Source of the DNA: Oscillospiraceae bacterium
GTDB taxonomy: Bacteria; Bacillota; Clostridia; Lachnospirales; Lachnospiraceae
Length of the DNA: 48,008 nt
NCBI GenBank assembly: GCA_021771715.1
Contig: JAETOO010000024.1
Coordinates: 1 to 48,008 of the forward strand
Direction of reading: 5' to 3'
In this document: one piece after another, positions 1 to 48,008 of the stretch
Layout: the number at the start of each line of letters is the position of its first letter
How positions within the stretch are numbered: the stretch's first letter is position 1
The notes under the pieces: generated by a model
What the model was told of the DNA's origin: nothing
Databases searched by the model: none
The model's input: only the letters and a program-made list of their open reading frames with translations
Position numbers and translations under genes: made by a program

Positions 1-122
1 TTCTGAGCTACACCCTTCTTACCATCCAGCATAATGTTGTTGATAAGCTTGGTAACTACTTTGTTGTTGTATAACGGGTCTGCTAAAACGTCTCTTTTCT
101 GAGTATGTCCTTTACGTGGCAC
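1..122 (-). CDS. rpsG: 30S ribosomal protein S7, N-terminal part (cut by window start)
   Basis: This is the first 40 or so residues of S7, the primary assembly protein of the 30S head that contacts the 3' domain of 16S rRNA. The N-terminus reads [15 protein letters not shown] and continues into [17 protein letters not shown], both typical of S7. The start is GTG at 120-122, preceded at 8 bases by a strong AAGGAGGG ribosome binding site, so it is not an ATG-start gene. It lies downstream of rpsL on the same strand after a 194-base spacer, the usual str-operon order. The rest of the gene lies outside the window. Confidence 0.95.
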
Positions 123-316
123 GTTACTTCCCTCCTTAATAATCATTAGATCACAGGTACTCACAACAATAGTTCCCGCACGCCTCGCGGCGTACACTGC
201 TGCGTCTCATGCAAGGACTTCTATCATAACCCCGCAACCACCTGGTTATACGAACTCCGGCATAAGGTGAAACGAAATATTGCTTAACTGTGATACTCTA
301 ACCGAACTATGCGATC
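123..316 (-). other. rpsL-rpsG intercistronic spacer
   Basis: This 194-base spacer holds no gene. On the minus strand it contains a short hairpin (ACGCC/GGCGT around 184-197) and no intrinsic terminator, so rpsL and rpsG are probably co-transcribed. In E. coli the rpsL-rpsG spacer carries the S7 autoregulation site; whether this one does is not shown by the sequence. Confidence 0.4.
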
Positions 317-739
317 TTATTTCTTAGCGTCCTTCGGTCTCTTAGCGCCGTACTTGGAACGGGCCTGTCTTCTCTTTGCAACACCTGCGGTATCAAGTGT
401 TCCTCTGACGATATGGTATCTGGTACCCGGAAGGTCCTTTACTCTGCCGCCGCGGATCAGGACAACGCTGTGCTCCTGAAGGTTATGTCCCTCACCCGGG
501 ATATAGCTCGTTACTTCGATTCCGTTTGACAGACGTACTCTGGCGATCTTACGAAGCGCTGAGTTCGGCTTCTTCGGCGTAGCGGTCTTTACTGCGGTGC
601 AGACGCCTCTCTTCTGCGGGGAAGAGGTATTGGTCTGCTTCTTCTGAAGGGAATTGAATCCTTTCTGGAGAGCCGGTGCAGTAGACTTCTTAACAGATGT
701 CTGTCTGCCTTTTCTTACTAACTGATTAAATGTTGGCAT
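317..739 (-). CDS. rpsL: 30S ribosomal protein S12
   Basis: S12 sits at the decoding centre of the 30S subunit. The protein is 140 residues, longer than E. coli S12 (124), because of the Firmicutes-type N-terminal insertion after RKGRQ. The signature loops [11 protein letters not shown] and [10 protein letters not shown] are present, with Lys at both positions where substitutions cause streptomycin resistance, so the allele looks drug-sensitive. I chose ATG at 737-739, eight bases after AGGAGG; an in-frame GTG three codons upstream overlaps that ribosome binding site and is unlikely. A near-consensus promoter lies at 829-857. The gene is separated from rpoC by an inserted VanZ-like gene and a Fic gene. 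Confidence 0.97.
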
Positions 740-828
740 TACTTTCACCTCCTGAATTCGTGAGCCGTAGCTCCTGCGGTTGCGATTAAAAGCATAACAA
801 ATGCGCGTTCGTCCACACGCACCCTGAT

Positions 829-857
829 ATTATACTTATGAGGGGAGCGGTTGTCAA
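829..857 (-). promoter_or_regulatory. Sigma-A promoter of rpsL-rpsG
   Basis: The minus strand has a perfect consensus TTGACA (852-857), a 17-base spacer and TATAAT (829-834). The A-rich GCTTGACA context resembles the other ribosomal promoters in the window. It lies 90 bases upstream of the rpsL start. Confidence 0.9.
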
Positions 858-897
858 GCGGTTTTGCGGGAAATATCTTAGGATTTTATGAAATCAC

Positions 898-926
898 TGG
901 ACAGACTGCGCTCGTAATGATAAAAT
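898..926 (+). promoter_or_regulatory. Sigma-A promoter of the VanZ-like gene
   Basis: TGGACA (898-903), a 17-base spacer and TAAAAT (921-926) lie on the plus strand, 40 bases before the ATG at 967. It is back to back with the rpsL promoter. Confidence 0.75.
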
Positions 927-966
927 AACGTGAACTTTTCAGGGGGTTTTGAAAGGGGATTTTTCT

Positions 967-2061
967 ATGAAAATTGTGAGTGCATTGTTGAAGCCGTTGT
1001 CGTTTGTGCCGGCACTTTGTCTGATGTATCTGATTTTTTCGTTTTCTGCGCAGGACGGGGCGACCTCCTCGCAGCTGAGCTACAAGGTGAGCTACAAGAT
1101 CGTGGAGACCGGCGGAAAGATCCTGGGGGAGCCGCTGGAGCCCTGGGAGATCGACAGCATCGCGACCCGTTTTCACGGCATCGTCCGGAAGCTGGCGCAC
1201 ATGACGGAGTACTTCGCCCTGGCCGTCTCGGTCGCGTTTCCGCTGTACGTCTACGGGCTGCGCGGGGTCTGGCTGATGCTGGTCGCCGGGTTCTTCTGCG
1301 TCGCGTTCGCCTGCGGGGATGAGTATCACCAGTCCTTCGTCGCGGGCCGCGGGCCGTCCAAGCGCGATGTGCTGATTGACTCCTTCGGGGTCTTCTGGGG
1401 CATTGTCCTGGTGCGCATCGTCGGCTGGACCGGGCGCAAGACGCTCTTCCGGCCCTTCAGCAGAGACCATATAAATAGGAAGAAAAAAAGACAGGAGAAA
1501 AGCAGTGAGTATACGGGGCAGCCGTACCCGGAGGGAGGATTTCAGAATCCACCGCATCAAAATGGGGGGAATCCGCCCTACCAGAATGCAGGATATCAAA
1601 ATCCGCCATATCAGGGCAACGGCTACCCGAACAGTGGATACCAGAATCAGCCCTATCAGGGCAACGGCTATCCGAACGGCGGATACCAGAATCCGCCCTA
1701 CCAAGGCGGTGGATATCCGAATCCGCCATATCCGAATGGCAGGAATCAAAATCAGCCGTACCAGAACGGAGCTTATCCGAACCAGCCGTATCCAAATAGC
1801 GGATATCCGAATCCGCCCTACCAGGACCGTCCTCCGTATGCTTCCGCCGACGAGGAGGATTACGTGTCCGACAAGCTCGCGGAGGATATGTCGCTGCGCC
1901 GGCTGATGCACAATATCAAAGAGCAGAAAACCGAAGCGCGCAGAGAACATGTCGCCACACGACGCTACGCAAAAAAGAAGCCTGTGGACGGAGTCGAGAT
2001 TGATGAAATTGATCTGGACGGGGAGGAAACGGACGAGCCGTTTGACGACGATTTAATGTAG
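967..2061 (+). CDS. VanZ-like membrane protein with Pro/Asn/Gln/Tyr/Gly repeat tail
   Basis: Residues 1-160 form a VanZ-like domain: hydrophobic helices at about 7-27, 83-115 and 137-155, the FSFSAQDG motif near 25, RKLAHMTEYFALA at 74-86 and DEYHQSFVAGRGPSKRD at 118-134. VanZ-family proteins are small membrane proteins, one of which gives low-level teicoplanin resistance; the role of most is unknown. After a basic patch (RKKKRQEK, 171-178) the protein runs into about 108 residues (183-290) of degenerate tandem repeats built on PYQNxGYPN, then a charged C-terminus ending in a very acidic run (DEIDLDGEETDEPFDDD). ATG at 967 follows AAGGGG by 8 bases; an upstream TTG at 949 lacks a site. The tail should be cytoplasmic or wall-facing depending on topology. 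It is not part of the usual rpoC-rpsL order. Confidence 0.85.
   Translation: MKIVSALLKPLSFVPALCLMYLIFSFSAQDGATSSQLSYKVSYKIVETGGKILGEPLEPWEIDSIATRFHGIVRKLAHMTEYFALAVSVAFPLYVYGLRGVWLMLVAGFFCVAFACGDEYHQSFVAGRGPSKRDVLIDSFGVFWGIVLVRIVGWTGRKTLFRPFSRDHINRKKKRQEKSSEYTGQPYPEGGFQNPPHQNGGNPPYQNAGYQNPPYQGNGYPNSGYQNQPYQGNGYPNGGYQNPPYQGGGYPNPPYPNGRNQNQPYQNGAYPNQPYPNSGYPNPPYQDRPPYASADEEDYVSDKLAEDMSLRRLMHNIKEQKTEARREHVATRRYAKKKPVDGVEIDEIDLDGEETDEPFDDDLM
1513..1836 (+). repeat. Degenerate tandem repeat coding for PYQNxGYPN-type units
   Basis: Inside the VanZ-like gene the DNA repeats units of about 30-36 bases such as ggctacccgaac and ccgccctaccag in one frame for about 320 bases. Each unit encodes Pro-Tyr-Gln-Asn or Pro-Asn-x-Gly-Tyr. 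Codon variation between copies shows the array has drifted. Confidence 0.85.
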
Positions 2062-2105
2062 GTCGTCTGCGGCGTCGTGTCTGTTGACGATAATCTAAAG
2101 GTCAT

Positions 2106-2132
2106 GACCACCGGCTGAACCGGTGGTCTTTT
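2106..2132 (+). terminator. Intrinsic terminator after the VanZ-like gene
   Basis: GACCACCGG (2106-2114) pairs perfectly with CCGGTGGTC (2120-2128) around a 5-base loop, followed by TTTT on the plus strand, 44 bases after the VanZ stop. Confidence 0.85.
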
Positions 2133-2150
2133 CAAAAAATTCTGATTGTT

Positions 2151-3248
2151 TTAAATCTTTTTCAAAATCTGCTTCACATTCCTCCGTGCAAATTCACTCA
2201 GAGAATATGACCGTATTCTTGCTTTTACAATATTGGGAACCAAAAATCCCTGCTTGCAAAGATTTGCGCACCGATTAATGATCGTCTTATTGGTTACTCC
2301 CATCATTCTACTCACTTCAATCGGCGCAAAATCATATAGCCTCTCTTTTAGCAGAAAGCCAATCAGTTCCTTTTCCTTCTTATTCAAATATGACAGACTA
2401 CCTTCTACCTCATCCTTTTCTGACTTTTTCGACAGCTCACATACCTTTTTGGAATACAACTCCATCATTCTCAAAAAATACATGATCCATATTTCTGGAT
2501 GCGGAGGATTATCCCTCCCTAAATAATATAAAGCGGGCAATCCCATTTGCAAAGATTCATAATACTCCTCCGGATCATAGGCAAAATACTCTTCCAAGGA
2601 ACCAATTCCCTGAAATCCATAGCCATAATAGTCCAAAATATATCCTGACATTAGCCTTGCCGTTCTTCCATTTCCGTCTTCAAATGGATGAATGGTAACC
2701 AGCTGATAATGTACCACCGCCGCAATGATTAATGGGTGATCATCTGTCGTATTCACATAATCAATCAGCTCATTCAACAATTCCGGAATATCCACATACT
2801 CTGGCGGAATATACTCGGGATGTCCGCTTTCCGCATCATACACGGCAAACAAAATGCCCGGCGGCATTGCTCCCCGCAAGCCGATTTTTTCCTTTGAAGC
2901 CCCCTTCTCTACCAACGCCTGCACTGCCAAAAGCAATTCTTTTGAAAATCTCTCTTTCTGTTCTAATTTTTCTTCCAAAAAAGTAAGCGCCAGAAAGTAA
3001 TTACGAATTTCCTGTTCCGGTTTTAAAAAATGCTTATGCGGATCGCTTTCAATCGCTTTATCCGCCTGCGCCTCTGTAAGCGGATTTCCCTCAATTTTAT
3101 TGGATGCATAGGAGCTCTTTTTCTTCGAGTTCTTTCTCAAACGATTTTTGGTCATTGGCGGCAACTTAATATTCCTGAAAGAAAAGCGGTTCTCATCAAT
3201 CGCAGATATCAGCTTTAAAATATCATTTGTAAGCACAATTTTAATCAA
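2151..3248 (-). CDS. Fic family protein, class II (probable AMP-transferase) with C-terminal winged helix
   Basis: Fic enzymes transfer AMP (or other nucleotides) from NTPs to target-protein hydroxyls. The catalytic motif HPFEDGNGRTAR is complete at residues 187-198. An N-terminal inhibitory motif of the [S/T]xxxE[G/N] type, SNKIEGN, is at 49-55, which makes this a class II, self-inhibited Fic. The C-terminal 80 residues look like a winged helix-turn-helix (around PIEVSRMMGVTNKTIINR), seen in many stand-alone Fic proteins. The start is TTG at 3246-3248, eight bases after AGGGGG; the nearby ATG is out of frame. No antitoxin-like small gene is adjacent. The gene is clearly AT-richer than its neighbours and lies between rpoC and the VanZ-like gene, so it was probably acquired by transfer. 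Target unknown. Confidence 0.9.
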   Translation of the reverse strand: MIKIVLTNDILKLISAIDENRFSFRNIKLPPMTKNRLRKNSKKKSSYASNKIEGNPLTEAQADKAIESDPHKHFLKPEQEIRNYFLALTFLEEKLEQKERFSKELLLAVQALVEKGASKEKIGLRGAMPPGILFAVYDAESGHPEYIPPEYVDIPELLNELIDYVNTTDDHPLIIAAVVHYQLVTIHPFEDGNGRTARLMSGYILDYYGYGFQGIGSLEEYFAYDPEEYYESLQMGLPALYYLGRDNPPHPEIWIMYFLRMMELYSKKVCELSKKSEKDEVEGSLSYLNKKEKELIGFLLKERLYDFAPIEVSRMMGVTNKTIINRCANLCKQGFLVPNIVKARIRSYSLSEFARRNVKQILKKI

Positions 3249-3381
3249 GTCATATTCCCCCTCTCTTTCAAATCATCCTGGTACAATTATACCCTCTATG
3301 CGCAGGAAAATCCATTAAAATTACACTATTTTTTCACTATTTTTCACTTATCTCACAGGATTAGAGGAACAGTATTCTCCC

Positions 3382-3427
3382 AAAAACGGGAGGCCCCGCA
3401 TATTTCTCTGCGTGGCCTCCCGTTTTT
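3382..3427 (-). terminator. Intrinsic terminator after rpoC
   Basis: CGGGAGGCC (3387-3395) pairs with GGCCTCCCG (3414-3422), with an inner CGCA/TGCG extension. The A-run at 3382-3386 gives a U-tract on the minus strand, and a T-run at 3423-3427 makes the element symmetrical and able to act in both directions. It insulates the rpoBC operon from fic. Confidence 0.92.
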
Positions 3428-3522
3428 ATTTCTCTAACTATTTTTACAGCTCCTATTGCTGCATCGCTTTTTACTTTTCTTTCTTCTACCCAGCTGCTGC
3501 TTTTGCTGTTGTCATTCCTGTC

Positions 3523-6500
3523 TTACTCTTCCGGTGCTTCCTCCGCGTCAGCCTCCGCATCCACTGCCTCAGCCTCGACAGCCTCTGCCTCTGCATCCGC
3601 TTCCTCGGCCTCAACACTCTCTGTGTCTGCCTCCGGTGCGTCCGTCTCCGGATTCAATGCATCCTCGTCCGCCTCCGCGGGCTCCATTGCCTCCGGCTCG
3701 TCGCCCATCTCGGACAGGTTCAGCTCCATCTCATCCGTCACAGCCTCCGTGTCATCCGTCTCCGGAAGATCCAGCTCCTCCGGCTGCTCGTAGAGATAAT
3801 CGTCCGTCCCTGAGGTGTCAATCTGGATGTTGCGGTAGCGCTTCATTCCGGTACCTGCCGGGATCAGCTTACCGATGATGACGTTCTCCTTCAGGCCCAT
3901 CAGCGGGTCAACCTTGCCCTTGATCGCCGCCTCGGTCAACACCTTCGTCGTCTCCTGGAAGGATGCCGCAGACAGGAAGGAATTGGTCGCCAGGGATGCC
4001 TTCGTGATACCCAGGATCACGCGCTTGCCCTCTGCGGGCGTCTTGCGCTCCTCCGGCGAAAGTCCCTGATTCTCCTCCTCGATCTTCCGGTTTGCATCCT
4101 CAAAATCGAGGATATCGACCAGCGTGCCCGGGAGGAACTCGGTGTCCCCGTTGTCCTCGATGCGGATCTTCTTCAGCATCTGGCGCACGATGACCTCGAT
4201 GTGCTTGTCATTGATCTCAACACCCTGCAGACGGTACACACGCTGCACCTCGCGCAGCATGTAGTCCTGCACCGCCTCGACACCCTTGATCTTCAGGATG
4301 TCATGCGGGTTCACACTACCTTCTGTCAGCGCATCGCCGGCCTCGAGATACTGTCCGTCGACCTGCTTGATGCGGGAACCGTACGGGATCAGGTACGTCT
4401 TCGACTCACCCGTCTCATCGTTCGTCACCACAACCTCGCGCTTTTTCTTTGTATCCTTCAGCATCGCATGTCCGGCAATCTCCGTGATAATCGCGAGTCC
4501 CTTCGGCTTTCTCGCCTCGAACAGCTCCTCGACACGCGGAAGACCCTGTGTGATATCGCCGCCTGCCACGCCGCCGGTGTGGAAGGTACGCATCGTCAGC
4601 TGCGTGCCCGGCTCACCGATCGACTGCGCCGCGATGATTCCGACGGTCTCGCCGACCTGTACCGGCTCGCCGGTCGCCATGTTCGCGCCGTAGCACTTCG
4701 CACAGATACCGACATGGGAGCGGCAGGTCAGGATCGTACGAACCTTGATCTTCTTAAACTGCTCGCCCTTCTCGTCCACGCCGTCCTTCATGATGCGCGC
4801 CGCGCGTTTCGGTGTGATCATGTGGTTCGCCTTCACGATGACCTCGCCGTCCGCAGTCTTGATATCCTGGCACGCAAAACGCCCTGTGATACGCTCCTGC
4901 AGACTCTCGATCTCCTCCTTGCCGTCGGAGAACTGCTTCACATACATGCCCGGGATCTCGCCTTCGCCGTCCCAGCAGTCCGTCTCACGGATGATCAGCT
5001 CCTGCGACACGTCCACCAGACGTCTGGTCAGATAACCCGAGTCAGCCGTACGAAGTGCCGTGTCGGACAGACCCTTTCGTGCTCCGTGCGCGGACATGAA
5101 GTACTCCAGTACGTCCAGTCCCTCACGGAAGTTCGACTTGATCGGCAGCTCGATCGTGTGTCCGGTCGTATCCGCCATCAGGCCTCGCATGCCGGCCAGC
5201 TGCTTGATCTGTTTATCCGATCCACGCGCTCCGGAATCTGCCATCATGAAAATATTGTTGTACTTGTCGAGGCCGCCCAGCAGCGCCTTGGTCAGCGCAT
5301 CGTCGGTCTCCTTCCAGGTCTCGATGACCTCCTTGTAGCGCTCCTCGTCCGTGATCAGGCCGCGCTTGTAGTTCCGCGTGATCCGGTCCACAACCTCCTG
5401 CGCGTTCTTGATCATCTCCGGCTTCTGCGGCGGGACGGTCATATCGGAAATCGAGACGGTCATCGCCGCGCGCGTCGAGTACTTGTAGCCCATCGACTTG
5501 ATGCTGTCGAGCACCTCAGCCGTCTTCGTCGCCCCGTGCGTGTTGATTACCTTCTCAAGGATCTGCTTCAGGCCCTTCTTGCCCACGAGGAAGTCAACCT
5601 CCAGCTTCAGCTCGTTGCCCGGCACCGACCGGTCCACAAAGCCGAGGTCCTGCGGGAGAATCTCGTTGAAGAGGAATCTTCCGAGCGTGGAATCCACGTT
5701 GCCGGTGACGACTCTGCCGTCCTCCAGCCGCTTCGTGCAGCGCACCTTGATCTTGCTCTGCAGCGTGATATATTTGTTCTCGTACGCAAGAATCGCCTCG
5801 CTGACACTGCGGAAGAACTTGCCCTCGCCCAGCGCCCCCGGCCTCTCCTGCGTCAGATAGTAGATGCCAAGCACCATGTCCTGCGACGGGACAGCCACCG
5901 GGCCTCCGTCGGACGGCTTCAGAAGGTTGTTCGGGGAGAGCAGCAGGAACCGGCACTCGGCCTGCGCCTCCACGGACAGCGGAAGATGTACCGCCATCTG
6001 GTCGCCGTCGAAGTCCGCGTTGAACGCGGTACAAACGAGCGGGTGCAGCTTGATCGCCTTACCCTCTACCAGGATCGGCTCAAATGCCTGGATGCCGAGT
6101 CTGTGCAGTGTAGGCGCACGGTTCAGCATCACCGGATGCTCCTTGATCACATCCTCGAGCACATCCCACACCTGCGGCTCCAGCCGCTCGACGCTCTTCT
6201 TCGCGCTCTTGATGTTGTGGGAGATCCCGTTTGCCACCAGCTCTTTCATGACAAACGGCTTGAACAGCTCGATCGCCATCTCTTTCGGAAGACCGCACTG
6301 GTAGATCTTCAGCTCCGGTCCCACGACGATAACGGAACGTCCCGAGTAGTCGACACGCTTGCCCAGAAGGTTCTGGCGGAAACGCCCGGACTTACCCTTG
6401 AGCATATCGGAGAGCGACTTCAGCGCACGGTTGCCCGGTCCGGTGACCGGACGGCCGCGGCGGCCATTGTCGATCAGCGCGTCCACTGCCTCCTGGAGCA

Positions 6501-7383
6501 TGCGCTTCTCATTGCGGACGATGATGTCCGGCGCGCCGAGCTCCAGCAGTCTCTTCAGACGGTTGTTTCGGTTGATGATACGGCGGTACAGATCGTTCAG
6601 GTCGGAGGTCGCAAAACGGCCGCCGTCGAGCTGTACCATCGGGCGGAGGTCAGGCGGAATCACCGGAATCACGTCCATCACCATCCACTCCGGGCGGTTT
6701 CCGGACTCGCGGAACGCCTCCACGACCTCAAGGCGCTTGATGATGCGCGCGCGCTTCTGGCCGCTGGACTCCTTGAGGCCCCTCTTGAGCTCCTCGGACT
6801 CCTTGTCCATGTCGATCGCCTTCAAAAGCTCCTGAATCGACTCCGCGCCCATACCTGCGCGGAACGCGTTGCCCCACTTTTCTTTCGCTTCCTGGTACTC
6901 CTTCTCGGTCAGGACCTGCTTGTAGGTCAGGTCCGTCTTGCCCGGGTCGAGCACGATATAGTTTGCAAAATACAGAACCTTCTCCAGGGTGCGCGGGGAA
7001 AGGTCCAGCATCAGTCCCATGCGGGACGGGATGCCCTTGAAATACCAGATGTGTGATACCGGCGCTGCGAGCTCAATGTGGCCCATGCGCTCACGGCGCA
7101 CGCTCGACTTCGTAACCTCTACGCCGCAGCGGTCACAGATTACGCCCTTGTAGCGGATTTTCTTGTACTTTCCGCAGTGGCACTCCCAGTCCTTGCTCGG
7201 TCCGAAGATCCGCTCACAGAACAGACCGTCCTTCTCCGGCTTCAGTGTCCGGTAATTGATTGTCTCAGGCTTTTTCACCTCTCCGTGAGACCACTCTCTG
7301 ATCTTCTCAGGGGAAGCCAGCCCGATCTTGATTGCATCAAACGTCATCGGCTGATACACTTCGTTGTTTGCTGTCTCTGGCAT
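3523..7383 (-). CDS. rpoC: DNA-directed RNA polymerase subunit beta'
   Basis: The catalytic subunit that holds the active-site magnesium. The metal-binding motif NADFDGD is at residues 455-461 and the N-terminal zinc site has Cys68, Cys70, Cys83 and Cys86. The protein is 1286 residues. The conserved part ends near [13 protein letters not shown]; the last 85 residues are a low-complexity acidic tail with 39 Asp/Glu and no Lys, Arg or His, rich in Glu-Ala repeats. B. subtilis beta' has only a short extension here. ATG at 7381-7383 follows AAAGGAG. It is 21 bases downstream of rpoB, clearly the same operon, and is closed by the terminator at 3382-3427. Confidence 0.98.
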
Positions 7384-7404
7384 GGATGGTACTCCTTTCC
7401 CATA

Positions 7405-10400
7405 CTACTCTTCGTCAAAAGTCTCTTCCAGTTCCAGGTAATCATCATCCTGAGGCTCGCTGTCCTCTTCCACATCAACCAGCTCCTCGCCGTCAAACTC
7501 CTGCTGGCTGTAGCCCATCCGGCCAAACGATTCCTCTTCCCTGTTATTGTACTTTCTGTCGCCTTCAATCACGGAGCGCAGGTCTGTATCACCGTAGTCA
7601 ATCGACTCCATGATCTCCACCTCCGTGTTGTCATCCCTCAGGACTCTGACATCCAGGCCAAGGGACTGCAGCTCCTTTAAGAGCACCTTGAAGGACTCCG
7701 GAATACCCGACTCAGGAATATTCTCTCCCTTGATGATCGCCTCGTACGTCTTCACACGTCCGACGACGTCATCCGACTTCACGGTCAGGATCTCCTGCAG
7801 TGTGTACGACGCGCCGTAAGCCTCGAGCGCCCACACCTCCATCTCTCCGAAACGCTGGCCGCCGAACTGGGCCTTGCCGCCCAGAGGCTGCTGGGTCACG
7901 AGGGAGTACGGGCCGGTAGAACGCGCATGGATCTTGTCGTCTACCAGGTGGTGCAGCTTCAGGTAATGCATGTGTCCGATCGTCGTCGGGCTGTCGAAAT
8001 ACTCGCCGGTGCGGCCGTCGCGCAGCAGCACCTTTCCGTCTCTGGAGATCGGCACACCATGCCAGAGCGCCCTGTGCTCCCGGTTCTCATACAGATAGTC
8101 GAGCACCTCCGGAAGCAGCTCCTCCTCGTGCTTTGCCTTAAATTCTTCCCACTCCAGGTTCACGTAATCATTCGCGAGCTCCAGAGTGTCCATGATATCC
8201 TTCTCGTTCGCGCCGTCAAATACCGGCGTCGACACGTTGAAGCCGAGCGCCTTCGCCGCGAGACTCAGGTGAATCTCCAGCACCTGTCCGATATTCATAC
8301 GGGACGGCACGCCCAGCGGGTTCAGCACGATGTCAAGCGGACGTCCGTTCGGGAGGAACGGCATATCCTCGACCGGCAGCACGCGGGATACGACACCCTT
8401 GTTGCCGTGGCGGCCTGCCATCTTGTCGCCGACCGTAATCTTTCTCTTCTGCGCGATGTAGATGCGGACCGCCTGGTTGACTCCCGGCGCCAGCTCATCG
8501 CCATTCTCACGCGTGAACACCTTTGCGTCCACGACGATGCCATACTCACCGTGCGGCACCTTCAGGGAAGTGTCACGCACCTCGCGCGCCTTCTCGCCGA
8601 AAATCGCGCGCAGCAGACGCTCCTCGGCGGTCAGCTCGGTCTCGCCCTTCGGCGTCACCTTTCCGACCAGGATATCCCCGGCGCGCACCTCCGCGCCGAT
8701 GCGGATGATTCCTCTCTCGTCGAGGTCCTTGAGCGCGTCGTCACCGACACCCGGCACGTCGCGCGTGATCTCCTCCGGCCCGAGCTTTGTGTCGCGAGCC
8801 TCGGCCTCATATTCTTCCATGTGGACGGATGTGTACACATCGTCCATCACCAGCTTCTCACTCAGCAGTACGGCGTCCTCGTAGTTGTAGCCCTCCCAGG
8901 TCATGAAACCGATCAGAGGGTTCTTGCCGAGCGCGATCTCGCCGTTCGCCGTCGACGCGCCGTCCGCGATCACATCGCCTGCCTCGACCCGGTCTCCCTT
9001 GAAGACGATCGGGCGCTGATTGTAGCAGTTGCTCTGGTTGCTTCGCGCGAACTTCTTCAGATGATACTCATCCTTCGTGCCGTCTGCACAGCGGATGATG
9101 ACCCGGTTCGACTCGGAGCGCTCCACGACGCCCGCATGCTTTGCCACCACGCACACGCCGGAGTCGACCGCCGTCTTCACCTCCAGCCCGGTGCCCACCA
9201 CCGGAGCCTCGGTCGTCAGAAGCGGAACCGCCTGACGCTGCATGTTCGAACCCATCAGCGCACGGTTCGCGTCGTCGTTCTGCAGGAACGGGATCAGCGC
9301 CGTAGCGACGGAGAACACCATCTTCGGGGAGACATCCATGTAGTCAAACATGCTTCTCTCGTACTCCTGCGTCTCCTCGCGGTAACGGCCGGAGACATTC
9401 TTTCTGACGAAATGTCCGTCCTCGTCCAGCGCCTCGTTCGCCTGCGCTACGTGGTAATTGTCCTCCTCGTCCGCCGTCATGTAGACGACCTCGTCGGTGA
9501 CGCGCGGGTTCTTCGGGTCGGACTTGTCGATCTTGCGGTACGGCGCCTCGACGAAGCCGTACTCGTTGATCCGCGCATAGCACGCCAGGGAGTTGATCAG
9601 ACCGATGTTCGGTCCCTCAGGCGTCTCAATCGGGCACATTCTGCCGTAGTGCGAGTAGTGGACGTCACGCACCTCGAATCCGGCACGGTCTCTCGACAGA
9701 CCGCCCGGTCCCAGAGCGGAGAGACGTCTCTTGTGCGTCAGCTCGCCGAGCGGGTTGTTCTGGTCCATGAACTGCGACAGCTGGGAGGAGCCAAAGAACT
9801 CCTTCACCGCAGCCGTCACCGGCTTGATGTTGATCAGGGACTGCGGGGAAATCCCCTCAATCTCCTGCGTCGTCATGCGCTCGCGCACAACACGCTCCAG
9901 TCTGGACAGACCGATCCGGTACTGGTTCTGCAGCAGCTCGCCGACCGCACGGATCCGGCGGTTGCCCAGATGGTCGATATCGTCATCGTTGCCGATGCCG
10001 TACTCCAGATGGATGTTGTAGTTGATGGACGCGATGATGTCTTCCTTTGTGATGTGCTTCGGAATCAGATCGTGCACGGATCTGTGAATCGCATCCTTGA
10101 TATCGTCGATATTATCATTTTCTTCCAGTATTTTTTCGAGCGCCGGATAGTATACTAACTCCGTAATACCCAGCTCGCGCGGGTTGCAGTCCACGTACGT
10201 GCGCAGATCCACCATCATGCTCGAGAGCACCTTGACGTTGCGCTCCTCGGTCGCAATCATGACGTATGGCACCGCAGCGTTCTGAATCACATCTGCCAGC
10301 TCGCGCGATACCAGCGTGCCGGCCTCTGCGAGCACCTCGCCCGTCGTCGGGTCGATGACATCCTCCGCCAGGGTATGTCCGGCAATCCGGTTGCGCAGCA

Positions 10401-11250
10401 TCAGCTTCTTGTTGAACTTGTACCGGCCCACCTTCGCGAGGTCGTAGCGGCGCGGGTCAAAGAACATGCTCATGATCAGGCTCTCGGCGCTCTCCACCGC
10501 GAGCGGCTCGCCCGGACGGATCTTCTTGTACAGCTCGAGCAGACCTTCCTCGTAGGAGTGCACGGGATCCTTCGCAATCGTTGCCACAATCTTCGGCTCC
10601 TCGCCGAATAACTCTATAATTTCCGCATCAGAACCGAAGCCGAGCGCGCGGATGAGATCCGTCACCGGTACCTTTCTGGTCCGGTCTACACGCACGTAAA
10701 AAACATCATTGGAGTCTGTTTCGTATTCCAGCCACGCACCGCGGTTCGGAATCACGGTACAGGAATACAGCTTTTTGCCGAGCTTGTCGTGAGCGATCGC
10801 ATAGTAGATGCCGGGAGAACGCACGAGCTGGCTGACGATGACACGCTCCGCGCCGTTGATCACGAACGTGCCGGTGGCCGTCATCAGCGGCAGATCACCC
10901 ATGAAAATCTCATGCTCACTGATCTCATCATTCTCTTTATTATGGAGGCGGACCTTGACCTTCAGCGGCGCCGCAAACGTAGCGTCACGCTCCACGCATT
11001 CCTCAATCGAGTATTTCGTATCATCCTCACACAGCTTGAAATCCACAAACTCAAGACTCAGCTTCCCGGCATAGTCTTCAATCGGTGAGATATCATCAAA
11101 GACTTCCCTGAGCCCTTCATCCAGAAACCACTGATAGGAGTCCTTCTGAACCTCAATAAGATTCGGCATCTCGAGAACCTCTTTCCGCCGCGAATAACTC
11201 ATACGAAATCCTTTACCATTTGTAATAGGACGTATCCTGTTTTTCTCCAT
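7405..11250 (-). CDS. rpoB: DNA-directed RNA polymerase subunit beta
   Basis: The beta subunit forms one pincer of the polymerase and binds rifampicin. The protein is 1281 residues from the ATG at 11248-11250, nine bases after AGAGGTG; the reading frame is open 34 codons further upstream but without a site. The rifampicin cluster reads [13 protein letters not shown] and [14 protein letters not shown], with the Gln, Asp, His and Ser residues of sensitive enzymes all present. The C-terminus is also acidic ([21 protein letters not shown] near the end). It has its own promoter at 11343-11372 and is separated from rplL by a terminator, unlike the read-through arrangement of E. coli. Confidence 0.98.
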
Positions 11251-11342
11251 TGATGTTTCACCTCTGTTCTTTCTGCAGTCTGATTCAACTTTTGGGCATA
11301 GTAATACCGCAGGGCATACTCCTGCACAATAGTGCAACTTAT

Positions 11343-11372
11343 ACTCTAGCACAAGCGCATAAAGCGTGTCAA
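11343..11372 (-). promoter_or_regulatory. Sigma-A promoter of rpoB-rpoC
   Basis: Minus-strand TTGACA (11367-11372), an 18-base spacer and TAGAGT (11343-11348). An A-tract directly upstream gives the block AAAAAAAGCTTGACA, shared with the rplJ and rpmG promoters. The start of rpoB is about 95 bases downstream. Confidence 0.85.
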
Positions 11373-11430
11373 GCTTTTTTTACATAAAAATGTAAATCTT
11401 TTCGTTGGCCGGACAAACGATACAATTCAA

Positions 11431-11461
11431 AAAAGCGGGGAACTCCGTGTGGATTCCCCGC
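11431..11461 (-). terminator. Intrinsic terminator between rplL and rpoB
   Basis: GCGGGGAA (11435-11442) pairs with TTCCCCGC (11454-11461), with an inner TCC/GGA pairing. The A-run at 11429-11434 gives the U-tract on the minus strand. It lies 28 bases after the rplL stop and upstream of the rpoB promoter, so ribosomal and polymerase genes are largely uncoupled. Confidence 0.88.
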
Positions 11462-11489
11462 CCTGATGTCTCGATTCGGACTGTCTGAA

Positions 11490-11867
11490 TTACTTCAGAG
11501 TAACCTTTGCGCCCTCGCCCTCGAGCTTTGCCTTCAGCTCATCAGCCTCAGCCTTGGATGCGCCCTCCTTGATTACCTTCGGAGCGCCGTCTACGACTTC
11601 CTTAGCCTCCTTCAGGCCCAGGCCAGTTGCCTCACGGACAACCTTGATCACCTTAACCTTGTTCGGGCCAACCTCGGTCAGCTCTACGTCGAACTCGGTC
11701 TTCTCCTCAGCCTCCTCAGCTGCGCCAGCGCCTGCTGCTGCTACAACAACGCCTGCCGCTGCAGATACGCCAAACTCCTCCTCGCAAGCCTTTACCAGCT
11801 CGTTCAGCTCAAGTACGGTTAACTCTTTGATCGCTTCAATAAACTCAGCAGTTGTCAACTTTGCCAT
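11490..11867 (-). CDS. rplL: 50S ribosomal protein L7/L12
   Basis: The stalk protein that recruits translation factors, present as dimers on L10. The 125 residues show the N-terminal dimerisation domain ([17 protein letters not shown]), an Ala/Gly/Val-rich hinge around residues 36-55 and the C-terminal factor-binding domain ([23 protein letters not shown]). ATG at 11865-11867 follows AGGAGG by 8-9 bases; the open frame further upstream lacks a site. It follows rplJ by 154 bases and is closed by the terminator at 11431-11461. Confidence 0.97.
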
Positions 11868-12021
11868 TTTATTTTCCTCCTGTTTTCTATGTTTTTGTGC
11901 ACGGGTCTTCCGCGCTTCCCTTCTGTGGGAAATCTGGTTCCGATTCATGTTTCCGAAGAAGCATGACGGTACGCGGTCAATCGACCGCCGCGGCAACGGA
12001 AATCCGTCCGCCGCCTGTCAC

Positions 12022-12531
12022 TTACTCAGCAGCCGGAGCCGGAGCCTCGCCCTTGGACTCAGCAATCTGATTAAGCACACGAGCGAGATTCGTGATCGGC
12101 GACTGGATGCTTCCAAGCAGTTTTCCAAGCAGTTCCTCTCTCGACGGAACGCTTGCCAGAGCTGCTACGCCCTTCTCGTCGTAGTAGTTGCCCTCTACGA
12201 CACCGGCAATCATCTTCATCGTCGGAGCCTGCTTCGCATACTTGGAAATGATTCTGGCCGGAGCTGTCGCGTCATCCTTGGAAATCGCAACGGCATTCGG
12301 TCCTTCCAGATGCTTGGTCAGCGGCTCACAGTCCGTGCCCTGGAATGCGAAGTTCATCATCGTGTTCTTGTATACCTTGTAGGTAACGCCAGCCTCACGC
12401 AGCTCCTTACGAAGCGCCGTGTCAGCCTCCACGGTGATTCCGCAATAGTTAACCAGAACAACAGCCTGCGCGTCCTTGATATTCTCAGAAATCTCAGCCA
12501 CAACCGGTTTCTTCAGTTCAACCTTTGCCAT
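12022..12531 (-). CDS. rplJ: 50S ribosomal protein L10
   Basis: L10 anchors L7/L12 dimers to the ribosome through its C-terminal helix and binds its own mRNA leader to control the operon. The 169-residue protein starts MAKVELKKPVVAEISENIKDAQ at ATG 12529-12531, preceded by AAGGAGGTG about 10 bases away. The open frame continues upstream through the leader RNA, but that part is not coding. It has its own promoter (12704-12733) and an L10 leader with attenuator hairpin. rplL follows on the same transcript. Confidence 0.97.
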   Translation of the reverse strand: MAKVELKKPVVAEISENIKDAQAVVLVNYCGITVEADTALRKELREAGVTYKVYKNTMMNFAFQGTDCEPLTKHLEGPNAVAISKDDATAPARIISKYAKQAPTMKMIAGVVEGNYYDEKGVAALASVPSREELLGKLLGSIQSPITNLARVLNQIAESKGEAPAPAAE

Positions 12532-12580
12532 GAATGGTGCACCTCCTTGTAGATTTGAGTGTACCGCCGTATAAACAGGA

Positions 12581-12697
12581 AATAAGAAACCCCTCTGCGC
12601 ACAGAGGGGTAGTCCAATTCTTCCGTAGAATCTTATACTCCTCGGCAGGCGTTTTCTCCTTATGCCTCGCGGCACCTGCTGTCTTCGGCAGTCATCG
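12581..12697 (-). promoter_or_regulatory. L10 ribosomal protein leader with attenuator
   Basis: The transcript between the rplJ promoter and rplJ carries the conserved L10-leader halves GACAGCAGGTGCC (minus strand, 12671-12683) and CGCCTGCCGAGG (12640-12651), which form the L10/L12-binding kinked stem. They are followed by ACCCCTCTG/CAGAGGGGT (12589-12610) and TTCTTATTT, an attenuator hairpin. In Firmicutes this element lets excess L10(L12)4 shut down rplJ-rplL. Recognition is from the conserved sequence; the structure was not folded by program. Confidence 0.85.
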
Positions 12698-12703
12698 TGT
12701 GAT

Positions 12704-12733
12704 ACTATAACATATTCATCAAAAGCTTGTCAA
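12704..12733 (-). promoter_or_regulatory. Sigma-A promoter of rplJ-rplL
   Basis: Minus-strand TTGACA (12728-12733), an 18-base spacer and TATAGT (12704-12709), preceded by an A-tract in the block AAAAAAAAGCTTGACA. Confidence 0.88.
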
Positions 12734-12750
12734 GCTTTTTTTTACGCAGA

Positions 12751-12781
12751 AATCCCCCGAAGCGCGCACCTTCGGGGGATT
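12751..12781 (-). terminator. Strong hairpin after rplA, without U-tract
   Basis: AATCCCCCGAAG (12751-12762) pairs perfectly with CTTCGGGGGATT (12770-12781) 18 bases after the rplA stop. On the minus strand it is followed by an A-run, not a U-run, so it is either a poor terminator, an mRNA 3'-end stabiliser, or a terminator helped by NusA/Rho. It sits directly upstream of the rplJ promoter. Confidence 0.55.
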
Positions 12782-12798
12782 CCATTGTCCTGTGAGGT

Positions 12799-13491
12799 TT
12801 AAGCCAGCTTCACCGGGTTCAGCTTCACGCCAGGTCCCATCGTCGGAGCGATTGTCACGCTCTTCAGGAACTGACCCTTTACAGCCGCCGGTCTTGCCTT
12901 GTTAATTGCCTCAATAAGCGTCTGGAAGTTGTCCGCTAACTGCTCCTCTGTGAAAGAAGCTTTTCCAATTGGCACATGAATGATGTTCGTCTTGTCCAAT
13001 CTGTATTCAATCTTACCAGCCTTGATATCGTTGACAGCCTTCGTCACATCCATCGTAACGGTGCCTGCCTTCGGGTTCGGCATCAGGCCCTTCGGTCCAA
13101 GGATACGGCCCAGACGTCCTACCACGCCCATCATGTCCGGTGTAGCGACTACTACGTCGAAATCGAGCCAGCCCTCGTTCTGGATCTTCGGGATCAGCTC
13201 CTCAGCGCCAACGAACTCAGCGCCTGCAGCCTTTGCCTCGTCCGCCTTCGCGTTCTTCGCGAATACGAGGACGCGCACCGTCTTACCGGTACCGTGCGGG
13301 AGAACGACCGCGCCGCGGATCTGCTGATCTGCGTGACGTCCGTCACAGCCTGTTCTGATATGAACTTCGATTGTCTCATCAAATTTTGCTACCGCAGCCT
13401 TCTTGGCCAGCGCGATCGCATCGTTTACATCGTAGAGTGTTGCACGGTCGATCGCCTTTGCAGCCTCAACGTATTTCTTTCCTCTTTTCAT
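12799..13491 (-). CDS. rplA: 50S ribosomal protein L1
   Basis: L1 forms the mobile stalk at the E site. The 230-residue protein begins [16 protein letters not shown] and contains the typical segments [25 protein letters not shown] and [24 protein letters not shown] at 13489-13491 follows AGGAGG by about 9 bases. It is 53 bases downstream of rplK in the L11 operon and is followed by the hairpin at 12751-12781. Confidence 0.97.
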
Positions 13492-13544
13492 ATTAAATAA
13501 CCTCCTGGTGGTGTTTGCGGGAATAACCCTCCCACTTGTTCAAT

Positions 13545-13970
13545 TTATTCCTCAACCGTGATACCCATGCTGCGTGCGGTACCTGCGATCATGCTCATAG
13601 CTGCCTCTACGCTGCCTGCATTCAGATCCGGCATCTTCATCTCAGCGATCTCTCTGACCTTGTCCTTGGAGATCGTCGCTACCTTCGTCTTGTTCGGAAC
13701 GCCCGAACCGGACTTGATGTTGCATGCCTTCTTCAGAAGAACGGCTGCCGGCGGAGTCTTTGTGATGAAGCTGAAGCTTCTGTCCGCGTAAACCGTGATG
13801 ACTACCGGGATGATCAGATCACCCTTGTCCGCGGTTCTCGCGTTGAACTCCTTCGTAAACTGAACAATATTCACACCATGCTGACCAAGAGCCGGTCCAA
13901 CTGGCGGTGCTGGTGTTGCCTTTCCAGCAGGAATCTGTAATTTAATATAACCTGTTACCTTTTTTGCCAT
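13545..13970 (-). CDS. rplK: 50S ribosomal protein L11
   Basis: L11 binds the GTPase-associated centre of 23S rRNA and is needed for stringent-response signalling. The 141-residue sequence [35 protein letters not shown] is diagnostic. ATG at 13968-13970 follows AGGAGGTG by 6 bases; a GTG three codons upstream lies inside the ribosome binding site. The 104-base leader after nusG contains a GGGAG/CTCCC hairpin (about 13996-14012) that could be the L1 control site, though this is not proven. Confidence 0.97.
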
Positions 13971-14074
13971 GTCAGGCACCTCCTATGTGGTAATGTCGGG
14001 AGTGCTCCCTCCCACGTCCGACGGACTGCTCCGCGGAAGATTAACTGCTACATGCTTCGGAATCGACTGCCCCT

Positions 14075-14590
14075 TTAAGCCTTGCGGACCTCGGTGAAAC
14101 TGATCTCTACCGGTGTCTCACGGCCAAACAGTTCAACATTGATTGTAACGATCTGCTTGCTCTGGTTGATGGACTGCACCACACCGACCGTATCCTTCCA
14201 TACGCCGCTGATCACAGTCACCATATCTCCCTCTGCAAACTCTACGGAAATATTGTCCGCCTGGATGCCCAGGTTGAACATCTCCGTGTCAGTAAGCGGT
14301 ACCGGCTTCGAGCCCGGGCCAACAAATCCCGTGACACCACGCGTGTTTCTGACAACGTACCAGGTATCATCGTTCATAATCATGTTGAGAAGCACATAGC
14401 CCGGAAACATCTTCTTCTGAACTGTTCTCTTCACACCATTTTTCACTTCTACAACATCCTGAAGCGGCACACGTACCTCCAGGATCTGGTCCTCCAGATG
14501 CCTGTTCTCGATGGTCTTCTCGATGTTGGCCTTAACCTTGTTCTCATACCCGGAATAGGTATGGACTACATACCAGCATGCTTCTGCCAT
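14075..14590 (-). CDS. nusG: Transcription termination/antitermination factor NusG
   Basis: NusG binds the polymerase clamp and affects pausing, termination and coupling. The NGN domain begins WYVVHTYSGYENKVKANIEKTI and includes FPGYVLLNMIMNDDTWYVVRNTRGVTGFVG; the KOW domain is around EFAEGDMVTVISGVWKDTVGVV. I chose ATG at 14588-14590 (171 residues), preceded by AAGGGTGA. Another in-frame ATG at 14612-14614 directly after the secE stop would add eight residues but lacks a clear site. It lies in the order secE-nusG-rplK-rplA. Confidence 0.95.
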   Translation of the reverse strand: MAEACWYVVHTYSGYENKVKANIEKTIENRHLEDQILEVRVPLQDVVEVKNGVKRTVQKKMFPGYVLLNMIMNDDTWYVVRNTRGVTGFVGPGSKPVPLTDTEMFNLGIQADNISVEFAEGDMVTVISGVWKDTVGVVQSINQSKQIVTINVELFGRETPVEISFTEVRKA

Positions 14591-14615
14591 ACAATCACCC
14601 TTGTCCTCACTCATC

Positions 14616-14831
14616 TTAGAAACTGATATTCACCAGAATGTCGACGCCGTACTGGAAAATGAAGTCCAGCACTGCAATGATCATTCCGAGTACGATAGAA
14701 ACGGCAACAACGGCACCGGTCTGCTTTACCAGCGACTTGCGGTCCGGCCATATGATCTTCTTGAACTCAGCTTTCAGGCCGTCAAACCAGCTCTTCTTTG
14801 TCTTCGAGCTTTTTTCTGCTTTCTCTGCCAT
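14616..14831 (-). CDS. secE: Preprotein translocase subunit SecE
   Basis: SecE clamps SecY in the Sec channel. The 71 residues have a basic N-terminus, the amphipathic segment WFDGLKAEFKKIIWPDRKSLVKQT and one transmembrane helix (about 41-64), the short single-helix form usual in Firmicutes. ATG at 14829-14831 follows AAGGAAGTGG. It is 30 bases downstream of rpmG and abuts nusG. Confidence 0.95.
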   Translation of the reverse strand: MAEKAEKSSKTKKSWFDGLKAEFKKIIWPDRKSLVKQTGAVVAVSIVLGMIIAVLDFIFQYGVDILVNISF

Positions 14832-14861
14832 ATTTCCACTTCCTTTGCACGAATCTACCGA

Positions 14862-15011
14862 TTATTTCGTTTCCTTGTGTAATGTGTGTCTCTTGCAGAA
14901 ACGACAGTACTTCTTCGTCTCCATTCTGTCCGGATGAGTCTTCTTATCCTTTGTCATGTTGTAATTACGCTGCTTACAATCTGTACATGCCAATGTGATC
15001 CTTACGCGCAC
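14862..15011 (-). CDS. rpmG: 50S ribosomal protein L33, zinc-binding form
   Basis: A 49-residue protein with GTG start (15009-15011) after GAGGTGG. The translation begins [17 protein letters not shown], continues [13 protein letters not shown] and ends [17 protein letters not shown], which is L33. Two CxxC pairs (Cys9/Cys12 and Cys36/Cys39) make it the zinc-ribbon form; many Firmicutes also carry a zinc-free paralogue used under zinc shortage. It is the first gene of the rpmG-secE-nusG-rplK-rplA transcript. It is easily missed because of its size and GTG start. Confidence 0.95.
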
Positions 15012-15110
15012 AACTTCCACCTCGCTCTCCTGTTTGATTTACGTCAGCAGCGGACGCTGCCGTCTTTTGTTTTAGGCACAAAAAAAAAGCCTGCTTCCAT
15101 ACGCTCGTAC

Positions 15111-15140
15111 AGTGTAGCACGAATGTGGGGAGGTCGTCAA
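15111..15140 (-). promoter_or_regulatory. Sigma-A promoter of the rpmG-secE-nusG-rplKA operon
   Basis: Minus-strand TTGACG (15135-15140), an 18-base spacer and TACACT (15111-15116), preceded by the A-tract block AAAAAAAGCTTGACG. The leader downstream contains an unusual run of nine T (minus strand, about 15080-15088). Confidence 0.82.
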
Positions 15141-15262
15141 GCTTTTTTTGCAGGATCCGGGGATTTTCGCGGGGGACTCCGGAAAAAAGGGACGCGCAGC
15201 CCGGATGAAAAGATTACAGGGCAGCCGGAAGGCTCTGAGCTGCCGTCTGTCCCCGGCTTTGG

Positions 15263-15745
15263 TCATAAATAGTGGAGTGAAAATTCCGCCGGACGGCCCT
15301 CCCGTATCTCCATCGTGGCGTAGCTCGGTCTGCGGCCGTCCTGGCGCGGGAACGAGAGACTGCCGGGATTCAGGATTGTGAGCTCCGGATCGCTCTGGTC
15401 AAGCACCGGGCGGTGCGTGTGGCCGTACATGGCAACATTACAGCCGTTTACCCTGGCCTCCTCCACGAGATCGCGCGTGCCGACAGAGACGTAGTAGTAG
15501 TGGCCGTGCGTGAGCAGAATCCGGGACGAGCCCAGGTCTATGATCTGTACCTTGGGCAGACGACAGAAAAAGTCGCAGTTTCCCGCCACCATGTAGGTCG
15601 GGCAGGTCACGAGCGACTGGATGGCCTGCTCCCCGCTCTCGGAATCTCCCAGATGGATCAGGCAATCGGGCATTCCATTCTCATCCAGTACCCGTTTCAG
15701 ATTCTCCTCATGGCCATGCGTATCGCTGACAATCAGTACTTTCAT
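15263..15745 (-). CDS. YfcE/MJ0936-type metallophosphoesterase
   Basis: A 160-residue calcineurin-like phosphodiesterase. The metal-binding motifs are present in order: DTHGH (8-12), GD near LIHLGDSESG, GNCD, THGH and GHTH, ending with the NPGSL motif typical of the YfcE/YsnB group. Substrate unknown; such enzymes cleave phosphodiesters such as bis-pNPP or cyclic nucleotides in vitro. ATG at 15743-15745 follows GGGGGAAAAGGA; the extra upstream TTG codon is unlikely. It lies 29 bases downstream of rdgB, probably one transcript. A second member of the family is at 19364-19906. Confidence 0.88.
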   Translation of the reverse strand: MKVLIVSDTHGHEENLKRVLDENGMPDCLIHLGDSESGEQAIQSLVTCPTYMVAGNCDFFCRLPKVQIIDLGSSRILLTHGHYYYVSVGTRDLVEEARVNGCNVAMYGHTHRPVLDQSDPELTILNPGSLSFPRQDGRRPSYATMEIREGRPAEFSLHYL

Positions 15746-15774
15746 ATCCTTTTCCCCCAAGTTTGCATTTTTAT

Positions 15775-16371
15775 TCAGAGAATATCCGCCAGCTGCTCCT
15801 TCATCGCGCGGAGCGCCTTGCCGCGGTGGCTCAGCTCATTTTTCTGCTCCGGCGAGATCTCCGCCGATGTAAGGCCATACTCCGGCAGGTAGAAGATCGG
15901 GTCGTAGCCGAAGCCGTTCTCTCCCCGGATCTCATGCGCGATCACGCCCTCCATCGCGCCGCGGCTCGTCAGGATCCTGCCGTCCGGCAGCGCGCACGCG
16001 ATCGCACAGACGAAGCGCGCCGTCCGCTGCTCCTCCGGCACGCCCTCCAGCTTCTCGATCAGCGCGGTATTCTTGATATCGTAGGAGGTATCCTCCCCCA
16101 TAAAACGGGCCGAGTAGATCCCAGGCGCGCCGCCCAGATAGTCAATCTCCAGCCCCGAATCGTCCGCCAGCGCGATCTCTCCGGTCAGCTCCATGACGGC
16201 ACGGGCCTTTATGACGGCATTTTCCTCAAAGGTGCTGCCGTTCTCCTCAATCTCTGCAGCGACCCCCGCCTCCTTCATGGAAACGACAGGGAGCGGCAGG
16301 TCTGAGAGAATCATCCGAATCTCCTTCATCTTTCCGGCATTGCCGGTAGCAAACAAAATACGCTTTTCCAC
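15775..16371 (-). CDS. rdgB: XTP/dITP diphosphatase (RdgB/HAM1)
   Basis: Hydrolyses XTP, dITP and dHapTP to monophosphates and keeps non-canonical purines out of nucleic acids. The 198-residue sequence shows the family motifs ILFATGNAGKMKEI at the N-terminus, ADDSGLEIDYLGGAPGIYSARFMGE in the middle and SHRGKALRAM near the C-terminus. The start is GTG at 16369-16371, nine bases after TGAGGAG; the frame stays open 46 codons upstream, but the GTG gives the normal family length. It is co-directional with the downstream phosphoesterase. Confidence 0.93.
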   Translation of the reverse strand: MEKRILFATGNAGKMKEIRMILSDLPLPVVSMKEAGVAAEIEENGSTFEENAVIKARAVMELTGEIALADDSGLEIDYLGGAPGIYSARFMGEDTSYDIKNTALIEKLEGVPEEQRTARFVCAIACALPDGRILTSRGAMEGVIAHEIRGENGFGYDPIFYLPEYGLTSAEISPEQKNELSHRGKALRAMKEQLADIL

Positions 16372-16487
16372 GACTGCAATCTCCTCACACACTTCATTGG
16401 CACACAATACACAAAATGCGATACGGCTCTCCCCGAATATCATATGCGCTGCGCACACCGGCGGGAAAGCCTCATTAAATCGCGGAT

Positions 16488-16516
16488 AGTATAGCACAAA
16501 AGGCCGCACGCTGTAA
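16488..16516 (-). promoter_or_regulatory. Probable promoter of rdgB
   Basis: Minus-strand TATACT (16488-16493) with a weak TTACAG (16511-16516) at 17 bases, about 115 bases upstream of the GTG start. Confidence 0.5.
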
Positions 16517-16542
16517 ATATATTTCTGGGCGTCACGATTCCA

Positions 16543-18207
16543 TCACATTTTAATTTTTTTGACGTAGGCTTTCAGGCAGACGTTTGAGCCGTAGACCGTC
16601 TCCGTACACGTCCAGTTCTCCCCGTCGTGGCTGATATAGCCGCGTTTTCCCTCGAGCGTGACGTTCTGCGTGTAGTCATCGGACGAGTACTCGACGGCGG
16701 CCGGATGGGTGCTGCCCGGTATGTGGAGCTTCGCTATGACCAGAAACGCCTCCCCGGCTGCCAACGCCATCGGCTGCTCCAGGTCGACGGTGTAATAGCC
16801 CGGCCGGTCAAAAGAGGCGGACTGCAGAAAGATTCGCTCGTCCGGGGCCGATTCCCGCACGAGATAGAGATCGCAGACCGTGCTCCGGCCGGTCGCGTAG
16901 AGGCCGACCGCCGCCAGGGACTCCTCCTCCTTCGCGCGATACTGGTTTGCAATCCAGCAGTCCTCGTCGCCGTAGCCCTGGCTGCCCTGCCAGCCGCAGT
17001 CATCCGTCTGGTAAATCGCGTCATAATTGTCAACCGGCTCGACGCGCGTATACGCAATCGCAGTGCGGCCGATGTTGGCATCCGCGTACGAGACGTAAAA
17101 GATTCCGCCCTCGCCGAACGCATCACCCCAGGTGTTCTGGCAGATCCAGGCTCCGTCCTCATCCGGAACCTCCCGGAACAGAAACCTAGAATAGCTGTCA
17201 TCCCAGCCAAGAATGATGATGTCGTGGTCCTGCACGCACTCCTCGGAACAATAGTACGCAGACGTAAACGCGTGATAACGCGTCTCAGTCGGCGCGGTCT
17301 CCTTTCGGTTCATATACAGGGAGGTCTGCACCGCCCCGCAGTCCAGAATGGCCGCCTTGATCTCCTCCCGCGACGCTTCCCCGAGCAGCTGCATCTCCTG
17401 CACATGAACCGCCGGCTGCCGGCTATCCTGAAAACACTCGTCCTTGCGGCCCTCTGAAACATCCTCATCTTTGCGACTGCCCAAAGCGTTCTCGTCTTCA
17501 CGGCTATTCAGAACGTTCTCATCTTCACAGCTGTTCGAAGCGTTCTCATTTTCACAGCTATTCTGAGCGTCCTCATCTTCACAATCTTCCAAAGAACTCT
17601 CATCTTTATAAGAATCCCTCTCCGCCACCGGCCCCTGCCAGCCGCTCAGGTACGCCATCACCATCAGGTAGTCTCCACCCTCTTCGGCGGGCACAGAAAA
17701 CGCATTGCAGGACGCCATATGATCAGCAGAAAATACGATACGATCCTCCGGCAGCAGCGATGATTCGAGCGCCGACGCCGCAGCCAGCGCCCAGCACGTC
17801 CGATCGGAGCCCTGACTCCTCACAACGGGTCTGCGACCTGCATCGACAGAGTTGTAACAGGGAGGGATTTTCCAAAATACAGGATCCACATCTGACAAAA
17901 ATCGCCTGAACTCCACCTGTCCACCTTCAATCAGCCGATCGTCCGACGCATCTGTACTCACAACCGATCGACTCAGCCAATCTCCCGCTGTCTCCGAACC
18001 GATCCATGCTACATATTCCGCCGCCTCCGAACCGATTCGTGCTGCATATCCCGCCAGCCCTGAACCGGCCCGGGCCGCATAGCCCGCCGCCTCCGAACCG
18101 ATTCGTGCTGCATATCCCGCCGGCCCTGAACCGCCCCATGCCGGACCTCCCGCCGCTGCCACAACCGCGCATCCCAGCATTCCCGTCAAAACTCTCGCGT
18201 ATCTCAA
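16543..18207 (-). CDS. Secreted papain-like (C1A) peptidase with lectin-like C-terminus and two internal repeat arrays
   Basis: A 554-residue exported protein. Residues 1-25 look like a signal peptide (MRYARVLTGML, then an Ala/Gly-rich core). The peptidase domain has Gln132 and Cys138 in RSQGSDRTCWALAAASALE, His328 in DHDIIILGWDD and Asn358 in QNTWGDAFGEGG, a complete catalytic set (the usual NSWG is NTWG). The C-terminal part (from about 415, AVGLYATGRSTVCDLYLVRE) resembles the lectin-like domain that follows papain domains in clostridial surface proteins. Two tandem arrays are unusual: four 11-residue units (30-73) after the signal peptide, and about five 9-residue acidic units (209-257) inserted between catalytic Cys and His. 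TTG at 18205-18207 follows GGAGAGGG and overlaps the stop of the methyltransferase gene (TTGA). No sortase motif or transmembrane anchor is visible. Confidence 0.82.
   Translation of the reverse strand: MRYARVLTGMLGCAVVAAAGGPAWGGSGPAGYAARIGSEAAGYAARAGSGLAGYAARIGSEAAEYVAWIGSETAGDWLSRSVVSTDASDDRLIEGGQVEFRRFLSDVDPVFWKIPPCYNSVDAGRRPVVRSQGSDRTCWALAAASALESSLLPEDRIVFSADHMASCNAFSVPAEEGGDYLMVMAYLSGWQGPVAERDSYKDESSLEDCEDEDAQNSCENENASNSCEDENVLNSREDENALGSRKDEDVSEGRKDECFQDSRQPAVHVQEMQLLGEASREEIKAAILDCGAVQTSLYMNRKETAPTETRYHAFTSAYYCSEECVQDHDIIILGWDDSYSRFLFREVPDEDGAWICQNTWGDAFGEGGIFYVSYADANIGRTAIAYTRVEPVDNYDAIYQTDDCGWQGSQGYGDEDCWIANQYRAKEEESLAAVGLYATGRSTVCDLYLVRESAPDERIFLQSASFDRPGYYTVDLEQPMALAAGEAFLVIAKLHIPGSTHPAAVEYSSDDYTQNVTLEGKRGYISHDGENWTCTETVYGSNVCLKAYVKKIKM
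17437..17583 (-). repeat. 27-bp tandem repeat coding for acidic 9-residue units
   Basis: About five consecutive 27-base units encode CEDEDAQNS, CENENASNS, CEDENVLNS, REDENALGS and RKDEDVSEG. The units drift in order from Cys-first to Arg-first. They sit inside the papain-like domain between the catalytic Cys and His. Confidence 0.9.
17989..18120 (-). repeat. 33-bp tandem repeat coding for 11-residue units
   Basis: Four consecutive units encode AGYAARIGSEA, AGYAARAGSGL, AGYAARIGSEA and AEYVAWIGSET just after the signal peptide of the papain-like protein. Units one and three are identical in protein, which points to recent unequal copying. Confidence 0.9.
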
Positions 18208-19367
18208 GCGCCCTCTCCATTTCTTTTCTTCGGCGGCCGCGGGCCGATGAACTGGTAGTAGTAGGTCTTGATCATGCCGTTGTAGATCTTCCGGTTCCGG
18301 TCCGCCTTTCTTCCGATATATTTTTCCGCCTGGTCATACGACGTGATCACGTACTCCGACCACGAGTCGAGCCGCCCGAACGCCGCCCCGATCTCGCGGT
18401 ACAGCTCCGGCAGGTTCGCGCGGTCCTCGATGCGCTCCCCGTACGGCGGGTTCGTGATCACAAAGCCGTATTTTTTCGGGTGGCGCAGCTCGCTGACGCT
18501 GCGCTGCTGAAAATGGATCAGATGGTCGACACCGGCCAGCCTCGCGTTCTCCCGCGCGGCGCGGATGACCTCGCCGTCAATGTCGTACCCCTGGATATCC
18601 GTCTCGATCCGGTCGTCGACGAGATCCTGCGCCTCCTCCACGGCATCATACCAGCGCTTCCGCGGCACCAGGTTCTTCCAGTTCTCCGCCAGGAAGCTCC
18701 GGTTCATGCCGGGCGCGATGTTGGCCGCCATCATCGCCGCCTCGATCGGAAACGTGCCGCTGCCGCAGAACGGGTCGACGAGAATCCGGTCCCGCTTCCA
18801 CGGCGTCAGCAGGATCAGGGCCGAAGCCAGCGTCTCCGAGATCGGCGCCTTCGCCGTCAGCTTCCGGTAGCCGCGCTTGTGCAGCGACTCTCCCGTCGTG
18901 TCCAGCCCGATCACCGCCTCGTCCTTCATGAAACAGATCCGGATCGGGTACTGCGCCCCGTCCTCGCGGAACCACTCGATCCCGTACACGCCCTTCAGCC
19001 GCTCGACGATCGCCTTTTTGACGATGGACTGAATATCCGACGGGCTGAACAGCTTGCTCTTTACCGAGGTCGCCTTTGCCACCCAGAACTTCGCGTCCTG
19101 CGGGAGATACCGCTCCCACGGAAGCGCTTTTACCGCCTCGAACAGCTCGTCAAACGTCTCCGCGTGCACCGCGCCGACCTTCAGCAGAATCCGCTCCGCG
19201 CTGCGCAGGAACACATTCGCGACCGCGATTGCCTCCTCATCCCCCAGAAACGTCACCCTGCCGTCCTCTACACTGCCGATCTCATAGCCGAGATCCTGAA
19301 TTTCCCGCTTCAGCACCGCCTCCAGCCCAAAATGACACGGCGCCATCAGTTCCAATAATTCCTTCAT
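18204..19367 (-). CDS. THUMP-domain 23S rRNA guanine-N2 methyltransferase (RlmL/YpsC-like)
   Basis: A 387-residue class I SAM-dependent RNA methyltransferase. The N-terminal THUMP domain covers about residues 1-155. The Rossmann domain has motif I DPFCGSGTFPIEAA near 195-208 and the catalytic motif IV NPPYGER near 308-314, the N2-guanine amino-methyltransferase form. By homology with E. coli RlmL (N-terminal half) and B. subtilis YpsC the target is a guanine in 23S rRNA, such as the G2445 position. ATG at 19365-19367 overlaps the stop of the upstream phosphoesterase gene (ATGA) and has AAGGAAG in front, so translation is probably coupled. Confidence 0.9.
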   Translation of the reverse strand: MKELLELMAPCHFGLEAVLKREIQDLGYEIGSVEDGRVTFLGDEEAIAVANVFLRSAERILLKVGAVHAETFDELFEAVKALPWERYLPQDAKFWVAKATSVKSKLFSPSDIQSIVKKAIVERLKGVYGIEWFREDGAQYPIRICFMKDEAVIGLDTTGESLHKRGYRKLTAKAPISETLASALILLTPWKRDRILVDPFCGSGTFPIEAAMMAANIAPGMNRSFLAENWKNLVPRKRWYDAVEEAQDLVDDRIETDIQGYDIDGEVIRAARENARLAGVDHLIHFQQRSVSELRHPKKYGFVITNPPYGERIEDRANLPELYREIGAAFGRLDSWSEYVITSYDQAEKYIGRKADRNRKIYNGMIKTYYYQFIGPRPPKKRNGEGA

Positions 19368-19906
19368 AGTCTGACTTCCTTTACCGTCTCTCCCTCAAAG
19401 GTCCGAATGCGAAACAGCCCGTCCTCGAGCGTCGCGTACGTCGGTGGGTTCCCCTCCTTCGGGATCGCCACCGAGCCCGGATTCAGGATCAGGATCGATC
19501 CGCTCTGCCGGGCGCACAGCACATGCGTGTGGCCGTGCAGCAGCACGTCTCCTTCCTTCATCGGCGGCAAATTTGCCTCATTGTAGACGTGACCGTGCGT
19601 CGCGTAGATCGCGCGCTCGCCCGCAAACAGAATCATGTAGTCGGCGAGCACCGGGAACTCGAGCACCATCTGATCCACCTCGGCCTCGCAGTTTCCGCGC
19701 ACCGCATAGATTTCCTGCTTCCGCTCGTTCAGCATGCGGATCACTTCTTTGGGCGCATACTCCGCCGGAAGATCGTTGCGCGGCCCGTGATACAGGATAT
19801 CTCCCAGCAGGAGCATTCTCTGCGCCCCCTCTTTGTCATACGCCTCTAACAGCTTCCGGCAATAGTGCGCCGAGCCGTGAATATCGGATGCAATTAACAG
19901 CTTCAT
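19364..19906 (-). CDS. yfcE: YfcE family phosphodiesterase
   Basis: A 180-residue metallophosphoesterase close in length and sequence layout to E. coli YfcE (about 184 residues). Motifs in order: SDIHGSAHYC, LLLGDILYHGPRNDLP, RGNCEAEVDQM, YATHGHVYNE and LHGHTHV, followed by NPGSVAIPKEG. The GPRNxLP and GNCxxEVDQM segments separate it from the shorter paralogue at 15263-15745. ATG at 19904-19906 follows GGGAGGAG. It overlaps the methyltransferase gene by four bases. Physiological substrate is unknown. Confidence 0.9.
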   Translation of the reverse strand: MKLLIASDIHGSAHYCRKLLEAYDKEGAQRMLLLGDILYHGPRNDLPAEYAPKEVIRMLNERKQEIYAVRGNCEAEVDQMVLEFPVLADYMILFAGERAIYATHGHVYNEANLPPMKEGDVLLHGHTHVLCARQSGSILILNPGSVAIPKEGNPPTYATLEDGLFRIRTFEGETVKEVRL

Positions 19907-19975
19907 CTGTCTCCTCCCTGTGTACTCTTCTGAATTTCTTCTATCTTAATGCGGCCCCGTTCGTTTTGTCAATCG

Positions 19976-20284
19976 TTATTCGCCCCATCCTCTCACAATC
20001 TTCCTGCCCCGGTACGCCTGAAAGCCTCCCACGACACTCTTGACGCGATATCCCTGATCTGCCAGCTCCCGCGCCACAGCCATGCTGAGCGCGCCGCGGT
20101 CACAGTAAAGAACAATCGTCCGCCTCCGGTCCGGCAGCCACACGTCGAGCTCGCTCTGCGGGACATTGACCGCCCCGCGGATGTGCCCGGCCCTATATTC
20201 CTGTCTCGGTCTCAGGTCGACAATGAGAACGCTGTCATCCTCCGCATACCAGTCCAGCTCCTTCGCTGAGATCGCATCCAGCAT
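19976..20284 (-). CDS. Single-domain rhodanese-like protein
   Basis: A 102-residue rhodanese domain. Key features are DLRPRQEYRAGHIRGAVNVP and the active-site loop YCDRGALS, whose Cys carries the persulfide in sulfurtransferases. The final part is GYRVKSVVGGFQAYRG, also typical. ATG at 20282-20284 follows GAGGGGG by 9 bases; the frame is open further upstream but with no site. It has an extended -10 promoter overlapped by a palindrome (see 20379-20406). The phosphoesterase gene follows 69 bases downstream. Sulfur donor and acceptor are unknown. Confidence 0.88.
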   Translation of the reverse strand: MLDAISAKELDWYAEDDSVLIVDLRPRQEYRAGHIRGAVNVPQSELDVWLPDRRRTIVLYCDRGALSMAVARELADQGYRVKSVVGGFQAYRGRKIVRGWGE

Positions 20285-20378
20285 GTTACCGACCCCCTCT
20301 GCCTGTGCGCACCCAGGCCGCCGCGCCGCCCGCGCACTTTCCCGCCGCGAGCCGCAGCGCATCCTGCCATGCACACGA

Positions 20379-20406
20379 AATGAGAAATGAATTTCTCATT
20401 ATAGCA
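20379..20406 (-). promoter_or_regulatory. Extended -10 promoter of the rhodanese gene with overlapping palindromic operator
   Basis: On the minus strand TGCTATAAT (20398-20406) is an extended -10 element without a good -35. Directly overlapping it is a perfect 10-bp inverted repeat, AATGAGAAAT (20379-20388) and ATTTCTCATT (20391-20400), separated by two bases. Placement over the -10 and transcription start suits repressor binding. It could alternatively form a 5' hairpin in the mRNA. Confidence 0.6.
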
Positions 20407-20454
20407 TATGCCGCACTCCGTTTTCTGCACCTTATCCCTCTATGTAAAGAGACA

Positions 20455-20490
20455 GCCGCGCAAAGCGACCTGCTGTCCCCTTTGCGCGGC
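20455..20490 (-). terminator. Hairpin terminator after the Asn/Ser-rich small gene
   Basis: GCCGCGCAAAG (20455-20465) pairs with CTTTGCGCGGC (20480-20490) around a 14-base loop, 22 bases after the small gene's stop. The following minus-strand sequence TGTCTCTTT is only a weak U-tract. Confidence 0.6.
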
Positions 20491-20512
20491 CATCTCCTTC
20501 GGTCCTTACCGG

Positions 20513-20713
20513 TTAAAACTCCTCTTCGTCGTACGCGTTGTGGCAGTTACCCGCGCTGTTGGAGCTGTTCTTCGATGCATTCCTGCCGCAGTTCTGCTCG
20601 TTCGTATTTTTGGACGTTGTCTTGTTCTGAGACTGCGTATTGGATGCATTTCTGGATGTGCTCTGATTCTCCGCCTCGGAATTGGATGCCTTCGAATTCA
20701 TATTCTTTGCCAT
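20513..20713 (-). CDS. Small Asn/Ser-rich protein of unknown function
   Basis: A 66-residue, very polar protein (MAKNMNSKASNSEAENQS at the N-terminus, ending NAYDEEEF), mostly Asn, Ser, Lys, Gln and Thr, with two Cys and no hydrophobic stretch. ATG at 20711-20713 is preceded by a strong AGGAGG at 9 bases, and a terminator-like hairpin follows, so it is very likely a real gene. The composition recalls small acid-soluble spore proteins of the gamma type but there is no conserved SASP motif, so I do not assign a family. Likely intrinsically disordered. Confidence 0.7.
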   Translation of the reverse strand: MAKNMNSKASNSEAENQSTSRNASNTQSQNKTTSKNTNEQNCGRNASKNSSNSAGNCHNAYDEEEF

Positions 20714-20948
20714 TGTAGTTGCCTCCTGTTTTGAGTCACACAAAAACTGTTGTACATAATGCACAGCAGCTCCCCGGTCGGGGCCGCGTGGCTTTTGTTA
20801 TATTTGTTACATCCTTTAGTATTCCGAGAAAATTCAAAAATATGTATTGCATTTTTTTGGAAACTGTATTATAATCCAAATTGTAAAAAAACTTACCCTT
20901 CAAAACAATTTTTTTACAAACCCCTTATTAATTATTTATACTCCCCTC

Positions 20949-20981
20949 GAGATGCCCGGTAGCTCCCCTACCGGGCATCTC
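20949..20981. repeat. Perfect 14-bp inverted repeat without U-tract
   Basis: GAGATGCCCGGTAG (20949-20962) pairs perfectly with CTACCGGGCATCTC (20968-20981) around a 5-base loop. Neither strand has a T-run after the stem. It lies between the LCP terminator and the promoter region of the small gene. Confidence 0.85.
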
Positions 20982-21001
20982 ACGTTGTAGAAGCACGTTA
21001 T

Positions 21002-21037
21002 AAAAAGGAGCCCTGCGCTTTTCCTCAAGCGCAGGGC
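21002..21037 (-). terminator. Intrinsic terminator after the LCP gene
   Basis: GCCCTGCGCTT (21010-21020) pairs with AAGCGCAGGGC (21027-21037), and the A-run at 21002-21006 gives a U-tract on the minus strand, 48 bases after the LCP stop. Confidence 0.88.
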
Positions 21038-21085
21038 ATTTCATTTCCCTGATTCGTTCTGCACGCATTTCTGTCAGCCGCAATC

Positions 21086-22222
21086 TCACCCGTAGATCGC
21101 ATCCTGCAGCTTCGCCAGTGTGTCCTCCCAGTACGGCACCAGCATATCCTGGCCGTTGACGTAGAGGATCTCGTACATGTTGTCGTACGGCACACGGATC
21201 TGCTCGAACTTGTAGTCCAACATATCCGGCAGCTCTGTCACCATGCTCCAGATCTCCGTCTCCGGCACGTTCATCGTCACGTGCTCGAGGATCGCCTGCA
21301 TCTTCTCCGTGATCTGCGCGACGGAAAGGCGCTTCGCCTCCTCCATCAGCTGGGTCAGCACATAGCGCTGGCGCTGGGTACGCTCAAAGTCGGAATTGCC
21401 GACCATACGGTTGCGCGCGTACGCGACCGCCTGCACGCCGTCACAGTGAACCATGCCGCCCGCATACGGGAGCTGGTGCTCTGACGCGTCCAGATTCATC
21501 AGACGCTCGCACATGTCGTTGATGTAGCCGTTCGCCACCTCTGCTTCCCGCGCCGTCATCTCCAGGTCGACGCCGCCGATGATGTCAATGATATCGATCA
21601 GATCCCAGAAATCGACCGCCACGTAGCGGTTCACCTCGATGCCGAAGGTCTCCGTGATCGTCTGGCACAGAAGCGGGCCCGCGCCATACGCATACGCCGC
21701 ATTCAGCTTCTTGTAGCCGACATCCGGAATGTTGACGTACGTATCGCGCATCAGAGAGATCATCGTAACCTTGTCCTTCGCCTTGTTGATCGAGATCAGA
21801 ATGATCGCGTCGGAGTTGCCGTTCCAGGTACGCTCCTGACGGTCGACGCCGGCAAGCACGATATTGTAAACGTCGTCGTCGGACTTGACCTCCACTTCCT
21901 GCTTCTTCATCTGGTCATGGATGCTGCTCAGCTCGTCCTTGTCCACCGCTCGTCCGGTGCGCTCCTCCGTGCTCAGCGTCTCCTCCTCCGCCACATCCGG
22001 CAGGGTCTCGACCACCTTCACATCGTCATCCGCCACGTAGTTGACACTGCTGTACAGATCATGTCCCAGCTTATAAATGACACCGCCGCTGATAAACACG
22101 ATGCCGAGCACGATACAAAAGCTGATCGCAAAGACCTTCTTCATATTCATTCCCGGCTTCTTATTTTCTGAACCGTTCCGGCCGTTTCCGGCGCCCGGGC
22201 GTTCGTCTCTGTTTCTTGGCAT
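21086..22222 (-). CDS. LytR-CpsA-Psr (LCP) family cell-wall polymer ligase
   Basis: LCP enzymes transfer undecaprenyl-linked teichoic acid or polysaccharide to peptidoglycan. The 378-residue protein has a short cytoplasmic N-terminus, one transmembrane helix (about 26-48, KKVFAISFCIVLGIVFISGG) and an extracellular LCP domain. Core motifs are NIVLAGVDRQE, SDAIILISINKAKDKVTMISLMRDTYV, KLNAAYAYGAG, VDFWDLIDIIDIIGGVD and AYARNRMVGNSDFERTQRQR, which include the conserved Arg and Asp residues that bind the pyrophosphate. ATG at 22220-22222 follows AGGAGGG by 9 bases. It has its own promoter and terminator. The acceptor polymer is not indicated by neighbours. Confidence 0.92.
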   Translation of the reverse strand: MPRNRDERPGAGNGRNGSENKKPGMNMKKVFAISFCIVLGIVFISGGVIYKLGHDLYSSVNYVADDDVKVVETLPDVAEEETLSTEERTGRAVDKDELSSIHDQMKKQEVEVKSDDDVYNIVLAGVDRQERTWNGNSDAIILISINKAKDKVTMISLMRDTYVNIPDVGYKKLNAAYAYGAGPLLCQTITETFGIEVNRYVAVDFWDLIDIIDIIGGVDLEMTAREAEVANGYINDMCERLMNLDASEHQLPYAGGMVHCDGVQAVAYARNRMVGNSDFERTQRQRYVLTQLMEEAKRLSVAQITEKMQAILEHVTMNVPETEIWSMVTELPDMLDYKFEQIRVPYDNMYEILYVNGQDMLVPYWEDTLAKLQDAIYG

Positions 22223-22326
22223 GTTACATTCCCTCCTGCATTTCCTGCTTCTCTCTATCCTTTCCGTATTGCATGACAAAAATTCCCCCGGGAGACAAAA
22301 ATCCCAGAGCGACATCATACCATTAC

Positions 22327-22355
22327 AATGTACCCGTATTCTGTACAAATGTCAA
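22327..22355 (-). promoter_or_regulatory. Sigma-A promoter of the LCP gene
   Basis: Minus-strand TTGACA (22350-22355), a 17-base spacer and TACATT (22327-22332), about 105 bases upstream of the ATG. Confidence 0.82.
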
Positions 22356-22394
22356 ACTAAATTTTTATTAACTTTTTGACTCCCTAAGCGCACA

Positions 22395-22434
22395 GCAAAA
22401 GGCAGCAGAATCCCTCTCAAAGAATTCTGCTGCC
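22395..22434 (-). terminator. Intrinsic terminator after the malic enzyme gene
   Basis: GGCAGCAGAAT (22401-22411) pairs perfectly with ATTCTGCTGCC (22424-22434). On the minus strand the stem is followed by TTTTGCTG, 29 bases after the stop of the malic enzyme gene. Confidence 0.75.
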
Positions 22435-22463
22435 TCATCAAATAGCAAACCGATTTTTCCTGC

Positions 22464-23636
22464 TCAGATCCGCGCCACGCCGCTCTTTCTCGCCGCCTCC
22501 GCAACTGCCTTGGCCACAGCGTCCTTCACCCGCGGGTCGAAGGCCGCCGGGAGAATGTAGTCCGCATTCAGCTCCTCATCGCTCACGAGGCCCGCGATCG
22601 CGTAAGCCGCTGCGATCTTCATCTCCGCGTTGATGTCAGACGCGCGGACGTCGAGCGCTCCGCGGAAGATACCCGGGAAGCAGAGCACATTGTTGACCTG
22701 ATTCGGATAGTCCGAGCGTCCCGTGGATACAACCGCCGCACCTGCGGCCTTTGCCTCCTCTGGAAAGATCTCCGGCGTCGGGTTCGCGCACGCAAAAATG
22801 ATCGGATCCTTCGCCATCGTGCGCACCATATCCGCAGTCAACGTGCCCGGAGCAGATACTCCGATAAAGACGTCCGCCCCCTTGATCACGTCCGCAAGCG
22901 TTCCCTTTTCATGGTCAAAGTTCGTGATCCGTGCCATCTCCTCCTTGATCGGATTCAGCCCGTCGCGCCCTTCATAGATCGCGCCCTTCCGGTCGGTCAT
23001 GATCACATTCCGAAGGCCCATCGACATCAGCAGGCGAATGATCGCAATCCCTGCCGCACCCGCGCCGCTCGTCACGATCTTGACCTCCTCGAGCTTCTTG
23101 CCCACCAGCTTCAGCGCATTGATCACGCCAGCCAGCGTGATGACCGCAGTCCCGTGCTGATCGTCATGGAAAACGGGAATGTCACAGCACTCCTTGAGCT
23201 TCTGCTCGATCTCGAAACAGCGCGGTGCGGAGATATCCTCGAGATTCACTCCGCCGAAGCTGCCCGCGAGCAGCCGGACCGTAGTTACAATATCGTCGAC
23301 GCTCTTGCTGCGCACGCACAGCGGAATCGCATCCACATCGCCGAACGCTTTGAAAAGCACACACTTTCCCTCCATCACCGGCATGCCTGCCTCCGGGCCG
23401 ATATCGCCAAGTCCGAGCACCGCCGTTCCGTCCGTCACGACCGCGACCGTGTTCCAGCGGCGCGTCAGGTCGTAGCTCTTGCTCACATCCCTCTGGATCT
23501 CGAGGCAGGGAGCCGCCACGCCAGGCGTGTAGGCAAGGCTCAGAGCCTCCTTCGTGTCTACGGCAGCGCGGGCTGTCACCTCGAGCTTTCCTTTCAACTC
23601 ATAATGCAGTTTCAGAGATTCTGCTGCGTAATCCAT
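22464..23636 (-). CDS. NAD(P)-dependent malic enzyme
   Basis: Decarboxylates malate to pyruvate with reduction of NAD(P). The 390-residue protein is the short bacterial form without a phosphotransacetylase domain. The malic domain has YTPGVAAPC, VVTDGTAVLGLGDIGPEAGMPVMEGK and FHDDQHGTAVITL; the NAD(P) domain has VTSGAGAAGIAIIRLL and FACANPTPEI. ATG at 23634-23636 follows GGAGG by 9 bases; the ATG three codons upstream has no room for a site. It lies 20 bases downstream of an SLC13-type carboxylate transporter, so together they probably import and oxidise malate or a related dicarboxylate. Confidence 0.94.
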   Translation of the reverse strand: MDYAAESLKLHYELKGKLEVTARAAVDTKEALSLAYTPGVAAPCLEIQRDVSKSYDLTRRWNTVAVVTDGTAVLGLGDIGPEAGMPVMEGKCVLFKAFGDVDAIPLCVRSKSVDDIVTTVRLLAGSFGGVNLEDISAPRCFEIEQKLKECCDIPVFHDDQHGTAVITLAGVINALKLVGKKLEEVKIVTSGAGAAGIAIIRLLMSMGLRNVIMTDRKGAIYEGRDGLNPIKEEMARITNFDHEKGTLADVIKGADVFIGVSAPGTLTADMVRTMAKDPIIFACANPTPEIFPEEAKAAGAAVVSTGRSDYPNQVNNVLCFPGIFRGALDVRASDINAEMKIAAAYAIAGLVSDEELNADYILPAAFDPRVKDAVAKAVAEAARKSGVARI

Positions 23637-23656
23637 TTTTCTCATCCTCCATCTTC

Positions 23657-24943
23657 TTATTTAAATGGGAACACAGTCATGATCCAGCCCACGCTCACGA
23701 TACACAGCAGGATCGCCGGCAGGACAGACTGTTTCACGACACTCTTGAGATCGTAGCCGCCGGCTGCCATCGCCATCGGCACCGCCGGGGTTGCCATCGG
23801 TGTCATAAAGGAACTCAGGCAGGCAGACTGCACCAGGATCATGACGCCGATCGGATTCGCGTCCATCGCCTTGCAGGCAAGAACTGCGATCGGCACAAAG
23901 ATTGTGATCACCGAGCGGTTCATCATCACCTGCGTCAGAAGGAACGGGACAATGAAGAAGACGAAACCGATCAGATAACGGTTGCCCAGACTTTCGATCA
24001 CATTTGCCAGCACCGTTCCGACCGCCTCTCCTGCTCCTGTGGCGGTCAGCGCGCCGCCCATCGTCAGAGAGCCGATGAAGAGAAAGCCCATCCACCACGG
24101 GATCGCTTCGACTGCCTCCTGCTCAGAGAGCACACCGGTCACTACCATCGCGATCGCTCCGGTCAGGCAGATCACCCACGTCTGCAGGCCGAGCATTTTC
24201 TGGAAAATCAGCGCCAAGGTGACAAGAATGAAAATGATGTAGCCCGCGCGCTCCTGAAACGGTGCAAGCGCAGCCTTCGCATCCTTCCTGGTCTTCACCT
24301 CTGTCGTCTCCACAACCGGATCATCCGGCGCGAAACGGCTCGCGAAGAAAATGGCGTACGCCGAAATCAGAAGCAGCATCGGCAGTCTCGCCTTCATCGG
24401 GTCGGTCAGCGCCACCGTGTACGTCGTGTAGGCATTCGCCTCAAGATAGCCGTTCAGCTCTGCGAACTGTGTCGCGCCGCTGCCAAGCGGAAGCACGGAG
24501 ATCGTCGCGATGCAGACGATCATCAGCGGGAACATCACCTTCGACGGCTTCACATGCAGCTCCTCACAGCTCGCGATGAGCATGGGCGCCATGATGCCGA
24601 AGACCACCATCGAGCTCTGGATAAACTGGCAGAGGACCACCGTGATCAGGACATAGCCGAACATGACCATCACAAGCGACCCCTTTGCGATCTTATTGAC
24701 ACTCGCCGCACAGTTCTTCACAAACTGCGTGCGGTTGAACCCTGCAGCTACAACGAACATCGAAAGCATCATCACTGCGTTTGTATTTGCGAAATTTGCG
24801 ACTGCCGTCCCCGGATCAATACATCCGGTCAGCACGAACGCCACCATGCTCAGCATAGCCGTCGTGCCCATTTTCAGTTTTCCCCACGCATAGCTGAAAA
24901 TTGTCAGCGCGGAGATGATAAGGCAAATTGTCAACTGACTCAT
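23657..24943 (-). CDS. SLC13/DASS-type carboxylate transporter
   Basis: A 428-residue integral membrane protein with about 11-12 hydrophobic segments, of the SLC13/ion-transporter superfamily that moves di- and tricarboxylates with sodium. Helix-hairpin-like segments around FANTNAVMMLSMFVVAAGFNRTQ and the repeated late segments SSFMTPMATPAVPMAMAAGGY fit the two-fold family layout. ATG at 24941-24943 is preceded by TTGGGGGAC; an ATG seven codons upstream lacks a site. It is the first gene of a two-gene unit with malic enzyme, which points to malate, but substrate choice is inference. Confidence 0.85.
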   Translation of the reverse strand: MSQLTICLIISALTIFSYAWGKLKMGTTAMLSMVAFVLTGCIDPGTAVANFANTNAVMMLSMFVVAAGFNRTQFVKNCAASVNKIAKGSLVMVMFGYVLITVVLCQFIQSSMVVFGIMAPMLIASCEELHVKPSKVMFPLMIVCIATISVLPLGSGATQFAELNGYLEANAYTTYTVALTDPMKARLPMLLLISAYAIFFASRFAPDDPVVETTEVKTRKDAKAALAPFQERAGYIIFILVTLALIFQKMLGLQTWVICLTGAIAMVVTGVLSEQEAVEAIPWWMGFLFIGSLTMGGALTATGAGEAVGTVLANVIESLGNRYLIGFVFFIVPFLLTQVMMNRSVITIFVPIAVLACKAMDANPIGVMILVQSACLSSFMTPMATPAVPMAMAAGGYDLKSVVKQSVLPAILLCIVSVGWIMTVFPFK

Positions 24944-25037
24944 CTTTTTGTCCCCCAAATTCATTTTTTCTGATATTCTGTGAATACCGCTTCGCTTGAA
25001 CAAAGCCCCACAAGCTACGTTTTCACATTCCCGGCAT

Positions 25038-25928
25038 TCACTTCTGCAGCAGGCTTCTCACGAAGCGGAAGATCAGCTCGTTCGCCTCCTGATACCCCGG
25101 CTTGCGGTAGATCGTAAACGCGTGGCCGACTCCCTGGAAGCGCTTCAGTGTCACCTCATTCCCAAGCTGCGCGAGGCGCAACGCGAACTGCTCCGTCTCG
25201 GTACAAAGACTGTCCTCGCCTGCCGTGAGAAACAGTGTCCGCGGGAAATGAAGCAGCATCTCGTCCGGGGCGAGCAGCGGCGACACCAGCGGATCCCTCT
25301 GATGCTCCTCGTCACAGTAGTATAAATTGTAGAGGCGCGCCCGCTCGACCGGAATCACATTTCCTCTCTGTACCTTCTCCCCGGGGTCCGTCGCCAGATC
25401 CATCGGCGGATAATCCGACACAACGCCAAGCGGCTTGAAGATTCCGCTCTGCTCCAGCATCATGCTGATCCCGACGACAAAATTCCCGCCCGCACTGTGT
25501 CCCATGAGAACAATCTTTTCCGGATCGGCTCCAAGCTCCTTGGCGTGCTCATAGGCCCACACCGCCACATCGTAGCTCTCGTGGAGCCCTGTCGGGAACG
25601 GATGCTCCGGCGCGAGACGGTAATCCACATCCAGCACGCGGCAGTGCAATTCAACCGTCATCCTGCGGCAGAAGAGCTCGTCGCTCTCGGTTCTGCAGCG
25701 AATGAAGCCGCCTCCATGATAGTTGATGACGAGCAAGGATGCATCGCCCGCGTCCGCGGCGCTCGTCAGATACGTCTCGGAATCGCCGACCCGGGTCGGA
25801 ATCCGCAGCTTTTCCGGTACAACCGGAAATTCATTCATCTCTTCCGGCGTCACAGGCGCTGACGTCACATGCTTTCTCGTCTCCGCCACCATACGGATCA
25901 TCTCTTCTCTCGTTGGCTTTTCGCTCAT
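25038..25928 (-). CDS. Alpha/beta-hydrolase, hormone-sensitive-lipase (GDXG) type
   Basis: A 296-residue intracellular esterase-type protein. The oxyanion motif HGGGFI and the nucleophile motif GHSAGGN mark the HSL family; the acid/His pair is probably in GEDSLCTE and GVGHAF. DVDYRLAPEHPFP is the family's typical segment between them. ATG at 25926-25928 follows AAGGAG. The SLC13 gene begins 94 bases downstream in the same direction and could be on the same transcript. A TATAAT with weak -35 lies at 26166-26171 on the minus strand, beside a direct repeat of ATACATTTT. Substrate unknown. Confidence 0.88.
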   Translation of the reverse strand: MSEKPTREEMIRMVAETRKHVTSAPVTPEEMNEFPVVPEKLRIPTRVGDSETYLTSAADAGDASLLVINYHGGGFIRCRTESDELFCRRMTVELHCRVLDVDYRLAPEHPFPTGLHESYDVAVWAYEHAKELGADPEKIVLMGHSAGGNFVVGISMMLEQSGIFKPLGVVSDYPPMDLATDPGEKVQRGNVIPVERARLYNLYYCDEEHQRDPLVSPLLAPDEMLLHFPRTLFLTAGEDSLCTETEQFALRLAQLGNEVTLKRFQGVGHAFTIYRKPGYQEANELIFRFVRSLLQK

Positions 25929-26455
25929 ATACCTTCTCCTTTCCTGTTCTTTTTCTGCGCACAGATACATCTGCCCAGCATGCCCCTGCCCGGTTTTCCC
26001 TGCTGCCTTTGCAAATGTACCTGCCGCACCACAACCGCTCTGACAGCACGTTCTCCTGGGTCTCTGGCTATCACTCCGGCGTGTTTTTTGTACAAAATCA
26101 CTATATCAGTCTTTTCTTTCCCTGTGAAATATCCGTTTTTTATCGACTAATAGCTTTTTTCTATTATTATATAGCATACATTTTGTATACATTTTTCTTT
26201 CCTTCCACCGTCTTTTCATCATTCTATCCGTTCCAGGCAAATCTGTCGGCAAGCCACCCTGTTTGCTCACACTCTGTGCATCGGCGACGTTCCCGTTTCG
26301 GGGCGTACATCCTTCGAGCCGACAAGACAAAAAAAGAGCGCCGGAACCTTGCCAATACAGCTGGCCGAAGCCGGTTCCGATGCTCTTCTTTCTATGTCGC
26401 AGAACTGAGAAATTCTGTTTTTATATTATATGTCTCTTCCCGCAGCGCTCCCACG
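25929..26455. other. Intergenic region between LysR gene and HSL-type hydrolase
   Basis: This 527-base region has no convincing gene. It holds the LysR terminator (26329-26386) and, on the minus strand, TATAAT (26166-26171) next to two ATACATTTT repeats (about 26176-26197, plus-strand sense) containing the palindrome TGTATACA, a possible regulatory site for the hydrolase gene. The rest shows no clear signal. Confidence 0.55.
26329..26386 (-). terminator. Intrinsic terminator after the LysR gene
   Basis: On the minus strand AGAGCATCGGAACC (26373-26386) pairs with GGTTCCGGCGCTCT (26335-26348) with a two-base mismatch, enclosing a smaller GC-rich hairpin, and is followed by seven U (from A at 26329-26335). 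Confidence 0.82.
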
Positions 26456-27346
26456 TCACACCTCGTCCGCGTGCTCCAGGACGAATTTCAGGCACTCGCG
26501 CGCCGCACGGTTCAGATGCCCGCCTTTTTTCCAGATAAAGCCCATATCACAGTACACCGGCTCCTCCAGCGGAATGGCTACGACATCCTCCGACTTGATC
26601 AGCGCGCTGTAGTCATCTCCGACCGCGAACGACACGCCCGCATTCTGCTGCACGAGGTTGTAGACCGAGATCATCTGGACCGGCTGCACCAGAATCCGCG
26701 GAGTGATCCCGTACCGCGCAAACTCCACGTCCATCTTCTGGCGCACAAACGAGTGCTTTGGAAAATAAATCAGCTTCTGGTCCCGCAGATCCGCGATGGA
26801 GAGGCGCTCCTTGCAGGCCAACGGGTTCTCGATGTGCATCAGGATCTTCAGCTCCGACCGGCGCACCGGACAAATGTCATACTTGTCCGGCGTATCATCC
26901 CGCAAGACGAGAAAGCCGATGTCCAACTCCCCCGCGTCGATCGCCTCCATCACGCCGTAGCTTCCGACCTCCAGAATCTTGTAGCGCACCTGCGGGTACT
27001 GCTCCGCAAAGCCTTTGTACAGAACCGCCAGCAGGCGACTCCCGGAGATCGGCACAATCCCGATATTCACCGTCCACTCCCGCCCTGCAGCGATCTCCTG
27101 CATATCCGCCACCGCACAGTCAATCCGCGCCAGAATGTCCTTGACCTTTTCAAGAAACAGTTCTCCCTCACACGTCAGCACGACGTTTCGCTTGTCCCGC
27201 ACAAAGAGTGCCACCCCCAGCTCCTCCTCCATGCGCTTGATCGCGGCCGTAATCGTCGGCTGCGCAACGTGCAGTTCCTCCGCCGCTTTCGTGAAATTGT
27301 GCAGCCGCGCCACCGACTCAAAATACTGCAGCTTCCGAAATTCCAA
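26456..27346 (-). CDS. LysR family transcriptional regulator
   Basis: A 296-residue regulator. The N-terminal winged helix-turn-helix is clear: EFRKLQYFESVARLHNFTKAAEELHVAQPTI..., residues 1-60, followed by the linker helix and a periplasmic-binding-like effector domain from about 88. I prefer TTG at 27344-27346, nine bases after AGGGGG and giving the usual xEFRxLxYF N-terminus; GTG two codons upstream is too close to that site. It diverges from the MATE exporter gene with a 295-base gap, the usual LysR-target layout, so it may control the exporter. Effector unknown. Confidence 0.9.
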   Translation of the reverse strand: MEFRKLQYFESVARLHNFTKAAEELHVAQPTITAAIKRMEEELGVALFVRDKRNVVLTCEGELFLEKVKDILARIDCAVADMQEIAAGREWTVNIGIVPISGSRLLAVLYKGFAEQYPQVRYKILEVGSYGVMEAIDAGELDIGFLVLRDDTPDKYDICPVRRSELKILMHIENPLACKERLSIADLRDQKLIYFPKHSFVRQKMDVEFARYGITPRILVQPVQMISVYNLVQQNAGVSFAVGDDYSALIKSEDVVAIPLEEPVYCDMGFIWKKGGHLNRAARECLKFVLEHADEV

Positions 27347-27400
27347 AACCACGCACCCCCTTTTCCCTATTTTACTCTATTTTGCGCCGTTTTTCTACGC

Positions 27401-27429
27401 TTGCTTTTTTCCCTTTCATCCCCTATACT
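27401..27429 (+). promoter_or_regulatory. Sigma-A promoter of the MATE gene
   Basis: Plus-strand TTGCTT (27401-27406), a 17-base spacer and TATACT (27424-27429). It is only 55 bases from the LysR start, so binding by the regulator there could affect both directions. The leader to the MATE ATG is about 200 bases. Confidence 0.7.
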
Positions 27430-27641
27430 TATCTTTCTGACGGCACGTATCTCCGGCCGGCCATTCCAACCTCAAGGCGAACGCCGCAAATGCTGCCGGC
27501 AGCAGACGCTGTCCCGCACAGCCTGTCAGCCGCTGATCCCTGCCGCATGTAAGAACGGACAGCCGTTCGATACTGGTCTCATTCTACGAGATAAGGAACG
27601 AACACACGCACTCTATATAATAAGAAGGGAGTTTTCCTACC

Positions 27642-29045
27642 ATGCGTCACCCGAACCCGGTCGCGCTTCCCGCGGACCACGAGAAAAAAATTGCAGGCAT
27701 TTTCACAACGGACAAGGACTTCTACCGCAGCTTCTTCCCGCTGCTGCTCATCATCTCGCTGCAGCAGATCGCCGCCCTGATGGTCAATCTGGTGGACAAT
27801 CTGATGCTGGGCGCCTACACGGAGCTCGCCCTGTCCGGAGCGACGCTTGCAAATCAGATTCAGTTCACGCTGCAGCAGATCGCCGCCGGCAGCGGCATGG
27901 GCATCGTCGTGCTCGCCTCCCAGTACTGGGGACAGCACCGGACAGATCCGATCAAAAAGATCATCTCTCTGGGCACCAAGCTCAGTCTGCTGATCGGCAT
28001 CGTCTTCTTCGCGGCCGCGCAGCTCGCCCCGGAGGCGGTGCTCGCGCTCTTTACCAATGACACGGCCGTCATCGCCGAGGGCGTCCGCTATCTGCGCATC
28101 ATCTGCTGGACGTACCTGCTCTTCTCCGTGTCGAACTCGCTGATGTACTCCCTGCAGAGCGTCGAGACTGCGATGATCGGCACCGTCATGGCCATCAGCA
28201 CGATCTGCATCAACCTCTGCCTGAACTACTGCCTGATCTACGGCCACTTCGGCGCGCCCGAGCTGGGCATCGTCGGCGCGGCCATCGCGACGCTGATCAG
28301 CCGGAGCGTCGAGCTCGTCATCATCGTCTGCTACCTGCTGTTTGTCGACAAAAAGCTGCACATGAAGCTCTCAGACCTGCTCCGCCTCGATCTGACCTAC
28401 CTGAAGAGTTACCTGCGCGTCGCGGCCCCGATCGCCGTCAGCGGCCTGCTCTGGGGTGTCGCCCAGGCGGCGCAGACCTCGGTGCTCGGCCACATCAGCG
28501 CCACCGCTATCGCCGCCAACAGCATCGCCTCCGTCATCGCGCAGATCTTCTCCGTGGTCGGCATGTCCGGGGCAAATGCCGCCTCCGTCATCATCGGCAA
28601 GACAATCGGCGCCGGCCGCTTTGACCGCATCCGCTCCTACTCCAAGACGCTGCAGGGGCTTTTCCTGCTGCTCGGCCTCCTTGCGGGCTCCCTCCTGTTC
28701 CTCTTCAAGGACGCCCTGATCGGCTTGTACGCCATCTCCGACGAGACGCGCACGCTCGCGCTCCACTTTATGATCATCCTCTCCATCGCCACGGTCGGAA
28801 GTTGCTACGAGTACCCGGTCGAGGGTGGAATCATCGCGGGCGGCGGCAACACAAAATACACGGCAGTCGTAGACAACCTCTTTATGTGGCTGTTCACGAT
28901 CCCTGCCGCGTACCTGTCTGCCTTCGTATTTCATTTTCCGCCGGAGGTGACCTTCTGCTTCCTGAAAGCCGATCAGCTCCTCAAGTGTATCCCGAACTGC
29001 ATCGTCTGCAACCGCTACCGCTGGGTGCGGGTGCTGACGAAGTAG
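27642..29045 (+). CDS. MATE family multidrug/organic cation exporter
   Basis: A 467-residue membrane protein with about 12 transmembrane helices in two homologous halves (about 30-245 and 255-455). Segments such as LMVNLVDNLMLGAYTELALSGATLANQI, GSGMGIVVLASQYWGQ and its second-half counterpart VGMSGANAASVIIGKTIGAGR are typical of the NorM/DinF branch of MATE antiporters, which use sodium or proton gradients. ATG at 27641-27643 area (start base 27642) follows AAGGGAG. Its stop is only 5 bases from the stop of the convergent glycyl radical enzyme gene, leaving no room for a terminator. Confidence 0.92.
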   Translation: MRHPNPVALPADHEKKIAGIFTTDKDFYRSFFPLLLIISLQQIAALMVNLVDNLMLGAYTELALSGATLANQIQFTLQQIAAGSGMGIVVLASQYWGQHRTDPIKKIISLGTKLSLLIGIVFFAAAQLAPEAVLALFTNDTAVIAEGVRYLRIICWTYLLFSVSNSLMYSLQSVETAMIGTVMAISTICINLCLNYCLIYGHFGAPELGIVGAAIATLISRSVELVIIVCYLLFVDKKLHMKLSDLLRLDLTYLKSYLRVAAPIAVSGLLWGVAQAAQTSVLGHISATAIAANSIASVIAQIFSVVGMSGANAASVIIGKTIGAGRFDRIRSYSKTLQGLFLLLGLLAGSLLFLFKDALIGLYAISDETRTLALHFMIILSIATVGSCYEYPVEGGIIAGGGNTKYTAVVDNLFMWLFTIPAAYLSAFVFHFPPEVTFCFLKADQLLKCIPNCIVCNRYRWVRVLTK

Positions 29046-29050
29046 GATAT

Positions 29051-31453
29051 CTACAGCGCCTGCGACGTCCGCTCGATGACCTCGTTCTGGATCGAGGCGG
29101 GCAGGCGGTTGAAGTACGCGCTGTAGCCCGCGACGCGCACCGTCAGTTCCTCGTGGTTCTCCGGGTGAATCTGCGCGTCCAGCATCTCCTCGCGGCTGAC
29201 CACGTTGAACTGGATGTGCTTTCCCCCGTTGGTCAGATAGATCCGGATCAGGCTCGCCAGCTTCTCCAGATCCTGCTCCGTCCTCAGCATCGACGGGTGA
29301 AACTTCATATTAAACAGCGTACCCTGGTAGTGATCCTGCGGGACGCGCATCGCGCTCTGGAAGACGGCCAGAGGCCCGCGCACATCCTTCCCGTGGTCCG
29401 GCGAGAGCGATGCGTCCGCGAGGATCTCCCCGCCCTTGCGCCCGTCCGCGGTCGCGCCGGTCAAGGCTCCGCCCGGCTGGTGCGCGGAGATCGAGATCGC
29501 GTTCGGACGGATCGTCGCGCCGTACGCGCTCGGATAGCTCGCACACGCCTTGTCGTGCTGCTCGTACACCTCGGCCACCAGGCGGTCTACCTCCTCGATG
29601 TTGTTGCCGTACTTCGGTGCCGCGAGGAAGTCCTTTCGCATCTCCTCATAGCCCACCCAGTCTGCGTCCAGCGCCGCGAGCAGCTGCGCCATCGTGTATT
29701 TCTTCTCATCGTAGACCAGCTTCTTGATCGCCATCAGCGCGTCGCCCGTGTTCACCCCGCCGACAGCTCCGACGACTCCGCCGTTCTCAAACGCAAAGCG
29801 GCGGTTAAACATATCCTTCCCGGACGAGACACCGTCCTTCATCAGCGCCGAGCGGAATACATCCGGGAACAGCTCGCGCTCCGCGATCAGCTCCACATTC
29901 ACGCGCTCCGCCGCCATCCCCATCAGATAGCGGATCTGACGGAACACCGCCTCCTTGAACTCCTCAAACGTCTCCATCTTCGTCACGTCGCCGGTCTGGA
30001 TCCCGACCATCTCATCTGTGTACCTGCAGTAGCCGTTGTGCATGCACACATCCATCGCGTGCGGCACGATGAAAAAGCACGCCACCTGCGTCCTCGTCAG
30101 AGCCGGGATATTTCCATCCACGCAGCCGGTCGCGCAGTAGTCCCGCGCCTCCTCAAGTGAGATCGTCCCATCCTGCATAAAGAAATTGATGTAGCTCTCG
30201 TCGCCCAGGAAGGCCGGCATCCCAAGTCCGGAGCGCACGACCTCCAGCGCCTTCTGCATCAGCAGCTTCGGCGTACCCTTGTGGACCCGGACTGTCACCG
30301 TGTGGTGCGGCAGATGCGTATCCAGCGCAGCCTCCAGAAGCAAGTAAGACAGGTCGTTCGTCGCGTCGCTCCCGTCCGCTTTCTGGCCGCCGATCGTCCA
30401 GTTGTACCATTTCGCCATGCCTGCGTTCTTCGCGCGGTTCGCTTTTCCTGAGACGCGGTTGATCTTCATGACCTTGCAGCGCATGATCTCGAGCAGCTCG
30501 AGCACATCCTCCCGCATAAGCCGCCCCTCGCGGATATCCTTCTCATAATACGGGTACATGTACTGATCAAAGCGGCCCGCCGTCGAAGTCGGAGACGGGC
30601 ACACCATCAGGAACGTAAACCAGAATGACTGCAGTGCCTCGCGGAACGTCTCCGCCGGCTCATACGGCACCTTCCGGCAGATCCGCGCCATCTCTAAAAG
30701 CTCTGCCCTTCTCGTCTCATGTTTCTCCTTGGCCGCCATTTGCTCCGCAAGGCTGGCATAGCGGTTTGCAAAACGCACCCACGCCTCAAAGACGAGAATC
30801 ACACCCTCCCAGTAGTTGCGCTTCTCGATGCTGTCGATCTCATAGTAGCGCAGATTTTTCAGGCACTCCCTCGCCTCCTCGATGATCGCCCGCGCCCCGC
30901 CGGTCAGGATCTTCGCGTAGTCCACACACACAAGAGAAAAGCCGGGCCCCAGGCCGTAGCCCGACATCGCAAAACCGCCGCCGCTGCCGCCCTTTCGGTC
31001 CTTCCACGGCGGGAGCACCAGCCCGGAGCGCATAAACGGCCAGAGCCGGTCGTCCATCCCGAGCGATTTTCCCATCTCCCCGATCAGGTTGCTGTTCAGG
31101 CTGTTGCTCGCGAAGCGCTCATTCAGGCGGTACAACTCCTCCTCATCCTCCGGTGTGATCGTGTAGATCTCAGATTTCAGCGATTCGACCTCGTCCTTTG
31201 TCCACACGCCGTACTCGTACTGCATCTCGAGGCCGAACGGCTTGCTCGCGCCCGATCCGCACAGCAGGTCGTCCTCCTCGATAAAAATCGTAATGTTGTC
31301 GAGCACATGTGCGTGGAGCTTTGCGCGCCGCAGCAGCATCGGCTCCCCCGCAGTCTGCTCGAGGGACTCGTTTGCCAGCCGGAACTGCTCTACACACAGC
31401 GGGTACTTGTTGACCCGCAGACTTTCCTTCATCCGTCTTACCCGTTCTCTCAT
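29051..31453 (-). CDS. Glycyl radical enzyme of the PFL2 group, substrate unknown
   Basis: An 800-residue glycyl radical enzyme. The radical site RVAGYSAYF near the C-terminus places the glycyl radical at about Gly776. The active-site loop reads YCATGCVDGN with the thiyl Cys at 444; most dehydratases and decarboxylases of this group (for example choline TMA-lyase, glycerol and hydroxyproline dehydratases) have Glu two residues after that Cys, whereas here it is Asp446. I do not recognise the exact subfamily. ATG at 31451-31453 follows AGGAGG by 8-9 bases. The activase and a PucR-type regulator diverge from it. Length and lack of a microcompartment gene nearby argue against diol dehydratase loci. 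It converges on the MATE gene. Confidence 0.9.
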   Translation of the reverse strand: MRERVRRMKESLRVNKYPLCVEQFRLANESLEQTAGEPMLLRRAKLHAHVLDNITIFIEEDDLLCGSGASKPFGLEMQYEYGVWTKDEVESLKSEIYTITPEDEEELYRLNERFASNSLNSNLIGEMGKSLGMDDRLWPFMRSGLVLPPWKDRKGGSGGGFAMSGYGLGPGFSLVCVDYAKILTGGARAIIEEARECLKNLRYYEIDSIEKRNYWEGVILVFEAWVRFANRYASLAEQMAAKEKHETRRAELLEMARICRKVPYEPAETFREALQSFWFTFLMVCPSPTSTAGRFDQYMYPYYEKDIREGRLMREDVLELLEIMRCKVMKINRVSGKANRAKNAGMAKWYNWTIGGQKADGSDATNDLSYLLLEAALDTHLPHHTVTVRVHKGTPKLLMQKALEVVRSGLGMPAFLGDESYINFFMQDGTISLEEARDYCATGCVDGNIPALTRTQVACFFIVPHAMDVCMHNGYCRYTDEMVGIQTGDVTKMETFEEFKEAVFRQIRYLMGMAAERVNVELIAERELFPDVFRSALMKDGVSSGKDMFNRRFAFENGGVVGAVGGVNTGDALMAIKKLVYDEKKYTMAQLLAALDADWVGYEEMRKDFLAAPKYGNNIEEVDRLVAEVYEQHDKACASYPSAYGATIRPNAISISAHQPGGALTGATADGRKGGEILADASLSPDHGKDVRGPLAVFQSAMRVPQDHYQGTLFNMKFHPSMLRTEQDLEKLASLIRIYLTNGGKHIQFNVVSREEMLDAQIHPENHEELTVRVAGYSAYFNRLPASIQNEVIERTSQAL

Positions 31454-31806
31454 CTCGATACCTCCTGGTTTCCTGTCATCCATACATCTTTTTCTGTAGT
31501 AAACCATCTTTTTGGGCTGCGTTCAAGCGCTCCCGGAAAATGTGTGCGCGCCGCACAATCCGCGCAGCTCCATTTATACAGGCTGCATATTCCTTCATTT
31601 CCTTCTGGCATACGGACCGGAAATCGGCTATACTGGACCTACAGACTCACTATGATTTTCCAGGTTACAATTCAATCGCAGATAAAACCTCGCAGCGGCG
31701 AAGCGTTTACGCAGAAAGTGTGTCTGCCGCTTGCATAGTACTTCGGCCAGAATGTAACCTTTCCAGTGCCCCGGCATCTGTACCGGATGACAGACGGGAG
31801 GAACTT
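31454..31806. promoter_or_regulatory. Divergent control region of glycyl radical enzyme and PucR-type regulator
   Basis: This 353-base gap contains no gene. For the enzyme, minus-strand TTGAAC (31521-31526), 17 bases and TTTACT (31498-31503) is a candidate promoter. For the regulator, plus-strand TGGCAT (31606-31611), 17 bases and TATACT (31629-31634) is a candidate with poor -35, as expected for an activated promoter. The inverted pair GGTTACA (31663-31669) and TGTAACC (31753-31759) could be operator half-sites. All three are weak by themselves. Confidence 0.45.
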
Positions 31807-32934
31807 ATGACAAATTATGAACTGCTGCACAGGCTCGGCGATACGGTTTCTTTCTTTACGGAAAACCCAAAAGAGGCCGCATTTTCACACATTGAGCTGC
31901 TCGATAACCAGAGCTATTTTACCAAAGGAGTCCTGTATCTCGGGACGTTCCGGAAATATGCCGTGCTCTCGCCCGCCGGCACCTTCGAGGACGCTGCTGT
32001 GTTCCTGCTCGCGGAGACAACTGCAGCGCAGCTTGCGCTGCTTCCCCATCCGAACGGTGTCTCCATTCTGGTATCGCACCGTTCCCAGGAATCGCTGTTT
32101 AATCGGATCAGCGCGCTCATGCGCAGCTCGCCGGACGCCGCAGAAACCGCCTGGGCGCAGATCCTCTCCAGGAAAATCGTGACCGCGCACGAGATCCTGG
32201 CCGCGCTGTTCCCTGACGCGACCGCCCCCGGCTTCTACCTGCAGCAGCTCCTGTTCTCTCCCGAGGACGGGAAGGTGGACGAACTGCTCCCCGCCCTTGG
32301 CAGGCTGTTTCCCGACGGCACACTCATCCGGCAGAAGCGAACCGCCGTCGTCCTGCGCAGGCACCAAAGTCAGCTCTTCCGCTTCCCGCTCCCGCCCGGC
32401 ATTGATACCTGGCTCGGGGAGCACCGCTGTCTTCTCTGTGTCGGCAACGCGACGCGCGATCTCTCCATGATCCGCACCAACGCCGTCCTGCTCGCACAGA
32501 CCTGCCGTCTCGGCAGCCGGCTGCGCAAGCCCGAACAGCGCATCCTCTACCTCGAGGAATACCAGATGATGATCACGATTGACAATTCCGTGAAGGAATT
32601 TATCCGCAAGAACGGCCACGCTGACATCTGCTACCTCGCCCACCCGGCGCTGATTCACATCGCACGCTACGATTTTGTGCACAGAACCAACCTGCGTGAG
32701 GTTCTCTACCAGTATCTTGCCTTCGGAGGCAACATCCAGCGAACCGCGGAAACGCTCTACATGCACCGCAACACGGTGCTCAACAAGCTGAAAAAGATAC
32801 ACGAACTGATTGACTTTGACTTTTCCGACGGCCTGCTCTGCCAGCGTCTCCTGCTATCCTGCCAGCTCATGGAGTACCAGGAGAAGATACTGCGGCGGCC
32901 GATCGACTGGGAGAAACGATATGAGGAGAGATGA
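31807..32934 (+). CDS. PucR/CdaR-type transcriptional regulator
   Basis: A 375-residue protein with the PucR-type C-terminal helix-turn-helix: LREVLYQYLAFGGNIQRTAETLYMHRNTVLNKLKKI, where the segment NIQRTAETLYMHRNTV is diagnostic. The N-terminal two thirds have no motif I can name and probably sense a ligand. ATG at 31807 follows GGGAGG. The gene overlaps the start of the activase gene by 14 bases, so both are co-translated. Placement, divergent from the glycyl radical enzyme, makes it the probable regulator of that enzyme. Confidence 0.87.
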   Translation: MTNYELLHRLGDTVSFFTENPKEAAFSHIELLDNQSYFTKGVLYLGTFRKYAVLSPAGTFEDAAVFLLAETTAAQLALLPHPNGVSILVSHRSQESLFNRISALMRSSPDAAETAWAQILSRKIVTAHEILAALFPDATAPGFYLQQLLFSPEDGKVDELLPALGRLFPDGTLIRQKRTAVVLRRHQSQLFRFPLPPGIDTWLGEHRCLLCVGNATRDLSMIRTNAVLLAQTCRLGSRLRKPEQRILYLEEYQMMITIDNSVKEFIRKNGHADICYLAHPALIHIARYDFVHRTNLREVLYQYLAFGGNIQRTAETLYMHRNTVLNKLKKIHELIDFDFSDGLLCQRLLLSCQLMEYQEKILRRPIDWEKRYEER

Positions 32935-33829
32935 ACTGACCGGAACCGTATTTAATATCCAACATTACTGCATCCACGACGGCCCGGGGATCCGCACCGG
33001 CGTCTTTGTAAAGGGCTGCCCGCTTCGCTGCCTCTGGTGCGCGAACCCGGAATCCCAGTCCACGCACCCGCAGATCTTCTGGGAGGAACGCAAATGCACC
33101 CGCTGCCAGGCCTGCATCGCCGCCTGTCCGAGAAAGGCACTCTTCTTTTCCGAGAATAAGATCTGCATTGACCTCGCCATGTGCGACGGCTGCGGCCGGT
33201 GTGCCCAAATCTGTCCGAGCGAAGCGCGGACGATCGCCGGAAAGACGATGACCTGCTCCCAGGTGATGGAGGAGGTGCTCGAGGACCGGCTCTTCTACGG
33301 GACGGACGGCGGCATCACCGTGAGCGGCGGCGAGCCGACGATGCAGCCTGACTTCACGCGCGCACTGCTCGCAGCCTCAAAGGAGGCCGGGATCACGACC
33401 GCCATCGAGACATGCGGCTACACCAGCCAGGAGACGCTCGCAGCCATCGCACCGCTGTGCGACACCTTCCTCTACGACGTCAAGGCCGTGAATCCCCAGA
33501 AGCACCGCGCCTGCACGCTGCGCTACAACCAGCCCATCCTCGCGAATCTGCGCATGCTCGCCGCCTCGTTCCCGCAGTGCGACATCTGGATCCGCACGCC
33601 AATCATCCCCGGCTACAACGACTCAGACGAGGACATGGAGCGGCTGCGCGATCTCGCCGCCTCCATCCCCACCTGCTCCCAGGTCCACCTCCTGCCCTAC
33701 CACAACCTCGGCGAGGGCAAGCGCGAGCAGCTCGGAGACCCCGCCGCTTTCACCGCCGAGATCCCATCGGCCGAGCACATGGAACGGCTGCGGGACATTG
33801 TGCAAGGATGCGGGAAGCCGGTGTACTGA
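32921..33829 (+). CDS. Glycyl-radical enzyme activating protein (radical SAM)
   Basis: A 302-residue activase that uses S-adenosylmethionine to install the glycyl radical. The radical SAM cluster is in GCPLRCLWCANPE (CxxxCxxC near residue 35), followed by two ferredoxin-type 4Fe-4S motifs, CTRCQACIAACPRKA and CDGCGRCAQICPSEA, the insertion typical of activases for PFL2-type enzymes. The SGGEPTMQPDF segment binds SAM. ATG at 32921-32923 follows GGGAGAAA and lies inside the end of the regulator gene. Its partner is evidently the enzyme at 29051-31453. Confidence 0.95.
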   Translation: MRRDELTGTVFNIQHYCIHDGPGIRTGVFVKGCPLRCLWCANPESQSTHPQIFWEERKCTRCQACIAACPRKALFFSENKICIDLAMCDGCGRCAQICPSEARTIAGKTMTCSQVMEEVLEDRLFYGTDGGITVSGGEPTMQPDFTRALLAASKEAGITTAIETCGYTSQETLAAIAPLCDTFLYDVKAVNPQKHRACTLRYNQPILANLRMLAASFPQCDIWIRTPIIPGYNDSDEDMERLRDLAASIPTCSQVHLLPYHNLGEGKREQLGDPAAFTAEIPSAEHMERLRDIVQGCGKPVY

Positions 33830-33896
33830 AACCTTAAAGAGGGAGCAAAACGCGGCAGATCTACAAGCACTGATACTTCTGCATTTTCCACACAGC

Positions 33897-33955
33897 AACA
33901 GCCACAGAATTTCCCTGCTCCTGGTATTCCTGTGGCTGTTCTTATCTAATTCTTT
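33897..33955 (+). terminator. Terminator-like hairpin after the activase gene
   Basis: AACAGCCACAG (33897-33907) pairs perfectly with CTGTGGCTGTT (33930-33940) around a 22-base loop; the following CTTATCTAATTCTTTT is a broken U-tract. Confidence 0.6.
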
Positions 33956-33988
33956 TATGATCTGATCGTTATTCCTTCTATGCTTCCT

Positions 33989-35083
33989 CTACGCTTTCTC
34001 CGCCAGAATCTCCCGCGACCTGCGGTACAACTCTTCCGCGTACTTCCCTTTCAGGTACGGCGTAAACTTCCGGTTGAGCACGCATACCTTCCCGGGCGTG
34101 CCGCAGAACCGCTTGGCCGCAGCCGCGGCCTTCGCGCAGATCTCTGCCTCCGTCTCCTGCTCCTCATCATACGGATCCGGTGACAGGCCAATCACGATCC
34201 GGTCCCCGTACTCCTCGAACAGCCGCTGGGTGTCGTTGATGTTCGGCATCGGGGCCCACAGATCCCAGCCGCCTGCGATGAAATTCTCGATCTGCCGCTC
34301 ATTGCAGCCACAGCTGTGCAGCTCCGCCGCCTTTCCCTTGCTGTGGATGTGATCCGTGATCTTCCGCATGGACGGCACCAGCAGATTGCGCCCCGCCTCA
34401 AACGAGAAGAACGGCGCACGCTGCGTCCCCCAGTCGTCATGGATCAGAAAGCCGTCGATGTCAAAGTACGCGCAGCACCGGTCGACCAGGTCACACGCCA
34501 GATCCGCCAAACGATCAAAAAGTTCCTTGACCGCATCCTCCTGTTCCTCGTCCACCAGGGCTACCGCCGCATCCTCGAAGCCCATAAACGAGATCAGCCG
34601 CTCGAAGCCAAAGCCGTTCAGCAGCGTCAGATAATTGAATTTGCCGTTCTGAAGGAACTCCCGGTTGCGCGCACTGCAACCCTCCCAGTCCCAGCTGTCG
34701 AGATCCGGCCACGCCAGCCGCTCCTTCCAGTCATTCGCGTCGTCAAAGAGATGAGCACAGCCAGGCTTCTCCATCGAGCCGCCGGCCACCGGCACGTACA
34801 CCCACTCGACGCCGAACATGTCCTTTCCGCCCTTCTCCTCGTCCGGGATCACGATCCCACCGTCATTCACAAAGCCCCGCGCCCGGTTGTCCGGAATGAT
34901 GTCCGGGAAAAACTCAAACGTCTCGACGCCGCTGCACAGCCAGACGGGCTTCCGATCCAGGATGGCGCGTTTCCAGCCCTCCTTCTTCGTCAAGGGATAA
35001 TCAAACACCGGCACAGCCGCATTCCGAAATGAGGTGTCAACCGCCGTCACCCGCAGCTCCTTTTCTTCAAACTGAATCCCCAT
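33989..35083 (-). CDS. Uroporphyrinogen decarboxylase-fold protein, corrinoid methyltransferase-like
   Basis: A 364-residue protein of the URO-D superfamily. The motif ELHSCGCNERQIENFIAGGWDLW (shown in part: LHSCG then a second Cys two residues on) is the His/Cys zinc-site motif seen in MtaA/MtbA/CmuA-type methyltransferases and their relatives, rather than true heme-pathway HemE, which lacks it. The usual partners (corrinoid protein, MtvB-like or MtaC-like) are not in the window. ATG at 35081-35083 follows AGGAG. It is 191 bases downstream of the double hydrolase gene, co-directional. A role in methyl transfer is plausible, but many such proteins in sugar operons are uncharacterised. Confidence 0.75.
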   Translation of the reverse strand: MGIQFEEKELRVTAVDTSFRNAAVPVFDYPLTKKEGWKRAILDRKPVWLCSGVETFEFFPDIIPDNRARGFVNDGGIVIPDEEKGGKDMFGVEWVYVPVAGGSMEKPGCAHLFDDANDWKERLAWPDLDSWDWEGCSARNREFLQNGKFNYLTLLNGFGFERLISFMGFEDAAVALVDEEQEDAVKELFDRLADLACDLVDRCCAYFDIDGFLIHDDWGTQRAPFFSFEAGRNLLVPSMRKITDHIHSKGKAAELHSCGCNERQIENFIAGGWDLWAPMPNINDTQRLFEEYGDRIVIGLSPDPYDEEQETEAEICAKAAAAAKRFCGTPGKVCVLNRKFTPYLKGKYAEELYRRSREILAEKA

Positions 35084-35274
35084 ACAGATTCTCCTTTCTC
35101 TTCTCCCGCATCCAATGATACACTTCCTGTTTTTTCGTGACACAGTTGTATTGCCCGAGGAACTGCCTGTCTACAAACTATTCCGCATCTGCAGCAGGCA
35201 GTCATCCCTCTGCCATACGCAACGACATATGTAGCTTGGCACGCTGCTCTCCCAAAACTCTGCTGTCTATTCCT

Positions 35275-38112
35275 CTACACTCTGCTCACCAGAAACTCTA
35301 CCACTGCCTGCTTCACCTCCGGATCCTCGCCGAAGAGCCCGTTGTTGTTGCACAGCAGCAGCGATTTGACTCCTTTCCGGGTCAGGGCCTCGAACATCCG
35401 GACGCTCTGTCCCATCGGCACCTGGATTCCGCACTCGTAAATCCCGTGCACGAGACACAGAGGTGCGCTGTGCTCTGTCACATGCCACACCGGGCTTCCC
35501 TCCTTCGCCAGACGAATCAGCTCCTGGTACTTCGGGTCCGGGTCGAACAGATGCGCCTTCACATCTCCCATACCTTTCCCCTCGCCGACGTACCCCAGCA
35601 GGCTGCCGAGCGGTGCAAACGGTCCGTCGGACTGTGCCACCTTCCCCGGCTGTGACGGCCAGACGGCAGCCGAGTCATCTCCGAAATGGAAGAAATCGGT
35701 GAAGGCATAGTAGGCTGCCGCCGCGCGGATGCTGCTGTCATACTCCGTATTTCCTCCGATCGTCCCCTCGACCTGCGGATCGCCGTTGCACGCCGCGAGC
35801 ATCGCCGTCAGATGGCCGCCCATCGAGCCGCCGATCAGCCCGAACCGCTCCGGGTCCAGCCCCAGCTCTGCGGCATGCGCTTTCAGATACCGGATACACC
35901 CACGCACATCCTCGCCGGAGGTCGGCCACACATTCGGCGGGCAGAGGCGGTAGTCCACGGACGCCACCGCATAGCCCCGCTTCAAAAAGAGTTCCGTGTT
36001 CGTCTCGAACTGGTGATGATTGCCCCCAAAGCCGTGAATGTTGATGATACACGGCAGTTTGCTACGCTCCCCCTCCGGGTAGATCAGATCCACAAACAGA
36101 TCAAAAGTATTGCGCAGCTGCGGATTGCGGTCTCCGAAGGCGCCCTTCGCCACCGGGACCATCGCGACATACAGGTTCCGCACATCAGCCTGCGGCGTGT
36201 AGCCCCACGGCCTCCTGGGCACCGGGATCTCCCCGCTCACATCCCCGAATGTGTAGCGGTCCGGAAGCGCTGCAGTTGCGTCAAATGTAAATGCGCCCTC
36301 CGCCACCGCCCTGGCCACGCCGTTCTCCGTCCACACGCGCACCGTCCCGTGCTCGAGCTCGTAGACCATCGCGCCTCGCTCCGGGTAGACCTGGCGGCAC
36401 GGGTACGATTCAAAGCGTCCGCCCCGCTCGCGGTACACCGCGCGCTTGAACACGTACAGCGTCTCCTCGCCCTGCACGAACCGCGACGCCACAGGCTTCA
36501 CAACCGGCAGACGCAGGAAGGACGCATGGCCCGTTCCCGTGTACAGCCGGACCGTCGCCCCCTCCTTGGGGAAGCCCTCCGGCTGCTGGTATCCGCTTCC
36601 ACCGCACGAAATGCTCAGCCGCACCCTGCTCCCTGCCGGGATGATCCTGGAGAGCGCGTCAAGATGAAATGCCAGCTTCTTCGGCGCTGTTTCCGAGAGC
36701 TCCTCGTAGTCCTCCCGGTATCCGCGGTGGTACGGGATGCCGACCGACTCATAGATGTTGTTCGGATGCACCTTCGCATGGCTCGCGCGCATCGCTCCGT
36801 CCGCAAGGAAATGACTCACGCCGTCCGGCGTCACTTCCTCGAGACACGCGATAAAATTGCCGTCCCTGTGGCTGGACGTCACCCACAATTCCACAACCGG
36901 GATACCGGTAAGCTCCAGATCCTTCGGGAGCACCTCTGACGTAAAGACAATGGACTTCGCATCCTCCGGAGTCATGTCCTTCTCCACGTCGAGATTCATC
37001 CGCATGCCGGGCCCGAAGATCATGATGTCGTCCCGCGTCCGATAGGAGACTGCTCCATCCTCCGGAAGCGTCTCCGAGAGCGCCCCGTCCTGCGTCAGGT
37101 ACAGCTGCGGGTACGTCGTCCCGTCCACCGGGAAGTCCGCCGCCCAGTGCCACTCATTTCCCGTATCTCCGATCGTGTAGTAGCGGATCGGCGGCTCCGA
37201 GAGAATCCCATCGTCCTTCCCCTTCACATGCGCGTCAAAATAGCGGATATGCTCGCCTGCCCAGTCATACTCCGAATCCGGATATTTGTGATACCCAAAG
37301 TAGATCCCGCAGTGCGGCCACGGCCCGATCAGCAATCGGCCGCCCCAGCTCTTCCACTCCAAAATCTTGTTCGTGCGCCCCGGGTCGAACCACGCGCCGA
37401 TGCTCCAGAATGCCACGTGTCCGTGCCGGATCACGTCCATCCGCTCCCACGCCGGCACATCCAGATTCGGCCGGTAGCCCAGATACGGGTGCACATCGTC
37501 GCGGAACATGTTCACGACGTGCTGCGCGAGGAACGGCAGGTTGCGCTCATGGCAGCGAAGCGCCTCGTGTGCCATCGGGTAGTCCGGAGCCGGGTCCTCG
37601 TCCACGGGCGCGCCGATCTCCGGACTCGCGTGATGGCCCGGCATGTTCGGCAGTGCGCTCGCCCCGTTCGGGAAATCCTGGTCGTAAAAATCCATACTGC
37701 AGTCGCACGGCGCACTCGCGAGCAGACACTCAGGCTGCTCCAGCATCGTGACCTCCTGGATCATCCCGTGGTTCGAGCCCCCATACGTCCCTGCCTTACC
37801 GCTGCACCACGGCTCCTTGGTGAGCGATTCGAGCACGGCTGCCATATCCTTCCCGTCGTGCAGCCCGAAAAATCCGTCGCTGACCCCATAGGAAGCCCCA
37901 CTGCCCCGCACGTCCACAAACGCGACCGCGTAGCCCGCGGCTAAAAAGCGCTCCACCGCCGCCTGGTCCTCCTCAAACATCTTTCTGCGCGGCGCATAGC
38001 CCGCCTTCAGGAGCACCGGCACCTTCTCCTGCGTCTCCGGAAGATAGACATCCACCGCAAGCTTTGTCCCGTCCACCCCCGGTATGTAGTTTGAAATCCG
38101 TCTGTAATCCAT
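35275..38112 (-). CDS. Two-domain hydrolase: CocE/S15-type esterase joined to BD-FAE-type alpha/beta-hydrolase
   Basis: A 945-residue protein with no signal peptide. Residues 1 to about 560 form a CocE/NonD (X-Pro dipeptidyl-peptidase S15) unit: LPETQEKVPVLLKAGY, DVRGSGASYG, the nucleophile motif GGSNHG with Ser at about 113, a cap helix region, and a beta-jellyroll that ends near 560. From about 640 a second alpha/beta-hydrolase begins, with oxyanion motif NIHGFGGNHHQF and nucleophile motif GGSMGGHLTAML, resembling BD-FAE acetyl/feruloyl esterases. ATG at 38110-38112 follows AGGAG by 7 bases. It lies 21 bases downstream of the lplC-type permease, so it probably acts on what the transporter brings in. 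Substrates are inferred to be acyl esters. Confidence 0.85.
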   Translation of the reverse strand: MDYRRISNYIPGVDGTKLAVDVYLPETQEKVPVLLKAGYAPRRKMFEEDQAAVERFLAAGYAVAFVDVRGSGASYGVSDGFFGLHDGKDMAAVLESLTKEPWCSGKAGTYGGSNHGMIQEVTMLEQPECLLASAPCDCSMDFYDQDFPNGASALPNMPGHHASPEIGAPVDEDPAPDYPMAHEALRCHERNLPFLAQHVVNMFRDDVHPYLGYRPNLDVPAWERMDVIRHGHVAFWSIGAWFDPGRTNKILEWKSWGGRLLIGPWPHCGIYFGYHKYPDSEYDWAGEHIRYFDAHVKGKDDGILSEPPIRYYTIGDTGNEWHWAADFPVDGTTYPQLYLTQDGALSETLPEDGAVSYRTRDDIMIFGPGMRMNLDVEKDMTPEDAKSIVFTSEVLPKDLELTGIPVVELWVTSSHRDGNFIACLEEVTPDGVSHFLADGAMRASHAKVHPNNIYESVGIPYHRGYREDYEELSETAPKKLAFHLDALSRIIPAGSRVRLSISCGGSGYQQPEGFPKEGATVRLYTGTGHASFLRLPVVKPVASRFVQGEETLYVFKRAVYRERGGRFESYPCRQVYPERGAMVYELEHGTVRVWTENGVARAVAEGAFTFDATAALPDRYTFGDVSGEIPVPRRPWGYTPQADVRNLYVAMVPVAKGAFGDRNPQLRNTFDLFVDLIYPEGERSKLPCIINIHGFGGNHHQFETNTELFLKRGYAVASVDYRLCPPNVWPTSGEDVRGCIRYLKAHAAELGLDPERFGLIGGSMGGHLTAMLAACNGDPQVEGTIGGNTEYDSSIRAAAAYYAFTDFFHFGDDSAAVWPSQPGKVAQSDGPFAPLGSLLGYVGEGKGMGDVKAHLFDPDPKYQELIRLAKEGSPVWHVTEHSAPLCLVHGIYECGIQVPMGQSVRMFEALTRKGVKSLLLCNNNGLFGEDPEVKQAVVEFLVSRV

Positions 38113-38133
38113 TCTCAATCTCCTCTCATTTTG

Positions 38134-39024
38134 TCAGCCCTTCACGCCTCCGACCACGATGCCCTTCACGAAATACTTCTGGAAGAACGGGTAGATCACC
38201 AGCACCGGCAGGACCGCGATGACCGCGATGCCCATCCGGATCCCGGAGGTCGGAAGGCTCAGGCTCGCGCTCTGCAGCTGCGTCACATTCGTATTGTTCG
38301 CGAGGAACTCCGCGTTCGACATCATCGTGTTGAGTACGTTCTGGATCGTGTACAGCTCGGTTCTTCGCACCAGATAGTACAGACCGTTGATCCAGTCATT
38401 CCAGTACGCCAGCCCCGAGAACAGGCCGACCGTCGCGATCATCGGCTTCGAGAGCGGCAGCACGACGCGGAACAGGATCCCGACCTCACTGCAGCTATCC
38501 ATCTCCGCCGCCTCGATGATCTCCGGCGGGATATTCGTCGTCAAATACGTCCGCATCAGAATCACGTTGTACGCGCCCATCAGCAGGTTCGGCAGAATCA
38601 ACGCCCACACCGTATCCCGGATGTGAAACACTCCCGTCCAGATGATGTAGGACGGCACCATTCCGCCGTTGAACAGCATTGTAAAGAACACGAAAAACGA
38701 GAGAAACATTCTGCCCGGCAGATCCTTCTTTGAGAGAAGGTAGGCCAGAGACAGCGTCAGAAAAATATTCATCGTCGTCCCGACCGCCGTGACAAAAAAC
38801 GTCATCCCGTACGCCTTGAGGATCTTCTGATACGACGACAGCAGGTAATCGTACGCCGCAAAGCTGATCTTTCTCGGGAAAAACGAATACCCATAGGTGG
38901 TCAGCGTCGCCTCGTCCGTCAGTGATGCCATCACGAGCAGCACAAACGGCAGAATACACGCCAGCACCAGAAGGATCATGATCACGTTTACCGCTATCCG
39001 AAAACTCTTTTTACTTCCTACCAT
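38134..39024 (-). CDS. ABC sugar transporter permease, LplC/YtcP type
   Basis: A 296-residue inner component with six transmembrane helices. The EAA loop that contacts the ATPase is EIIEAAEMDSCSEVGILFRVVLPLSKP. The C-terminus FFQKYFVKGIVVGGVKG is the hallmark of the carbohydrate CUT1 LplC/YtcP branch. ATG at 39022-39024 follows AAGGAGGGG. It is 12 bases downstream of the LplB-type permease. No ATPase gene is present; this group usually shares a common MsmX-like ATPase encoded elsewhere. Confidence 0.93.
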   Translation of the reverse strand: MVGSKKSFRIAVNVIMILLVLACILPFVLLVMASLTDEATLTTYGYSFFPRKISFAAYDYLLSSYQKILKAYGMTFFVTAVGTTMNIFLTLSLAYLLSKKDLPGRMFLSFFVFFTMLFNGGMVPSYIIWTGVFHIRDTVWALILPNLLMGAYNVILMRTYLTTNIPPEIIEAAEMDSCSEVGILFRVVLPLSKPMIATVGLFSGLAYWNDWINGLYYLVRRTELYTIQNVLNTMMSNAEFLANNTNVTQLQSASLSLPTSGIRMGIAVIAVLPVLVIYPFFQKYFVKGIVVGGVKG

Positions 39025-39036
39025 AGCAGCCCCTCC

Positions 39037-39981
39037 TTAAAACAGTGCACTGTCCGGATCTGTCTTGCGGACAATGAGATTCGTAATCATGACCACCGCA
39101 AAGCCAAGCACGGACTGCAGGAATCCTGCCGCCAGCGATCGTCCGACGTCGTTGTCCTGCATCAGCGCGCGGTACACGAACGTGTCGATCGTCGTGGTCG
39201 TCCGGTAGAGCATACCGCTGTCCTGCGGCACCTGGTAGAACAGACCAAAGTCCGATGCAAACATTCTGCCCAGCGACATCACCAGCAGGATGATCACCGT
39301 CGGCCGGAGCATCGGAAGCGTGATCTTGCGGATCTGCTGCCAGGTGCTCGCACCGTCGACCGCCGCCGCCTCATAGTACGCGCGGTCAAAGCCGACAATC
39401 GTCGCAAAATACACGATGCTCTGGAACCCGAACGACTTCCACAGGTGCACAATCGTCAGAATCACTGGCCAGTACCCTGCCTCCGTGTACCAGCTGACCC
39501 CCTCGAATCCGAGCGGCTCCAGAATACTCTTGTTGATGAAGCCGTTGGAACCGCTCAGAAACGCAAACACCAAGTACCCCACGACCACCATCGACATCAG
39601 GTGCGGGATCAGGATGATCGTCTGGTACACCTGCTGCGCCTTCTTGCTGATCACCTCGTTGAGCAAAATCGCCACCGTGATCGCAAAGACCGTCCCCAGC
39701 AGCAGGAAGACGACGTTGTACAGAATCGTGTTGGTAAACATGATCTTCGCCCACTTCGATCCGAACAGGAAGGTGAAATTTTTCAGTCCGTTCCACGGGC
39801 TCTCCCAGATCCCCTTGCGGAAGCTGAACTTCTTGAACGCCAGCACCAGGCCGCCCATCGGGAGGTAGTTGTTCACCACCAGGTAGAGCAGGCTGGGCAG
39901 TGCCAGCAGGTAGAGCGGAGCATACTTTTTCAACCGCTTTTTTAACGAGAGGCGCTTCTTCGCCTTTTCACTTTTCGTCAT
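39037..39981 (-). CDS. ABC sugar transporter permease, LplB type
   Basis: A 314-residue membrane protein with a basic N-terminus (KKRLSLKKRLKKY), then six transmembrane helices beginning LYLLALPSLLYLVVNNYLPMGGLVLAFKKF, a sequence typical of LplB/YtaB permeases of oligosaccharide importers. The EAA loop is YYEAAAVDGASTWQQIRKITLPMLRP. ATG at 39979-39981 follows GGGGGA. It is preceded by a hairpin (40020-40045) that separates it from the binding-protein gene. Confidence 0.93.
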   Translation of the reverse strand: MTKSEKAKKRLSLKKRLKKYAPLYLLALPSLLYLVVNNYLPMGGLVLAFKKFSFRKGIWESPWNGLKNFTFLFGSKWAKIMFTNTILYNVVFLLLGTVFAITVAILLNEVISKKAQQVYQTIILIPHLMSMVVVGYLVFAFLSGSNGFINKSILEPLGFEGVSWYTEAGYWPVILTIVHLWKSFGFQSIVYFATIVGFDRAYYEAAAVDGASTWQQIRKITLPMLRPTVIILLVMSLGRMFASDFGLFYQVPQDSGMLYRTTTTIDTFVYRALMQDNDVGRSLAAGFLQSVLGFAVVMITNLIVRKTDPDSALF

Positions 39982-40019
39982 ATGCTATCCCCCACAAACT
40001 TCGATCGCCGGACAGCAAA

Positions 40020-40045
40020 GGCTGCCGCAGATTCCCGCGGCAGCC
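40020..40045 (-). terminator. Intra-operon hairpin between binding protein and permeases
   Basis: GGCTGCCGC (40020-40028) pairs perfectly with GCGGCAGCC (40037-40045) around an 8-base loop and is followed on the minus strand by TTTGCTGT. It probably stabilises the binding-protein mRNA or reduces read-through, giving more binding protein than permease, as is common in such operons. Confidence 0.65.
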
Positions 40046-40123
40046 ATACCATCTGCTTCTATGCTGTGCTATTTGATTATCGCCTCACAGCCCGGTCACC
40101 TCGGACCTGCTGCGCTGCCGCTT

Positions 40124-41593
40124 CTACTCCTCTGCCGCCAGGAATGCGTCGAGCTGGCTCTGCTTTTCCGCGATCACATCGTCGATCCCGGCCGCCTCGA
40201 GCTCGCCTAAGAACTCCTCCAGATAGGAGTCCACGTCCACCTGTGCAAACACGAGTGCATCCCGATACTCCTCGATGACCGCCGTCACCGCCGCGTACTC
40301 GTCGTACACCGGCTCACTGTCGAAAGCGAAGCCGATTGCCTTGGACTTCTGGCAGTTGTCATTCGACGCGAGCATCTCCTCGTAGTAGTGCGGGTTGTCC
40401 GTCTCGAACGGAATGCAGAGCGTCTGGTTCGGGAAATACCACTGTGCGCCGGTACCCCAGCCAAGGCTCGTCATGCTCTCGCCCTCCGGATACCAGGAAC
40501 AACCATTCTCATCCACAACATAGTGTGCGCCCTCGACTCCCTGTGCCAGGAAACGCATCACATTTTCATCGGTGTACATCAGGTACAGCGCCTTCTTGCT
40601 GGCCTCCTCATCTCTCGTCACAGAAGAGATACAGTATCCGGATCCGGACGCTGACTGTGCCGTAGCGACCGGCTCCGTGATCGGGTAGATCTTCCAGTCA
40701 TAGCCGTACACATTCGCACCCTGGCGCGCATCCTCCACACTGAAGCCGTTGTGGAACGATCCGCCGGAAACTCCTGTCTTCATATAGGACTTGTCGAGCG
40801 GCTGGTTGAGCGGGTCATCCAGGAAAAGACCAGCCTCCTTCCACTGCACTGCACAGTCCAGGAATTCCTTAAAGGTGTCTGTCGCATAGAGGTTCACGAC
40901 CTCTGTGTTGTCGATGCCGTTGTTCATCAGCACGCCCGTGCAGTTCGAATCACCGAGACGGTCGATGTTCATGATTCCAAACTCTTCATTTGTGATAAAG
41001 GCAAGCTCTGGAAACGCCTCTTTCGCCTTGAGCAGCATCTCCGTGATCTCCTGCAGCGTCATCAGCTGTCCTTCCTTGTCCGCGTAGCCGATCGCCTCCG
41101 CGATATCACTGCGCAGCGCATAGCAGAAGATCTGGCCGTACGCGCCGATATTCGGGAGCGCGTACTGGGTACCGTTGATCTGTCCGAGCGGCAGATACTC
41201 CTCCCCCACCACGTCCACGATGTCCGGATACTCCTCGAGAAACTCATCCAGCGGAACCACCTGCTCATTTGCCACGACACTCGTCAGCTTCGAGAAGAAA
41301 TTGTAGCTGAACACATCAATCGGATCCTCCGGGGAAGTCAGCATCAGAGTCATCGTGGTGCTCAGATTTCCGAACTCGATCGGAATGATGTCCATCTGGA
41401 TCCCCGCGTCGATCGACACCAGGTACTCGTTCAGCGCGGTCTCGACCATCTCCTCATCCGTCACCGGCTGGGTCGGCACTACCGCCGTCGTGACGACCGG
41501 CCAGTCCTCCACGCCCTCTGCGCCTGCCGTCGTTCCCAGCGCCGCTGCGCCCGTCAGCGCCATCGCCATCAGAATCAGATTTCGTCTCTTCAT
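40124..41593 (-). CDS. Extracellular solute-binding protein of the LplB/LplC-type transporter
   Basis: A 489-residue exported binding protein. The N-terminus MKRRNLILMAMALTGAAALG is a signal peptide, but the expected lipobox Cys is missing: the cleavage region reads GTTAGAEGVEDW with no Cys. The mature part fits the DUF3502-type oligosaccharide binding proteins (segments GQINGTQYALPNIGAYGQ and SGSGYCISSVTRDEEASKKAL). ATG at 41591-41593 follows AAGGAGG. It is first in the operon SBP-lplB-lplC-hydrolase and is preceded by the direct repeat at 41673-41706. Ligand unknown. Confidence 0.88.
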   Translation of the reverse strand: MKRRNLILMAMALTGAAALGTTAGAEGVEDWPVVTTAVVPTQPVTDEEMVETALNEYLVSIDAGIQMDIIPIEFGNLSTTMTLMLTSPEDPIDVFSYNFFSKLTSVVANEQVVPLDEFLEEYPDIVDVVGEEYLPLGQINGTQYALPNIGAYGQIFCYALRSDIAEAIGYADKEGQLMTLQEITEMLLKAKEAFPELAFITNEEFGIMNIDRLGDSNCTGVLMNNGIDNTEVVNLYATDTFKEFLDCAVQWKEAGLFLDDPLNQPLDKSYMKTGVSGGSFHNGFSVEDARQGANVYGYDWKIYPITEPVATAQSASGSGYCISSVTRDEEASKKALYLMYTDENVMRFLAQGVEGAHYVVDENGCSWYPEGESMTSLGWGTGAQWYFPNQTLCIPFETDNPHYYEEMLASNDNCQKSKAIGFAFDSEPVYDEYAAVTAVIEEYRDALVFAQVDVDSYLEEFLGELEAAGIDDVIAEKQSQLDAFLAAEE

Positions 41594-41650
41594 GTCTTTT
41601 CCTCCTTTTCTGCTCTTTCACAGCAGCTCTTTGATACATCCATCTTACCG

Positions 41651-41706
41651 ATTTTAAGGAAAGAAAAATATACATTTTCTGTCTGATTCTATACCATTTT
41701 CTGTCT
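41651..41706 (-). promoter_or_regulatory. Direct-repeat operator and promoter upstream of the solute-binding protein
   Basis: The plus-strand 12-mer CATTTTCTGTCT occurs perfectly at 41673-41684 and 41695-41706, a 22-base period or two helical turns. On the minus strand the proximal copy overlaps the -35 position relative to TAAAAT (41651-41656, 17 bases further). Paired direct repeats at this spacing, ending on the -35, are the usual site of AraC-type activators, and such a regulator is encoded immediately upstream (its stop is at 41709). Confidence 0.75.
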
Positions 41707-41708
41707 AA

Positions 41709-43349
41709 TCACGCTTCCGGCGGCTCGTCCGTCCCCCGACCCGCCTGCGCGCCCTCCGCAGTCCTCCAGTCCCTGCGGTACTCCGCGGGCGTCATGTCCG
41801 TGCAGCGCTTAAAGACCCGGGTGAAATTATTGTAATTGTCATATCCCGTGTGATCGGAAATCATCGTGACGCTCAGGTCCGTCGTGCGCAGCAGCATCTT
41901 CGCCATCTCGATTTTCTGTGTCGTCACGTACGATTTCAGAGACTGGCCCGTCCGCTTGCGGAACTGCTTTGTCAGATACTCCGCGTTCATCCCGACCGCG
42001 TCGGAGATCTCCGACACCGTGACTGGCTCTGACAGGTGCAGCCGGATATACTTCATGGCCTCGTCCACCGCGTCCTGGCAGCCACCCGTCATCTGCTGCA
42101 GCCGCTCCATCACATAGTGCACCATCGACTCAAACGCTTCGCACGACTGGTATGAGAGCATGTATTTCTGGTACGGCAGCTCCGGCGTAAAGATCCGGGT
42201 ACTGTCCAGCTCGCGCTCTGCCATGTACGAGAGCAGCATGACGTTGAACGATTTGTGGATGTCCGTCATCCCCTTCACCCCGAAGCCCTCCTGGCCGCTC
42301 ACCTGCGCAATGTATCGGAAAATGCTCTCCTCGAGCTGCCGGAACTCCCCGCGCACGAGCAGCCGTTTCCAGGACTCCTCCGGGACGAGGATTGCCCGCC
42401 CCTGCACGCCAACCGGCCGGTTCTCGCGCTCTGACACGAAATACATCTCGCGCCGGTCGACATTTTCCTCCACAGCCTCCTTCAGCCTTCCGTACGCCAG
42501 ACGAAGCCCGGACGGCCAGATGCACGGATACAGGTACAGCGTCGATGACACTCCGAAAATGGACTGCCCGATCTCCCGCAGCGACTGGAGAAGAGGGGCC
42601 AGTCGCTTCCGGGAAAATTCCTCCTCCGCCACAGCGCCCGCATAGAAAATACCGTAATAAAAGCTCTCGCTGCCGCGCACCAAATTGCAGCGGATCTGCA
42701 GCGGCTCCAGCAGCTCCTCCAGGATATTTTTCAGGCTGAACTTGACCAAGCCGCTCCCGAACGCCCGCATCTTCTCCTTCTGCTCATGGAACTGCACGAG
42801 GAACGGGGCCCACGGCCCGCTCCCCGGCCGGATGTCCTGCTGGTCTGCCAGCTGCCGAAGTTCCTCCGTATTCTCCGACTCCCCCTCCAGATACCGCATG
42901 ATGCGCGCATCGAAAATCTCCTCACCGTAGCTCTGGAACAGCATGCCCTTTTCCTGGTAGCTGCGATTCTCCGCCTCCACGCGGTACTGCACCGCTGCCT
43001 TCCGAAGCACCGTCTCCAGCTCGTAGAGAACGAACGGCTGAAACACATAGTCAAAGCTGTGCATCGAGATCGCCTCCTTCATGTAGGAGGCATCCATGTG
43101 GGAGGTCAGAAAAATCAGTTTCGTGTCCGGGTACCGCTCCAGCGCCCACCTCGCAAACGAGATCCCATCCTCCTCCGGCATCTCGATGTCACACAAAATA
43201 ATCTCATAGGCAGACACTGCGAGCAGCTCTCTGGCTCTCGCCGCACCGCACGCCGTGTCAAACCGCGCAATGCCCAGTTTTTTACAGTCCAGCCTGTTTT
43301 TCAGCATCGTGAGCACCGCCTCCTGATCATCAACTGCCAGCAGCTTCAC
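41709..43349 (-). CDS. Response regulator, YesN type (REC + AraC helix-turn-helix)
   Basis: A 546-residue regulator. The REC domain (1-115) has the acidic pair Asp7-Asp8, the phosphoacceptor Asp54 in CDIEMPEEDG and Thr82, but the strictly conserved Lys is Gln104 (YVFQPF). A long linker region follows, then an AraC-type double helix-turn-helix (about 430-530) with EPVTVSEISDAVGMNAEYLTKQFRKRTGQSLKSYV and a final FTRVFKRCTDMTPAEYRR. The start is GTG at 43347-43349 after AGGAGG; ATG 7 codons upstream lies before that site. It overlaps the kinase gene by 20 bases. It probably activates the transporter operon. Confidence 0.9.
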   Translation of the reverse strand: MKLLAVDDQEAVLTMLKNRLDCKKLGIARFDTACGAARARELLAVSAYEIILCDIEMPEEDGISFARWALERYPDTKLIFLTSHMDASYMKEAISMHSFDYVFQPFVLYELETVLRKAAVQYRVEAENRSYQEKGMLFQSYGEEIFDARIMRYLEGESENTEELRQLADQQDIRPGSGPWAPFLVQFHEQKEKMRAFGSGLVKFSLKNILEELLEPLQIRCNLVRGSESFYYGIFYAGAVAEEEFSRKRLAPLLQSLREIGQSIFGVSSTLYLYPCIWPSGLRLAYGRLKEAVEENVDRREMYFVSERENRPVGVQGRAILVPEESWKRLLVRGEFRQLEESIFRYIAQVSGQEGFGVKGMTDIHKSFNVMLLSYMAERELDSTRIFTPELPYQKYMLSYQSCEAFESMVHYVMERLQQMTGGCQDAVDEAMKYIRLHLSEPVTVSEISDAVGMNAEYLTKQFRKRTGQSLKSYVTTQKIEMAKMLLRTTDLSVTMISDHTGYDNYNNFTRVFKRCTDMTPAEYRRDWRTAEGAQAGRGTDEPPEA

Positions 43350-45093
43350 ACTCACTCCTCCTCTCCTCATTTATTGGAAGAAACAGCTCCGCGACGGCAC
43401 CCCCGGACGGCTGATTGTAAAAAGCGGTCTTCGCCCGCTCGCTGTACAGCAGCCGCAGCCGATAGCGCAGGTTGTCGATCCCGACATGCTCTGCCTCGCG
43501 GAAGAATCCCGTCTCCTGACTGTTCCATTTTTCGAGCTGCTCCTCGCCGTACCCCTCGCCATTGTCCGAAAAGCGGAGCATCAGATACGCCTCATTATCC
43601 TCTTCCCACACTACGGAAGTCAAAAGCCGCATCTGCAGGATCCTGCCCTCGCGCCTGGCATACTTCAACGCGTTCTCCATCAGGATCTGAATACAGAAGA
43701 CCGGCACACGCAGCTGTAAGGTCTGCTCGTCGATCTCCTGCGTAAACAGAATCGGTTCGCTGTGCAGCATCGACATCAGACAATAGTAGGAATACGCCGT
43801 CTCGATCTCCTGTCCGAGCGGCACCTGATCCGAGACGCTGCGGAATCGCGCGCGCATGTACGTCGCAAGACAGTGCACGAACGGGTCCAGCGAATCGTAC
43901 TCCCGATTTTCCAGAAGCGCATCCATCGCCTTCAGACAGTTCAGATAAAAGTGCGGCTTGATCTGCATCTGATAGCACTGCAGCTGCGCCTCCTGCTTCT
44001 CGAGCTCCTCCCGGTAGGATTTCTCCTGGAGCCACCGGATCCGCTCCAGCATCTCATCCATCGTGCGGCCGATCTCCCGAAACTCCTCCGCCTCCTCCCA
44101 CGGTCCTTCCTCGACCTCGTCCCCTTCAATCTCCCGGATATGCTGCACCAAGCGGTCGATCGGGAACACGAGAATCCGCTTAAAATAGCGGTAGACCAGA
44201 AAGGACAGAAGACCGCCCAGCAGCGGAATCACCACGAGAAACATCCAGACGCGCACATCCACCCAGAACCGGAAGAAGCGGCTGAAATTGCTGACAAGCA
44301 GCAGCTTTGGTCCATTTCCGTACAGATCACTCTCATTCAATGCGTACTGATAGTGGTACGCCCACTTACGCCCCTGATACCTGCGGATCGCCTCGCCGTC
44401 GAGCACCTCCACCCCCATGCTCGCCAGCACCTCCTCTTTGCCGTCCGTCACGATAAGCTGGATCCTGTTTTCCTCGAGCTCCGGCATATCCGCGAAATAC
44501 CGCTCCAGGTTCAGGAAAAAGCCAACGTAATGCCCCTTGCTCCCGTACAGCCGCAGGTAGCAGTTCTCGTCGCTCAGGCACACGACCCCCTCCCGCACCC
44601 TGCCCGCCTGCTCCGAAAGCCAACCGGCCAGCCACTGGTTCATCCGATAATATTCTTCTGTAGAATAAAACTCGCTGAAGCTGCTCCTGAGCTCCCCGCG
44701 GGCGCTGTCGTAGTAGAACAGGCCGCCGTACCGGCTGATCGTGTACGCCTTGTTGGACAGGTTATTTTTCAGGCGGTACTGCGCGCTGACGCGCGTCTTG
44801 TCGGACAGTCCCCTGCGCTCCAGGATCCTGAACGCCTCGTTCTCCAGGCAGATGTTGTTCACGTATTTGTCGAGCATCTCCGCCTCCGCGTTGTACTTCC
44901 CGGCATAGACCGCCAGCACGTGTGCGTTGGAGGCCAGAAAGTCACTGCGGTAACGCTCGATGTTGTAGATCCCATAGACCAGGAACACGACGGTCAGAAA
45001 CCCGGATATCAGCAGACAGCAAAAAAAGACCCGAAAGCTCAGCGTGTTCCGCCGGATCCTCCCTCTGCGGCCCCATTTATTGTTTTCTCGCAT
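43330..45093 (-). CDS. Sensor histidine kinase, YesM type
   Basis: A 587-residue membrane kinase. Transmembrane helices lie at about 19-44 and 282-302, enclosing an extracellular sensor domain of about 235 residues. A HAMP-like linker with an acidic stretch follows, then the His_kinase domain with phosphoacceptor His381 in QIKPHFYLN and the ATPase with ILMENALKYA and FSDNGEGYG. ATG at 45091-45093 follows GGGGGATG; upstream in-frame Met codons lack a site. It is first in the pair with the overlapping AraC-type regulator, and a candidate promoter is at 45226-45255. The signal is probably an extracellular sugar or its binding protein. Confidence 0.93.
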   Translation of the reverse strand: MRENNKWGRRGRIRRNTLSFRVFFCCLLISGFLTVVFLVYGIYNIERYRSDFLASNAHVLAVYAGKYNAEAEMLDKYVNNICLENEAFRILERRGLSDKTRVSAQYRLKNNLSNKAYTISRYGGLFYYDSARGELRSSFSEFYSTEEYYRMNQWLAGWLSEQAGRVREGVVCLSDENCYLRLYGSKGHYVGFFLNLERYFADMPELEENRIQLIVTDGKEEVLASMGVEVLDGEAIRRYQGRKWAYHYQYALNESDLYGNGPKLLLVSNFSRFFRFWVDVRVWMFLVVIPLLGGLLSFLVYRYFKRILVFPIDRLVQHIREIEGDEVEEGPWEEAEEFREIGRTMDEMLERIRWLQEKSYREELEKQEAQLQCYQMQIKPHFYLNCLKAMDALLENREYDSLDPFVHCLATYMRARFRSVSDQVPLGQEIETAYSYYCLMSMLHSEPILFTQEIDEQTLQLRVPVFCIQILMENALKYARREGRILQMRLLTSVVWEEDNEAYLMLRFSDNGEGYGEEQLEKWNSQETGFFREAEHVGIDNLRYRLRLLYSERAKTAFYNQPSGGAVAELFLPINEERRSECEAAGS

Positions 45094-45225
45094 CTCATCC
45101 CATCCCCCTGTCTCCATCTGCGTGAGCTCCCACTGCGCACGTCTCTTCTGCATAGAGTTTCGTCTGCATGGACTCTGCCTGCCCTCTCTGTATGAATCCC
45201 TTCTCTACCTTATTAGTAATGTATT

Positions 45226-45255
45226 ATTTTATCCCCATTCCTACCATTTTTGCAA
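45226..45255 (-). promoter_or_regulatory. Probable sigma-A promoter of the kinase/regulator genes
   Basis: Minus-strand TTGCAA (45250-45255), an 18-base spacer and TAAAAT (45226-45231), about 130 bases upstream of the kinase start. Confidence 0.6.
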
Positions 45256-45365
45256 GTGATTGGGCAAAATGTGTGTCCGCTGTACATTTTGTCTTCCGGG
45301 AAATGGACGCGGCGCACAGGGGATGGTTCGGGCCTTTGCGGGACGCATTTCCACCCTCCGGTATC

Positions 45366-45416
45366 AAAAAAGGGGCCGTGCTCCGGCAGCGTGTTTCTCT
45401 GCCCTTGCACAGCCCC
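45366..45416 (-). terminator. Intrinsic terminator after the BD-FAE-like hydrolase gene
   Basis: GGGGCCGTGC (45372-45381) pairs with GCACAGCCCC (45407-45416) apart from one mismatch, with an inner GGCAG/CTGCC stem. The A-run at 45366-45371 gives a U-tract on the minus strand. Confidence 0.8.
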
Positions 45417-45427
45417 AAAATAACGGC

Positions 45428-46294
45428 TTAAAATCTCAGCAAAAACTCAGCAATAATGTCATAGACTTCCTGCGACCAGAAGATCGCTTCATGGGCCGCC
45501 CCGTCCACCACGTACCCCTCTACCTCAATGTTGTTCTCAAAGAGCCGGTCGTACATGCGCTCAAACTGGCCGATGTCGACGACATCATCCTGATCCCCGT
45601 GCAGCAGGAGGAAGGACGGATAGCGCTTCCCCTCCTGGATCCGGAAGATCGGGCTCATCGCCCGCTGCTCAACATGCTGGTCCTTTCCATGCTCATACAG
45701 CGAATTGACAAGCTCCGAATAGTCCCTGCTCTGTATCTTCTGTTTTATCAGTTCCTCCTCGGCAAACATATCGGTAGGGCCAAAGCAGCTCACGACCGCC
45801 GTTACCGCGTCGGAATATTCGCTGTACTCCTCTGTCTTATAGGCCGGGTCATCCCCGGTCAGCCCCGTCAGCAGCGCCGCGTTTCCGCCCGAGGAGGTTC
45901 CCCAGATCACTACCCGCTCCGGGTCAATAAAATACTTCCCGGCATTCTTTCTCAGGTAGCGGATCGCCGTCTTTACATCGCACAGATAGGCTGGAAATGG
46001 ATTCCCGTCCAAAATGCTCCGATGGCTGACCATCGCCACGACGAAGCCTTTCTGCGCGTACTGCACCATCTGCGGCAGCTCAAAATCCAAATCCGGTGTC
46101 GTCCACCCGCTCCCCTGTACAAAGACCAGCGCCGGTCTCAGTTCCTTTTTATACTCATCTGAATCGATGTTCCACGGCAAAATGAGCGTCATCACATCCT
46201 CCGGATACCGCTCGGAATAGTTTACGTGCTGAACGGTCCGGTACATCCCATCCAGATTCGGATTACATGGAATATGCTTGATGTTCTTATTCAT
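45428..46294 (-). CDS. Alpha/beta-hydrolase, BD-FAE-like
   Basis: A 288-residue esterase-type protein without signal peptide. Motifs are the oxyanion segment FVQGSGWTTPD, the nucleophile GTSSGGN, and acid/His candidates in GDQDDVVD and GAAHEAIF. The layout matches the BD-FAE (bifunctional feruloyl/acetyl esterase) group used on acylated xylans, and the second half of the double hydrolase at 35275 belongs to the same broad group. ATG at 46292-46294 follows GGGGGAA. It is co-directional with, but insulated from, the kinase gene by a terminator. Substrate unknown. Confidence 0.85.
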   Translation of the reverse strand: MNKNIKHIPCNPNLDGMYRTVQHVNYSERYPEDVMTLILPWNIDSDEYKKELRPALVFVQGSGWTTPDLDFELPQMVQYAQKGFVVAMVSHRSILDGNPFPAYLCDVKTAIRYLRKNAGKYFIDPERVVIWGTSSGGNAALLTGLTGDDPAYKTEEYSEYSDAVTAVVSCFGPTDMFAEEELIKQKIQSRDYSELVNSLYEHGKDQHVEQRAMSPIFRIQEGKRYPSFLLLHGDQDDVVDIGQFERMYDRLFENNIEVEGYVVDGAAHEAIFWSQEVYDIIAEFLLRF

Positions 46295-46326
46295 GAGGTT
46301 CCCCCTTCTCGTATGTAATCTGCTGA

Positions 46327-46354
46327 TGGCTCCTGACTGTAACGTCAGGAGCCA
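46327..46354 (-). terminator. Perfect hairpin between ABC exporter and hydrolase genes, no U-tract
   Basis: TGGCTCCTGAC (46327-46337) pairs perfectly with GTCAGGAGCCA (46344-46354) around a 6-base loop. No U-run follows on the minus strand, so its role as a terminator is uncertain. Confidence 0.5.
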
Positions 46355-46475
46355 CCCTTTCGCTTCGGATTACCCAGATTTTACCACAAATTCATCGATC
46401 TGTCTCTGCAATTCTTCCCTGCAGGCATCATTTCCCGCGCTCTTGCGCGCAGAAGTGCTGCGCACTGCACCCGGT

Positions 46476-46572
46476 CCGTATCTCCCCCGCAGGCTTTCAC
46501 ACGCTCCTGCAAAATGACGCCGCACGCTGCGGCCAGCCGTATCTCACCCGCACGCCTTCACACTCTCCTGCA
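46476..46572. repeat. 36-bp direct duplication of the ABC exporter gene's 3' end
   Basis: Bases 46476-46511 and 46537-46572 match at 32 of 36 positions, 61 bases apart. The right copy spans the stop codon and last codons of the exporter gene (LQESVKACG); the left copy lies outside the gene and would encode the same end with changes. Confidence 0.8.
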
Positions 46573-48008
46573 GCGTGTACAGCTGATAGTACCGCCCGTG
46601 CGCCGCGAGGAGCTCCTGGTGGGTGCCCTGCTCCACGATGTCGCCGTGCGAGAGCACGATGATGTTGTCCGCGTGCTGCACGGTGGAGAGGCGGTGCGCG
46701 ACGATCAGCATCGTGCCGATGTTCCGCATCTTCTCCAGCGAATCCTGGATCAGCAGCTCCGTCTCCGTGTCGATGTTCGCCGTCGCCTCGTCGAGAATCA
46801 TCACGGACGGCTTGTGGATGATCGTCCGCGCAAACGAGAGCAGCTGCCGCTGTCCCGCCGAGAAATTGTTCCCGCGCTCGCGAACCGGCTCGTCCAGCCC
46901 CGCCTCGAGGCGGTCGATGAAGTGATCCGCGTTCACGTACCGGCAGACCTCGCGGATCTCGTCGTCCGAAATCCCCTCCTCGCGCAGCACGATGTTGCTC
47001 CGGATCGTCCCGGAGAACAGGAACACATCCTGCAGCATCTGCCCGAAGTGGCGGCGCAGCGATGCGATCTTGATCTTCCGGATGTCGATTCCGTCAATCA
47101 GGATCTGTCCCCGCTGGAACTCATAGTTCCGGCAGATCAGGGAGAGGATCGTCGTCTTGCCGGAGCCCGTCGAGCCGACAAAAGCGACCGTGTCCCTCGG
47201 ATTCACGTGGAAGGAGACGCCGCGCAGCACCCACTCGCCCGGAACATAGGAGAACCACACATCCCGGAACTCGATCTCGCCGCGCACCTCCTCCAGCTCG
47301 ATCGCATCCTCAGCGTCCGTGATCTTCGGCTGCAGGTCGAGGATCGAGAAGACCTTCTCCGCCGACGCGAACGCCGACTGCAGCCAGTTGAACTGCTCCG
47401 CCAGGTTCTGGATCGGGTTGAAAAATTTCGAGATATACATATAGAAGGAAACGATCGTCCCGCTCGTCAGCGTCTGTCCGAGAAACTGCGTCTGCCGGAT
47501 GACGCCCTTGCCGCCCAGATAGAACAGACACAGGACGGAGCTGATGTACAGCATGTACACGAGAGGCCGGAAAATGCCGTTCACGAAGATCTGCTCCTGC
47601 TTCGCGCGCCCCAGCGACTCACTCTTCTCCCGGAACTCCCGCAGCTTCGCGTCCTCGCGGTTGAAGATCTGCGTGATCTTGATCCCCGAGAGGTTCTCCG
47701 AGAGATACGTGTTGATGTCCGTCGTCCGGTCCTTCACCTTCCGGTGCGCCCGCCGCGAGAATTTGCGGAAGATCACCGAGAAGAGCACGATAAACGGCAC
47801 AAAGCACAGAATCATCAGCGTCAGCTCATAGTTCAGAAGCAGCATCGCGATCAGGATGCCGACGATCACGCACGCATTTTTTGCGAGATTCACGAGCAGG
47901 TTCGTGAACATGAGAGAGATCGCGTTCGTGTCGTTCGTCACGCGCGTGACCAGCTTGCCGACCGGAATCTCGTTGAGCTGCTCGTGTGAGAGCGCTTCAA
48001 TGTGCGTG
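46544..48008 (-). CDS. ABC exporter half-transporter (fused permease-ATPase), N-terminus outside the window
   Basis: The C-terminal 488 codons of a fused membrane/ATPase half-transporter; the frame remains open to the window end (HIEALSHEQLNEIPVGKLVTRVTNDTNA). The membrane part has helices at NACVIVGILIAMLLLNYELTLMILCFVPF and further on. The ATPase has Walker A GSTGSGKTT, signature FSAGQRQLLSFAR, Walker B VMILDEATAN with the catalytic Glu, and switch His in VAHRLSTVQ, so it is a complete ATPase. Such halves often work as heterodimers; the partner would lie upstream, outside the window. Substrate unknown. Confidence 0.93.
   Translation of the reverse strand, partial: THIEALSHEQLNEIPVGKLVTRVTNDTNAISLMFTNLLVNLAKNACVIVGILIAMLLLNYELTLMILCFVPFIVLFSVIFRKFSRRAHRKVKDRTTDINTYLSENLSGIKITQIFNREDAKLREFREKSESLGRAKQEQIFVNGIFRPLVYMLYISSVLCLFYLGGKGVIRQTQFLGQTLTSGTIVSFYMYISKFFNPIQNLAEQFNWLQSAFASAEKVFSILDLQPKITDAEDAIELEEVRGEIEFRDVWFSYVPGEWVLRGVSFHVNPRDTVAFVGSTGSGKTTILSLICRNYEFQRGQILIDGIDIRKIKIASLRRHFGQMLQDVFLFSGTIRSNIVLREEGISDDEIREVCRYVNADHFIDRLEAGLDEPVRERGNNFSAGQRQLLSFARTIIHKPSVMILDEATANIDTETELLIQDSLEKMRNIGTMLIVAHRLSTVQHADNIIVLSHGDIVEQGTHQELLAAHGRYYQLYTLQESVKACG

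Follow-up and report, generated by a model that had tools for sequence, protein, structure and literature searches.

Gene content of the locus

The window, the whole 48,008-nucleotide stretch of DNA that was analyzed, encodes a glycyl radical enzyme (GRE) that diverges from the genes for a regulator and an activating enzyme. The features discussed below are as follows.

22464..23645, minus strand: malic enzyme adjoining the carrier (PF00390, PF03949); possible accessory gene
23657..25003, minus strand: CitMHS/DASS-type carboxylate carrier (PF03600, 102 bits); possible accessory gene, linked by proximity only
29051..31453, minus strand: Asp-type GRE, 800 aa (Pfam scan: PF02901, 515 bits; PF01228, 103 bits)
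29126..29128, minus strand: codon for Gly776 (VRVAGYSAYF), predicted glycyl radical site, invariant in the 47 rows of alignment A1
30116..30124, minus strand: codons for Cys444-Val445-Asp446, located by alignment; thiyl-radical Cys and the Asp at C+2
31454..31806, no strand: intergenic region from which GRE and regulator diverge
31807..32934, plus strand: PucR-type regulator, 375 aa (HTH_30)
32921..33829, plus strand: radical-SAM GRE-activating enzyme, 302 aa (TIGR02494 and motifs)
33989..35143, minus strand: UroD/MtaA-like protein, assigned through its relatives, its own sequence having no Pfam match over the cut-off
35275..38118, minus strand: CocE/NonD hydrolase fused to a BD-FAE-type esterase domain; possible accessory gene

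The GRE has all of the superfamily features, namely the PFL-like and Gly_radical domains, the thiyl Cys, the RVxGY loop, and a partner activase, and it is the sole PF02901 match in the host assembly. The listed open reading frame extends to 31507; homologue lengths and a Shine-Dalgarno sequence (aggagg) place the start at 31453. The activase scored 333.5 bits against TIGR02494 (cut-off 174.35; scored on the longer frame 32810-33829) and contains a CX3CX2C motif and two ferredoxin motifs. The regulator scored 54.5 bits against HTH_30 (scored on the longer frame 31540-32934), and its stop overlaps the start of the activase. These domains and coordinates confirm the original prediction that the three genes form a compact module. 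That prediction also saw no microcompartment nearby, which holds for the window's contig, where none of the eight microcompartment matches lie, but the genome does have such a locus on contig C53. The carrier and malic enzyme, the UroD-like gene, and the CocE/NonD esterase had been omitted. The esterase scored 247 bits against TIGR00976 and 120 bits against BD-FAE. A relative of the UroD-like protein at locus L072 passes the URO-D cut-off, and comparison of the UroD-like cluster profile with the PDB gave no match.

The Asp clade and its relatives

Alignment confirmed that Asp446, within a GCVDG loop, occupies the position two residues after the thiyl-radical Cys (C+2) where Glu is usual. Glu is not universal in known GREs, as had been implied: the arylacetate decarboxylase AAD (7e7l) has Leu, the X-succinate-synthase-like rows have Ser (Val in one), and one protein over the cut-off for 4-hydroxyphenylacetate decarboxylase (HPAD) has Ala. 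Asp is present at C+2 in 41/41 subfamily rows of alignment A1 and in 76 of 184 aligned GRE rows, with none outside the clade. The 184-row alignment holds 75 distinct Asp and 105 other distinct sequences, 14 of 196 profile matches (≤620 residues, including PFLs) having been removed before counting. Identity to the window protein is 40.9% or more in the 76 Asp rows and no higher than 37.6% in the other 108. Among the database matches listed, all 120, window protein included, contain GCVD[GA]N, and the glycyl loop is RVAGYSA in 114 and RVAGYST in 6. A single scan of the GTDB species representatives for close relatives gave 75 distinct loci from the best 80 of 127 matches, and alignment confirmed 65 of the 75 as Asp-type. 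The enzyme had been called an orphan, a description that does not survive at least 120 such matches. As judged from sequence, the window GRE is a member of a distinct, uncharacterized clade marked by Asp at C+2, and this clade is patchy yet widespread with a strict sequence marker. A chance substitution or an error at C+2 was rejected because no aligned member of the clade lacks the Asp.

Loss of the radical site was also rejected, because the RVAGYS loop retains Gly776. This residue distinguishes the window GRE from the noncanonical aminoacyl radical enzymes. These GRE relatives, functionally uncharacterized and in many cases from Eubacteriales, have Ala, Ser, or Thr in place of the radical Gly and are placed near the eliminases (PMC11528403).

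The window GRE reached no NCBIfam equivalog cut-off (CutC, HypD, IAD, HPAD, HpsG/HpfG, PflD-type, or PFL); its best equivalog score was 502 bits against a cut-off of 1000, and the subfamily model TIGR01774 gave 530 bits against 678. Placement inside a characterized cluster that also has Asp at C+2 had been named as the outcome that would refute the original prediction, and neither the NCBIfam models, the aligned reference rows, nor the accessible part of the literature searched gave such a placement. That literature, with most subscription papers outside our reach, yielded no characterized Asp clade and no aliphatic GRE decarboxylase.

Two PFL-rooted IQ-TREE trees were computed from two different alignments. 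The Asp clade is a single group (support 100/100) on the same branch as the X-acetate decarboxylases AAD, IAD (indoleacetate decarboxylase), and HPAD, with supports of 97/96 in the first alignment and 95/95 in the second that apply to the four together and not to the order inside. Approximately unbiased (AU) tests, whose groups were named after an initial tree had been inspected, rejected a grouping of the Asp clade with the eliminases (dehydratase/lyase GREs) at p = 0.0117 and 0.0154 in the two alignments. The X-succinate synthases (BSS, MAS/ASS) form the branch beside the Asp clade and the X-acetate decarboxylases. Grouping them with the Asp clade was not rejected in the second alignment (p = 0.09), though it is absent from the best tree, and this result favors a reaction like theirs, in which a substrate is joined to fumarate or a substituted succinate is split to give fumarate. 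The Ser or Val at C+2 in those rows, in place of Asp, argues against this reaction, which we consider distinctly improbable. A profile of alignment A1 also ranked X-succinate synthases first in the PDB, and this ranking was set aside because A1 itself includes six X-succinate-synthase rows. Kinship with decarboxylases rather than dehydratases had not been foreseen.

The closest PDB matches by phmmer, Foldseek, and VIA-align are the diol dehydratases. The fold ranking does not split decarboxylases from dehydratases, the diol dehydratases scoring slightly higher. The B12-independent glycerol and 1,2-propanediol dehydratases (1r8w, 5i2g) have the Cys and Gly loops in common with the window GRE, and glycerol dehydratase sits in the eliminase group of the trees, whereas the window GRE lies outside it. 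We take H164, H281, S282, Y339, E435, D447, and Y640 to be the diol-binding residues of glycerol dehydratase. H164, H281, and Y640 correspond to Leu174, Pro288, and Ile653, D447 aligns with Val457 or Ala458, and Y339 is Trp349; only S282 (Thr289) and E435 (Asp446) are conservatively changed. The window GRE was rejected as a B12-independent diol dehydratase because most of the seven residues are replaced. A broader eliminase would dehydrate a tartrate- or malate-like hydroxy-dicarboxylic acid by way of an alpha-hydroxy radical, and Asp446 would protonate the hydroxyl as it leaves. The nearest solved structures favor it, as do the aldehyde and alcohol dehydrogenases beside tandem GREs at locus L073 and the nickel-pincer isomerase and HGD-D proteins at L055, which suit 2-hydroxy acids. 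The AU tests and the non-conservative replacement of H164, H281, D447, and Y640, together with the Trp at Y339, weigh against it, and we regard dehydration as unlikely, though the most probable of the alternatives to decarboxylation.

Three further positions characterize the clade in the alignment. Position 348 is Lys or Arg in 8/8 Asp rows and in none of 17 other rows, two of which have His. His384 is present in 7/8 Asp rows, accompanied by His383 in most Asp-clade rows, and is replaced by Pro in 17/17 others. Lys/Arg348 and His384 set the Asp clade apart from the X-acetate decarboxylases. Met716 (N-M-K/R) of the window GRE is common to AAD, IAD, and the L168 protein; the motif is NQK, NVK, NFK, or NIK in 7 eliminase rows and NLK in HPAD.

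Gene neighborhoods across the Asp clade

The neighborhoods of 70 Asp-clade entries, 30 after dereplication, were compared with 40 control loci of other GREs. This control set was drawn from 29 genomes without dereplication and contains HypD, PFL, and HPAD loci. The 70 entries count one locus twice (L147 and L031, identical GRE) and include three from outside the motif alignment (L075, which has GCVDGN, and L077 and L078, in which the Asp is unconfirmed). The Fisher tests assume independent loci. Di/tricarboxylate carriers lie within 8 kb of the GRE at 15/30 dereplicated Asp-clade loci versus 0/40 controls (p = 2.1e-7) and at 27/70 entries before dereplication; the window enters this count through its own DASS protein only. 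In 9/14 loci MatC is on the same strand and within 200 bp of the GRE. The original prediction held that the reaction was not obvious from context, whereas the association with these carriers is clear. A PucR-type regulator homologue is found at 14/30 dereplicated loci versus 0/40 controls.

Other neighbors are less frequent. MmgE/PrpD genes are near 9/70 entries versus 0/40 controls (3/30 once dereplicated, p = 0.074), and none was found in the host's own genome. The substrates of characterized MmgE/PrpD enzymes are methylsuccinate, iminodisuccinate, cis-aconitate, and 2-methylcitrate (PMC12290011). CoA-transferase and acyl-CoA dehydrogenase genes are near the GRE in L025, L034, L056, and L074, each family occurring at 6/70 versus 0/40 (p = 0.085); CaiB-type CoA-transferases are near 2/70 entries, and the ETF subunits of L025 pass the AcrA and AcrB cut-offs. 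The UroD-like family is present at 13/70 versus 2/40 (p = 0.08; dereplicated, 9/30 versus 2/40). Dicarboxylate carriers, CaiB-type CoA-transferases, acyl-CoA dehydrogenase, and MmgE/PrpD would also suit the substituted succinates of a reaction like that of the X-succinate synthases. Those are multisubunit enzymes, whereas no small subunit was noticed in the Asp-clade gene maps, which list open reading frames of at least 80 aa, and by record titles most Asp-clade hosts are gut or rumen bacteria, which also speaks against that reaction.

Contexts of a different kind are CocE hydrolases (8/70 versus 0/40, p = 0.049, not dereplicated) and Opp-type ABC importers (5/70 versus 1/40). These, and the versatility of GRE eliminases, would agree with a C-N or C-S lyase or some other eliminase whose substrate is a sulfonated or zwitterionic acid; the carboxylate carriers would then be a coincidence. 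The carrier enrichment argues against coincidence, and the identified neighbor clusters, judged by their representatives, include no sulfite or amine handling; we rank such a lyase as the least probable of the readings considered here.

A candidate decarboxylase of aliphatic polycarboxylates

Known GRE decarboxylases convert aryl acids to p-cresol, toluene, and skatole. The Asp-clade neighbors suggest aliphatic polycarboxylates, in contrast to the aryl acids of the X-acetate decarboxylases. Clade kinship and gene neighbors together point to chemistry on a small di- or tricarboxylic acid, most likely CO2 removal. Our tentative assignment, to which we give somewhat less than an even chance, is that the window GRE is a radical decarboxylase, or catalyzes other C-C bond chemistry, of a small aliphatic di- or tricarboxylic acid. 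A bolder proposal sees in the Asp clade the first GRE decarboxylases of aliphatic polycarboxylates, and we hold it to be rather unlikely. The earlier suggestion that the reaction might be new still applies, the assignment given here being a proposal.

By established GRE chemistry, the activase would generate a radical on Gly776 that is passed to Cys444, both residues being present in the window GRE. By analogy with the indoleacetate and phenylacetate decarboxylases, the Cys444 thiyl radical would take a hydrogen from the CH2 or CH beside the leaving carboxylate. Asp446 may serve as the acid/base in place of the Glu (Glu1) found at C+2 in IAD and most HPAD rows, and the conservation pattern suggests that Lys/Arg348 and the clade-typical His384 and His383 probably hold the substrate carboxylates. 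The acids could be imported or exchanged through the neighboring MatC, CitMHS, or TctABC carriers and sensed by the PucR-type regulator. In some hosts, to judge from the neighbors, the product may be a substituted succinate or unsaturated acid that passes to MmgE/PrpD, CoA-transferase, and acyl-CoA dehydrogenase.

If this decarboxylase assignment is correct, the reach of radical decarboxylation would grow to include ordinary plant or TCA-type acids, which are abundant in gut and rumen, and anaerobes would have an unrecognized way of making products of the propionate or methylsuccinate type. The substrates to be tested for the clade are few. In a specific form of the bolder proposal, which fits several neighbors, the enzyme would be a succinyl- or alkenyl-acetate decarboxylase that turns, for example, tricarballylate into methylsuccinate or aconitate into mesaconate/citraconate: Tct or MatC would take up the acid, MmgE/PrpD would epimerize methylsuccinate, and a CoA-transferase and an ETF-linked acyl-CoA dehydrogenase would together make methylsuccinate an electron sink. 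Conversion of fumarate to acrylate fits locus L025 with its AcrAB-type ETF.

The GRE gene and its module

The glycyl radical enzyme (GRE) of the window is encoded with its activase and a regulator.

29051-31453, minus strand: GRE of 800 residues with strong matches to PF02901 and PF01228
31807-32934, opposite direction to the GRE: PucR-type regulator
32921-33829, opposite direction to the GRE: glycyl-radical activase with CX3CX2C and two ferredoxin motifs

A longer listed open reading frame starting at 31507 finds no support: most homologues have about 800 residues and the inner ATG carries a Shine-Dalgarno sequence. Alignment places the catalytic residues at Cys444, Asp446, and the radical glycine Gly776, and the Cys-Val-Asp loop of the original prediction is genuine. 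No other PF02901 protein was found in the host genome assembly. The GRE reached none of the NCBIfam equivalog cut-offs: sulfopropanediol dehydratase scored 502 bits (cut-off 1000), CutC 454 (1050), indoleacetate decarboxylase (IAD) 430 (1100), HypD 424 (1100), and 4-hydroxyphenylacetate decarboxylase (HPAD) 341 (1150).

A minus-strand gene row at 33989-43370 adjoins the module and resembles an ester or oligosaccharide utilisation operon. It contains, in order, a UroD-like gene, a CocE/BD-FAE esterase, two apparent ABC permeases and a binding protein (these three called by eye), and a response regulator. On a different host contig (C53, 4328-18203), eight BMC-domain matches mark a microcompartment shell locus, and the genome shows no second PF02901 enzyme to serve it.

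Asp at C+2 marks a discrete clade

A database search returned 7502 wider GRE-family proteins below 1e-50, and GCVD[GA]N was read in 120/120 of the matches listed, window protein included. We aligned 184 GRE rows, consisting of 182 of the 196 profile matches (>620 matched residues; loci then in the set) and two PDB references. Asp occupies the second position past the thiyl cysteine (C+2) in 76 rows (75 distinct sequences), and these share 40.9 to 100% identity with the window protein. Identity does not exceed 37.6% for the other 108 rows (105 distinct), in which C+2 is Glu (89), Ser (8), Val (6), Gln (2), Tyr, Ala or Leu; Escherichia coli PFL, from outside the set, has Ser. Asp at C+2 is thus more than chance: the Asp clade is discrete and this residue is its marker.

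The clade is rare per genome. Only 2/398 genomes sampled across the phylum matched at E 1e-200, one being the host, and the best match in 35 other genomes of the host's genus was 37% identical. A scan of GTDB representatives nevertheless gave at least 75 distinct loci, 65 of them confirmed as Asp-type, mostly in gut and rumen Clostridia going by titles. These data identify a patchy accessory family, and the enzyme is not the orphan it had been called. The literature search found no description of the clade, including in the reference list of PMC12507026 and the available text of PMC11574389, PMC6181972, PMC9248008, PMC11528403, and PMC12290011.

Gene neighbourhoods of the Asp clade

Open reading frames of the fetched loci were clustered, and cluster representatives were identified with Pfam and NCBIfam. 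Controls came from 29 genomes and comprised 40 loci that contain other GREs of the same class, HypD, PFL, and HPAD loci among them. MatC, CitMHS, DASS or TctA-type carriers lie within 8 kb of the GRE in 27/70 Asp-clade entries (one locus counted twice) versus 0/40 controls, and in 15/30 versus 0/40 after dereplication at 85% GRE identity (p 2.1e-7). The mean available flank was 11.8 kb in the Asp set compared to 15.4 kb in controls, so this bias runs against the enrichment. The carrier models were built from Asp-clade neighbourhoods, a bias met only in part by the unchanged dereplicated counts at a looser E-value. MatC and an Asp-clade GRE share a strand and lie no more than 200 bp apart in 9/14 loci; in locus L048 the adjoining gene is a paralogue. 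Among dereplicated loci, PucR-type regulators (14/30 versus 0/40), CapA/PGA_cap-like proteins (5/30 versus 0/40; p 0.012), and UroD-like proteins (9/30 versus 2/40; p 0.0068, or 0.023 with 3/40 controls at a looser E-value) were also found near the GRE. Enrichment was not significant for MmgE/PrpD (3/30 versus 0/40, dereplicated) or for CoA-transferase and acyl-CoA dehydrogenase (each 6/70 versus 0/40). This context, like the conservation and the clade, is observed.

Individual loci carry further metabolic genes. Characterised MmgE/PrpD substrates are methylsuccinate, iminodisuccinate, cis-aconitate, and 2-methylcitrate, and the methylsuccinate isomerase is encoded alongside CoA-transferase and acyl-CoA dehydrogenase genes, according to the available text of PMC12290011. 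The nearest PDB entry to the MmgE/PrpD protein of locus L021 is iminodisuccinate epimerase (96 bits). Four loci (L025, L034, L056, L074) have genes for a YdiF-like CoA-transferase and for an acyl-CoA dehydrogenase near the GRE. In L025, the ETF subunits exceed the acryloyl-CoA reductase cut-offs (AcrA 682.5 versus 600; AcrB 512.9 versus 475), but the dehydrogenase does not (409.8 versus 640); its nearest PDB entry is the caffeyl-CoA reductase CarC. The Youngiibacter fragilis locus (L055) combines MatC, GRE, activase, a CitMHS symporter, a CapA-like protein, HGD-D proteins, a CaiB-type CoA-transferase, and a group 22 nickel-pincer isomerase (3932-5263; 514 bits versus cut-off 400). The neighbours in these loci suggest chemistry on small polycarboxylates or hydroxy acids. 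Two loci agree less well, L073 with its aldehyde and alcohol dehydrogenases and tandem GREs and L070 with its BtpA-like protein, and the gene maps of many loci contain none of the neighbours named above.

The L055 isomerase lies about 5 kb upstream of the GRE, a possible substrate clue for isomerase group 22. L073, from a goat omasum Bacillota MAG, encodes six GRE reading frames (3-19691), all on one strand. They form two groups, separated by genes for a MatC-like carrier, an aldehyde dehydrogenase, and an iron alcohol dehydrogenase. Asp is found at C+2 in five of the frames; the first frame, truncated by the end of the locus, is outside the motif alignment.

Active site and proposed reaction

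The nearest solved structures to the window GRE are diol and glycerol dehydratases (33 to 35% identity). We take H164, H281, S282, Y339, E435, D447, and Y640 to be the diol-binding residues of glycerol dehydratase, and alignments show that they are mostly changed. The corresponding residues are Leu174, Pro288, Thr289, Trp349, Asp446, Val457 or Ala458 (alignments differ), and Ile653, respectively. Lys or Arg occupies position 348 in 8/8 Asp rows versus 0/17 others, two of which have His (arylacetate decarboxylase and HpsG), and residue 384 is His in 7/8 Asp rows and Pro in 17/17 others.

Asp446 sits where IAD and HPAD have a Glu that is the proposed proton donor, and IAD is thought to begin by hydrogen abstraction at the alpha carbon, according to the available text of PMC6181972 and PMC9248008. 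The latter lists four characterised GRE decarboxylases, for arylacetates. We infer the substrate, direction, and residue roles, and read the Asp-type GRE as a radical enzyme that decarboxylates a small aliphatic di- or tricarboxylate. The substrate carboxylates would contact the basic residues 348 (Lys/Arg) and 384 (His). Competing explanations are dehydration of a hydroxy-diacid, a reaction of the X-succinate-synthase type, and an unrelated lyase activity. The decarboxylase reading is a testable prediction.

Two further loci carry other GREs. L149, from a genome of the same class with 19 first-look GRE candidates (G160), has five tandem GREs (3994-15726) with the glycyl site RVGGYS or close variants, and the two placed in a tree have GCQEIE thiyl loops. 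L148, from a genome of the same family (G171), encodes a protein (397-3072) above the HPAD large-subunit cut-off (1314 versus 1150 bits) that has Ala at C+2, where HPAD has Glu.
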